Positions 1 to 42,577 of a stretch of 42,577 bases of DNA are shown in pieces. This DNA is from Hyphococcus sp. Its GTDB lineage: Bacteria > Pseudomonadota > Alphaproteobacteria > Caulobacterales > Parvularculaceae. Positions within the stretch are counted from its first letter, which is position 1; the number at the start of each line of letters is the position of its first letter. The notes under the pieces are model-generated. The model had not been told where the DNA came from, did not search any database, and saw nothing but the letters and a program-made list of their open reading frames with translations. The stretch lies in contig JANQOV010000090.1 in assembly GCA_028285645.1 (NCBI GenBank), forward strand, positions 1 through 42,577, in the 5' to 3' direction. The translations under genes and the position numbers were made by a program.

Positions 1-1387
1 GCATGCCAGGCTTGAAGTTGTAATATTTATTGATCCAGATGACGCCGGTTTCCATGCCGCGCGCGATACGGTGCGCGCGCGTCAGGTTTTGCGTCCAGAC
101 GCCGCCGGCAAGACCGTACTCAGTATCATTGACGAGCCGTAGCATCTCTTCTTCATCACTCCAGCGAATGACGGACGTCACGGGGCCGAAAATCTCTTCC
201 TGCGCGATACGCATCTCGTTACGAACATCGGAAAAAATCGTAGGTTCAATAAAATAGCCGTTATCCAGCCCCGGTATGGCCGCCGCGCCGCCGCCAACAA
301 CAGCGCGGGCGCCCTCTTTGGCGCCGATTTCAAGATAACCCATCACCTTATCAAATTGCACTTTCGACGCCATTGCCCCTAACTGCGTTGACGGATCTAT
401 AGGATCGCCTTGACGAACCGTCTGAAGGCGGCGCTGAAACGCTTCAATGAATTGATCTTCTACGGATTGATGAACAAAAACCCGAGTTCCCGCCGCGCAC
501 ACTTCCCCTTTGTTGAAAACCGTTGTGATGACGGCGGATTGCGCCGCAGCTTCAATATCGGCGTCTTCGCAGACAATATTGGCTGACTTGCCCCCCAGTT
601 CCAACGTCTGCGGAATGATGTTCGCAGAGGAATACCGCATGATTTTCTGCGCAGTCGGCCGCGAACCGGTGAATGCAACTTTTCTAACGTTGGGATGCGT
701 CACCAAAGGCTCGCCAACATCAGCGCCATAGCCCGTGACAAGATTAATGACTCCCGGCGGGACAATATCAGCGATGTCGTTGATGAACTCCAAGACCGAC
801 AAACAAGCGACTTCCGCAGGTTTCAAAACCACGGTGCAACCAGCCGCCAAAGCCGGCGCAAGTTTGAAAGCCGCCATCAGGAGCGGCACATTCCATGGAA
901 TGATCTGCGCAACGACCCCAATCGGCTCTCTGTGAACGATCACAGTCGAGTCGGCGAAGTCGAATGTCTGGCCGTGAATATGGAACGCCGTTCCTGCAAA
1001 ATACTCAAACTGGCCGATGGCACCGGCAATATCGTGCGTAAAGGCGTCTGTGATGGGCTTGCCATTGTTGAGCACTTCCATCATCGCATAGTCAAACTGG
1101 CGCTCACGAATCTTTTGCGCGAGCGCGCGCAACAAGTTTTGACGCTCGCCCGGAGAGGACTGGGACCAGGCGGGAAACGCCGCATGCGCCGCCGCCACGG
1201 CTCTATCCACATCAGCACCGCCGCCGGCCTGTATGCGGGCCAAAACTTCCCGGGTCGCCGGATTTTCCAGCGCAATGGTTTCTCCGCTGTCACCGTCAAT
1301 CCATTCGCCGCCGACAAAGTGACCGTATGTTTTTGCCTCGCTGAGCCGCTTTGCTGCATCACGGGCTAAATCAAGCGTTAGTTCCAT
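1..1387 (-). CDS. Aldehyde dehydrogenase (NAD(P)+), cut by window edge
   Basis: ALDH superfamily enzyme that would oxidise an aldehyde to the acid in the cytoplasm. The frame starts at ATG 1387, after a good ribosome site (GGAGGGTGATA), and runs off the left edge, so about 462 residues are present and the C-terminus is missing. Visible family marks are the N-terminal HFVGGEWIDG segment, the cofactor-loop PWNVPLL segment, the general-base motif LELGGKS, the nucleophile motif GEVCAAG, and the downstream EEIFGPV motif. It reads with the same polarity as the TonB receptor and the catabolic genes upstream of it, so it may supply the aldehyde-oxidising step of that pathway. The substrate cannot be told from sequence; the betaine/phenylacetaldehyde-type subfamily fits best. 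The family is certain and the substrate is unknown. Confidence 0.93.
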   Translation of the reverse strand, partial: MELTLDLARDAAKRLSEAKTYGHFVGGEWIDGDSGETIALENPATREVLARIQAGGGADVDRAVAAAHAAFPAWSQSSPGERQNLLRALAQKIRERQFDYAMMEVLNNGKPITDAFTHDIAGAIGQFEYFAGTAFHIHGQTFDFADSTVIVHREPIGVVAQIIPWNVPLLMAAFKLAPALAAGCTVVLKPAEVACLSVLEFINDIADIVPPGVINLVTGYGADVGEPLVTHPNVRKVAFTGSRPTAQKIMRYSSANIIPQTLELGGKSANIVCEDADIEAAAQSAVITTVFNKGEVCAAGTRVFVHQSVEDQFIEAFQRRLQTVRQGDPIDPSTQLGAMASKVQFDKVMGYLEIGAKEGARAVVGGGAAAIPGLDNGYFIEPTIFSDVRNEMRIAQEEIFGPVTSVIRWSDEEEMLRLVNDTEYGLAGGVWTQNLTRAHRIARGMETGVIWINKYYNFKPGM

Positions 1388-1632
1388 TATCACCCTCCTG
1401 TGCCGGCAATTCGCTCATGTTGGTTCCAAGGCGCCGACAGCGACCAAGATGTTATCACCGCTGCGGTCCGGGAAGCGCAAGGCCTCATGGCCTGCAACGG
1501 CTTGAAATCTTAAAAAACAAAAAGAACCGCAATTAATGACGCCACTAATCACGGCTCTTCTTGGTTGTTCGCGCGTGCTAGCTGTTATACGTCAGCCAAG
1601 CCGCCGTTCAAATTCACGGGCGTGTTAGAGCT

Positions 1633-3861
1633 CTAGAAACGCACGCCCGCCCTTACCGAATAGATACGCGGCGCTCCTCCGTACTCCACCAAATATGCGT
1701 ATTCGAACGTCAGATTGCGCGTGATAACGTCCTTATCAAGGATATTGCTAACGCCAAATGTCAAGCTAAGACGATCATCCGGGTCCGATATGCGCAACGA
1801 GCTGTTGAGCATGAGGTACGACGGCTGATGAACAAAGTTGTCCGGCTCGAAGAAGAAATCTCCGTTATAGGCGCCGGTCACATTGAGATTGGCGACGACG
1901 TCCCCAATCGGTTTCCTGTAATCAATCACAAAATTCCCGACAACTTCTTGCGCATAGGGGAGCCTATTTCCGGCTGCGCTGCCTGATGAAAAGATCGCGC
2001 CCCCAGCCGGATTTGGCGTTGTTATAAGCGCGTTCGGGTAGTCGGTGAACTCGGAATGGACCAGCGACAAGCCGCCGCCAAATGTCAGCTCCTCAGTCAG
2101 AGAAGCCTGAAAATCCGCTTCAAAACCGTACATTTCGGCCGCGGCGCCGTTCTTAATGAACGGCTGTGTGCCTGTATCGAACGTGATGACCTGAAGGTTC
2201 TCGTACTCATAGTAGAAGCCGCCAAGGTTAAGCAACACCCGACCATCCATCAGCCGAGACTTAACCCCCACCTCATAGGCATCAAGAATTTCAGGCAAGT
2301 AACCGGGCACTTGCACCGCGCCAATGTTAAAGCCGCCGCTCTTAAGACCGCGATTGTAGGAGATATAAGCCGATATATCGTCCGTAAATTTATGATTGAG
2401 CGCAAACCGCCAGGTCGGCTTGTTGATCTCAATCTTACTCGGCGATACCAAGGGCTGCGTGATGACAGGGCCGGACGCCAGAACGACCGTTCCTTCACCG
2501 AATAGTTCGCGCGTTTCATGGGTGAAGCGGGCGCCAGCAGTAAATGTCGTGCTGGGAAACAATTCGAAATCCATTTGCACAAAAGGCGCAATCGATTCAG
2601 AAACCTCCGACGAGTCGACATCGATCAGCGACAAAAAGGCCAGCGGCGGGAACCCATTTATCTCGCGAGGGAAAAACGGGTAGGCCTGGTCATTGTGAAA
2701 ATAATAAACGCCCGCGACCCACTGCAGCCGACCGCCGCTGGGTGAAATAAGCTGCAGTTCCTGAGTAATGCTTTCGTTATCCCAGCCTCCCGTACTCCGG
2801 ACGTAATTCTCCTCAACGTTGTCAAAGTCAAAGCGGAAGCCGCCCCCGCCTTTACGATAAGCTGTAATGGAAACCAGCTTCGCGAAGTCAAGATCATGAT
2901 CAATCTGAAGGCTAACGGCTTTGTTTTCAAAAGCATTCCAGCCTTCCGTCCCGGCATAAGTGTCGCGAGGATCTGTAATCGGTCCGAAACCCGGGTAAGC
3001 AAACGTCGTTCCCTCATAAGGAATGTAGTTGGCGCCAGAATCTTCGCGGTCGAGATACTCCCCGATAAGGGTAATCTCTGTGCGCTCGGTTGGCTGGAAC
3101 AACAACTTGCCGCGCAGCGACAGGTTTTTCCGCAGCTGTTGAATATCAAAGCCTGAAGACAAGCTTTCCCCGAATCCCTCGCCCTGATCCGCGTAGACAA
3201 CTGCAAAGCTGGCTGCAAGATTGTCGCTCAGCCCTGCAGTGAAGTAGCCGCTCGCGCGAAATGTTTCGAAATTATCGTAGCCGAGCGTGATCTCCGCTGC
3301 CGGTTCAAATTGCGGCGCCTTGGTCGTAATCTGGATAACGCCTGCTGTCGCGTTGCGGCCAAATAGCGTCCCTTGCGGCCCCTTCAACACCGCAATTTGC
3401 TCTATATCGGCGAGCTCACGCATGCCTTCTCGTGGGTTCGGCAAATAAACTCCGTCAATATAAAGCGCGGTGGGGTTTTCTACGACATTCAATGACGCCG
3501 AAACGCCGCGTATCGACGGCAAGAGAGTGCCAACAGTATGAATAATGTTTAGCCCTGGCACCAACACGCCGAGCTCAGTCATTTCGTTGATGCCTGAACT
3601 TGCGATCTGCGCTGAATTGACAACGCTAATAGCGATCGGAACGTCCTGAACGCTTTCTTCGCGTTTTTGGGCTGTAACCGTAATAACGTCCCTTGCCTGC
3701 TCGCCGTCTTGCGCATATGCGGATGGCGTAGCGGCGGCGGTTACGGCGCCAGCCGCCAGGATCGATGACAAAACCGTATTCAGTTTATTTTTCGCTAGGC
3801 GGCGAGAAAAGCTCTGCCGAAAAGCGGAACTTTCACCTGAAATATTTTGAGCATATTTCAT
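1633..3861 (-). CDS. TonB-dependent outer-membrane receptor
   Basis: Outer-membrane active-transport barrel driven by TonB, probably importing the substrate of the neighbouring catabolic genes. Start chosen at ATG 3861, because GGGAGGGAAATACAACA precedes it and a signal peptide follows (Arg/Lys-rich start, hydrophobic core VLSSILAAGAVTAAATPS, cleavage near SAYA-QDG). The mature end carries a TonB box (DVITVTAQKREES), then a plug domain (about residues 55-165, with LKGPQGTLFGRNATAGVI) and a barrel that ends in the canonical terminal Phe (VRAGVRF). The product is about 742 residues, normal for the sphingomonad/caulobacterial type of receptor linked to small organic molecules rather than siderophores. 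An upstream GTG/ATG would add 17 residues ahead of the signal and is unlikely. The class is clear; the ligand is inferred only from neighbours. Confidence 0.95.
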   Translation of the reverse strand: MKYAQNISGESSAFRQSFSRRLAKNKLNTVLSSILAAGAVTAAATPSAYAQDGEQARDVITVTAQKREESVQDVPIAISVVNSAQIASSGINEMTELGVLVPGLNIIHTVGTLLPSIRGVSASLNVVENPTALYIDGVYLPNPREGMRELADIEQIAVLKGPQGTLFGRNATAGVIQITTKAPQFEPAAEITLGYDNFETFRASGYFTAGLSDNLAASFAVVYADQGEGFGESLSSGFDIQQLRKNLSLRGKLLFQPTERTEITLIGEYLDREDSGANYIPYEGTTFAYPGFGPITDPRDTYAGTEGWNAFENKAVSLQIDHDLDFAKLVSITAYRKGGGGFRFDFDNVEENYVRSTGGWDNESITQELQLISPSGGRLQWVAGVYYFHNDQAYPFFPREINGFPPLAFLSLIDVDSSEVSESIAPFVQMDFELFPSTTFTAGARFTHETRELFGEGTVVLASGPVITQPLVSPSKIEINKPTWRFALNHKFTDDISAYISYNRGLKSGGFNIGAVQVPGYLPEILDAYEVGVKSRLMDGRVLLNLGGFYYEYENLQVITFDTGTQPFIKNGAAAEMYGFEADFQASLTEELTFGGGLSLVHSEFTDYPNALITTPNPAGGAIFSSGSAAGNRLPYAQEVVGNFVIDYRKPIGDVVANLNVTGAYNGDFFFEPDNFVHQPSYLMLNSSLRISDPDDRLSLTFGVSNILDKDVITRNLTFEYAYLVEYGGAPRIYSVRAGVRF

Positions 3862-4201
3862 TGTTGTATTTCCCTCCCGTACTTTATCCGCGCAGGCACG
3901 CCAATTTTTCAAATTGGCTCAATTCCTCACAACAAGATGAGAAACCACCCATAAAGGACCAAATGCAGATCGTTGATTGAAGACCCCAACGAAAAATCAC
4001 CTGTCCGGCTATTGTTCATTGGCTTTCACTCTCCCTGCACAACATTTGAAGCTTTTAACGCTTCTTGAACCTTATGTTCTAAAGCCTGGGCGAGTGAGAA
4101 ACAGATGCAAAATTCGAACTTGGATGCTATTTGAGCATCAGAGAAATTGCTATCTGCTTCCGGAGAGAAACATCTATTAGTCTTAAGCCTAAAAAAAATA
4201 G
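3862..4201. other. Intergenic region upstream of TonB receptor
   Basis: About 340 bases lie between the receptor start and the end of the GST gene, both on the minus strand, so the receptor probably has its own promoter here. AT-rich. Two small inverted repeats are visible: GAAGC at 4048-4052 with GCTTC at 4060-4064, and GATGCT at 4123-4128 with AGCATC at 4134-4139. Either could be an operator or a weak terminator. No convincing coding frame. Confidence 0.4.
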
Positions 4202-4996
4202 TTACTGCGGAGAGTTTCGCATTTGCACAATAAGCGAGCGGGCTTCCGCGCCCGTTTTCTCCATTAAGGATAAGTAGTTCTCGTTCAGCCAGCCGCCAAT
4301 TCCTTCAGCAAAGCTTGGACGCGCCTCCAGCTTTTCCAGCCAAACTACCAGATTTGGCCGATCGTCGAACATATAAGGCTGGTTCAAATGCTTGATACGC
4401 AAGACATAAGGAAAGAGTCCAAGATCCGCGAGTGAAAAACGATCTCCAGCCAGCCAATCTTGCGCCATCAAGGCGGCTTCAAGATCATCGAACAGATGGT
4501 CGATGCGCCGCACTGCAATCGGGAGATCGGGGTTCTCAAGGCCCGTCGCGAAAACTTTACGTTTAATCTCGCGACGCGCTTCCTCTGGGATAGACTTGAG
4601 AATATGTTTTAGCTCTTCCGGCGTGTTTTCCAGATATTGATGCATAAATGCGATCGACTGACTGATCACGCCAATCGACGTGTGGACATCATCGTCAAGC
4701 TGGCGGGTCCACCAGCGCATTTTCGCGCGCGCAGAAGCGGTTTCCGGCAGCAAAAAGCCGCCTTCATAAGCATCCGCCAGATATTCATTAATCACAGTCG
4801 ATTCGACGATGACGATATCGCCATCAACAAGCGCAGGCACCTGTCCTTTCGGGTTGATCCGAAGATATTCGGGACGCAACTGTTCGTCACCCCGCAGTTT
4901 CAGATGTCGGCTCTCCCACTCCAGCCCAAGTTCCGCTAGCGCCACCCGAACTTTTTGAGCGCATACGGACATATCATTGTGATATAATTTAAGCAT
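4202..4996 (-). CDS. Glutathione S-transferase, paralogue 1
   Basis: Two-domain soluble GST of 264 residues. The thioredoxin-fold N-domain (about 1-80) begins MLKLYHNDMSVCAQKVR, placing a Ser-x-Cys pair where bacterial dehalogenating GSTs (tetrachlorohydroquinone dehalogenase type) and some etherase-type GSTs have their catalytic residue. It has the cis-Pro segment GQVPAL and the glutathione-binding ESTVINEYL. The helical domain contains MRWWTRQLDDD and a typical SLADLGLFPY N-capping segment. It lies 31 bases after the SDR gene on the same strand, inside the catabolic run. A close paralogue of identical length lies at 35940-36734. A role in thiolytic cleavage of an aryl ether or a halogenated (hydro)quinone is plausible from context but unproven; isomerase or detoxification roles are alternatives. 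Confidence 0.92.
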   Translation of the reverse strand: MLKLYHNDMSVCAQKVRVALAELGLEWESRHLKLRGDEQLRPEYLRINPKGQVPALVDGDIVIVESTVINEYLADAYEGGFLLPETASARAKMRWWTRQLDDDVHTSIGVISQSIAFMHQYLENTPEELKHILKSIPEEARREIKRKVFATGLENPDLPIAVRRIDHLFDDLEAALMAQDWLAGDRFSLADLGLFPYVLRIKHLNQPYMFDDRPNLVVWLEKLEARPSFAEGIGGWLNENYLSLMEKTGAEARSLIVQMRNSPQ

Positions 4997-5027
4997 TAGT
5001 TTCTATCTATCTTTGCGATAGTTGGGC

Positions 5028-5783
5028 CTATTGCGCGTATGCCGCGCCGCCATTCACATGCAGCGTCGAGGTGTTGACCCAGCGCGCCTCATTTGACGCC
5101 AAGAAAACTGCGGCGTCGGCGATAACGTCAGCCTCGGCCGGCGGGTCGAAGGGCGTGGACGGCTTCGGTTGAACCGCATTCTTGATCGCATCAATATTGG
5201 TGCCAATCATGCGATCAGTTCGGGTCAGGCCTGGCGCCAGCGATAGAACACGCACGCCCCGCGGCGCCAGCTCCCGGGACAATGCGCGCGATAATTGCTC
5301 AATCGCCAGCTTGACAGATGCGTAAAGACCGACATCCGGCAAAGCAACCCGAGTCGCTGCAGATGACACTGTAATGATGACGCCGCCATCGCGTACGCGC
5401 CGTCCGGCCTCCTGCAATGCAATCACATAGCTTTTGAGGACTGCGAGCTGCTGGTCAATGTCTTCATCGGAGAGTTGTGTAATCACCCCATGACCAAGGC
5501 CGGGATGCGCATTGGCGACGACGATATCAAGACCGCCAAATATCCGCTCCGCCTCTTCAAATAATTTACGCTGTGCGGCAACATCGACAATGTCGGCCTG
5601 CACCGCCTGCGCTTGACCGCCCAGATTCTTGATCGTCTCAACGACAGCCTCCGCTGCGGCTGCATTCGACGTGTAATTGACAACAACTCTAGCGCCCTCG
5701 CGCGCATAGCTTTCCGCGATCGCGCGACCAATACCGCGAGAGGCACCGGTGATCACGGCAACTTTGTCAGCAAGCCTTTTCAT
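5028..5783 (-). CDS. SDR-family oxidoreductase
   Basis: Classical short-chain dehydrogenase/reductase, about 251 residues, NAD(P)-dependent, cytoplasmic. Start ATG 5783 was chosen because GGAGGTGAGGGC sits just upstream; a longer frame reaching 5891 adds 36 unconserved residues. The cofactor motif TGASRGIG is at about residues 13-20. The usual NNAG is replaced by VANAHPG. The catalytic Ser lies in VSSAAT and the Tyr/Lys pair in LYASVK, 12 residues later, followed by LAPGLTRTD. The C-terminus ends in a typical LHVNGGAAYAQ segment. It follows BKACE by 85 bases and precedes the GST, consistent with one transcription unit. Likely a hydroxyacyl, hydroxy-acid or cyclic-alcohol dehydrogenase; the substrate is unknown. 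Confidence 0.93.
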   Translation of the reverse strand: MKRLADKVAVITGASRGIGRAIAESYAREGARVVVNYTSNAAAAEAVVETIKNLGGQAQAVQADIVDVAAQRKLFEEAERIFGGLDIVVANAHPGLGHGVITQLSDEDIDQQLAVLKSYVIALQEAGRRVRDGGVIITVSSAATRVALPDVGLYASVKLAIEQLSRALSRELAPRGVRVLSLAPGLTRTDRMIGTNIDAIKNAVQPKPSTPFDPPAEADVIADAAVFLASNEARWVNTSTLHVNGGAAYAQ

Positions 5784-5868
5784 GCCCTCACCTCCTTCGT
5801 TGGATTTTCGAGCGGCAAGACGTAGTTTTCCGTCTGCCGAACATCTCAAATGAGAACCTTGTCGCCGC

Positions 5869-6807
5869 TCATATGACAACCTTGTCGCCACCCTTCAGCC
5901 CGAGCATGGCGCGCGCCTCATCCGGCGTTGCGGGCTCCAGTCCCATTTCAGCAAGAATGCGCACCGCCTTCGCCACCTGCTGGGCGTTGGAAACAGCAAG
6001 CTTACCGTGTTCAATAAACAAACTGTCTTCCAGCCCCACGCGAACATTGCCGCCAAGCAGAGCCGCCTCGGTAATGAACGGCATCTGATGACGACCGGCC
6101 GCAAGGACAGACCATTGATAGGTATCGGCGCCAAACAACCGGTCAGCGGTTTGTTTCATAACCATGAGGTTTTCGAGATCGGCGCCAATACCGCCAAGGA
6201 TGCCGAAAATATGCTGAATAAAGAAGGGCGGTTTAACCAGACCGCGATCTACGAAGTGTGCGAGATTATAAAGATGGCCGACATCATAACATTCATGCTC
6301 AAATTTCGTCCCATGATCGCTCATGGTTTCTAGAATATAGGCAATGTCGCGGAACGTATTGCGAAAAATATAATCGTCGGAATTCTTGACATAGGCTTCT
6401 TCCCATGAATGCTTCCAGGTATCGATGCGCCGCGCCGCGCCGAAAAAAGCAAAATTGATCGAGCCCATATTGAGAGAGCACATTTCAGGCTGAAACTTCG
6501 CCGCCGCCTCTAGGCGCTCTTTCACCGTCATTTGCGCGCTGCCGCCGGTCGTAATGTTGATGACCGAATCTGTCTCACCACGAATGCGCTGCAGGAATCG
6601 CGCATAAATGTCCGGGTCACCGGTGGGAGCGCCGGTTTCCGGATCTCGTGCGTGCAAATGAACAATCGCCGCGCCGGCTTTCACCGCCTCAATCGATTGA
6701 TCAGCTATTTCTTCAGGCGTCACCGGCAAGGCGTCTGACATGGTCGGCGTATGAGCCGAACCAGTCACGGCGCAGGTAATAACAACTTTTTTTTGTCTTT
6801 TGCTCAT
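5869..6807 (-). CDS. BKACE-family beta-keto acid cleavage enzyme (DUF849)
   Basis: TIM-barrel, zinc-dependent enzyme of the family founded by 3-keto-5-aminohexanoate cleavage enzyme. These enzymes condense a beta-keto acid with acetyl-CoA to give acetoacetate and a new acyl-CoA. The 312-residue protein shows the family's opening VVITCAVTGSAHTP, the Zn-binding HLHARDPETG near residue 51, NITTGGS in the middle and the KFEHECYDVGHL segment that contributes the conserved Glu. Start ATG 6807 has GGTGAGTAATCT upstream. Its place between an FAH-family hydrolase and an SDR suggests it removes a beta-keto acid produced by ring or chain fission. The specific keto acid cannot be read from sequence. Family assignment is secure. 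Confidence 0.93.
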   Translation of the reverse strand: MSKRQKKVVITCAVTGSAHTPTMSDALPVTPEEIADQSIEAVKAGAAIVHLHARDPETGAPTGDPDIYARFLQRIRGETDSVINITTGGSAQMTVKERLEAAAKFQPEMCSLNMGSINFAFFGAARRIDTWKHSWEEAYVKNSDDYIFRNTFRDIAYILETMSDHGTKFEHECYDVGHLYNLAHFVDRGLVKPPFFIQHIFGILGGIGADLENLMVMKQTADRLFGADTYQWSVLAAGRHQMPFITEAALLGGNVRVGLEDSLFIEHGKLAVSNAQQVAKAVRILAEMGLEPATPDEARAMLGLKGGDKVVI

Positions 6808-6922
6808 AGATTACTCACCGGCATCCAAAAGGTTCTTTCCGCATGACACCGTTAAGACGCTCGCCACGACGCGTTACGGCGCAACAATAAACCACCGCCC
6901 CGCCCAGGCGGCCGACCGGTTA

Positions 6923-7786
6923 TCACTCTGCAACGACGCGGTTTTCGATATGACCGATTTCGTCGATTTCCACACGCATGACATCTCCCACCTGGATAAG
7001 TTTGGGCGGCTTCATAGCGGCGCCGACGCCGCTAGGCGAGCCGGTCGCAAGAATATCGCCCGGCTCTAAAGTCATAACCGTTGAAAGATATGCAATTTGA
7101 TCAAAAATATTATAGAGCATGTTGCCGGTGACATCGCGCTGCCGCTCTTCCCCGTTGATGAACGTACGAATTTCCAACGCATGCGGATCTTCTATTTCTT
7201 CATCGAGAACAAGCCAGGGACCAATCGGCCCATGCGTATCAAAAGATTTTCCGAGCGTATGGGTCGGCGACCTTTTCTGCCAATCCCGGGCAGAAACATC
7301 GTTAGCTACCATGTAGCCGCCAATAACGGATCGCGCATCCTCAACGGAAACATGCCGGCAACTCTTTCCAATAACGACGGCAAGTTCGCCCTCATAATCC
7401 ATCATTTCCACGACATTCGGCTTGACGACATCGTCATAAGGCCCGTTAACGCAAGATACCTGCTTGTTGAACCATAACTGATAAGGCGGCACCTCGACCC
7501 CGCCCTCCTTCGCCTCGGCCGCGTGATCGGCATAGTTCATCCCGATGCCAAGAAACTTATCCGGATTTGGCACGGGGGGTAGCAGGCGCACTTCGTCCAG
7601 CGCCAAATTTGCTTCTTTACTATCCTTTACCTTGCGATAGGCCGAAAACGCCTCTTCACCGGCAACAAGAAAATCAATGATATTCATCGGCAACTGCGGC
7701 GCCGCCACGGACAGGTCAACAAGGTGATCGCCAAACAGCTTTCCCAGCCGGGCCTGACCTTTGTTTTTGAAATAGACCAGCGGCAT
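6923..7786 (-). CDS. Fumarylacetoacetate hydrolase family protein
   Basis: FAH-superfamily metalloenzyme, 287 residues, cleaving C-C bonds of acylpyruvate-type products or acting as a hydratase/isomerase in aromatic catabolism. The catalytic half contains the family sequence FLGIGMNYADHAAE, the metal-binding Glu pair in MMDYEGELAVVIGK, the Asp in ANDVSARDWQ, and the LEPGDILATGSPSGVG signature near the end. The N-domain (about 1-75) is the short, variable type seen in ureidoglycolate-lyase/acylpyruvase relatives. Start ATG 7786 follows GGGGGCAAAA. It lies 15 bases downstream of the NTF2-like gene, so the two are probably co-transcribed. It probably handles a ring-fission or dioxo-acid intermediate; precise chemistry unknown. 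Confidence 0.95.
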   Translation of the reverse strand: MPLVYFKNKGQARLGKLFGDHLVDLSVAAPQLPMNIIDFLVAGEEAFSAYRKVKDSKEANLALDEVRLLPPVPNPDKFLGIGMNYADHAAEAKEGGVEVPPYQLWFNKQVSCVNGPYDDVVKPNVVEMMDYEGELAVVIGKSCRHVSVEDARSVIGGYMVANDVSARDWQKRSPTHTLGKSFDTHGPIGPWLVLDEEIEDPHALEIRTFINGEERQRDVTGNMLYNIFDQIAYLSTVMTLEPGDILATGSPSGVGAAMKPPKLIQVGDVMRVEIDEIGHIENRVVAE

Positions 7787-7801
7787 TTTTGCCCCCTTTT
7801 G

Positions 7802-8191
7802 TTACGATACGGACAAAAATCCCATATGACAGGTGCTTTGTTTCCAACCATCGTCTCCGCGTACCCAGGTCTGGGTTGAAACCGCCTTGATATTGTTCAA
7901 CTTGTCAACGCCGTTAACGGACACGGTCTGATTGAGCGGCCCCACCACAACGACAATATCGCCGTAGTTGCGGATCGAAAGGTCTCCACGCTCTATTTTG
8001 TGGAATTGATACTTGTTTTTAACGCCATTGAGATAATCGTCTTTTCCTTCCAGCCGACCGTCCCCATGAACATGCACAAGGTCATCCGCCACCAGTGCTC
8101 CAAGCGCGTCAACATCACCGGAAGTGAGCGCATTGCAGCGTTGTTCCTCAAGCGCCAGAATTTTCTCGCGGATTGCATCATCCGTCATCAT
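7802..8191 (-). CDS. NTF2-like (SnoaL/DUF4440-type) small protein
   Basis: A 129-residue single-domain alpha+beta cone protein of the NTF2-like superfamily. It shows the usual opening helix (IREKILALEEQRCNALTSGD), then LGALVADDLVHVHGDGR, which fixes the pocket-lining Asp/His, and a final strand pair TQTWVRGDDGWK...CHMGFLSVS. Two ATGs in tandem (8191 and 8188) follow GGGAGAAAG; either could be used. Family members are ketosteroid-isomerase-like enzymes, dehydratases, cyclases or plain ligand binders. Its place in the operon suggests an isomerase or dehydratase step on a keto or enol intermediate, but the sequence does not settle that. Confidence 0.85.
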   Translation of the reverse strand: MMTDDAIREKILALEEQRCNALTSGDVDALGALVADDLVHVHGDGRLEGKDDYLNGVKNKYQFHKIERGDLSIRNYGDIVVVVGPLNQTVSVNGVDKLNNIKAVSTQTWVRGDDGWKQSTCHMGFLSVS

Positions 8192-8218
8192 CTTTCTCCC
8201 TATTGCAGAGCGAATTCA

Positions 8219-8809
8219 CTACAAGCCCGGATCATATTCAGTGCCGGGCGCACGCGGGGCGACACCCTGGCGCTTTAGTTTTTCGTCCGGAACGCCGTCA
8301 CGATAGAGGTCGACCATCTTGTCCGGGTCGAACTGCACGCCCAGCGGATTGGCCTTGAACGTATCGGTTTCAAAAAACGCCAAGCCTTCTTCGACAGTGT
8401 CGTAATTGTCGACTTGTGTTTCAATCTGGTTGCCATCCGGGTCGCTGTAATAGAGCGAAGTTGTCGGTCCATGATTGATGCACCAATAAGGCAGGATTTC
8501 CAATTTTTTCAGGCGCAGATAATTGGCGAGAAGATCGCCCAATGTAGCGTATGTATAAGCGATGTGTTCCAGGCCTGCGGCTTTTGGATCTCTTTCCGTC
8601 GCATCGGAGAAATTCGCAATTGCGATGCGATGATGTTCTTCATCATAGGTCTGGAAGGAATAGTGTCCCTCTGCGCCCGCAACTTCCCAGCCATTCAGGA
8701 GTTTTTTGTAAAACTCCACCATTTCTTCAAAACGCTTGGCCTTGAAAACAACATGAACGAATGCTTTCGGCCGCACTTTCTCATTGGCAAGAGCGCCTTC
8801 TCTTGACAT
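8219..8809 (-). CDS. VOC-family protein with extradiol-dioxygenase-like metal site
   Basis: A 196-residue vicinal-oxygen-chelate protein, first gene of the minus-strand catabolic run. The residues that would form a 2-His-1-Glu metal site are present: His19 in FVHVVFKAK, a second His in GLEHIAYTY, and Glu in DPDGNQIETQVDN. HHRIAIANF between them is the family's substrate-side strand. This pattern is that of type I extradiol dioxygenases and related lyases, but only one beta-alpha-beta module pair is present, shorter than two-domain BphC-type enzymes. Start ATG 8809 follows AAGGAATGAAGTAAC. The tail after residue 140 is family-specific. It could be the ring-cleavage enzyme for this run, or a lyase/isomerase. 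A second VOC protein at 29703 differs at the second His. Confidence 0.88.
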   Translation of the reverse strand: MSREGALANEKVRPKAFVHVVFKAKRFEEMVEFYKKLLNGWEVAGAEGHYSFQTYDEEHHRIAIANFSDATERDPKAAGLEHIAYTYATLGDLLANYLRLKKLEILPYWCINHGPTTSLYYSDPDGNQIETQVDNYDTVEEGLAFFETDTFKANPLGVQFDPDKMVDLYRDGVPDEKLKRQGVAPRAPGTEYDPGL

Positions 8810-9061
8810 GTTACTTCATTCCTTCAAGTCCATGACTCCAACGCCATGTTTCGTTATTACGCTCGCTGTCTGCGAAGCGAGGTTTATGGGGCCGGTTTTT
8901 GCGAATTCAATCTATTAAGTACAAAATATAGCCTTCACCGCTAAGATATTAATTCCGGATAGATATGCTTGTTTTGGTATCGCCCCCTCGTGTTGACATG
9001 CGGGCCGGCGGACGCTCCCTATGTGATTTTTCAACATGCCGTTCACAAACTGATTTCGCCC
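8810..9061. promoter_or_regulatory. Divergent promoter region
   Basis: About 250 bases between the minus-strand VOC gene and the plus-strand MFS gene. Divergent orientation means both promoters must lie here. The stretch around 8905-8965 is AT-rich compared with its surroundings. No operator could be assigned with confidence. Confidence 0.45.
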
Positions 9062-10303
9062 ATGACCGCGCAAGCCGCGCCCGACACGATCAACCGCATG
9101 GTCACCTACGCACTCGGCGCCGGCATTTTCGCAGGGGCGGCGTCTATGCGTATTCTCGATGCGCTGTTGCCAAAAATCGCCGGCGATTTTGGTCAAAGCA
9201 TGGGTGCGACAGGCATCGCGGTAACTGCGTACGCTCTTAGCTATAGCGGCTGCACACTCGTCTACGGTCCGCTCAGCGATCGTTACGGACCATACAAGGT
9301 CATTACGCTTGCGGCATTTTTCTCCGCTATTGCGAGCATGGGCTGCGTCGCAGCGGCAACGCTTGAGTGGCTGACGGCCATGCGATTGATCGCCGGCAGC
9401 GTCGCGGCCGCAATCGGTCCTTTGACCCTCGCCTGGATTGGCGCGGCGACCAGTGCGCAGGAACGCCCCGTGTTCATCGCCAATCTAACCGGCGCATCCA
9501 TATTGGGCGCCATGGTGGGTCAGTTCGGCGGCGGCATGATCGGGGCTTTCTTCGATTGGAGGCTGAGCTTCTTTGTCATTGCCATCGTTTTTGCGCTTGC
9601 CGGGGCAGCGCTCGCCCGCGCCGGCGCGGCGCATCCTCACTATCGCCTCATCGGCCGCCGCGATGAAACGGCACCCCAAAAAAAGACTGCCGGTTTTCTT
9701 CAAATCTTGCGGCGGCGCGCCGTTCTGCTGGTTTTAGCTGGGGTCGGCGTGGAAGGGATGGCGATCTATATGAGCTTTACATATGTGGCCGCGCTTCTCG
9801 AAAACCGGTTTCCGCTCGGTCTCGGCGCCATCGGCGCGTTGATCTCGTTGTTTGGCGTTGGCGGACTCTTATTTGTATTGCTCGTAAAATTCTTTGTCCG
9901 AAATTTATCGGAAAAGCATCGCGCTTTGCTGGGTGGTTGTTCTCTTGGCGGCGGATTTGCCACCTTGATGTTGACGCCCTCGCTATTTCTCACAGCACTC
10001 GCGATGACCGTGCTTGGGTTCGGCTTTTTGATGATGCACAATATCTTGCAGGTCCGCGCAACTCAGATGGCGCCGATGTCTCAAGGAAGGGCCCTGTCGC
10101 TTTTCGCCGCCACGTTTTTCGCCGCGCAAGCAGTCGGCGCTGTTATTGGCGGCTGGTCATTCGATCATTTGGGGCCCTCTGTCTCTTTTGGCGCTTCAGC
10201 CATAGTGCTTACCTTTCTTGGCCTTGCCGTCGCCGCGTCTCCCGGCAGTTCGGAATCTTCAGCCGCCCACGACAATAACGCCGGATCCTCCAGCGACATT
10301 TGA
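9062..10303 (+). CDS. MFS transporter (drug/metabolite exporter type)
   Basis: Major facilitator of about 413 residues with twelve predicted membrane segments. The loop 2-3 signature is VYGPLSDRYGPYKV (motif A, G-x3-D-R-x-G). Further hydrophobic segments include VLAGVGVEGMAIYMSFTYVA and the late VGAVIGGWSFDHLG. The Asp/Arg arrangement and the R-rich central loop fit the DHA1 (Bcr/CflA-like) drug or metabolite efflux type. Start set at ATG 9062 (MTAQAAPDT); the frame opens at 8969, and no strong ribosome site marks either choice. It diverges from the catabolic run, so it may export an intermediate or import substrate. Family is certain, cargo unknown. Confidence 0.9.
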   Translation: MTAQAAPDTINRMVTYALGAGIFAGAASMRILDALLPKIAGDFGQSMGATGIAVTAYALSYSGCTLVYGPLSDRYGPYKVITLAAFFSAIASMGCVAAATLEWLTAMRLIAGSVAAAIGPLTLAWIGAATSAQERPVFIANLTGASILGAMVGQFGGGMIGAFFDWRLSFFVIAIVFALAGAALARAGAAHPHYRLIGRRDETAPQKKTAGFLQILRRRAVLLVLAGVGVEGMAIYMSFTYVAALLENRFPLGLGAIGALISLFGVGGLLFVLLVKFFVRNLSEKHRALLGGCSLGGGFATLMLTPSLFLTALAMTVLGFGFLMMHNILQVRATQMAPMSQGRALSLFAATFFAAQAVGAVIGGWSFDHLGPSVSFGASAIVLTFLGLAVAASPGSSESSAAHDNNAGSSSDI

Positions 10304-10422
10304 TGCAATCGAAGCATCTCACCCAAGGAATAGGCATCTTACAATCGGCTTTTTGCAGTGAATAGCTGAAGCGGGGGTAAATTGTGTCTGCGTGTACGGA
10401 AAATGGCCGGCGCATAGCGCCT

Positions 10423-10440
10423 TGAGCGCTTCAGCGCTCA
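10423..10440. terminator. Stem-loop, possible terminator or operator
   Basis: TGAGCGC, loop TTCA, GCGCTCA: a perfect 7-bp stem followed by CCTTTTG. It lies 120 bases after the MFS stop and 42 bases before the start of the next gene. The short T tract makes a terminator possible; the perfect symmetry next to a start also fits an operator. Confidence 0.4.
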
Positions 10441-10481
10441 CCTTTTGTACGCAATAGAATCCTTCTTTTGAAAGGGACAAC

Positions 10482-11615
10482 ATGGCTGAGAGCACACCAG
10501 AGAGTAATCTTCAACTTCGTTCCAAAGTGACATCAGATGGACAGCTGGAGCTTTCTTTCCAAAGAATGGCGATCGGCGAGCCAAAGCCCAATGAACTGAT
10601 TGTTCGCGTCGACGCCGCGCCCATCAATCCCTCCGATCTCGCCTTGTTGTTGGGACCGGCGGACTTAACACAGGCAAAGATCGAAGGCGACGGCGAGAAC
10701 CGCGTGATATCGGTCCCCTTATCAGACTTACACGCTAAAATGTTATCACCGCGCAAGGATCTTTCTATCTGCCCCGGCCTCGAAGCAGCCGGCACCGTGG
10801 TCGCCGCCGGCGAAGACTGCAAAGATCATATCGGCAAGACCGTCGCGATATTTGGCGGAAGCATGTACGCCGAGTACCGGAAAATCTCCGTTGAAGACTG
10901 CATGATCTTTCCAGAAGGCGTTGACCCCGCCGACTGTGCGTCGAGCTTTGTCAATCCTTTGACCGCTTTGTGTATGCTGGACGCGTTTCACCGCGAAGGC
11001 CACAAGGCCATCATCCATACCGCAGCCGCCTCAAATCTGGGACAAATGCTTGTCAAACTGTGCAATGAGGACGGCATTCCACTGATCAATATCGTCCGCC
11101 GTGAAAGCCAGGAAGAAGTTCTGCGTGTGCTTGACGCTCAATACATTCTCAACAGCGAATCGCCGACATTTGTGAATGATTTGACAAAAGCTATTCGTGA
11201 AACCGAAGCCACTCTGGCGTTTGACGCGATTGGGGGCGGTGCCATGGCGTCCACAATCCTGCAGGCCATGGAAAGCGTCTATGCACCGAAAGAGTTTTAC
11301 ATATACGGCTCTAACGTCCACAAACAGGTTTATATTTACGGCATCTTGAAACCAGGTCCCATCGAGGTTCATAGGACTGCCGGCATGGCCTGGAGCGTGT
11401 CCGGCCTTTTGATGATGAACTATATCGGCAGGCTTGACGCGCCGACGGCTCAGAAAATGAAAGATCGGATTGTGGGCAACTACGATAAGGCTTTTAAAAG
11501 TCGGTACCTTGATACCGTTGCCTTAAAAGACATGTTGGACGTTTCTATTCTGAATACATGCAACAGTAGATCAACAGGTAAAAAATACCTGCTCACGCCG
11601 CACGCAGCATCATAA
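10482..11615 (+). CDS. MDR-family NAD(P)H-dependent oxidoreductase (quinone-reductase-like)
   Basis: Medium-chain dehydrogenase/reductase of 377 residues lacking the catalytic zinc ligands, hence closer to quinone oxidoreductases and enoyl reductases than to alcohol dehydrogenases. The N-domain has VRVDAAPINPSDLALLLG, typical of quinone reductases, and a PGLEAAGTVVAAG strand. The Rossmann part has HTAAASNLGQMLVKLC in place of the usual AAAGGVG and RRESQEEVLR after beta-2, suggesting NADPH preference. Ribosome site GAAAGGGACAAC precedes ATG 10482. It could reduce a quinone or unsaturated ketone formed from the aromatic substrate. The role is inferred from family and context. Confidence 0.88.
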   Translation: MAESTPESNLQLRSKVTSDGQLELSFQRMAIGEPKPNELIVRVDAAPINPSDLALLLGPADLTQAKIEGDGENRVISVPLSDLHAKMLSPRKDLSICPGLEAAGTVVAAGEDCKDHIGKTVAIFGGSMYAEYRKISVEDCMIFPEGVDPADCASSFVNPLTALCMLDAFHREGHKAIIHTAAASNLGQMLVKLCNEDGIPLINIVRRESQEEVLRVLDAQYILNSESPTFVNDLTKAIRETEATLAFDAIGGGAMASTILQAMESVYAPKEFYIYGSNVHKQVYIYGILKPGPIEVHRTAGMAWSVSGLLMMNYIGRLDAPTAQKMKDRIVGNYDKAFKSRYLDTVALKDMLDVSILNTCNSRSTGKKYLLTPHAAS

Positions 11616-11666
11616 CGCTCAAAGATTGTGATCGAAGAACGCTAAGATTTCCTAGCTTAAAAATGA

Positions 11667-11696
11667 TGCAGCGCTCCCCTCGCGAGAGACGCTGCA
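11667..11696. other. Inverted repeat downstream of MDR gene
   Basis: TGCAGCG (11667-11673) and CGCTGCA (11690-11696) form a 7-bp stem; the loop itself contains the palindrome CTCGCGAG. It lies 52 bases after the MDR stop. There is no T tract, so it would be a weak or factor-assisted terminator. Confidence 0.3.
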
Positions 11697-11869
11697 CAAA
11701 AGCGCCGCTAAATACAAAACGCCTAGTCTAACAATACAATTGGATCACTTCCATTGGGCAGACCACAATCAATAAAATCGACGAATTGCTCCCCTGGAAT
11801 ATCGCGCTGAATCCTAAAAACAAAGGCGTATCGGGCGCTCATGAATTATTATGAGAAAGGATCTCTAAA

Positions 11870-12418
11870 ATGGTGGATTTTAAATATCACACGCTGGAAG
11901 AGAGCGACGGCGAACGCAAAGAAGTCTTGATGGAGGTGAAAAAAAGATATGGATTTGTAAATAATTTATCCGCGGGTCTCGCCGAGGCGCCAGCTGCGAT
12001 GCGTGCTTACTTTGCGGTTGGGGACGAAGCGATGAAGACGTCTTTTTCCGCCCCGGAGCGTCATGTCGCTTGGTTCGCGGTAAATTATTACAATAATTGT
12101 CACTATTGTATGCCGGCGCATACCTATGCCGCGAAGGCTGAGAAGATCCCAGAAGACGTGATTGAAACCGCGCGGCAAGGCGGTGGTTATGCTGATGAAA
12201 AGCTTCAAGCCCTTCATGATTTCACGACGTTAATGGTGGATCAGCGCGGTAATGTTGACGATGCGGCGGTAGAGGCGTTTCTCGCAGCCGGTTATACCAA
12301 GCAGAATGTGTTTGAAGTCATTTTGATTATCGCGCACAAAACGCTCACGAACTACTCTAACCATGTGCTGAACACGCCAGTTGATGAGCCGCTTGTTCGT
12401 TACGCTTGGGAGAGATAA
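11870..12418 (+). CDS. AhpD-like carboxymuconolactone decarboxylase-family protein
   Basis: All-helical 182-residue protein of the CMD/AhpD superfamily. The redox motif is YNNCHYCMPAH (C-x2-C then His three residues on), the arrangement of AhpD-type alkylhydroperoxidase and 'peroxidase-related' enzymes. Preceding it are NLSAGLAEAPAAM and FSAPERHVAWFAVN, also typical. Start ATG 11870 follows GAGAAAGGATCTCTAAA, a good site. It stands alone between the MDR gene and a small open frame on the same strand. Likely a thiol-based peroxide or quinone stress function; true decarboxylase activity is less likely because of the CxxC motif. Family secure, function inferred. Confidence 0.92.
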   Translation: MVDFKYHTLEESDGERKEVLMEVKKRYGFVNNLSAGLAEAPAAMRAYFAVGDEAMKTSFSAPERHVAWFAVNYYNNCHYCMPAHTYAAKAEKIPEDVIETARQGGGYADEKLQALHDFTTLMVDQRGNVDDAAVEAFLAAGYTKQNVFEVILIIAHKTLTNYSNHVLNTPVDEPLVRYAWER

Positions 12419-12458
12419 GGCAGCGATCAAGCTAACGCTTTAGGTTCATTAGGTTTAA

Positions 12459-12632
12459 GTGTTATTCGAGCGCAATGAAACAGACGAAGCAAGAAAGTGG
12501 TTAGGTGAGTTGGAAGAGCTACTGGATAACCCGATAAAAATGGTGATACGCCTCGTTGACGGCGGTGTGACAATAGTGCTTACGGAAATAGAAGCTCATT
12601 CAATGTTTTTTTTAAGAGACTTACTGTCATGA
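12459..12632 (+). CDS. Small hypothetical protein (57 aa)
   Basis: GTG-initiated frame with AGG five bases upstream, encoding a charged, amphipathic 57-residue protein (begins MLFERNETDEARKWLGELEE, ends FFLRDLLS). An in-frame stop lies just before the start. The residue pattern (acidic helix, a beta-like MVIRLVDGGVTIVLTEI centre, then a terminal helix) looks coding rather than random. I do not recognise the family. It lies 40 bases after the AhpD-like gene, so it could be read from the same transcript. Confidence 0.4.
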   Translation: MLFERNETDEARKWLGELEELLDNPIKMVIRLVDGGVTIVLTEIEAHSMFFLRDLLS

Positions 12633-13001
12633 ACTTGTTTCTATTTTCCGTATCAATGACATAAGCGTCCGCGGTCCAGATTGAACCAATAACTTTTCGT
12701 GTGATGCGATAAAAGAAATATGTGGATGTTCGATCGCTCTGCTAACAAACAGCAAACCAGACTTATCCTTCGGTTAAACCCACATCCATCGCGCCGGCGG
12801 CTGGTGTGTAAACCACAAGCGAGTCTTCCGGATATGGCGCCATTGTCCGCCTTATTGGCCAGCAAAGCCGCCAGAGTCCGACGCAGCTCATCATCGTGTC
12901 CAGCCCCATCTTCATGGGCCACTTTCAGCTAGAGTTTCCGGAACCGGCGGGCGGATTCCGAGGGCTTGATGCGGCGCCATTGTTCGGCGCCGCAGGTCAG
13001 C
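12633..13001. other. Gap without recognised gene
   Basis: About 370 bases between the small open frame and the converging epimerase gene. Open frames on both strands exist but have no start context and no recognisable family. The minus-strand frame around 12660-12920 could be a remnant, but nothing supports naming it. Confidence 0.3.
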
Positions 13002-13889
13002 CTAAAAATAATAACCCTTGTCGATGTCCGCGATCAGGCGAGGCTCTTTCGGACGCCATCTCAGAGTTTTCTGGGTCCGTTTGCTAGAAGCTCTGATGTC
13101 CATGGCCGCAAAATCGGTGAACCACTGGAAGTGCGCTGCGGCCTTTTCGCGAGTCTTGCTGACAACAGGAACATCAAGGCCCCGTCCTATCGCCTTCGCG
13201 ATATCTTTGAAGTGCACGCCTTCCTCGGCGACGCCGTGATAAGTCACGTCGCCCTCTTCTTTTTCAAGAGCCAACCGATAAAGCCTTGCAGTATCTAGTC
13301 TGGAAACAGCCGGCCAGTGATTTTTACCCTTATCAATGTAGACCGATTCATTGTTCTCACGCGCAAAGCCGGTCAGGAATGAGACAAACCCTTTGTCTCC
13401 TTCGCCATGAACGGATGGTGCAATCCGCACGACCGCGACCTTCGCTCCCTTCTTGGCAACCATGGCGACAGCGTGCTCCGTCGTTGCGCGAGGATGCGCG
13501 TTTGCGCCGGTGGGAGGAGGCGTCTCCTCAGTCACTTTTTGCTGGGGCAAGATCGCTACGCCAGAGGTCACCAGCAGCATGCGATCACTACCCGCGAGCT
13601 CTGATCCGAGTACATCGACCACGCGGCCATCATGTAGGCAGCTTTCAATAAATTTGGAAAAGTCGTGGTTGAAACCCAGGTGAATGACGGCGTCCGCATT
13701 GGCGGCGCCGGACCGCAGGCTTTCGAGATCCTCAAGGTCGCCCTGGTGAGCGTCAGCGCCCATCTCGTTCAGCGCGTTGGCGGCTTTGTCGGAGCGCGCC
13801 AACCCCAGAACACTATGTCCAGCGTCAAGGAGTTCTCGAACGACTGCAGATCCTATGAAACCGGATGCACCTGTAACGAAAACACGCAT
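13002..13889 (-). CDS. NAD(P)-dependent epimerase/dehydratase-like extended SDR
   Basis: Atypical extended SDR of 295 residues. It opens MRVFVTGASGFIGSAVV (TGxxGFxG nucleotide site), then [20 protein letters not shown], a segment typical of the YwnB/dihydroflavonol-reductase-like NAD-binding group. The active-site Tyr of the usual YxxxK is replaced: the equivalent place reads HPRATTEHAV, so catalysis may be changed or lost. ATG 13889 begins the family's conserved first strand. A paralogue with nearly the same opening starts at 42319 and leaves the window. It converges with the small-ORF side and diverges from the AraC regulator, which may control it. Substrate unknown; may be a carbonyl reductase or isomerase. 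Confidence 0.9.
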   Translation of the reverse strand: MRVFVTGASGFIGSAVVRELLDAGHSVLGLARSDKAANALNEMGADAHQGDLEDLESLRSGAANADAVIHLGFNHDFSKFIESCLHDGRVVDVLGSELAGSDRMLLVTSGVAILPQQKVTEETPPPTGANAHPRATTEHAVAMVAKKGAKVAVVRIAPSVHGEGDKGFVSFLTGFARENNESVYIDKGKNHWPAVSRLDTARLYRLALEKEEGDVTYHGVAEEGVHFKDIAKAIGRGLDVPVVSKTREKAAAHFQWFTDFAAMDIRASSKRTQKTLRWRPKEPRLIADIDKGYYF

Positions 13890-14014
13890 TTTTATCTCCC
13901 CGGCTATAAATCGTAATATGAGGTCTGGAGAAATAGATAGGGGATGCGTTTTACGCGATACATCATTATTAGTGCATATTTCTTGCTCAATCGTCCAAAA
14001 ATGGTGTCGTTACT

Positions 14015-14962
14015 ATAGATCCGCTTTCCGACATTCTGGCGCTGCTTCGGCCGCGTAGCTATGTCTCGGCCTCTCTCGATGCGGCCGGCGATTGGTGCGT
14101 TACATTCGAAAAGCAACATGGCGTACTCAAATGTTACGCATTGACCTCCGGCGCCTGCTGGCTGGCCGTCGATGGCATCCCGTCCGTTCGACTAGAGGCC
14201 GGAGACGCATTTATCCTGCCTTCCGGACAAGATTTTCGTCTCGCAAGCAGCCTCGAAGCGCCCCCTATATGCGCCACAGAACTCTTTCCGCCTGCCAGTG
14301 GTGACAACGTCGTCACTCTAAACGGCGGCGGCGAAGCATTTCTCGTCGGCAGCCGTTTCGCTGTACAAAAGCCGCAAGCTGACATTCTGATCAAGAGCCT
14401 TCCGCCCGTCTTTCATGTGCAGAGTGAAGCGGACCGCACAGGCCTACGCTATTCCGTCGAGCAGATGATCAAGGAGATGGCAAGCAACCGGCCGGGCGCG
14501 ACGCTGATGGCCGAGCACCTAGCTCATATGATGCTTGTGCATGCGCTGAGGATCTATCTGGAAGCCCCGCTTTTAGGCACAGGAACGGGCTGGTTTTATG
14601 CTTTGGCCGATGCTCGCCTCAGTTCGGCGTTGGCGGCGTTCCATGCCGCCCCGGCCAAACGTTGGACGCTAGAAACGTTGGCGCGGCAAGCCGGCATTTC
14701 GCGCTCCGCCTTCGCCAAGTGTTTCCGAGATACGGTCGGCGAGACGCCGATGAGCTACATCGCCCGCTGGAGAATGTTGTTGGCAGCAGATCGCATTGTG
14801 ATGAATGCAATGCCGCTGGCGCAGGCAGCCGAAATGGCCGGATATCGTTCCGAAAGCGCTTTCAGCAGCGCCTTTAAGCGGATCATGGGCGCTTCCCCCC
14901 GCTCCTACGCACGTGACGAGCGAGCTGCTTTAAAGGAACATGACGAAACAACGGCGCACTAA
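14015..14962 (+). CDS. AraC-family regulator with cupin sensor; start codon unclear
   Basis: Transcription activator with an N-terminal cupin-type sensor (about residues 1-190) and a C-terminal double helix-turn-helix (TLETLARQAGISRSAFAKCF, then AEMAGYRSESAFSSAFKR). The homologous N-terminus of this subfamily normally reads M-x-DPLSDxLALLRPRSY. Here the frame encodes exactly that from 14018, but no ATG, GTG or TTG precedes it before the stop at 13970-13972. The codon just ahead of DPLS is ATA. The first ordinary start in frame is TTG 14141, which would cut away the first ~42 conserved residues. It diverges from the epimerase gene and probably regulates it or itself. Either ATA/ATT is used, or the start has been lost. 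Confidence 0.85.
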   Translation: MDPLSDILALLRPRSYVSASLDAAGDWCVTFEKQHGVLKCYALTSGACWLAVDGIPSVRLEAGDAFILPSGQDFRLASSLEAPPICATELFPPASGDNVVTLNGGGEAFLVGSRFAVQKPQADILIKSLPPVFHVQSEADRTGLRYSVEQMIKEMASNRPGATLMAEHLAHMMLVHALRIYLEAPLLGTGTGWFYALADARLSSALAAFHAAPAKRWTLETLARQAGISRSAFAKCFRDTVGETPMSYIARWRMLLAADRIVMNAMPLAQAAEMAGYRSESAFSSAFKRIMGASPRSYARDERAALKEHDETTAH

Positions 14963-14992
14963 GTGCTTGCCGCCGGTGTGTTGGAAGAGCCT

Positions 14993-15058
14993 GTTGATGC
15001 TCAAATCGTATCGCTCAGGAACCGATTCCAACTATTATCCCCTGACGCATTCACGATT
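14993..15058. repeat. 66-bp dispersed repeat, copy 1
   Basis: Begins GTTGATGCTCAAATCGTATC. Roughly 57 of 66 bases match 42189-42254 in the same orientation. Each copy lies near one of the two paralogous epimerase genes. It lies between the AraC stop and the convergent malic enzyme end. Nature unknown; it could be the tail of a once-duplicated segment or a fragment of an old coding sequence. Confidence 0.6.
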
Positions 15059-15120
15059 GGGCCTGTGGCGCGCCAAAGCGTAGAGGCCGTCGTGTTGCCA
15101 AAAATGGAGCCACAAACCGC

Positions 15121-16614
15121 CTAGGCCGACCCACAGCGATACGCCCAGCCTCGTTCGCGTCCATGGTCTTTGTCGAAGGTTTGACTGTATCCTGCTCCGG
15201 CCTCACGCCTACCTGGAAACCCAGGCATCCCTTTTTTGTATGCCGGTTGGTATTCAGACGCAGTGAGGTTCTTTTCTTCTCGTTTTAACAGCGCAACGCC
15301 GTCAACCTTAGCGGCTTCTGCGACAGCATGCGGCGTCACCTCCGCCAATCGTCGGTCCAGCGGTTTCGGCAAAATGTGATTTGGTCCAAACGCAAAGTCC
15401 GCTTTCGGATAAGCCTCGACGACTTCCTCTCCGGGGAGCGTTCGGGCGAGTTCTGCAATTGTTTCCGCAGTAGCTCGCATCATGCCGCGTGTTATTTTCG
15501 ACGCTCTGACGTCCAGCGCTCCACGGAACAGAAAGGGAAAGCACAAAACATTATTGACTTGATTTGGATAATCCGATCGCCCCGTAGCGATAATCGCATC
15601 TGGAACGGCTTCCAGCACGTGCTCCGGCCAGACCTCTGGCTCCGGATTGGAGAGCGCGAAAATGATCGGCGTCGGCGCCATCGACTTGATCCATTCCGGA
15701 TTAAGCAGACCGGCTTGGGACATGCCTAAAAAGATATCTGCGCCGACCAACGCCGCCTCTAACGTATTCGGCGCTCGGGGCCCTGCTGCATAAACGCCGC
15801 GCCGAACTTCTAGTTTTTTACGAGAGCGTGAAACCAAGCCGCGGCTGTCAAACATAAGTATATTTTCTTTGTCTGTGCCTGATGCAACGAGCAAATCTAA
15901 TGTCGCAATTGCCGCCGCCCCGGCGCCGGAAACGACGATCCGAGAGCTTTCGAGATTCCTGCCCGTCAATTCTAGCGCATTAATGAGGCCCGCCAATACA
16001 ACCGTAGCCGTACCATGCTGGTCGTCATGGAATACGGGTATATCCATTCGCGTTCGACACAACTCCTCAACCAGAAAGCAGTCTGGCGCTTTTATGTCTT
16101 CGAGATTTATGCCCCCAAAACTTGGAGCGAGCGCAGTGATGATGTCGGCTAGTTTAGACGGATCACGTTCGTCGATACATATGTCGACCGCATCAACGCC
16201 GGCAAAAGCCTTAAATAAGGCGGCTTTTCCTTCCGTTACAGGTTTGCCGGCGTGAGCACCTAGATCGCCGAGTCCTAAGACGGCTGTTCCATTCGAGATG
16301 ACCGCAATTGTATTGCCTTTATTTGTTAGGCTCCAAATTGTCTCTCGCTCGCGCGCGATATCAAGACAGGGTCCGGCGACGCCGGGCGAATAAGCCAGGG
16401 CGAGATCGTCTTGCGTGACAAGCGGTTTCGTCGTCGCTGTGGCCATTTTCCCTTGAGGCGCGCTTCGGTGATACTCTCGTGAGCGATCATATATTTCCGT
16501 TTCTATGGCCGTAGAATGTTGCGCTTTTTCAGCGAAAGCAACGCTATAGTCCGCCGTGCCTGCGCGCCGCCCAGAGAAGAAACGCTTAGGCACAAATTTT
16601 CGTCTATTGAACAC
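15121..16614 (-). CDS. maeB: NADP-type malic enzyme without phosphotransacetylase domain
   Basis: Oxidatively decarboxylates malate to pyruvate. Catalytic and binding motifs are present: the Tyr in LALAYSPGVAGPC, Lys in VTEGKAALFKAF, divalent-metal acids in GINLEDIKAPDCFLVEE and FHDDQHGTA, and the nucleotide fold VVSGAGAAAIATLDLL. Most alphaproteobacterial MaeB proteins are about 760 residues with a C-terminal phosphotransacetylase-like domain; this one ends about 50 residues after the malic domain. The start is uncertain: GTG 16614 gives 497 residues with about 40 unconserved at the front, and no ATG precedes the conserved part. In the resorcinol route of Azoarcus anaerobius, ring cleavage yields malate, so a malic enzyme in this region fits that scheme. 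Confidence 0.92.
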   Translation of the reverse strand: MFNRRKFVPKRFFSGRRAGTADYSVAFAEKAQHSTAIETEIYDRSREYHRSAPQGKMATATTKPLVTQDDLALAYSPGVAGPCLDIARERETIWSLTNKGNTIAVISNGTAVLGLGDLGAHAGKPVTEGKAALFKAFAGVDAVDICIDERDPSKLADIITALAPSFGGINLEDIKAPDCFLVEELCRTRMDIPVFHDDQHGTATVVLAGLINALELTGRNLESSRIVVSGAGAAAIATLDLLVASGTDKENILMFDSRGLVSRSRKKLEVRRGVYAAGPRAPNTLEAALVGADIFLGMSQAGLLNPEWIKSMAPTPIIFALSNPEPEVWPEHVLEAVPDAIIATGRSDYPNQVNNVLCFPFLFRGALDVRASKITRGMMRATAETIAELARTLPGEEVVEAYPKADFAFGPNHILPKPLDRRLAEVTPHAVAEAAKVDGVALLKREEKNLTASEYQPAYKKGMPGFPGRREAGAGYSQTFDKDHGRERGWAYRCGSA

Positions 16615-16802
16615 TACCCACCCCGACCCTGACCCTTTCTCGTCGTTTCATAATGGCTTTGTCTCGCCCCAAATAAAGGCCTGCAACCGCCCGCTGGTAA
16701 ACGGGACCAACTGCTCTCACCACGCAAGACGCACCATAACGCCCAAACAGTCGCGCTAGATGATCACAAGGCCAGTGGCTTGAACGGCGGCGCAACGCCC
16801 CT

Positions 16803-17783
16803 TTACTGACAGGCGCTGTGACGACTGACGAACTGCCGCAATTCCCCCCACACTTCTTCATCTTCCGGGGCGAGACCGAAGAAGCCGCCATGTCCCATGG
16901 CCTCCCAAACGTGCAATTCAGCTTCGATGCCCGCGCGCCGCAAGGCGCGGTGCATCAATACCGTATTTGAAAGAAAAAGATCGCGCGTGCCGGATGTCAA
17001 AATCGTCGGCGGAAAGCCGAGGTTGAAGTCTCCGAACAATGGCGACAAATAAGGATCGCGAAGATCATGACCGTCTGCGTATAAAGCGATCGAATTCGTC
17101 AAGCGACGCAGAAAGTTATCAACGCCGAGGTTTGTCTCAAAGGTATCGCCCGATTCAGTCAGGTCCGCTTCCGGCGTTTGCAGAATGCTTGCCGCAGGCA
17201 AAGGTAGCCCCATGTCGCGGGCCTTCAATATGACCGCCGCCGCCAAACCGCCGCCCGCAGATCGCCCCCCAACAATTATTTTTTTTGGCGCATATATTTT
17301 CAATAGCTCCTCATAGGCTTCGACGGCGTCGTGTAATCCCGCAGGAAAAGGGTTATCGGGCGGCATACGGTAGTCGAGTGAGAATGTTTTGATCCCTAAT
17401 CGGTCTGCAAACGGCATTGCCATATAGCTTGCATTCACACCACCGCCGGCCACATAACCGCCCGGATGCAGGAAAAGGAAAACGCAGTCACTCATCTCGG
17501 GGCGCATGCTTTTCGGCGTTATTTCGTAATAACCTGCATTTTTCAACGCATGATACTGCGCTGTACACGGATAGCTATCAGCCGTTTTCTCAAGCAAAGC
17601 TGCTCCTTTGCTTTCGATCATCTCACCCCGACGGCGCCAGGCCTCCTTATCTTTCGGATCGGGTTCCGGCTCACCAAAGATAACCTCCGTTAGAGGTCCA
17701 TCCGCCACAAGAGTTTGTCGCGCTTCCGGGCTAATTGTTGAGGGCGGCGGCGCCTTGCGGGCAGGAATGACGAAATCCTTCAT
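16803..17783 (-). CDS. Alpha/beta hydrolase, HSL family (esterase)
   Basis: Hormone-sensitive-lipase-type esterase of about 326 residues. The oxyanion segment is FLHPGGYVAGGG (family HGGG), the nucleophile elbow is GGRSAGGGLAAA (usual GDSAGG has Asp replaced by Arg), the acid is in LTSGTRDLFLS and the His in EAMGHGGFFG. All three catalytic residues are therefore present. Start at ATG 17783 was preferred to GTG 17804 because GAAGAGGATGAA lies upstream. It follows the LysR gene by 90 bases on the same strand. It probably hydrolyses a carboxyl ester or acylated phenolic; natural substrate unknown. Confidence 0.9.
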   Translation of the reverse strand: MKDFVIPARKAPPPSTISPEARQTLVADGPLTEVIFGEPEPDPKDKEAWRRRGEMIESKGAALLEKTADSYPCTAQYHALKNAGYYEITPKSMRPEMSDCVFLFLHPGGYVAGGGVNASYMAMPFADRLGIKTFSLDYRMPPDNPFPAGLHDAVEAYEELLKIYAPKKIIVGGRSAGGGLAAAVILKARDMGLPLPAASILQTPEADLTESGDTFETNLGVDNFLRRLTNSIALYADGHDLRDPYLSPLFGDFNLGFPPTILTSGTRDLFLSNTVLMHRALRRAGIEAELHVWEAMGHGGFFGLAPEDEEVWGELRQFVSRHSACQ

Positions 17784-17873
17784 TTCATCCTCTTCAGATT
17801 TCACTGATTTCTAAAATTGACATGCGCAAATAGCGAGCCGGGCGCCATTGCGAGGATTCTGGCACGACAAAAC

Positions 17874-18818
17874 CTAAATCGCATATGCAAAGGATTCCAC
17901 GCTGCGCCCCTGTAGCTTTGCAGCCTGCAAACGTATCTCGTCTACAACGGCGCTAATCAAATGATCGCCGCCCGTTCGGCGGAATATGACAAACCACTCG
18001 ATACCGCAGTAATAATCGTCATGCTCGATCCGATGAACGCGCCAGTTGCCCCCTTGCAAGAGATCGGCAAGCCCGATCCCCGGCAACAGGCACGCACCCC
18101 CAATATGGCGCGCCAATTCAATCCGCGTTGCAACGCATGCCGCTTCACCGGCAACATTCAACACGACGTCTTGTCGGCGCGCCCACCGCTCATAAGAAGC
18201 GCGCTCAATACAACCGCTCGGGGGGAAAACCAGGGGATGGTTGAGTGTCAAACTTGCGGGCCAGGTTTCGCCAATCAGATTACCTTCTTCCGATGCAGTT
18301 ATTGCAAATAGACTGTCTTCAGCGAGCTTGACAGTTTCTAGTTCGGAGCGCTCAACGCGAAAACCTGTCCGCCTGAGGACGACGCCAATGTCACATTGGC
18401 CAGCAGAGACGCATTTCTCAATATGCTCCGACAATCCCTCCTTCAATTGAAACCGCACATGATCATCAGAACGTTTCATGCCGCGCGCGACACGGGAAAG
18501 AAAGAGTGGACCTACGCCGCCATGGGCGGACAGGGAAATCATGCGAGCTTCTGGCGCACGCTTTTGGGCGGATATATCACGGGAAAAAGCACGAAAATCC
18601 GACAACAGTTTGCGGGCGCGCTCGTAGACAATAATCCCGTCAGGAGACGGTTCAACGCCGCGGCCTTTCCTCACGAACAGTTCGACGCCGATTTCAGCTT
18701 CCAGATTGCTGATATGGCGGCTAAAAGCAGACTGCGCGATATTCATTTGCTCACTGGCGCGAGTGAAGTTGCCAACTTCAACCGCCGAAACAAAACATTG
18801 CAACTGCTTTACATCCAT
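17874..18818 (-). CDS. LysR-type transcriptional regulator
   Basis: A 314-residue LTTR. The winged helix is at residues 1-60 (MDVKQLQCFVSAVEVGNFTR, AQSAFSRHISNLEAEIGVEL), followed by the linker helix and a periplasmic-binding-like effector domain. The domain shows ISLSAHGGVGPLFLS in place of the commoner IGxxxS..LLP start. Divergent to it, 28 bases upstream, is a well-placed ribosome site and ATG of a 27-codon frame, the usual place for an LTTR target gene; that target looks truncated. It sits in a tandem minus-strand series between an MFS gene and the esterase. It probably responds to an aromatic or carboxylate effector; not testable from sequence. Confidence 0.95.
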   Translation of the reverse strand: MDVKQLQCFVSAVEVGNFTRASEQMNIAQSAFSRHISNLEAEIGVELFVRKGRGVEPSPDGIIVYERARKLLSDFRAFSRDISAQKRAPEARMISLSAHGGVGPLFLSRVARGMKRSDDHVRFQLKEGLSEHIEKCVSAGQCDIGVVLRRTGFRVERSELETVKLAEDSLFAITASEEGNLIGETWPASLTLNHPLVFPPSGCIERASYERWARRQDVVLNVAGEAACVATRIELARHIGGACLLPGIGLADLLQGGNWRVHRIEHDDYYCGIEWFVIFRRTGGDHLISAVVDEIRLQAAKLQGRSVESFAYAI

Positions 18819-18846
18819 TTGGACAACCGACTTTAAAGGGACTCGT

Positions 18847-18930
18847 ATGCCGAATATTCAGTTATCATTGGCTCAACGCGACGCCGCTATTCAAGCAGTG
18901 CTCAATACATCGAAAACCTTTCCGCACTAA
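18847..18930 (+). pseudogene. 27-codon open frame divergent from LysR gene (truncated target?)
   Basis: ATG 18847 has a strong ribosome site (AAAGGGACTCGT) and starts a frame MPNIQLSLAQRDAAIQAVLN that ends at TAA 18930, three bases before the end of the converging MFS gene. The position, divergent from a LysR gene with a short shared promoter, is where a regulated gene is expected. It may be a true microprotein, but truncation of a longer gene by the neighbouring segment is as likely. Family not recognised. Confidence 0.35.
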
Positions 18931-18933
18931 TCG

Positions 18934-20277
18934 CTAGGGACTTTGCCGTACTCTGCTTATCGCCTCGTCGGCCAATACTCTGTTTATCGCATCGCCGGCC
19001 AACACTCTGGCTTTGTAATAGCAAAATGCCGGCAGGACTGCCGTTAGCTGGCCGATAATCAATGCAATGCGAAGACTGTTTTCTCCATATCGAGAGTTTA
19101 GGATATCAGAGCCCAGCCCGATCAGAAACGGCCCCAAACCGGCGCCAATAAGATTGGCAGCAAGCATCATGACAACCATTGTCGTTGCGCGATAGTTCTT
19201 TTTCACGAGAAGTTGTATCATCGAAAATAACGGGCCGAAATAGACCGCAGATCCAATAACGGCGATCCAGTAGACCCCTGCAAATACCCGCCAGTCCGAA
19301 CTTAAAAATGCGATGAGCGCGGACGGCACGCCCAGCAGCAGGCCCACGGCCGGAACAAGCAGCGCACGACCTGGATCGGAGGCGCTTAACCGATCAGCGA
19401 GCACGCCGCCAAAATAAGTACCAAGCCCGCCGCCGATGCCTAATGTCAGCCCAAGAAGCAAACCGGCATGAGTCGGCGTCATATCGAGGATGCGGATAAG
19501 ATAGACACCCATCCAGCTGGGCAGTCCCAGTACAAAAAAGCCCATCAACGCCGTCGCCGCCGCCAACCACATCAATGCTGGCGTCTTCCAGATCACGCGG
19601 ACATTTTCGACAAGCGAGGGTTGGTCCGCCTGCTTTTCGTCCGGATTATCGTCCGTCCGGCGGGGTTCACTCATAAACAGATAAATGAATAACGCCAAAA
19701 CGATGCCGGGAGCGCCGACAATTACGAAAGACCACCGCCAGCCAACTAGGTCGACCAGAAAACCGCCTAACATCAACCCGATCAGAGTCCCCAGTGGAAT
19801 GCCAAGGCCATAGAGTGCAAAAGCCCGCGAACGCTTTTCAGGCCTCACATAGTGATCGATCAGGGTCATGACGGCGGGGCCCGTGCCGGACTCCCCGACG
19901 GCGACCATCCCTCTCGCGATCAGCAGCTGTACATATGAAACCACTGCGCCGGAAAGCGCCGTCGCGGCGGACCATCCCGCGACGCAAATCGCAATGAGCA
20001 ACGGACGGTCCGTTTTAGGCCGGTCAACATAACGGGCGATGGGAATGCCGACGGCGGAATAAAACAGGGAAAACGCGAATCCAGTGAGCAAACCAAGCTG
20101 GGTGTCCGAGAATCCGAGATCGTTTTTGATTGGCTCTGCTAATATATTGAGAACGGAACGGTCAACAATACTGACCGTCGAAATCATGACGCCCAAGATC
20201 ATCAATGTTCGAAATTGCTTTTGTGTATCGGGTTCTGCAATTGCCGATTTTGAAGCTATCGCCTCACTGTTCGCCAA
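18934..20277 (-). CDS. MFS transporter, Spinster-like
   Basis: Twelve-helix permease of 447 residues. It matches the Spinster-type MFS group found in alphaproteobacterial catabolic loci: VDRSVLNILAEPIKNDLGFSD opening helix 1, TQLGLLTGFAFSLFYSAVGI in helix 2, the GESGTGPAVMTLI segment in helix 4, and RSRAFALYGLGIPLGTLIGL. Cytoplasmic ends are charged, and a loop (SEPRRTDDNPDEKQ) separates the halves. Its start follows the FAD-reductase stop by 32 bases in the same direction, so it is probably in that operon. It probably moves an organic acid or aromatic substrate across the inner membrane. Confidence 0.93.
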   Translation of the reverse strand: MANSEAIASKSAIAEPDTQKQFRTLMILGVMISTVSIVDRSVLNILAEPIKNDLGFSDTQLGLLTGFAFSLFYSAVGIPIARYVDRPKTDRPLLIAICVAGWSAATALSGAVVSYVQLLIARGMVAVGESGTGPAVMTLIDHYVRPEKRSRAFALYGLGIPLGTLIGLMLGGFLVDLVGWRWSFVIVGAPGIVLALFIYLFMSEPRRTDDNPDEKQADQPSLVENVRVIWKTPALMWLAAATALMGFFVLGLPSWMGVYLIRILDMTPTHAGLLLGLTLGIGGGLGTYFGGVLADRLSASDPGRALLVPAVGLLLGVPSALIAFLSSDWRVFAGVYWIAVIGSAVYFGPLFSMIQLLVKKNYRATTMVVMMLAANLIGAGLGPFLIGLGSDILNSRYGENSLRIALIIGQLTAVLPAFCYYKARVLAGDAINRVLADEAISRVRQSP

Positions 20278-20309
20278 CTAATCCTCCCGAATTTTAATCT
20301 GTTGCACAC

Positions 20310-21572
20310 CTAAACCCGCGCCAGCACACTTTCGTGGCGCGGCTTGTTAATCACTGCATCGTCGAGGTGTGTGGTTGCGTCCCGCAGAATACGCGCATCA
20401 ACTTTCGCATGAGCGCCAATCCAGCGTCCGGCTTGCATAAACTCCAGCGGATTGTTCACCGTTTCCATACACAGCACTTCTTGACCACGAAGATACCAAA
20501 CCGAGAAGCCTGGTTGGTCAGGATCGCCTCTCACAACGATTTCATCAAAGCCATCAGACAGCCCTACAACTTGCAGTTTCAAATCATACTGATCGGACCA
20601 GAACCAGGGGACATGCGCATGACGGTCGCGCCGCCCACACATGGCGGCAGCCGCGACGCGCGCCTGTTCAAGCGCATTGTCAACGGACTCAAGTTGTATG
20701 CGCCGCCCATATCGCACGCTTGGGTGACGCGTACAGTCGCCCGCTGCAAAAATTAGCGGGTCGGACGTCCTGCAACGATCATCAACGACAATGCCGCCTT
20801 CACATTCAAGACCCGCGTCAGCGGCGAGGCGAAACTCCGGCACATTACCCGCCGCGACCAGGACGAGATCAGCGGATACTTTTTCGCCTTCCTGAAGCCG
20901 CACTGAAACAACCCGCCCATCCTTGCCTTCAAAGCTCTGGGCAGTCCGATGCAACATAAGCTTGACGCCATGGTCTAAATGCTTGCGCGCAAAGAATTCC
21001 GACGTTACCGGCGCAACAACGCGGCTCATCAATCGCGTTGACAGCTCGACAACAGTCACATCAACGCCCATGCTGGTGGCGGCCGCAGCTGATTCCAGTC
21101 CAATATAGCCGGCGCCGATAATGACAAGTCGAGCGCCCGGTTTCAGTTCCGAGCGCAAATCCGTCATGTCTTCGTAATTTCTGATGACATGAACGCCCTT
21201 AAGGTCGCCGCCCGGTATCGGCAATCGGCGCGGACGCCCGCCCGTCGCCAGCAGCATCTTGTCATAGTCTATAGATATTTCACCCGCGAGCTTGACGCGC
21301 CGCGCCGTGCGATCAACTGTCTTCACTGGCTTCCCGAGCATCAATTCTATATTGTTACGGGCGTAAAAGTCTGCGTGCCGAAGCGGAAGGCGCTCTATGC
21401 CAATCTCTTCCAAAAGACCTTTTTTACACAACGGCGGACGGCTGTACGGAAGGTGCTCTTCTTCACTGATGATCAGAATGCGCCCTTCAAATCCTTCAAG
21501 ACGAAGACAATCGGCCGCGCGTGACGCCGCATAACCACCGCCCACAAGCACATAGGTCTCATTACTGTTCAT
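20310..21572 (-). CDS. FAD-dependent ferredoxin-reductase-like oxidoreductase
   Basis: A 420-residue flavoprotein of the BphA4/rubredoxin-reductase/AIF fold that passes electrons between NAD(P)H and an iron-sulfur or other redox partner. FAD site YVLVGGGYAASRAADCL at the N-terminus, NAD site LVIIGAGYIGLESAAAA near residue 150, second FAD site LIFAAGDCTRHPS, and a C-terminal reductase domain beginning HVPWFWSDQYD. Start ATG 21572 overlaps the stop of the upstream ferredoxin gene by 11 bases, a sign of translational coupling; longer frames upstream lie inside that gene. Coupled to a DmsB-like subunit, it may link that subunit to the NAD(P)H pool. This is inference. Confidence 0.93.
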   Translation of the reverse strand: MNSNETYVLVGGGYAASRAADCLRLEGFEGRILIISEEEHLPYSRPPLCKKGLLEEIGIERLPLRHADFYARNNIELMLGKPVKTVDRTARRVKLAGEISIDYDKMLLATGGRPRRLPIPGGDLKGVHVIRNYEDMTDLRSELKPGARLVIIGAGYIGLESAAAATSMGVDVTVVELSTRLMSRVVAPVTSEFFARKHLDHGVKLMLHRTAQSFEGKDGRVVSVRLQEGEKVSADLVLVAAGNVPEFRLAADAGLECEGGIVVDDRCRTSDPLIFAAGDCTRHPSVRYGRRIQLESVDNALEQARVAAAAMCGRRDRHAHVPWFWSDQYDLKLQVVGLSDGFDEIVVRGDPDQPGFSVWYLRGQEVLCMETVNNPLEFMQAGRWIGAHAKVDARILRDATTHLDDAVINKPRHESVLARV

Positions 21573-22173
21573 TCGCCGAACCGCCCATGGGCTTAGAGTT
21601 TCGGTGCGGCGTGACAAGCAGAGAGGGCTGGGTGATCTGTGGATCGACAAGCGGCTCAACCGATTGAACCGCGTTGCCATGCTTGGCGCGCAATTCCTCC
21701 ATATCGCCAAACTCAAGCGCACGCTGGGGACAAGCAGCGACGCAGGCCTGCTCCTCACCTGTCCCTTCCAGATCAACGCAACCATCGCACATGGTCATGA
21801 CGCCAAGAGATTCGTTGAATTGCGGCGCATCATAAGGGCAACACTGACAAAGTCGGCAGCCGACGCAGGTGTTTTCGTCGATCAATACGCGCCCGTCTTC
21901 TTCGCGCTTGCTGATCGCCCCCACGGGACAAGCTTCAAGGCATACCGGCGTCTCGCAATGATTACACGCCATCGAAAGAGAGTAAGAAGAAATTTTCGGC
22001 GCCAGGAAGCCCGGATTATCAGCGTCCTGCTCCCAGCCGCCCATAGTATGATGGATAACTTTTCGAAAATTGACCCCAATCGGATTATCATATTTGTCCT
22101 TGCAGGCGACAAGGCAAACCGAGCATCCGTTGCAGGCTTCCGCATCAAGATAAAAGCCAACTTGCTTAGACAA
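21562..22173 (-). CDS. DmsB-like 4x[4Fe-4S] electron-transfer subunit
   Basis: A 203-residue polyferredoxin subunit of the DMSO-reductase family. Sixteen cluster cysteines are arranged in four groups: ACNGCSVCLVAC, ACNHCETPVCLEACPVG, CVGCRLCQCCPYDAP and MCDGCVDLEG followed by ACVAACPQRAL, so four [4Fe-4S] clusters are expected. The start is TTG 22173 with AAGGAG eight bases upstream; this site and the start lie inside the last codons of the preceding stub gene (stop overlaps the start). Its stop overlaps the FAD-reductase start. The normal catalytic partner upstream is now only a stub, whereas the intact relative at 38197-40878 has no B subunit beside it. The two may form one enzyme in trans. 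Confidence 0.93.
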   Translation of the reverse strand: MSKQVGFYLDAEACNGCSVCLVACKDKYDNPIGVNFRKVIHHTMGGWEQDADNPGFLAPKISSYSLSMACNHCETPVCLEACPVGAISKREEDGRVLIDENTCVGCRLCQCCPYDAPQFNESLGVMTMCDGCVDLEGTGEEQACVAACPQRALEFGDMEELRAKHGNAVQSVEPLVDPQITQPSLLVTPHRNSKPMGGSANEQ

Positions 22174-22519
22174 CAGAAATCTCCTTTAGTGGAATGACGT
22201 GCGCTGCTTCCACATCCGAGCGGAGCGGCCGGCCGGACAGGCCTGCGCTCAGTTGAAGTTTGTTCCAATTGCCTTCTATCGTGTCGCCCATTCCCACACG
22301 GACGATAACCCTATCTTCGACATAGGCTCTATTAGCCCCGACGCCGCAATCAGGCCAGTAATCGACTGGGAATCCGTTGCCCTTTTCACCCCGCGGTCCA
22401 AGTAGAGTTGTGCAGCGCGGTGGTTTTTTGAGGGCAAAACCAGCCCCTCCCGCCCGCTTGGCGGCATCGGACTGTGATTCAATCGAATAATTCGATTTAG
22501 GCGTCACAGTGAAGCTCAT
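22166..22519 (-). pseudogene. Internally deleted molybdoenzyme catalytic gene (N- and C-terminal stub)
   Basis: Frame from ATG 22519 (AGGTAGGGCT upstream), 117 residues. Its first ~95 residues match the start of the intact catalytic subunit at 38197-40878 (AGGAGFALKKPPRCTTLLGP against AGGIGYGLRKEPRSKSLLGP; DYWPDCG against DCWPDCG; AYVEDRVIVRVG against AYVEDGVVVRMG). Its last ~20 match the intact protein's C-terminal region (LRSDVEAAHVIPL against LRSDVETAHVIPL). About 755 internal residues are gone, with the junction near 22230-22242 and the frame preserved. It has no Mo-binding domains and cannot be an enzyme. What survives includes the ribosome site and coupled stop that drive the B-subunit gene, which may be why it stays open. 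Confidence 0.85.
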
Positions 22520-22605
22520 AGCCCTACCTGAAAAAAGGTGAAAATTCATCCTGTTTCCATGATAGAGGCACCTAATCCGCAAGGTCCAATATGATTTGGC
22601 GATCC

Positions 22606-22632
22606 AAATCAATCTAATAATTAGATTGATTT
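22606..22632. promoter_or_regulatory. Perfect 27-bp palindrome, probable operator
   Basis: Arms AAATCAATCTAAT (22606-22618) and ATTAGATTGATTT (22620-22632) flank a single central A. It lies between the TorD-like pseudogene and the stub, 87 bases upstream of the stub's ATG. A related palindrome occupies the equivalent place at 40975-40995 in the intact locus. AT-rich perfect symmetry in a promoter position suggests a regulator site; it does not match the FNR consensus. Confidence 0.6.
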
Positions 22633-22689
22633 AGCGAGTTAAGCTATACGCAAAGCCCCGCCAGTCCGAGCGCCGTCACGGAAAGAAAT

Positions 22690-23329
22690 GAGCCGGTTTC
22701 AATAACCTTCGCCCGCGCCAGAAGAGCAATGCCACACTAAAAATCGGTGCGAGCCCTCGCCCATACATCGTCCGTCCACTTCACCGCCCAACGGCACATA
22801 CGCTGCCCTATAAAACCTCTTTGCACATGAATTCAGTCTCTTAACTTCGCCGCTATCGCTAGTTTCAGACGCCGCGATGGTGCGTTCGCACAGATCCACC
22901 GGGAAATAAATCTGGAGACCGATGTAGGCGGCGGGTCAGTTTTACTCCGTCGCCAAAGCTAACCCAAACCGCAAATACTAATTCTTAGTACTGATGGTTT
23001 TGCAATTAAAACCACACCATCCGTATTTCTGTAGAACGACTCCCAAGGCGCGGCGAGCAACGGTCCAACTCTTATGAACTGGCGCCTTTGATCGACATGA
23101 AGGCGTGCGAACACATCATCATCGACTCCGCCCTGCATCCCATCTGACTACGCCTGAAATTGCTGGCGCCCCTCGTCAAAGTCAGTAGTCGTGTTGGCGA
23201 ACAGCATAGCGTAAAAGATTTTTTTTCGGCCAGTATATCGAACCCGGCTCAGTCTGGCGCGCCATAAAGCGCGTTAACAAGCAACCCGCAAACCAACATC
23301 TGGCCCTCGAATTGCGCGACCCATTCCAT
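22690..23329 (-). pseudogene. Decayed TorD-like chaperone gene
   Basis: Remnant of a gene homologous over its whole length to the intact chaperone at 41005-41691. It starts like it (MEWVAQFEGQMLVCGLL, ALYGAPD, against MDWVVQFEGQMVVCGLL, ALYGMPD) and then meets TGA after 26 codons. Further along, an open patch reads TIAAS and then GEVKRL, matching the intact TIAASDIRDGAEVKRL, and nucleotide similarity continues between them (for example AACCGCAAATAC and the CTCCCA/GGCGCGG stretch near 23040-23055). Stops and small indels break every frame. Order and direction relative to the stub and B gene match an ancestral torD-catalytic-B operon. Confidence 0.8.
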
Positions 23330-23860
23330 GTTTTTCTTATATCGATGGCCGGAACCGCCTTTTTTATCACCACAGCGTCTATGTTCACAAGCTAACGCGT
23401 CGCATGCTTGGCAATGAATAGCTTGTAGGGAAGCCAATTATTCTGGCTGGAGAACATTCAATATTCGACGTCCGCAACATCTATCATGTTTTGTCGGCGG
23501 GGCTACAGGTCGAGAAATTCGATCATTGCTGATCACAAAAATGGATCTCTTCGGGTGCCAAGGCCTCAACCGTACTACGAGCCATTTCGTACACTTGCGA
23601 TGCCAACTTCTTGAGGAAGCAGCAAATTGATAGCAGCAGGGCATCGACTCAAACGCTACGCCATCTCCCAAAATAGCAGTCTCATTATTATGCACTGCGA
23701 GGCGCAAATATAGGAACCGACAAGCTGATAAAGAGCTGTCGCTTCCTCAAACTGGTCATGTTGTGCGCGCAGGAGAGGCTTTGTCCGCCACACCCGCAAA
23801 TGCGCCGACTAGCTGTTGAATGTTGAAAGTACTTTGAGTCTCTTGGGAATAAGCAAATTG
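23330..23860. other. Gap: E1 leader region
   Basis: About 530 bases between the chaperone pseudogene and the E1 start. The E1-E2-E3 promoter should be here. Open frames on the minus strand (for example 23438-23707) have no ribosome site or recognisable family. No clear operator, terminator or mobile-element end was found. Part of it may be further decayed sequence from the duplicated locus. Confidence 0.35.
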
Positions 23861-26533
23861 ATGTCTCAAAACATGAGAACAGCGGCTATTGCGGACAGCA
23901 CTGATAACGATCCGCAAGAAACAGCGGACTGGCTGAACGCGCTTGACTCCGTTGCGAAGTTTGCTGGGCCTGAACGAGCGCGTTTTCTTTTGGAAAAACT
24001 GGAGCGCCGCGCGAAAGAAATGCGGATTGTTTCTGATATTCCGCCTTACTCGCCTTATCGTAACTCGATCTCTGTGTCGGAGCAGGCTGCGTTTCCCGGC
24101 GACATTGATATGGAAGAGCACATTACCTCAATCATTCGCTGGAATGCGCTGGCGATGGTGGTCCGCGCCAATCAGGCTTACGGCGAGCTGGGCGGACATA
24201 TCGCCAGCTATGCATCTGCGGCTGAAATCTTCGAGGTTGGCTTTAACCACTTTTTCCGCGGCGATGAGACGCCAGGTGGCGGAGACCTCATCTATTTCCA
24301 GCCGCATTCCGCGCCCGGCGTTTATGCGCGCGCATACCTCGAGGGACGCCTTACAGAAGAGAATTTGAAGCATTATCGGCAGGAGCTCTCCGGCGAGGGC
24401 TTATGTTCATATCCGCATCCCTGGCTCATGCCGGATTTCTGGCAGGTTCCGACGGGATCGATGGGTATCGGGCCGATTAACGCTGTCTATCAGGCGCGAT
24501 TCATGCGTTATCTGAGAGACCGAAACATTCTCGATACGGATGGACGTCATATTTGGGGCGTTTTCGGCGACGGCGAGATGGACGAACCGGAATCGATCGC
24601 GGGACTTTCTATTGCGGCGCGCGAAAATCTCGACAATCTGACCTTCGTCATCAATTGCAACTTGCAGCGCCTTGACGGACCGGTGCGCGGTAACGGCCAA
24701 ATCATTCCCGAACTTGAGAATTTATTCAAAGGCGCCGGCTGGAACGTCATCAAGGTCCTGTGGGGTTCGGAATGGGACGGCATTTTTGCGCGCGACAAAA
24801 ACCATGCATTGCTGAGCCGCTTCGCCGTGACGGTCGACGGCAAGTACCAAACCCTCGGCGCCAAAGACGGCGCCTATAATCTCAGTCATTTTTTTTCTGA
24901 AGACCCGGAAGTACAAGCGCTCGTTTCGCATATGTCGGATCGCGATATTGACGAGTTGAAACGCGGCGGCCATGACTTCCGGAAACTTTACGCCGCCTTT
25001 AGTGTCGCTAAGGAGACAAAAGGACGACCGACAGTCATTCTCGCCAAAACCAAGAAGGGATACGGCATGGGCGCGGCGGGCGAATCGCGCATGACGTCTC
25101 ACCAGGCGAAAAAGCTAAATGTCGACGCGCTTACTGCATTTCGCGACAAATTTTCGCTGCCGCTGACGAAGCAACAGATTGAGAATCTGGAGTTTTACAA
25201 GCCGGCGGAGGATTCAGCCGAGATCACCTATCTTCGCGAGCGGCGCAACGTCCTTGGCGGTTATGTGCCAAAGCGCCGCCGAAAGGCCGAATCCACAATT
25301 CTGCCGGCGCTGGAGAGCTATGGCGGCTTTGCTCTAAAAGCCGACGGCAAAGAGATGTCTACAACCGTCGCCGCGGTGCGCATGTTCAGTAATCTGATCA
25401 AGGATAAGGCGATCGGCGAAAAGATCGTCCCCATTGTCGCCGATGAAGCGCGCACCTTTGGCATGGCGAACCTATTCCGTCAGGTCGGCATCTATTCGCC
25501 TATCGGTCAGCTCTACGAACCGGAGGATTCCGGTTCCATGCTTTTTTACAAAGAAGCGAAGGACGGCCAACTTCTTGAAGAAGGCATAACAGAGGCGGGC
25601 GCAATTTCCTCTTGGGTGGCGGCGGCGACTTCCTACAGTGTCAATGGCGTTCCCATGCTGCCCTTCTATATCTATTACTCTATGTTCGGGTTCCAGCGCG
25701 TTGGCGATCTCATCTGGGCGGCGGCGGACCAGCGTGCGCGGGGATTCCTTCTTGGGGCAACCGCCGGCAAGACGACGCTTGCCGGCGAAGGCCTTCAGCA
25801 TCAGGACGGAACAAGCCATCTTGTTGCGTCGACCGTGCCGAACTGCCGTGCTTACGACCCCGGATACGCCTATGAACTGGCGGTCATCCTCGACCATGGC
25901 GCGCGAGCCATGCTGGAAAAGAATAAGGATGAGTTTTTTTACATCACCGTGATGAATGAAAACTATGCGCAACCCTCCATGCCAGGGGGCGTTGAAGACG
26001 ATATCATTCGCGGCATGCACCGGCTTGAAGGGGCCGACGATGCGCAGGTCCGACTGCTGGGAAGCGGCGCCATTTTGCCGGAGGTTGTCAAAGCAGCAAG
26101 GCTTTTAAAAAGCGATTGGGATATTGAGGCGGCGACCTTCAGCGTCACGAGTTATTCGGAACTCTCGCGCAATGCGCAAGGCATAGAGCGGCGCAAAATA
26201 TTTAGCGGCGCGACACCGCAAGAACAGTGCCATGTCGCGCGCATGCTTCAGGGTGATGCGCCAATTGTCGCCGCCAGCGATTATGTACGCGCCGTGCCGC
26301 AATTGATTGCGTCATACGTTAAGGGCCGCTTTGTTACACTTGGTACGGACGGGTTTGGCCGCAGCGATACGCGCAGTCAGCTGCGGAAGTTCTTTCAAGT
26401 CGATTGCCATCACATCGTTGTTGCCGCGCTCGCCGCCCTTGCCGATGAAGGCGTGATCACGTCGGCGCAATTAGGCAAAGCGCGGAAAAAGTACGGCATT
26501 GATACCAACGCGCCTGCTTCCTGGGCGGATTGA
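23861..26533 (+). CDS. aceE: AceE-type (homodimeric) 2-oxoacid dehydrogenase E1
   Basis: Thiamine-diphosphate E1 component, about 890 residues, collinear with E. coli AceE (887). The opening (ETADWLNALDSVAKFAG), SYPHPWLMPDFWQVPTGSMG, the ThDP motif GDGEMDEPES...NCNLQRLDGPV, DEARTFGMANLFRQVGIY, FYIYYSMFGFQRVGDL and the end LGTDGFGRSDTR are all present. TTG 23816, ATG 23861 and ATG 23873 are possible starts; none has a strong ribosome site, and 23861 is given. First gene of E1-E2-E3 in one direction. Alphaproteobacterial housekeeping pyruvate dehydrogenase usually has split alpha/beta E1, so this set is probably acquired and specialised. Placed beside a transhydroxylase, it may act on a quinone or ring-fission 2-oxo product, as proposed for the Azoarcus hydroxybenzoquinone dehydrogenase. 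Confidence 0.95.
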   Translation: MSQNMRTAAIADSTDNDPQETADWLNALDSVAKFAGPERARFLLEKLERRAKEMRIVSDIPPYSPYRNSISVSEQAAFPGDIDMEEHITSIIRWNALAMVVRANQAYGELGGHIASYASAAEIFEVGFNHFFRGDETPGGGDLIYFQPHSAPGVYARAYLEGRLTEENLKHYRQELSGEGLCSYPHPWLMPDFWQVPTGSMGIGPINAVYQARFMRYLRDRNILDTDGRHIWGVFGDGEMDEPESIAGLSIAARENLDNLTFVINCNLQRLDGPVRGNGQIIPELENLFKGAGWNVIKVLWGSEWDGIFARDKNHALLSRFAVTVDGKYQTLGAKDGAYNLSHFFSEDPEVQALVSHMSDRDIDELKRGGHDFRKLYAAFSVAKETKGRPTVILAKTKKGYGMGAAGESRMTSHQAKKLNVDALTAFRDKFSLPLTKQQIENLEFYKPAEDSAEITYLRERRNVLGGYVPKRRRKAESTILPALESYGGFALKADGKEMSTTVAAVRMFSNLIKDKAIGEKIVPIVADEARTFGMANLFRQVGIYSPIGQLYEPEDSGSMLFYKEAKDGQLLEEGITEAGAISSWVAAATSYSVNGVPMLPFYIYYSMFGFQRVGDLIWAAADQRARGFLLGATAGKTTLAGEGLQHQDGTSHLVASTVPNCRAYDPGYAYELAVILDHGARAMLEKNKDEFFYITVMNENYAQPSMPGGVEDDIIRGMHRLEGADDAQVRLLGSGAILPEVVKAARLLKSDWDIEAATFSVTSYSELSRNAQGIERRKIFSGATPQEQCHVARMLQGDAPIVAASDYVRAVPQLIASYVKGRFVTLGTDGFGRSDTRSQLRKFFQVDCHHIVVAALAALADEGVITSAQLGKARKKYGIDTNAPASWAD

Positions 26534-26546
26534 CGGACAGGTAAAA

Positions 26547-27842
26547 TTGGCCCAGCAGACGATCACCTTGCCGGATATCGGCGATTTTGAAGACGTTCCA
26601 GTTGCGGAGCTACTCGTCTCTCCAGGAGACCGCCTCGCAGTTGACGATCCGATTATCATGATCGAATCGGACAAGGCGTCGATGGAGGTGCCAGCGCCAC
26701 TGGCCGGAGAAGTCAAAGAGCTTCTGGTTTCTATTGGGGCGACAATCTCTGAAGGCGCGCCAATCATCGTCATTGATACCGACGTGGAAGCGGGCGAGAA
26801 AAGCGAGACGTCGTCGGATGGGACGGCGACGGATGATGCGACGGAAGCTGCGGGGGCAAAACCAGCTAAGCCGCCGCCCATTAATGAAACACAACAATCC
26901 GCGCCAGATACGCCAGCACAGGAAACGCGATCGCCAGCAGCGACGGGAATGACCCATGCGAGTCCATCCGTCCGCGTCTTTGCGCGTGAGTTGGGCGTAG
27001 ATCTCGCCCAGGTTAAGGCGAGCGGGCCGAAAGGACGTATATTAAGAGAAGACGTTTCCAATCTCGTAAAATCGGTTATTGCCAGGAGCGACGTTGCGGG
27101 CGGGCGCCCTGGCGGCCTGACGCCATGGCCGAAAGTCGATTTCGAGAAATACGGGGACACCGAGCGTGTTTCTCTCACCCGCATTCAGAAAATGTCGAGC
27201 GCTAATCTCGCGCGTAACTGGGCTGTTATCCCCCATGTAACGAATTTCGACGAAACCGACATCACTGATCTCGAAGCGTTCCGAAAATCCGTGAATGCGG
27301 ATTACAAAGATGACGCCATTAAAGTGACGATGGTCGCCTTTTTGATCAAGGCGTCCGCCATGGCGCTCAAAGCCTATCCGCGTTTCAACGCTTCGCTCGA
27401 CGGCGAAGAACTTGTTTACAAAAAATATGTTCATGTTGGCTTTGCCGCCGACACGCCCAACGGGCTTGTTGTGCCAGTCGTGCGCGATTGCGACAAAAAA
27501 GGGCTTGTAGAAATCGCCCGTGACATGGCCTTACTTGCGGACAAAGCAAGGAAATACGCTCTCGCTCCAAGCGACATGCAGGGCGGATGCTTTTCGGTCT
27601 CATCCCTTGGCGGAATCGGCGGTACGAACTTCACGCCCATTATCAATGCGCCTGAAGTCGCCATTCTTGGCGCGACCAGGGCGACAACCAAACCGGTCTG
27701 GGACGGCGCCGCCTTTGCGCCGCGACTTGTCCAGCCGCTAAGTCTTTCCTGGGATCACCGCGTCATCGACGGCGTTGCCGCGGCGGTGTTCCTGAAGAAA
27801 ATCTGCGAGCTTCTCGCCGATTTCCGGCGCGCGGCGCTTTAG
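26547..27842 (+). CDS. aceF: Dihydrolipoyl acyltransferase E2
   Basis: E2 core of the same complex, about 431 residues. One lipoyl domain (lipoyl Lys in IESDKASMEVPAP), an acidic Ala/Pro/Thr linker, a peripheral-subunit-binding domain (SPSVRVFARELGVDLAQVKA), then the catalytic acyltransferase domain ending with the active-site SWDHRVIDGVAAAVF (HxxxDG). Start is taken as TTG 26547, 13 bases after the E1 stop and just after GGACAGG; no ATG lies near. E. coli AceF has three lipoyl domains, so this is the short form. Catalytic residues are intact. It transfers the acyl group from E1 to CoA (or releases it), with E3 encoded 13 bases downstream. Confidence 0.93.
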   Translation: MAQQTITLPDIGDFEDVPVAELLVSPGDRLAVDDPIIMIESDKASMEVPAPLAGEVKELLVSIGATISEGAPIIVIDTDVEAGEKSETSSDGTATDDATEAAGAKPAKPPPINETQQSAPDTPAQETRSPAATGMTHASPSVRVFARELGVDLAQVKASGPKGRILREDVSNLVKSVIARSDVAGGRPGGLTPWPKVDFEKYGDTERVSLTRIQKMSSANLARNWAVIPHVTNFDETDITDLEAFRKSVNADYKDDAIKVTMVAFLIKASAMALKAYPRFNASLDGEELVYKKYVHVGFAADTPNGLVVPVVRDCDKKGLVEIARDMALLADKARKYALAPSDMQGGCFSVSSLGGIGGTNFTPIINAPEVAILGATRATTKPVWDGAAFAPRLVQPLSLSWDHRVIDGVAAAVFLKKICELLADFRRAAL

Positions 27843-27855
27843 GGGACCAAGCGGC

Positions 27856-29601
27856 ATGGCTGTTCAGGAAATCAAGGTTCCCGATATCGGGAATTTCGAA
27901 GACATTCCGGTGATTGAAATCCTCATCGCGGTCGGAGACGCCGTGGAGGTTGAGCAGGGTCTTGTTACGGTCGAATCCGATAAGGCGACGATGGATATTC
28001 CCTCCCCTATTGCGGGAAGGATTGCCTCAATCGAGATTGCGGTCGGCGACGCCGTAAGCGAAGGCGCTTTGCTAGCCACGATTGAAACCGCTGAAACGAC
28101 CGAAACGGAGGCCGCTGCGGAAGCAGCGCCGTCGACGGCCTCAGAACCAGCGGCATCGCCCGATCCTATTGTTGCGCCGACGGCGAACACCGCAGACGCC
28201 GACTTTGACGTCGCCGTAATCGGCGGCGGGCCTGGCGGTTACTCCGCTGCGTTTCGCGCCGCCGATCTCGGCATGAAAGTCGCTTTGATTGACAAAAACA
28301 ATACGCTCGGCGGCGTGTGCCTCAATGTCGGCTGCATTCCTTCCAAAGCGCTGTTACATGTGGCGGAGGTGTCGAGAGAAGCGCAGGCCCTTGCCGCGCA
28401 CGGCGTTTCTTTCGACGCGCCGGTTTTCGATCTCGACAAATTACGATACTTTAAAAACCAGACAATTTCTAAACTGACGACCGGTCTCGCCGGCATGGCG
28501 AAAGCCCGCAAGGTCGATGTTATTCAGGGAACAGCGCGTTTTCGTGATGCATCCTGTCTTGTCGTCTCTGAAAGAGATGACGCCGAGCGCAGCATTACAT
28601 TTAAAAATTGTATCATCGCCGCTGGATCAGTCGTCGCCCATTTGTCGTTCTTGCCGGATGATCCGCGCATCGTCGATTCTACCGGCGCTCTTGAACTCCC
28701 TTTCGTTCCGGACCGGATGCTGGTCATCGGCGGCGGCATTATCGGTCTTGAAATGGCGACCGTTTACAGCGCGCTCGGTGCGAAAGTCGATATTGTCGAG
28801 GCGCTGGACGACATTCTCGCCGGCGTCGACAAAGACCTCATCGCGATCTGGAAAACGACAAACAAGGAGCGCATCGGCAACCTCTTTCTTTCCACGCGCG
28901 TTCAATCAATTGAACAACATGACGATGGGCTTCTCGTTCACGTCGAAGGCGAGAATAACCCGCAAAAGTATGATTTTGTTCTTGAGGCCGCAGGGCGCAC
29001 GCCCGACAGCGCCGCGCTGGCGCTCGATGCGGCGGGCGTTGAGCTGGCGAACGGGTTCATAAAAGTGGACAATCAAATGCGCACAAGCGCCGCGAAAATT
29101 TTTGCCATCGGCGATATCGCCGGACCGCCCATGCTGGCGCACAAGGCGGTCCACGAAGGGCATGTGGCGGCAGAAGCAGCGGCAGGTGAAAAAGCAGATT
29201 TCGACGCGCAAGTTATTCCGTCGGTCGCGTACACGGATCCTGAAATCGCCTGGGCCGGCATTACGGAAGCGCAAGCGCGTAGGCAAAACATAGCTATCAA
29301 AGTGGCGAAGTTTCCCTGGGCGGCCTCAGGTCGGGCGATCGCAAACGGCGCCGATTACGGTCAGACGAAGCTGATCTTTGCAAATGATACGGGCCGCCTG
29401 ATCGGCGGGGCTGTTATCGGGCCTAATGCTGGCGACATGATCGGCGAAATTTGCCTCGCCATCGAGATGGGCGCAGATGCAATCGATATTGGAAAAACCA
29501 TTCATCCGCATCCTACACTTGGCGAAACAATCGGCATGGCTGCCGAAGTCGCAAAGGGCGTCTGCACGGATTTACCACCGCAAGTAAAACAAAAACGATA
29601 A
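27856..29601 (+). CDS. lpdA: Dihydrolipoyl dehydrogenase E3 with N-terminal lipoyl domain
   Basis: Flavoprotein of 581 residues that reoxidises dihydrolipoyl groups with NAD+. It carries an N-terminal lipoyl domain (VESDKATMDIPSP) very like that of the E2, then an Ala/Thr linker, the FAD fold (VIGGGPGGYSAAFRAADLG), the redox disulfide GGVCLNVGCIPSKALL, the NAD fold (LVIGGGIIGLEMATVYSALG), the second FAD motif IFAIGDIAGPPMLAHKA and the dimer-interface His-Glu in HPHPTLGETIGMA. ATG 27856 follows AGGGGACCAAGCGGC. The third gene of the operon; the lipoyl fusion is typical of E3s paired with AceE-type complexes in beta- and gammaproteobacteria. Complete and probably functional. Confidence 0.95.
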   Translation: MAVQEIKVPDIGNFEDIPVIEILIAVGDAVEVEQGLVTVESDKATMDIPSPIAGRIASIEIAVGDAVSEGALLATIETAETTETEAAAEAAPSTASEPAASPDPIVAPTANTADADFDVAVIGGGPGGYSAAFRAADLGMKVALIDKNNTLGGVCLNVGCIPSKALLHVAEVSREAQALAAHGVSFDAPVFDLDKLRYFKNQTISKLTTGLAGMAKARKVDVIQGTARFRDASCLVVSERDDAERSITFKNCIIAAGSVVAHLSFLPDDPRIVDSTGALELPFVPDRMLVIGGGIIGLEMATVYSALGAKVDIVEALDDILAGVDKDLIAIWKTTNKERIGNLFLSTRVQSIEQHDDGLLVHVEGENNPQKYDFVLEAAGRTPDSAALALDAAGVELANGFIKVDNQMRTSAAKIFAIGDIAGPPMLAHKAVHEGHVAAEAAAGEKADFDAQVIPSVAYTDPEIAWAGITEAQARRQNIAIKVAKFPWAASGRAIANGADYGQTKLIFANDTGRLIGGAVIGPNAGDMIGEICLAIEMGADAIDIGKTIHPHPTLGETIGMAAEVAKGVCTDLPPQVKQKR

Positions 29602-29668
29602 GGCAAGCGGGCGCATCGGGTGAATTTACAGATCACCAACGTCACGTCATTGATGAACCAGAGCGCGG

Positions 29669-29693
29669 AGGCGACGTCGCGAGCCGCTCGCCT
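29669..29693. terminator. Possible bidirectional stem-loop between convergent genes
   Basis: AGGCGA (29669-29674) pairs with TCGCCT (29688-29693), followed by TATTG. It sits between the converging E3 and VOC genes, where a shared terminator is expected. Short stem; weak evidence. Confidence 0.3.
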
Positions 29694-29702
29694 TATTGAG
29701 CG

Positions 29703-30326
29703 TTAGTTGCCTGCCGGCAAAGTGTCGATTGGCGCATAGCGGGGCCGATATATGTTCATTTTCCCGGAAATCTTGGCGCGCCAATTCGCGTAAGGCTCAA
29801 ATCCGGGTTGCTCGCGGCACATCTTCTCAGTTTCCGCATAGATCTCTTCGTTTGATTTCGTCAGGTCAAGCGGAACCAGGAAAGGCTGTGGAAAGTACCA
29901 TTCCGTATCAACAAAGAGCTCGATCATGTTGCCGTCGGGGTCGAGGCAATAAATACTCCAGGAAACACCGTGCGACCCAACAAGCTTGATCTCTATATTT
30001 TCAGCGAGCAGAACTTTATGCAGCGCTTTCAGGTCTTGCAGGTTCCCGACCCGGAATGAAATCTGGTTGATCACGGGTGGCAAGCCGGGATCGATCGGAT
30101 TAAGCGGTATGTTTTCGGGCTTGCCTGTCACCAGAGCGAGCTGGTGATGGTCCATCGGATCGCGGGAGAGAAAAACCAGCGTTAATTCGCCGAGATTGCC
30201 TCGGTCAGTCACCGTAAACCCTAGAATTCGGGTATAGAAGTCCACCATTTTGTCCAAGTCGGATACGGTAAAGCCGAGATGACTGAACATGAGATTCGGG
30301 GCGGGATATTGAGGTAAAGCGTCCAT
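29703..30326 (-). CDS. VOC-family protein downstream of the transhydroxylase
   Basis: About 207 residues of the vicinal-oxygen-chelate fold. His16 (LMFSHLGFTVSDLDKMVDFY) and the terminal Glu (CLDPDGNMIELFVD) correspond to extradiol-type metal ligands, but the middle His is replaced: VINQISFRV here, GLEHIAYTY in the paralogue at 8219. DHHQLALV is retained. It may therefore bind metal differently or act as a lyase or isomerase rather than an oxygenase. Start ATG 30326 follows a strong AAAGGAGG; ATG 30359 lies directly against the upstream stop but has no ribosome site. Last gene of the transhydroxylase operon, so probably acts on a product of that enzyme. Confidence 0.88.
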   Translation of the reverse strand: MDALPQYPAPNLMFSHLGFTVSDLDKMVDFYTRILGFTVTDRGNLGELTLVFLSRDPMDHHQLALVTGKPENIPLNPIDPGLPPVINQISFRVGNLQDLKALHKVLLAENIEIKLVGSHGVSWSIYCLDPDGNMIELFVDTEWYFPQPFLVPLDLTKSNEEIYAETEKMCREQPGFEPYANWRAKISGKMNIYRPRYAPIDTLPAGN

Positions 30327-30359
30327 CCATCTTCCTCCTTTCAATTTCAAATCCGCCAT

Positions 30360-31193
30360 TCAATTCAAGGGGCAAAGGCCAATATAGCGGCTTTCCGAAA
30401 TATCGACTTCCGACGTGAACTGACCTTTGGCGTGTTTAATTGAAACCTCAAATGAACCGTTTTCCGCCGACAAGCCGTCGATTTTGAAATCGCCAAAGGC
30501 GTCGGTTCGTGTTGTCGCGATCACGCGCCCGCCTTGTGACAAGGTGACTTCAGCATCTTCGACAGCATCGTCGTTCGTCTCGCACGTCACAGTGCCCCCG
30601 ATAAACAGGGACGTCATCAAATGGAGGTTTTTGTAATAAACGCGCGGTTTCGTGTTCAGCTCCGGTTTGAGAACTTCAAGCCCTTCTTGCGATGCGATGT
30701 TTTTCATCGCGGCGTCTTCCGTCTTGATCGACTTCAACGCGCCGGTAGGACAAGCTTGCTCGGCGCGCGTTCTGGTCCAGCCATTATCGAGAAGATGCGC
30801 ATCGAAGATCCACTTTTGTGGAATCTGCCGCTCTTCATTCCAATAAACGGCGCCATAGGGACAAGCGTCAACGATCTGTTTCTGGCCCTTTGATTTGACG
30901 GGATCAATCAGGACAATGCCGTCCGACCGCTTAGTGACTGCGCCATTCTCGGCGACTTTCATGCACGGCGCATCATCGCAATGATTGCACATGGTCGGCA
31001 TAAAATTCGCCTCAACCATAGGCGCTGAGCCGCGCTCCTTGGTTTCCATCTTGATCCAGTTATGGCCATGATCTGGCTGCGGCGCAGCGTAACCAGGAAA
31101 GTCATTGCCGACATGCTCATCCTTGGTCGCAATGAAGCAGTTATAGCAATTCTCGCATCGCTCCACGTCGACGATCATGTTCCACTTCTTCAT
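30360..31193 (-). CDS. Transhydroxylase / resorcinol-hydroxylase-type beta subunit (Fe-S)
   Basis: A 277-residue subunit with an N-terminal ferredoxin-like part and a C-terminal transthyretin-like beta domain (from about residue 200: GGTVTCETNDDAVEDAEV, DAFGDFKIDGL). The connecting segment GLEVLKPELNTKPRVYYKNL is almost the same as I recall for Pelobacter acidigallici pyrogallol-phloroglucinol transhydroxylase beta. Cluster Cys are 13, 16, 19, 69, 72, 77, 111 and 148. The usual fourth Cys of the first group is Thr23, and the later CxxC group reads QKWIFDAHLL, so the three clusters of the model enzyme are probably reduced to two. ATG 31193 overlaps the alpha-subunit stop (ATGA), showing tight coupling. 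It partners the alpha subunit in the cytoplasm. Confidence 0.92.
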   Translation of the reverse strand: MKKWNMIVDVERCENCYNCFIATKDEHVGNDFPGYAAPQPDHGHNWIKMETKERGSAPMVEANFMPTMCNHCDDAPCMKVAENGAVTKRSDGIVLIDPVKSKGQKQIVDACPYGAVYWNEERQIPQKWIFDAHLLDNGWTRTRAEQACPTGALKSIKTEDAAMKNIASQEGLEVLKPELNTKPRVYYKNLHLMTSLFIGGTVTCETNDDAVEDAEVTLSQGGRVIATTRTDAFGDFKIDGLSAENGSFEVSIKHAKGQFTSEVDISESRYIGLCPLN

Positions 31194-34141
31194 GCCACAG
31201 CCCCCACTGGAGACTGCCATTTCTCGATCTCAATGAGACACGAGTTCGGCCCCATACTGCTCACCTGCGAGCCTTGGGATCGGTCGTTGGTCAAAAGATT
31301 GACGCAGCCGCCGATATCGGTCGAGCCGGGCTTGCCATTCGATTTGTAGACTGCCGACGATTCATAACTGTGAACGACGCCTGGACGAAGGCGCGAGGTC
31401 ACATACGCCGCACACACCACCGACCCGCGGTCATTATACAGTCGGATCAGGTCGTCATGTTCGATGCCGCGGGTTTCGGCGTCCTCTTTGCTGATGCGCA
31501 CGCGCCAATAGTAATGGCCGTCAACAAGCAAGCGGTGGTCATAGATATCGTTGATAGAAGAGTCCTTGCCGTCGCCCTGCGTATGAAAGCTGTATCGCGA
31601 GTGGGCTGAAAGCAATTGCAGCGGATATTTTCCGAGCAGTTCTTCCGTATGCGTCCCCTCCCAGCTTGGCATGTAGGTATTGATCGCCGGACGGTCTGCA
31701 TCGTCGATTTTCTTAAGGCTTTCCGGTACAAACTCGATCCTGCCTGATTGCGTTTGCAGCCCTTCTAACCATTTGCCGCTATATTCCGCCGGAAGCGGAT
31801 GCGGCTCCGGCACGTCTTTCTTACGGCCTTCATAATACCAGCGATAAGCGGTCGGAGCGCGCAAGGCCGGCTTTTCGGCCGGGACGACGAGATACCCTTT
31901 CTTGAGAAACTCAGTCCAGGACATCAAGTCGATTGCATCTGATCCCTCATAGATGCGCCGGCACCAGTCGATTTCGGTCATGCCTTCGGAAAACACCGAC
32001 GCCAGATCCATTTTCTTGGCGAGTTCGAGGAAAATTTGATAGTCGGATTTGGATTCGCCCATCGGCTCGATGCATTTATGTTGCATCATGATGATTCGGT
32101 GGTTGAGCTGCGAATAACAATGGTGGCCGTAGCCGCCCGCCGATGCCCAGGCGCTGATGTCATCCCGCTCGAAATTGGTGCAGGCGGGAAGAATGATATC
32201 GGCATATTGCGACTCCCCTTCAAACCAGATGGCCTGATTGACCACGCAGTCCAGCTCTTCTGACTGATACATCTTCACCCAGCGGTTCGTATTCGTCATT
32301 GTACCGAAAGAAGAGCTGCCATATTTGTAGAGCATCTTAATCTTTGAACAGCCGGGCGCCGGGTAGAAGAACGGAATGAACTGGCCTTCCTTGGATGTCG
32401 GGTCGGTGAAATAGCCCGAGGCCTGCCCGTCGAGGATTGCGTCCGGCAATTGCAGACGCGGCACCATTTGCTTGACCGGATTCATTGTCAGCACATGCGG
32501 CACACGCTGATAGTTGTTGACCGCCGAGCCTGTGAAGGCGAGATCTCCAGAAATACCGCCCTCGGCATAACCCGGAAACCAGAAGCTGTAATCAAGCGGC
32601 GCCCCTAGCTGCATATTGCCGAAATTGACGCCCGGCCGGCCAATGCCTTGCATCGCCATCAGGATGATCATCATCCGCGCCCATTGCACGCCGGTCGCTG
32701 AACGGCAAGCGCCGCCAAAAGCATTGCCGAAACCGCCCGCCGCCAGATAGGTCTTGCGCTTACCCCATTCGCGCGCGAGCGCACGGATATCGCGGGCTGG
32801 AACGCCGGTTTCCTTTTCCGCCCATTCCGGCGTCTTCGGCGTGCCGTCCGTCGACCCGTTGATGTAGCGCGCCCATTCGTCAAACCCAGTCGTGCGGTTT
32901 TCAACGAAGGACTTGTCGTAAAGATTTTCTGCAATCCAGACATGGCAGATCGCTTGCGCCAGCGCCGGATCCGTGCCTGGGCGCGGCGCAATCCACTTGC
33001 CTTTGAGCAGAGAGGCCGTGTGGTTCCAATGAGGATCGATATGTACAAATTTGACGCCGGCCTCCTTCGCCCAAAGGCGGCGGATTGTCCCTTCATATGC
33101 TGCGTAACTGCCGCTAGTGGCTTCCGGATCGCTGGACCAGAAGACCATCATCTCGCATTCCTTCAGAATGTCCTCGACCTGACCGTAAATTTCACCGACG
33201 CCGAGGCGCATGCTGTGCCCCCAATGGTGCATGGCGCCCCAATACCAGCCTTCCCAGCTGTCCGGATTGAGGTGAACGCGAGTGAAGCCGATCGTATTGA
33301 AGAAGCGCATCATCGCGCTCAGCCAGTAGCCGACATTCCCCCAGCTGTGATGAGAGCCGTGCGCTAGCGCGAGAGCCCCAGGGCCGTATTTCTGCTTGGA
33401 GCGCATGATCTCATTGGCCACGATCGTCGAAGCTTCATCCCAGCTGATGCGTTCATAGCCGGAGATACCGCGCATATGAGGATTGCGTTCGCCCTCAGGC
33501 TCGAAGTCCACGCGCTTCATCGGGTAGAGATTGCGGTTCGGCGAGTAGACTAACGACTTAAAGGACAGGCCATAAGGCGCCGTCGTTGTTTGCCGCGGGG
33601 GCGTGAAGGACTTCCCGCGCGCTTCGATGGTCCAGGACTCCGCATCCTTTTCGTTGAACTCAATCGGCGTCATCCGGACGATCTTATCGTCCTTTACATA
33701 TACGTGAACCGGACCTCCATTCGTATTGTTGACATAGCGCTTTTCCCCGTTGCCGAGATCCTCGCCCATTTCCCACCAGACCGACTGCCCTAAGCTGACG
33801 ATTTCGGTAAGCCAGGAGCTAAGGTCGTCCGGGCCGATCATCCCCATCTTAAAGTTTTTCATCGCATCAATGCGAACGTGCCAATTCGGCTTTGGGTTAA
33901 GAATGCGCAAAGCAGTGCGCTCGTCCTTGAAAAAGACCGTAACATCAGCTTCCGGATGAACGCCGGCGCCGCTTGAAATTTTTCCGTTTCGGAAGGCTAT
34001 GTAACGCCCAACAGAATTGTCAGCCAGTTTCAATTGAGCGACCATGTCGCGTTCTTTCAGCCGCTCTCGAAAACGGGGATGACGCCAGGCCGTCAATCGC
34101 AATGCCTGAACGACTCCAAATAGAACGACAGGGAGCTTCAC
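31190..34141 (-). CDS. Transhydroxylase / resorcinol-hydroxylase-type molybdopterin alpha subunit with SCP2-like N-domain
   Basis: A 983-residue bis-MGD molybdoenzyme of the DMSO-reductase family, closest in motifs to pyrogallol-phloroglucinol transhydroxylase (875 aa) and resorcinol hydroxylase. From residue ~137 it follows that enzyme throughout. His264, Tyr272, Asp294 and Ser295 (SHHSWGNVGY; NPDSWEGWYWG) sit at exactly the spacing of the model's catalytic His144, Tyr152, Asp174 and Mo-ligand Ser175, and Tyr518/Tyr525 lie in PLDYSFWFPGYAEGG. As in the model, there is no N-terminal Fe-S cysteine motif and no Tat signal. Residues ~15-125 are an extra domain resembling SCP2 sterol-carrier folds (RHPRFRERL, GRYIAFRNGKI, ADVTVFFKD). 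GTG 34141 follows GGGAGGGCCGGC. It probably hydroxylates a (poly)hydroxybenzene without O2. Confidence 0.93.
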   Translation of the reverse strand: MKLPVVLFGVVQALRLTAWRHPRFRERLKERDMVAQLKLADNSVGRYIAFRNGKISSGAGVHPEADVTVFFKDERTALRILNPKPNWHVRIDAMKNFKMGMIGPDDLSSWLTEIVSLGQSVWWEMGEDLGNGEKRYVNNTNGGPVHVYVKDDKIVRMTPIEFNEKDAESWTIEARGKSFTPPRQTTTAPYGLSFKSLVYSPNRNLYPMKRVDFEPEGERNPHMRGISGYERISWDEASTIVANEIMRSKQKYGPGALALAHGSHHSWGNVGYWLSAMMRFFNTIGFTRVHLNPDSWEGWYWGAMHHWGHSMRLGVGEIYGQVEDILKECEMMVFWSSDPEATSGSYAAYEGTIRRLWAKEAGVKFVHIDPHWNHTASLLKGKWIAPRPGTDPALAQAICHVWIAENLYDKSFVENRTTGFDEWARYINGSTDGTPKTPEWAEKETGVPARDIRALAREWGKRKTYLAAGGFGNAFGGACRSATGVQWARMMIILMAMQGIGRPGVNFGNMQLGAPLDYSFWFPGYAEGGISGDLAFTGSAVNNYQRVPHVLTMNPVKQMVPRLQLPDAILDGQASGYFTDPTSKEGQFIPFFYPAPGCSKIKMLYKYGSSSFGTMTNTNRWVKMYQSEELDCVVNQAIWFEGESQYADIILPACTNFERDDISAWASAGGYGHHCYSQLNHRIIMMQHKCIEPMGESKSDYQIFLELAKKMDLASVFSEGMTEIDWCRRIYEGSDAIDLMSWTEFLKKGYLVVPAEKPALRAPTAYRWYYEGRKKDVPEPHPLPAEYSGKWLEGLQTQSGRIEFVPESLKKIDDADRPAINTYMPSWEGTHTEELLGKYPLQLLSAHSRYSFHTQGDGKDSSINDIYDHRLLVDGHYYWRVRISKEDAETRGIEHDDLIRLYNDRGSVVCAAYVTSRLRPGVVHSYESSAVYKSNGKPGSTDIGGCVNLLTNDRSQGSQVSSMGPNSCLIEIEKWQSPVGAVA

Positions 34142-34204
34142 GCCGGCCCTCCCATGTCCGAAAACTCATTGCAGGCTCTCTCAGCGTAGGGCGAATAATT
34201 CAAC

Positions 34205-34852
34205 TCAAACCCCGTGCGCTTTCCGAGCGCAATCCTGTTCAACAAGCCAATTGTCCGCACTCTTAAGGAGTTCACGCTCTTCCGGACTGAACGCAACAAT
34301 CGCGTCTTCTTTGATAATTTGATTGGTCTCATGCAGAACATATGCAAGCGACCGAAATTCGCATGGCAAACTTTTGAGTTTCTCAGTGTCGATTACCGTT
34401 TCCAGCGCGCAATCCGGATCGACTGCATCCATTCGATCCTTCTCGTAAATCGCCGTCCAATGGACAATCTGCCAGCGACCGCTCCGCTTCTCCACGAAAT
34501 GAAAAAAACGGCACCAGGTCGTTACATCAACCAGATCCTGACTTGAACCAAGCGCCACCCGCATCAATATGGTTACATCAGTATCTACGAGCGCCCGCCC
34601 TCCGCGAACCTTAACCCTTGGATGGCCCAGAACGTGTTTGACACCGCCGATCTGTCCGCCCTCATGCGCATCCCTGCAGCCCGCGATAAAGCCCGTAGCA
34701 CTGCCCTCAAACCAACTGATTGCAACCGTCGCATCTGGCGCATAAAGAGCCGCAAGACGCTCCCACTCACCGCGATCGCGATGAGCGAACCCGTGAATCA
34801 GATCCCTGATCTGCTCAACATCAATCAGTGATGCATGATCGCCGCCAATCAT
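34205..34852 (-). CDS. SnoaL-like (NTF2-fold) protein heading the transhydroxylase operon
   Basis: About 215 residues. The N-terminal ~130 form a SnoaL-type NTF2-like domain (IDVEQIRDLIHGFAHRDRGEW, LYAPDATVAISWFEG, ending WQIVHWTAIYEKDRMD), followed by a ~80-residue tail (LPCEFRSLAYVLHETNQIIK) seen in some aromatic-catabolism members. ATG 34852 is preceded by GGGAGCTGTTG; a longer GTG start at 34924 is possible. It ends 63 bases before the alpha-subunit start. SnoaL-like proteins act as cyclases, isomerases or dehydratases, or bind polyphenolic ligands. Linkage to the molybdoenzyme suggests it handles the same aromatic substrate. No catalytic residue can be fixed with confidence. Confidence 0.85.
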   Translation of the reverse strand: MIGGDHASLIDVEQIRDLIHGFAHRDRGEWERLAALYAPDATVAISWFEGSATGFIAGCRDAHEGGQIGGVKHVLGHPRVKVRGGRALVDTDVTILMRVALGSSQDLVDVTTWCRFFHFVEKRSGRWQIVHWTAIYEKDRMDAVDPDCALETVIDTEKLKSLPCEFRSLAYVLHETNQIIKEDAIVAFSPEERELLKSADNWLVEQDCARKAHGV

Positions 34853-34904
34853 CAACAGCTCCCGCGCCCGCATAAAGAACGCATAGTAATGATAATCAAA
34901 ATCT

Positions 34905-35066
34905 CTATAGACATATTGAGACACGCTCTCCTATGCCGAACTCATGTGCTCGGGACGTCTCCGCTACTTTTGGCGAGACGATGATTTGCTCGACCGAATC
35001 GTTGCGTTGATTCTGAGCGCTGGCCGCTCCAAGAAAACATAGCAGCGCGGTGAAAACAGCTGCCAT
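34905..35066 (-). pseudogene. N-terminal remnant of a TonB-dependent receptor (53 codons)
   Basis: ATG 35066 begins a signal peptide (MAAVFTALLCFLGAASA) followed by QNQRNDSVEQIIVSPKV, the mature end and TonB-box pattern of alphaproteobacterial receptors (compare ...VEEIIVTA...). The frame ends at TAG 34905 after 53 codons, and no plug or barrel follows. The remainder was probably lost when the SnoaL-transhydroxylase operon came to lie here, or it is a relic with a new tail. Alternatively a small exported peptide; less likely. Confidence 0.5.
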
Positions 35067-35939
35067 CGAAGCGCCAGCATGCACCGCCCGCTGAGATCTT
35101 AAAGCAATATCCGGACATTCGCTTGAACAGATTATATCAGCCCTCCCCGAATATGCTTTTTCACGGATATTTTCTTTGCCATTTGGAGCCTTGCGCTACC
35201 GTCGCGCAAGACACTGAAGTCCGATATGATTGGTCAATTTGCTCGTTGGAAAGATGTAAAATTGCTCGCGCCGATGTGATGCCGGTATCGGTTGATGCGT
35301 CGCGAATCCGCACGACGCTTGACCGCATACTATTTGAACGCTCAATACCCGCCGGGGTAATAAGATCCGTCACATCAAGTGTTAAATGCGAGCTTAACTT
35401 ATCATTTGATGCAGAGTTGGCGATGCGCCGCCGTTAACACTGTCATTGCGCCGGAGAAAAGCAGAACCAATTAGTTCGAAGGCGTGAAAGAGTGTGGATA
35501 GAAGCCTCAATGCGGGATTTTTTAGGCGCTGCTGGCATGATTTCACCGTGCTGGCGCCGAGGGACGTAATAGGCCTTGTCGCGGCCTCACCCGCAAGCTT
35601 CATTTCGCCAAGCCGTGCGAAACCCTCCACGACGCGCCGGCGCCCGATGCAAGTTGCTGAGAACAATCATTCTTATCACTCGACTCTTCATAATCAAGCC
35701 ACCGTCGCCGCCCAGCCGATGCCAAAATCGCATCTCCATAAGATCAACAGCAGCTATTCTTCTACCGCCATCTGCTCCCAAGCTGGCAACCGTCAATGAG
35801 CAAATTCGAAGAACAACATTCAGCCGAGGATAATGGTTAGCGAGATGGGAGATAATCATCACTCAGATCGAAGAGCCTCAGGCGGCCACCGCTTTCCGGC
35901 GACAGGGACGCATCCGATTCCAGCAAGAGGAGAACAGGA
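35067..35939. other. Long gap without recognised gene
   Basis: About 870 bases. Several open frames occur on both strands (the longest with any coding-like character are 35123-35437 plus and 35394-35666 minus), but none has a ribosome site plus a recognisable family. The last ~60 bases hold the GST ribosome site AGAGGAGAACAGGA. The region may contain eroded genes left by the rearrangements around it. Confidence 0.4.
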
Positions 35940-36734
35940 ATGCTGAAACTATACCATAACGACATGTCGGTCTGTGCACAGAAGGTTCGTCTTGCGCTGG
36001 CCGAACTGGAACTGGAATGGGAAAACCATCACATGACGCTGCGCGGAAATGCGCAGTTCGACCCGGAATTTCTGAAAATCAGCCCTAAGGGACTCGTCCC
36101 TGTGCTGATCGACGGCGACCACGCCTTCAATGAATCTACGATCATCAACGAATACCTCGCCGACACTTATGGCGCAGGCGAATTGTTACCCGCAACGCCG
36201 GTGGAAAGAGCGCGCATGCGCTGGTGGACACGACAGCTCGATGAAGACATCCACCGCGCGACGTCGGTCGTCAGTATTTCAGTGGCCTTTATTCACCAGT
36301 TTCGCACCGCCCCGCCAAAGGCGGTCAGTGAGCACCTTAAACAGACGCCGGAAGAGCAACTACGCGACTTGAAGCGGCTGGCGCTCGATACGGGTCTCGA
36401 CAATCCGGAGCTGCCCTGGTCGATGCGCCGAATGAACAAACTTTTTGGCGACATGGAAACCCAGCTTAAAAAAACTGAATGGTTGACCGGAGACACCATC
36501 TCGCTCGCAGATGTCGGCTTTACGTCCTACACTTTGCGGTTCAAGCATTTGCGTCAGGATGCGCTCTTTGCCAACCGCCCGAAACTCGCCGAATGGTTCG
36601 AGCGCATGCAGGCCAGACCAAGTTATAAGGTCGCAATCGGCGACTGGCTCAATGACGACTACCTCAATCTCAAAAACAAGACGGGAAGCGAGGCGGCGCC
36701 GCGTCTGACAGAGATGCTCAGCGAGACTTACTAG
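35940..36734 (+). CDS. Glutathione S-transferase, paralogue 2
   Basis: A 264-residue GST, same length as that at 4202-4996 and matching it closely at the N-terminus (MLKLYHNDMSVCAQKVRLAL), with the same Ser-x-Cys active-site pair, PKGLVPVLIDGD and ESTIINEYLADTYG. The C-domain keeps MRWWTRQLDEDIH and SLADVGFTSY. ATG 35940 follows AGAGGAGAACAGGA. It is alone on the plus strand between two minus-strand molybdoenzyme blocks. Retention of two such GSTs near the aromatic-pathway genes suggests two glutathione-dependent steps or substrates, for instance ether or halogen removal before ring hydroxylation; inference only. Confidence 0.92.
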   Translation: MLKLYHNDMSVCAQKVRLALAELELEWENHHMTLRGNAQFDPEFLKISPKGLVPVLIDGDHAFNESTIINEYLADTYGAGELLPATPVERARMRWWTRQLDEDIHRATSVVSISVAFIHQFRTAPPKAVSEHLKQTPEEQLRDLKRLALDTGLDNPELPWSMRRMNKLFGDMETQLKKTEWLTGDTISLADVGFTSYTLRFKHLRQDALFANRPKLAEWFERMQARPSYKVAIGDWLNDDYLNLKNKTGSEAAPRLTEMLSETY

Positions 36735-36814
36735 AACATTTGCCGCTGAGTTGCTTCACAACAGGCGTCTTATCTGCGCGGATGCGTCGCTTCTTCGACG
36801 GTTGCGAACGGCCA

Positions 36815-37016
36815 TCATCGCCAGCGTTCGAAATCTCCGGGACGGTTTAAATTGACAAAATTTTCCCGCCCCGACCATCGCACGGCGCGTGCGCCCAAAA
36901 GCGCAGCGAGTTGTCCTAGTAAAACCGAAGAGACACCGCTAAGGCGCGCCGCCGCATCTTCCAACGCGGCGCACGGCCAATAGGCGAATGTCGGATGCGC
37001 GCCAATCCTAGCCGCC
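36815..37016 (-). pseudogene. mobA: C-terminal remnant of mobA (Mo cofactor guanylyltransferase)
   Basis: Directly behind moaA, in another frame, an open stretch of about 66 codons reads GAHPTFAYWPCAALEDAAAR, then GARAVRWSGRENFVNLNRPGDFERWR and stop. This is the C-terminal pattern of MobA (HPxFALWP..., FFNxNTPEDL). The nucleotide-binding N-terminus (LAGGxSxRMG) is absent; what should be its upstream part is the end of moaA. So mobA was truncated by a deletion that joined it to moaA. The bis-MGD cofactor of both molybdoenzymes must then be completed by a MobA elsewhere in the genome. Confidence 0.72.
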
Positions 37017-38012
37017 CGTTACGGACATGTGCCGCGGCACCGCAGGCGCCTGCCCTTTTTCAGAAATGTCGAAACTGTGCCGTTCAGGTTTTTTGAGCAT
37101 GGCGCGATCGAGCATCGCATTGAGCACTTCATCAGGATCTGGCCCGCGCATCGCCGCGCGCAGATCGATTTTGTCGCCATGCCCGAGACACATAAAGATC
37201 TCACCCGCACAGGTGACGCGCACGCGATTGCATCCCGCGCAGAAATTATTAGTGAGCGGCGTAATCATTCCCATAACGCCGCCAGTCTCTTCCACCTTGA
37301 GATACCGCGCCGGACCGCCGGTGGATTTATCCATCGGCTTCAAAGTCCATTGTTTCTGCAACGCGTCCTGAACCGCCGTCAGCGGCAGGTACTGATCAGT
37401 GCGATCTTCATCAATCTCGCCCAGCGGCATCACCTCGATCAACGTTAGATCCATGCCCCGCCCATGAGCCCATTCAATCATCGCCGGAATTTCGTCTTCA
37501 TTGACGTCTTTCAGCGCCACCGTATTGATCTTGATATGAAGCCCCGCATTCTGTGCCGCGTCGAGCCCGCGCAACACCTGGCTGAGGCGGTTGCGGCGAG
37601 TGAGTTTCTCGAACTTTGCATCGTCTAGCGTATCGAGCGATACATTGATGCGCTTGACGCCGAGCGCGGCGAGAACGTCGGCATGATGACGAAGCTGCGT
37701 GCCGTTGGTGGTCAGCGTCAGCTCGTCAAAGTCGCCCGTTTGCAGACGACGCCCCAGCCGCCCCATCAGGGTCATGATATCGCGGCGCACCAATGGTTCG
37801 CCGCCGGTGATGCGGATTTTCCGAATGCCGCGATCGATGAAGGCGCCTGCGAGACGCTCCAGCTCCTCAAGCGAGAGCACCTCTCGTTTGGGCAGAAACG
37901 TCATCTGCTCAGCCATGCAATACGTGCAACGCAGGTCGCACCTGTCCGTCACCGACAGCCGCAAGTATGTGATGTTTCGCCCAAACTGATCGACCAGAGG
38001 ATTATCGTACAT
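37008..38012 (-). CDS. moaA: GTP 3',8-cyclase MoaA
   Basis: Radical-SAM enzyme for the first step of molybdopterin synthesis, 334 residues. The SAM cluster cysteines are Cys25, Cys29 and Cys32 (DRCDLRCTYCMAE). GGEPLVRRD, the SAM-contact region NVSLDTLDDAKF, and the C-terminal GTP-cluster group CAGCNRVRVTCAGEIFMC follow. The essential C-terminal Gly-Gly is present (MSVTGG). Thus it looks functional. It lies downstream of the DMSO-reductase-family catalytic gene in the same direction (184-base gap) and immediately before the mobA remnant. A local moaA suggests that the acquired Mo pathway brought part of its own cofactor supply. Confidence 0.97.
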   Translation of the reverse strand: MYDNPLVDQFGRNITYLRLSVTDRCDLRCTYCMAEQMTFLPKREVLSLEELERLAGAFIDRGIRKIRITGGEPLVRRDIMTLMGRLGRRLQTGDFDELTLTTNGTQLRHHADVLAALGVKRINVSLDTLDDAKFEKLTRRNRLSQVLRGLDAAQNAGLHIKINTVALKDVNEDEIPAMIEWAHGRGMDLTLIEVMPLGEIDEDRTDQYLPLTAVQDALQKQWTLKPMDKSTGGPARYLKVEETGGVMGMITPLTNNFCAGCNRVRVTCAGEIFMCLGHGDKIDLRAAMRGPDPDEVLNAMLDRAMLKKPERHSFDISEKGQAPAVPRHMSVTGG

Positions 38013-38196
38013 TATGAACAGCTCAGCGTATTCGATTTTCGCAAAACAAATCTCAGTCGAAACAAACCCGCTGTCTCATATCCAAGAGACATAACGTGCG
38101 CAACGCAGGCCAAATCCGTTTTGAATACAGCCGGCGAAGCTGCCAACATGACGGCCGGTCATGGCGCACGATAAAAAGCAAGTTGCCTTGTCGCTC

Positions 38197-40878
38197 TTAG
38201 CCGACCTGTTCGCGTTGCCGAACCGGTTGGCGAACCGCACGGACAAGCTCATCTTCGAGAGGCGGGTTTGGGCTCAGAGGTATGACATGAGCCGTCTCAA
38301 CATCAGAGCGCAGCGCCGCTCCCGTCCATTTCTCAACCTCAATGATAACGGTGTTCCAGCCAATATGACCACCGCCCGTGGGCTGCGATCCTTTTAGAAC
38401 ATTGGCGCAACCGCCCATGTCGATTCCTGTTTCTTCATCAAGGTCGACGCGCGAGCCCTGACCTAGAATCGTCACGCCCGGCATGACTAACGGCGTCACC
38501 CATACGGTGCGAATGACTTTGCCCCATTGGCTTCGGACCAGGACGGTATCGCCGCTTTTGATATTACGCGGCTCCGCATCGATAGGGTTCATGATAAATT
38601 CGTGCGGAAACAATTCGCGCATTACGGTCGCGTTGTCGAAGAAGCCATGGGCCCTGCGCGGCATGTGGATGTTGTAAAGCTGCAGCGGATATTCACCCTT
38701 GACCCCGTTCTCATAGTCGCTGAACGTCGCTTCGTAACCTTCCACTGGCGGCTCATAAGTGGGAATCGGACGGATTTTGTCCCAGCCCAGCGTATTGACC
38801 ATGTTCGCCAATCGCTGACAGTGAATTTCAAGCTTTCCGCTCTGTGTCTGCAGCGGGTTCGCTTCCGGATCGTCACGGAAATCCTTTAAAAATACGAAAC
38901 CATGATTATCGCCCGCTTCGCGGGGGATGTGATAGATTCCCTTTTCTTTGAATTCCTTAACAGTGATGCGGCCCTGCTGAGGCTCTCCCTCAACATCGAA
39001 CTCTTTCAAATCATCTTCAGTGATCGTTACCAACGGCTCCAGGGTCTTGCCGTCATCGCCCATAACTTTCGCATCGGCGACCTGGTTAAAGATCTCCTGT
39101 TTCCATGGCCAAGGTTCGACAATTTTTGGATCAATGCCCAGGCGCTTGCATAGTTCGACACCGATCCACAGATCATCCTTGCACTCGAAATACGGCTCCA
39201 TAATCTTCGAATGCCAGAGCAATTGCTCACGATATCCTATGCACACATTACCGTCACGCTCCCACCGCGACGTCACCGGAAGCACGAGGTCGGAATAAAT
39301 TGCATCCGGGTTCATGAACATATTCTGCGTGACCACGAACTCGACTTTTCGGTGCGCCTCAATCGCCTCAAGGGTATTCGGCAGCTGATTTACGCGCGAA
39401 CCATGCGCATGATAGATCATGCGGACGTCAAGCGGCACATCATTGCCATCAACACCTCTGTATTTGCCCTCTAACACACATGTGTGAATCTGATTGATAT
39501 TCACACAACCCTTGGTCGGCAGCAGAATGAAACCGCCAGCCAATTGATTCTCTGCAAGGGGATTGAGAACCGGCTCTGCGCGCAGATGTGAATTGACGTA
39601 AGAACGAGAATTTTGTCCTTGCACCAGTTGCGGGCCGCCATTGGTGCCGAAATGATGGTGTACGCCCAACTGGCTGTGCGGTTTGCCGAGATGCCCGGTC
39701 ATCGCCGCTAGCGCAAGAAACGCCTGAGGTAATGTGTCTGCATTGTTGGCGCGCGCAACACCGCCGGAAGTGCATATTGCGACATGCTCTTCTTTTGCGA
39801 TCAAGCGCGCAAGCCATTTGATGCGCTCGGGCGGGAGGCCGCAAATCTTCGAAGCCCATTCAGCGTCACGCGGCATGCCGTCGTTATTGCCGAGCACGTA
39901 GTCCATCAGATTATCGTCGGGATCAGCCTCTTCAGGCACATGATCCCTATCGAAACCAACTGTACAGCGGTTAAGGAAATCCCAGTCGATCAGCGGATTG
40001 GTTTCCGGATCGTCCTCAACCAGCAAAGTGTGGATCATGCCCAATATCATGGCCTGATCAGTGCCTGGGCGGACCGGTAGCCACTCATCAGTGAGCATCT
40101 CATAGGTAGGATTATAAAAAGGATCTACCGCAACAAAACGAGCGCCGTTCTTTTTTGCCTGGTGATAGGTATATGCCGGCAGTCCCGCCTGACTCCAGAC
40201 AGGGTTCGTGCCCCACATCAAAAACAGTTTCGTTTCCACCATATCGAACCGGTCATTCCAGTTCGGGTAGCCAAAGCCGGTAAAAAAGTGAGCCGGCAAC
40301 CATGACCCGGTAGAGTGACCGCCCCACTGGTCTGTAAAACCGCCATAGGCGCCGAGCGCGCGCGCCGTAATTGTTCCGATCCATGGCGCCAAGATAGATT
40401 CGTTGCCATAGCTTTCTTTAACGCGCTTGAGTTCGTTCGCCAGAATATCCAGCGCTTCGTCCCAGGAAATGCGCACCCATTCGTCCTTGCCGCGCAACTC
40501 CTTTTTGCCGCCGCCCGGCTCCCAGTTCTTTCGAATCATCGGGTATTTGAGACGATCAGCGCCGAGCAGCCACATGCGCAAGGATTGCCCCCGCGCGCAG
40601 GCGCGCAATTGCGGCGTATTCCAACTGTCTTCGATGGCGTCATCGGTGCCCATACGCACGACGACCCCATCCTCAACATAAGCCTTGTTAAATCCCTTAC
40701 TGCCACAATCGGGCCAGCAATCTGCGGGTATCCATTTACCCTTGCCGCCGCCGGGGCCGAGGAGGCTTTTGGAGCGCGGCTCTTTTCTCAAGCCATAGCC
40801 AATGCCGCCGGCATTACGGACGGCCGCCGCCCATGCTTCAATCGAAGATTTCGATGTCACTGTGGTTTCAACAGTCAT
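38197..40878 (-). CDS. DMSO-reductase-family molybdopterin oxidoreductase, catalytic subunit
   Basis: An 893-residue bis-MGD enzyme. Start ATG 40878 follows CAGGAGAGCGGT; an earlier ATG at 40911 lacks a site. The N-terminal cluster motif is DCWPDCGSKG...RACARGQS: Cys54, Cys58 and Cys94 are present, but the third Cys of the usual C-x3-C-x3-C is Gly62, so the FS0 cluster is altered or absent. The Mo-pocket region reads WGGHSTGSWLPAHFF, with Ser candidates for the Mo ligand. DmsA-like blocks follow (MWGTNPVWSQAGLPAYTYHQ, LPVRPGTDQAMILGMIH) and a MopB C-domain (LVMPGVTILGQGSR). There is no Tat signal, so it is cytoplasmic. The chaperone gene is upstream; no B subunit is adjacent. Substrate unknown; hydroxyhydroquinone oxidation is one candidate. 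Confidence 0.93.
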   Translation of the reverse strand: MTVETTVTSKSSIEAWAAAVRNAGGIGYGLRKEPRSKSLLGPGGGKGKWIPADCWPDCGSKGFNKAYVEDGVVVRMGTDDAIEDSWNTPQLRACARGQSLRMWLLGADRLKYPMIRKNWEPGGGKKELRGKDEWVRISWDEALDILANELKRVKESYGNESILAPWIGTITARALGAYGGFTDQWGGHSTGSWLPAHFFTGFGYPNWNDRFDMVETKLFLMWGTNPVWSQAGLPAYTYHQAKKNGARFVAVDPFYNPTYEMLTDEWLPVRPGTDQAMILGMIHTLLVEDDPETNPLIDWDFLNRCTVGFDRDHVPEEADPDDNLMDYVLGNNDGMPRDAEWASKICGLPPERIKWLARLIAKEEHVAICTSGGVARANNADTLPQAFLALAAMTGHLGKPHSQLGVHHHFGTNGGPQLVQGQNSRSYVNSHLRAEPVLNPLAENQLAGGFILLPTKGCVNINQIHTCVLEGKYRGVDGNDVPLDVRMIYHAHGSRVNQLPNTLEAIEAHRKVEFVVTQNMFMNPDAIYSDLVLPVTSRWERDGNVCIGYREQLLWHSKIMEPYFECKDDLWIGVELCKRLGIDPKIVEPWPWKQEIFNQVADAKVMGDDGKTLEPLVTITEDDLKEFDVEGEPQQGRITVKEFKEKGIYHIPREAGDNHGFVFLKDFRDDPEANPLQTQSGKLEIHCQRLANMVNTLGWDKIRPIPTYEPPVEGYEATFSDYENGVKGEYPLQLYNIHMPRRAHGFFDNATVMRELFPHEFIMNPIDAEPRNIKSGDTVLVRSQWGKVIRTVWVTPLVMPGVTILGQGSRVDLDEETGIDMGGCANVLKGSQPTGGGHIGWNTVIIEVEKWTGAALRSDVETAHVIPLSPNPPLEDELVRAVRQPVRQREQVG

Positions 40879-40974
40879 ACCGCTCTCCTGATTTCGTAGC
40901 TTATGATTCACATTGCGCTGTATAGAAAATAAAGACTTGGCGGTGCGATATCCAATACGAATTGGCTATGATGA

Positions 40975-40995
40975 TTAATCTAATTATTGGATTAA
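40975..40995. promoter_or_regulatory. Near-perfect 21-bp palindrome, probable operator (copy 2)
   Basis: TTAATCTAAT (40975-40984), central T, ATTGGATTAA (40986-40995): one mismatch. It lies between the TorD-like gene and the catalytic gene, the same place as the 22606-22632 palindrome, and shares its core AATCTAAT-N-ATTxGATT. Retention in both copies argues for function. Confidence 0.55.
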
Positions 40996-41004
40996 AAGTT
41001 GATT

Positions 41005-41691
41005 TCAGGCCTCTGTATCGAAGAAAGAAGACGCCTCCATGACCGTCCCGCGCGCCAGCCAGCCCAATCCGCGATAGAAGTCGGTTCGCGCATTGTTAGC
41101 GACGTCGTCAGCCCAGCGGGGAGCCCATTTTAGGAGGTGCTGCGAGAGAAAGCCGCGCTGCGCGTGAATGAGTCTCTTAACTTCGGCGCCGTCCCGAATA
41201 TCGGAAGCTGCGATGGTCAGTTCCGCAAGATGTGCGAGAAATCCGAATTCCAGCCCGATATGGTCGGCTGGCTCATTATATTCACTGGCCAGAACCAGAT
41301 CGAACCGCAAATACCAGTTCTTTACGCTCACCGTTTCGCGTTGAAAAACGGCGCGATCCTTGTTCGTATAAACGGACTCCCATGGAGGCGCGGGTAATTC
41401 GCCAGGGCCCACAAAAAGACGGGTATAGTCATCGCGAAGATTTATGAATGTCGCGTCGTCGATACCGTTGGATTCAATGTCCGCCCATCCACTCAAGAGT
41501 TCACGCGCGGTCGTAAGCTCAGGGAGCGTACGTCCGAGAGGAATTGTGTCGAATATCCGATCTTGAAGCAGGCCATTGAGCCAGTCGCGGTCGGGCATGC
41601 CATAGAGCGCTTTCGCCAAAAGGCCACAAACGACCATCTGCCCCTCGAACTGAACGACCCAGTCCATGTTCTTGCCGCGTCGTTTTTCCAT
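41005..41691 (-). CDS. TorD-like molybdoenzyme chaperone
   Basis: An all-helical TorD/DmsD/NarJ-family assembly chaperone of about 228 residues, used to insert bis-MGD into its partner. Key family blocks are ELLSGWADIESNG, DDYTRLFVGPGELPAPPWESVY (the conserved Y-x3-F-x-GPG...PPWESVY signature) and EYNEPADHIGLEFGFLAHLAE (conserved D-H-x2-x-E-F). ATG 41691 was selected with GGAG 11 bases upstream; an upstream frame to 41814 is unconserved, and ATG 41667 (MDWVVQ) is an alternative. It lies 126 bases upstream of the catalytic gene with a palindrome between. The partner lacks a Tat signal, so this chaperone probably serves cofactor loading only. A full-length pseudogene copy lies at 22690-23329. 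Confidence 0.93.
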   Translation of the reverse strand: MEKRRGKNMDWVVQFEGQMVVCGLLAKALYGMPDRDWLNGLLQDRIFDTIPLGRTLPELTTARELLSGWADIESNGIDDATFINLRDDYTRLFVGPGELPAPPWESVYTNKDRAVFQRETVSVKNWYLRFDLVLASEYNEPADHIGLEFGFLAHLAELTIAASDIRDGAEVKRLIHAQRGFLSQHLLKWAPRWADDVANNARTDFYRGLGWLARGTVMEASSFFDTEA

Positions 41692-41802
41692 GCCCGTATT
41701 ATCTCCGAGAATCTGTTTTCTCCCAAACAATATTGGCTCTGCGGGACTGCAACACACGCTCACTGGGCCGGCATCCTTGCGAGGTCTTAGCAGAAACCTG
41801 AC

Positions 41803-42144
41803 ATGGCCGCTCAAGACGCCGCAGATGCTTCGACTGATACGCCCGCACTATCATCTCTTCTTTGTGCGAAAGACTTAAATGCCGGAGCGGCAGATAACAA
41901 GACAGCGATTGAGATCGGAATTGATCGCATTTTGTGATGAAATTTCAGTGACTCAAAAGAAAGACATGACGCCATAAAGAAACCAAAATCAAAAAGCGCC
42001 GCCATCAGACAGTTGGCGGCCCTTAGGAAGCGTTTCCCCTCGCACATACCAAGCGACAAGCAGGCTGCCCTCAAAGAACAAGACGAATTGGCGCCGCTTT
42101 TGGCCAAACCGGAGGTCATCAGCGCCGGAACGACCAAGCCATAA
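41803..42144 (+). pseudogene. Possible small gene broken by TGA TGA
   Basis: From ATG 41803, 44 codons (MAAQDAADASTDTPALSSLL ... AIEIGIDRIL) end in two adjacent TGAs at 41935-41940. The same frame then stays open for another ~67 codons with protein-like content (KSAAIRQLAALRKRFPSHIP, ALKEQDELAPLLAKPEV) to TAA 42142. It may be a decayed ~113-residue gene, or chance. No family recognised. Confidence 0.3.
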
Positions 42145-42188
42145 CAATTGCGCTTTATACACATACCGCCGGTTATCGAAAAAGCGCC

Positions 42189-42254
42189 GTTGATGCTCAA
42201 ACCGCATCGCTCGGGAACCGATTGCAACTGTTATCCCTTGACACATTGACTATT
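42189..42254. repeat. 66-bp dispersed repeat, copy 2
   Basis: Begins GTTGATGCTCAAACCGCATC; about 57 of 66 bases match 14993-15058. It lies 65 bases upstream of the second epimerase gene, as if a fragment had been duplicated together with or next to that gene family. Confidence 0.6.
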
Positions 42255-42318
42255 TTTCGGCGCCGAGCACACACAACAATAATCTCCAAGAACGATTCGA
42301 CTCTTGGGAGGCATGGGA

Positions 42319-42577
42319 ATGAAAATCTTCATAACAGGCGCGACAGGATTTGTCGGTTCGGCGGTGGTCGACGAGATGCTCGCTGCCGGCCATCAGGTGC
42401 TTGGCTTGGCGCGATCCGACGAAAACGCTACGGCTTTAGCGGCAAAGGGCGCAGAAGCGCTACGCGGCGACCTTACCGACCTCGAAAGCCTGCGCAGCGG
42501 AGCAAAAGAAGCGGATGCTGTTATGCATACCGGCTTTATACATGATTTCTCGCGCTACGCGGAATGCTGCGACATCG
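42319..42577 (+). CDS. NAD-dependent epimerase/dehydratase-like SDR, paralogue 2, cut by window edge
   Basis: First 86 codons of an extended SDR that continues past the right edge. It opens [20 protein letters not shown], then [21 protein letters not shown] and [20 protein letters not shown], nearly superimposable on the protein at 13002-13889. ATG 42319 follows GGGAGGCATGGGA with ideal spacing; ATG 42313 is too close to the ribosome site. Function as for its paralogue; the catalytic region is outside the window. Confidence 0.92.

Follow-up and report, generated by a model that had tools for sequence, protein, structure and literature searches.

A probable RhL/PgtL-family hydroxylase with a two-cluster beta subunit and a candidate link to extradiol ring cleavage in a Hyphococcus genome

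Genes of the window

The window, by which we mean the whole 42,577-nucleotide stretch analysed here, comes from a metagenome-assembled genome (MAG; 86.6% complete, 163 contigs) of Hyphococcus sp. and carries, on the minus strand at 34924-29703, four tightly packed ORFs in the order SnoaL, alpha, beta, VOC (Table 1), an operon with SnoaL-like and VOC proteins that the first-pass annotation had already recognized. The SnoaL start given there, 34852, is a later in-frame ATG, and the only tblastn match to this gene among 80 loci is a 35% identical homologue just before alpha in L029. The beta ORF overlaps alpha by 31 bp, and its match to PF13620 is barely at the cut-off. A homologue of the VOC gene abutting beta immediately follows beta in L007, with which the window shares the alpha-beta-VOC order; others lie 1.2 kb from alpha in L025 and 3.8 kb from it in L029. 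Judging by its residues, this protein lacks the second metal histidine, and a dioxygenase role may therefore be doubtful.

A second minus-strand gene row, also a probable operon, lies at 8809-4202, ~22 kb from alpha. Its first gene encodes another VOC protein, with the 2-His-1-Glu iron site of type I (VOC) extradiol dioxygenases; its best solved matches are distant (9u42, E 3e-7), and a homologue directly follows beta in Novosphingobium SG919 (L056). No phloroglucinol reductase appeared among the 60 of 670 structure matches listed for the SDR oxidoreductase of this row, and its glutathione transferase is identical at 143 of 264 residues to a second one at 35940-36734. The window also encodes an E1-E2-E3 complex, moaA, a TorD/DmsD-type chaperone, a second molybdoenzyme and a malic enzyme, all of them as first annotated, and 22166-22612 holds a truncated remnant of a molybdoenzyme. 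Elsewhere in the genome are narGHJI (all four genes above cut-off), a pair of NarK-like genes that score below cut-off, and fragments of a gene for a haem-copper oxidase, which together make hydroxybenzene catabolism under low oxygen plausible. A search of this genome for 16S gave no match.

Table 1 Features of the window that bear on the hydroxylase locus
Feature	Position	Strand	Domains and remarks
SnoaL-like protein	34205..34924	-	PF13577; upstream of alpha, 63 bp gap
Alpha subunit, 983 aa, GTG start	31190..34141	-	very probably RhL/PgtL-family Mo/W-bisPGD hydroxylase; PF21423, PF00384, PF01568
Predicted SCP2-fold domain, alpha N-terminus (first ~120-134 aa)	33722..34141	-	first 140 aa, region modelled; AlphaFold2 and Foldseek
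Beta subunit, 286 aa, two-cluster Fe-S protein	30360..31220	-	W137..D140 instead of CxxC; PF13247
VOC-family protein abutting beta	29703..30359	-	PF00903; metal-site residues H-Q-E
E1-E2-E3 2-oxoacid dehydrogenase genes	23816..29601 (E1 23816-26533, E2 26499-27842, E3 27856-29601)	+	PF17831, PF00198, PF07992
One-domain VOC protein, candidate ring-cleavage dioxygenase	8219..8809	-	PF00903; H-H-E triad; first gene of probable operon
DUF4440/SnoaL-like protein	7802..8191	-	PF14534, PF13474
FAA hydrolase, candidate C-C hydrolase (putatively acylpyruvase type)	6923..7786	-	PF01557
BKACE (beta-keto acid cleavage enzyme)	5869..6807	-	PF05853
SDR oxidoreductase	5028..5891	-	PF13561; overlaps BKACE; best solved structures FabG-like
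Glutathione transferase	4202..4996	-	PF02798

The alpha and beta subunits within their family

The best solved relative of alpha is the large subunit of the transhydroxylase (TH) of Pelobacter acidigallici (PDB 4v4c_A, E 9e-292, far beyond chance), to which it is 54% identical; identity reaches 58% to a relative from Aromatoleum anaerobium (L047, RhL) and 75% to L007. Beta aligns nearly end to end with the small subunit of TH (4v4c_B, E 1.3e-71). Alpha also combines PF21423 (AhtL-like_1st, E 2.3e-29) with molybdopterin domains, the pairing by which we recognized members, and on these comparisons alpha and beta very probably belong to the RhL/PgtL family of Mo/W-bisPGD hydroxylases.

The first-pass annotation had credited the two subunits with the complete catalytic set of TH at exact spacing, a claim that holds for the core of the site only. 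H144, Y152, D174, S175, Y404 and Y560 (TH numbering) are kept, but R153 is replaced by W, W354 by F (immediately preceded by a one-residue insertion), and C557 by A, while beta retains 8 of the 12 cluster cysteines of TH; the catalytic roles of the residues compared, those of R153, W354 and C557 included, we take from structural work on TH. Across the 81 non-TH rows of our alignment, window included, H144, D174, S175 and Y404 are invariant, whereas position 153 is Y in 65 rows and W in 16, and position 354 is F in 43, H in 15, L in 13, V in 5, E in 3 and W in 1. The serine is the metal ligand of RhL and PgtL according to PMC10100899.

In beta, the cysteines kept are C13, C16, C19, C68, C71, C76, C109 and C149, and those replaced are C23 (T), C126 (W), C129 (D) and C145 (A), so that one cluster has lost each of its four expected ligands and the protein falls one short of the three [4Fe-4S] clusters of TH. 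We explored the possibility that this loss was peculiar to the window and rejected it, since it is common, in part or whole, to 65 rows that carry WxxD, the window among them, and CxxC is confined to TH and the 16 loci outside Pseudomonadota proper that could be scored, all of which carry it (own-genome matches L001-L006 excluded from all locus counts; the incomplete L022 left out, L034 without a beta row, L038 and L055 scored from tblastn frames). A single change on the alpha tree accounts for every scoreable row, all 11 further loci fetched later were WxxD, and by these alignments the CxxC/WxxD difference is a deep split in the family.

The N-terminal region of alpha has no counterpart in the TH chain. 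An AlphaFold2 model of its first 140 residues had a mean pLDDT of 89.7, and the 36 Foldseek matches in the PDB at E<=0.001 were SCP2 proteins, UbiJ-SCP2, alkylsulfatases or YjcS; TM-scores normalized to query length were modest, at 0.37-0.58. The Pfam SCP2 profile matched weakly in 6 of 40 members and gave no match to the window alpha, and all 80 relatives align from query residue 20 or earlier. The region is present in CxxC loci too, and for that reason we rejected the SCP2 domain as the cause of the cluster loss. The modelled fold suggests a hydrophobic partner for alpha, which could be a quinone or a resorcinol with an alkyl or aryl substituent.

Among characterized systems, the nearest comparison is L047, which from its strain and gene content we take to be RhLS of Aromatoleum (Azoarcus) anaerobium LuFRes1. 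The likeness extends over alpha residues 3-980, SCP2-fold region included, and takes in the core site residues, F at position 354 and a WxxD beta that also lacks C23, but L047 keeps C145 and C557. On the alpha tree, a quick-method tree with TH, L056 and L057 on long branches, the window falls with neither TH nor RhL and sits in a 13-row clade sister to the 25-row RhL clade (SH-aLRT 100 for the RhL clade, 97 for the window clade and 94 for their joint node). The first-pass annotation had named a distinct clade acting on other substrates as an outcome that would speak against it; a clade of its own beside RhL is only part of that.

Such enzymes, described in the first-pass annotation as known mainly from Pelobacter and Azoarcus, turned out to be more broadly distributed: a contig scan found relatives encoded in 254 stretches, and the 80 kept for comparison span Alpha-, Beta- and Gammaproteobacteria, 'Deltaproteobacteria'/Desulfobacterales, Chloroflexota and Zixibacteria. 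By sampling, alpha is nevertheless rare, occurring in 9 of the 385 genomes sampled from the class, this one among them, and, at E<=1e-100, in 1 of 398 genomes of the phylum sample, the own one; among 59 relatives a true alpha was found in one, the congener G034.

Gene linkage around alpha

Across the family, candidate ring-cleavage genes cluster near alpha on one side of the split. With the window excluded, 17 of 64 WxxD rows had a VOC gene with an intact triad in their alpha flanks and 19 of 64 an FAA hydrolase gene, against 0 of 16 CxxC loci for either, figures to be read with mean flank lengths of 15.8 kb for WxxD and 12.5 kb for CxxC loci and with Fisher values that overstate independence because many loci are close Paraburkholderia/Rhizobium relatives. 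On the alpha tree, the fewest changes required are 10 for the VOC gene and 9 for the FAA hydrolase gene (window counted, gains and losses pooled). Crowding was also evident by distance, at 29/633 genes within 5 kb of alpha versus 4/437 beyond for VOC and 20/633 versus 1/437 for FAA hydrolase, although kin of both are found near alpha more readily because the queries included genes chosen for their nearness to it (L118, L065, L049). The FAA hydrolase counts may be low, since the greedy gene caller missed the one in L118 (recovered by tblastn), and several matches are weak (L017, E 2e-10; L056, E 4e-7). In the eleven loci fetched later, two of which (L127, L128) are also of the Paraburkholderia/Rhizobium kind, H-H-E VOC and FAA hydrolase genes occurred in seven each. 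SnoaL (2/633 versus 2/437) and glutathione transferase genes (2/633 versus 1/437) showed no crowding near alpha.

Closer to the window, no other locus of its 13-row clade has an FAA hydrolase or H-H-E VOC gene in its flanks, and those of the closest relative, L007, hold a thiolase, a CoA-transferase and an H-Q-E VOC. G034 packs its BKACE, MFS, beta and alpha genes into ~8 kb together with those for an H-H-E VOC and an FAA hydrolase; its BKACE is 77% identical to that of the window and separated from beta by the MFS gene alone, and no copy above 60% was found in the other genomes of the 59 relatives.

The E1-E2-E3 genes fare differently. The first-pass annotation had implied that they work with alpha, and we rejected them as its dedicated partner, since the window E1 is an AceE-type homodimer (best profile TIGR03186 'AKGDH_not_PDH', 1525.8 bits vs a cut-off of 1408.3) and its orthologues (84-86%), found in 2 of 59 relatives, lie away from any alpha: a search of G020 for a true alpha gave none, and both alphas of G034 sit on contigs other than the one with the complex. 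The complex adjoining alpha-beta in L047 instead has an E1 of fused alpha and beta parts (PF00676 and Transket_pyr), a linked type that the window lacks, and the L047 flanks yielded no FAA hydrolase. The window complex is probably a separate accessory module, and the FAA hydrolase, BKACE and VOC genes, left unnamed in the first-pass annotation, are the better-linked partners of alpha.

A candidate hybrid route and its alternatives

The explanation that we favour, at a little under even chances, is that O2-free hydroxylation by alpha-beta feeds a VOC/FAA hydrolase/BKACE route. Alpha-beta would hydroxylate a resorcinol-type (meta-dihydroxylated) ring with water or another phenol rather than O2 as the hydroxyl source, the VOC-type extradiol dioxygenase would open the trihydroxylated product using O2, the FAA hydrolase would split the resulting 2,4-dioxo acid into pyruvate and a 3-oxo acid, and BKACE would convert the latter with acetyl-CoA to acetoacetate and an acyl-CoA. 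Resorcinol-type hydroxylation is the somewhat likely part of this proposal; the whole hybrid, O2-free hydroxylation plus O2-dependent cleavage, is tentative, and we infer its substrate, the order of its steps and its use of O2. No hydroxyquinol dioxygenase (PF04444) was found in the own genome at its 86.6% completeness. The anaerobic or microaerobic polyphenol degradation first suggested for the locus keeps its RhL/TH-family enzyme and, with narGHJI, its plausible low-oxygen setting, but loses the E1-E2-E3 link.

A fully anaerobic, nitrate-linked pathway for resorcinol of the Aromatoleum type, which Darley is said to have described in 2007, would have alpha-beta form hydroxyhydroquinone, which passes via hydroxybenzoquinone and E1-E2-E3 to malate and acetate, the malate going to malic enzyme. 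The identity of alpha to its A. anaerobium counterpart, whose alpha-beta genes adjoin E1-E2-E3, fits this, as do the complex and malic enzyme of the window and the narGHJI of the genome, but the different E1 architecture, the unlinked orthologues in G020 and G034 and the position of alpha outside the RhL clade leave the pathway unlikely. Conservation of the core site alone, with a different substrate class or the reductive direction (dehydroxylation), would agree with the distinct clade and with the changes at R153, W354 and C557, positions variable in the family; the four invariant residues and neighbour genes suggestive of oxidative ring catabolism make this a poor prospect.

We judged improbable, and rejected as less likely, a plain pyrogallol-phloroglucinol transhydroxylase whose product enters the reductive route for phloroglucinol through PGR, DPGC, TfD and TAL, as that route is given in PMC10470551. 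It would share the core site of TH, and the SDR and BKACE genes stand side by side in the window as in that pathway and in L013, L014 and L028; these loci also match a cyclase and a 3-hydroxyacyl-CoA dehydrogenase (the Pfam check covered L024 and L014), and such genes occur in three WxxD loci as well (L073, L077, L086). The 30 window proteins scanned with Pfam, however, included neither the cyclase (PF04199) nor the dehydrogenase, the window BKACE shares just 44-46% identity with its counterparts in L013, L014 and L028, and beta is without the third cluster. Still further down in probability, indeed very improbable, is a decaying or chimeric accessory region whose genes serve no working pathway: the incomplete, fragmented MAG, the molybdoenzyme remnant and the lack of alpha from 58 of 59 relatives and of the second molybdoenzyme from 59 of 59 would suit it, but the alpha, beta and VOC frames are intact and tightly packed, L007 has the same gene order, and BKACE is common to the one congener with alpha.

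For the family at large, the beta subunits pose a puzzle. The TH reaction is redox-neutral. RhL, by contrast, takes electrons from resorcinol for respiration, according to PMC10100899. RhL-type betas have fewer Fe-S clusters than TH, yet it is RhL that feeds respiration, a contradiction that is directly testable. We offer, as a rather unlikely generalization, that the WxxD branch, large in Proteobacteria, combines loss of what would be the middle Fe-S relay cluster with an SCP2-fold domain, and performs either redox-neutral hydroxyl transfer or direct electron transfer to a lipophilic quinone, serving in many species an oxygen-sparing hybrid route (hydroxylation without O2, cleavage with O2) on hydrophobic resorcinols. 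In our literature search, neither the WxxD split nor an RhL-extradiol hybrid was described, a weak negative as key primary papers lay outside its reach. In aerobic orcinol-type extradiol pathways of trihydroxybenzenes, which likewise group extradiol-type VOC and FAA hydrolase genes in a single row, the first hydroxylation is by a flavin monooxygenase, whereas in the window it would use a Mo/W enzyme. If the extradiol linkage is true, bacteria such as Paraburkholderia and Rhizobium would rely on a Mo/W enzyme in place of the expected flavin monooxygenase, and O2 and NADH would be saved at low oxygen.

Family, active site and phylogeny of the large subunit

The window, contig C141 of a metagenome-assembled genome (MAG; 3.55 Mb, 163 contigs, 86.6% complete), carries a four-gene cluster in which SnoaL and alpha (the large subunit) are separated by 63 bp, alpha and beta (the small subunit) overlap by 31 bp, and beta and VOC abut. 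The top solved-structure matches of both subunits were to pyrogallol hydroxytransferase, 4v4c (alpha, E 9e-292; beta, E 1.3e-71), the Pelobacter acidigallici transhydroxylase (TH) whose residue numbers we follow. A genome scan found 254 relatives, of which 80 were kept for comparison, among them the Aromatoleum anaerobium LuFRes1 locus (L047), which we take, from strain and gene content, to be the known resorcinol hydroxylase RhL.

Features of the window
Feature	Coordinates	Strand	Domains or remarks
SnoaL	34205-34924	minus	
alpha	31190-34141	minus	PF21423, PF00384, PF01568
beta	30360-31220	minus	PF13247, PF13620 (PF13620 barely at cut-off)
VOC	29703-30359	minus	
VOC, H-H-E	8219-8809	minus	lower genes
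SnoaL-like	7802-8191	minus	lower genes
FAA hydrolase (FAAH)	6923-7786	minus	lower genes
BKACE	5869-6807	minus	lower genes
SDR	5028-5891	minus	lower genes
GST	4202-4996	minus	lower genes
GST paralogue	35940-36734	plus	
E1	23816-26533	plus	
Second molybdoenzyme	38197-40911	minus	
148-aa frame	22166-22612	minus	
DmsB-like	21562-22173		

When the window was aligned with 80 loci and TH, the active-site residues H144, D174, S175 and Y404 were invariant in 81/81 non-TH rows; position 152 was Y in 71 rows and H in the other 10, and position 560 was Y in 80 and F in one. The first-pass annotation had claimed a complete catalytic set at exact spacing; this is too strong, because the window alpha has W for R153, F for W354 and A for C557. 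F354 is common to the window and L047, whereas L047 keeps C557. Evolutionarily, the alpha tree (84 rows, quick method, SH-aLRT supports) groups the window with L007 (a Sphingobium MAG, 75%) and L008, and the trio joins ten more rows (support 97) in a clade that is sister (94) to a 25-row clade (100) containing L047, Rhizobium, Paraburkholderia and both copies from the congener G034. TH lies beside locus L028 on a long branch, its exact position unsure. This placement sets the window alpha apart from both RhL and TH, strictly defined.

The window alpha also has an N-terminal SCP2-fold region, absent from the TH chain and present in 80/80 relatives (matches starting at query residue 20 or earlier). 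A model of residues 1-140, built from 40 sequences, had a mean pLDDT of 89.7 and a pTM of 0.77, and all 36 Foldseek matches at E<=0.001 were SCP2 proteins, UbiJ-SCP2, alkylsulfatases or YjcS, the last two matching through their SCP2-like C-terminal domain; TM-scores of these matches were modest (0.37-0.58 by query length). Pfam SCP2 was weak, reaching E<=0.1 in 6/40 members, the window not among them.

The window's second molybdoenzyme, of the DMSO-reductase family, had no match at E<=1e-60 in 59/59 relatives' genomes, and probably lacks the usual N-terminal cluster, because its first 130 residues hold just three cysteines (65, 69, 105). The 148-aa frame adjoining the DmsB-like gene matches about 100 aa at the N-terminus of this enzyme and a 13-aa C-terminal segment (12/13 identical), with the middle missing, and is either a paralogue remnant or an assembly artefact.

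Gene neighbourhoods and a candidate route

Loci are called CxxC or WxxD by the state of beta positions C126/C129. Four CxxC loci (L013, L014, L024, L028) had cyclase and 3-hydroxyacyl-CoA dehydrogenase matches (Pfam-checked for L024 and L014 only), with BKACE (beta-keto acid cleavage enzyme) in three of them, and L053 and L071 had a cyclase match. PMC10470551 assigns this gene set to its phloroglucinol route. Genes of this type also occur in three WxxD loci (L073, L077, L086), so the CxxC/WxxD split is not strictly functional. Leaving the window out, FAAH lay near alpha in 19/64 WxxD rows vs 0/16 CxxC loci, and an intact H-H-E VOC in 17/64 vs 0/16. In a distance control, biased in that some queries came from genes near alpha, VOC made up 29/633 genes within 5 kb of alpha vs 4/437 beyond (Fisher p ~0.0005, kinship ignored) and FAAH 20/633 vs 1/437 (p ~0.0004, kinship ignored), and SnoaL (2 vs 2) and GST (2 vs 1) showed no crowding. 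With the window counted, VOC requires at least 10 changes on the alpha tree and FAAH 9. An H-H-E VOC and FAAH each occurred in 7/11 loci fetched later, and Ensifer, Burkholderia and Salipiger plasmid annotations place VOC and FAAH genes near alpha-beta. Another gene family recurs near alpha-beta in L013, L020, L035, L052, L059 and L072; its representative in L013 (8337-10529, 730 aa) is a molybdoenzyme that includes an Fe4S4 domain.

The lower genes are co-directional from VOC to GST, with gaps of 27, 15 and 115 bp, then an overlap, then 31 bp, and in Novosphingobium SG919 (L056) a homologue of their VOC immediately follows beta. Against linkage to alpha count the 22 kb between them and the absence of FAAH and H-H-E VOC from the remaining 12 rows in the clade that holds the window. 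Among 59 relatives' genomes, a true alpha (two copies, 58-59%) and a close BKACE (77%) occurred only in G034, the next-best BKACE (61%) being a paralogue inside the window's own genome; the G034 row reads BKACE, one MFS gene, beta, alpha, H-H-E VOC and FAAH (51% to the window's). E1-E2-E3 behaves unlike BKACE, because the E1 orthologues (84-86%) sit apart from alpha, in G020, which has no true alpha, and on another contig in G034. E1 scored 1525.8 bits with TIGR03186 'AKGDH_not_PDH' and 1404.7 with aceE, both above cut-off, and further E1_dh-family genes occur in its own genome. The two GST paralogues (143/264 identical) flank the region.

We propose that alpha-beta would hydroxylate a presumed resorcinol-type ring without oxygen, that extradiol cleavage would follow, and that FAAH would split the acylpyruvate, leaving a 3-oxo acid for BKACE. 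Such chemistry is compatible with 5-alkylresorcinols, a putative substrate class that also fits the SCP2 domain; near the Rhizobium and Paraburkholderia relatives, genes for acyl-CoA synthetase, FadL-like and OmpW proteins fit it as well. Sulfatase and formylglycine-generating-type genes near the G034 alpha-beta (L118:15966-18748) hint at sulfated phenols. L007, the window's closest relative, carries genes for a GCV_T-domain protein and a formyltransferase upstream of its alpha and beta (L007:2456-5914), as in the tetrahydrofolate-dependent O-demethylation of lignin aromatics (LigM). Both oxygen regimes are possible for the host, since its genome has narGHJI and pieces of haem-copper oxidase.

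Iron-sulfur ligands of the small subunit

Mapping the TH beta cysteines showed that exactly C23, C126, C129 and C145 are absent from the window beta. By the usual ferredoxin pattern, we take these four to be the ligands of one cluster, and C13/C16/C19/C149 and C68/C71/C76/C109 those of two others. Over 83 rows, C126/C129 were C+C in 17 (TH plus 16 loci whose records are 'Deltaproteobacteria'/Desulfobacterota-type, Chloroflexota or Zixibacteria), W+D in 65 and unreadable in one. The WxxD rows comprise the window, both G034 copies and 62 loci with record titles naming Proteobacteria, whether Alpha-, Beta-, Gamma- or unspecified, or one of their families; all 11 later loci (three plasmid records, eight genomes of the same class) were also WxxD. 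The state changed once on the alpha tree. The SCP2-fold region does not track cluster loss, because CxxC loci have it too.

All four ligands are lost in 23/65 WxxD rows, with C23 retained in 11 and C145 in 33; thus, the CxxC pair was probably first to switch, the other ligands eroding afterwards. C16 is also lost in six alphaproteobacterial rows, presumably removing a second-cluster ligand and eroding the Fe-S relay further; it is serine in L009, L010, L011, L012, L021 and L022. Because the lost cluster would, as we assume for this fold, sit between the remaining two, the electron relay in WxxD beta may be cut, which is odd in an enzyme thought to export electrons.
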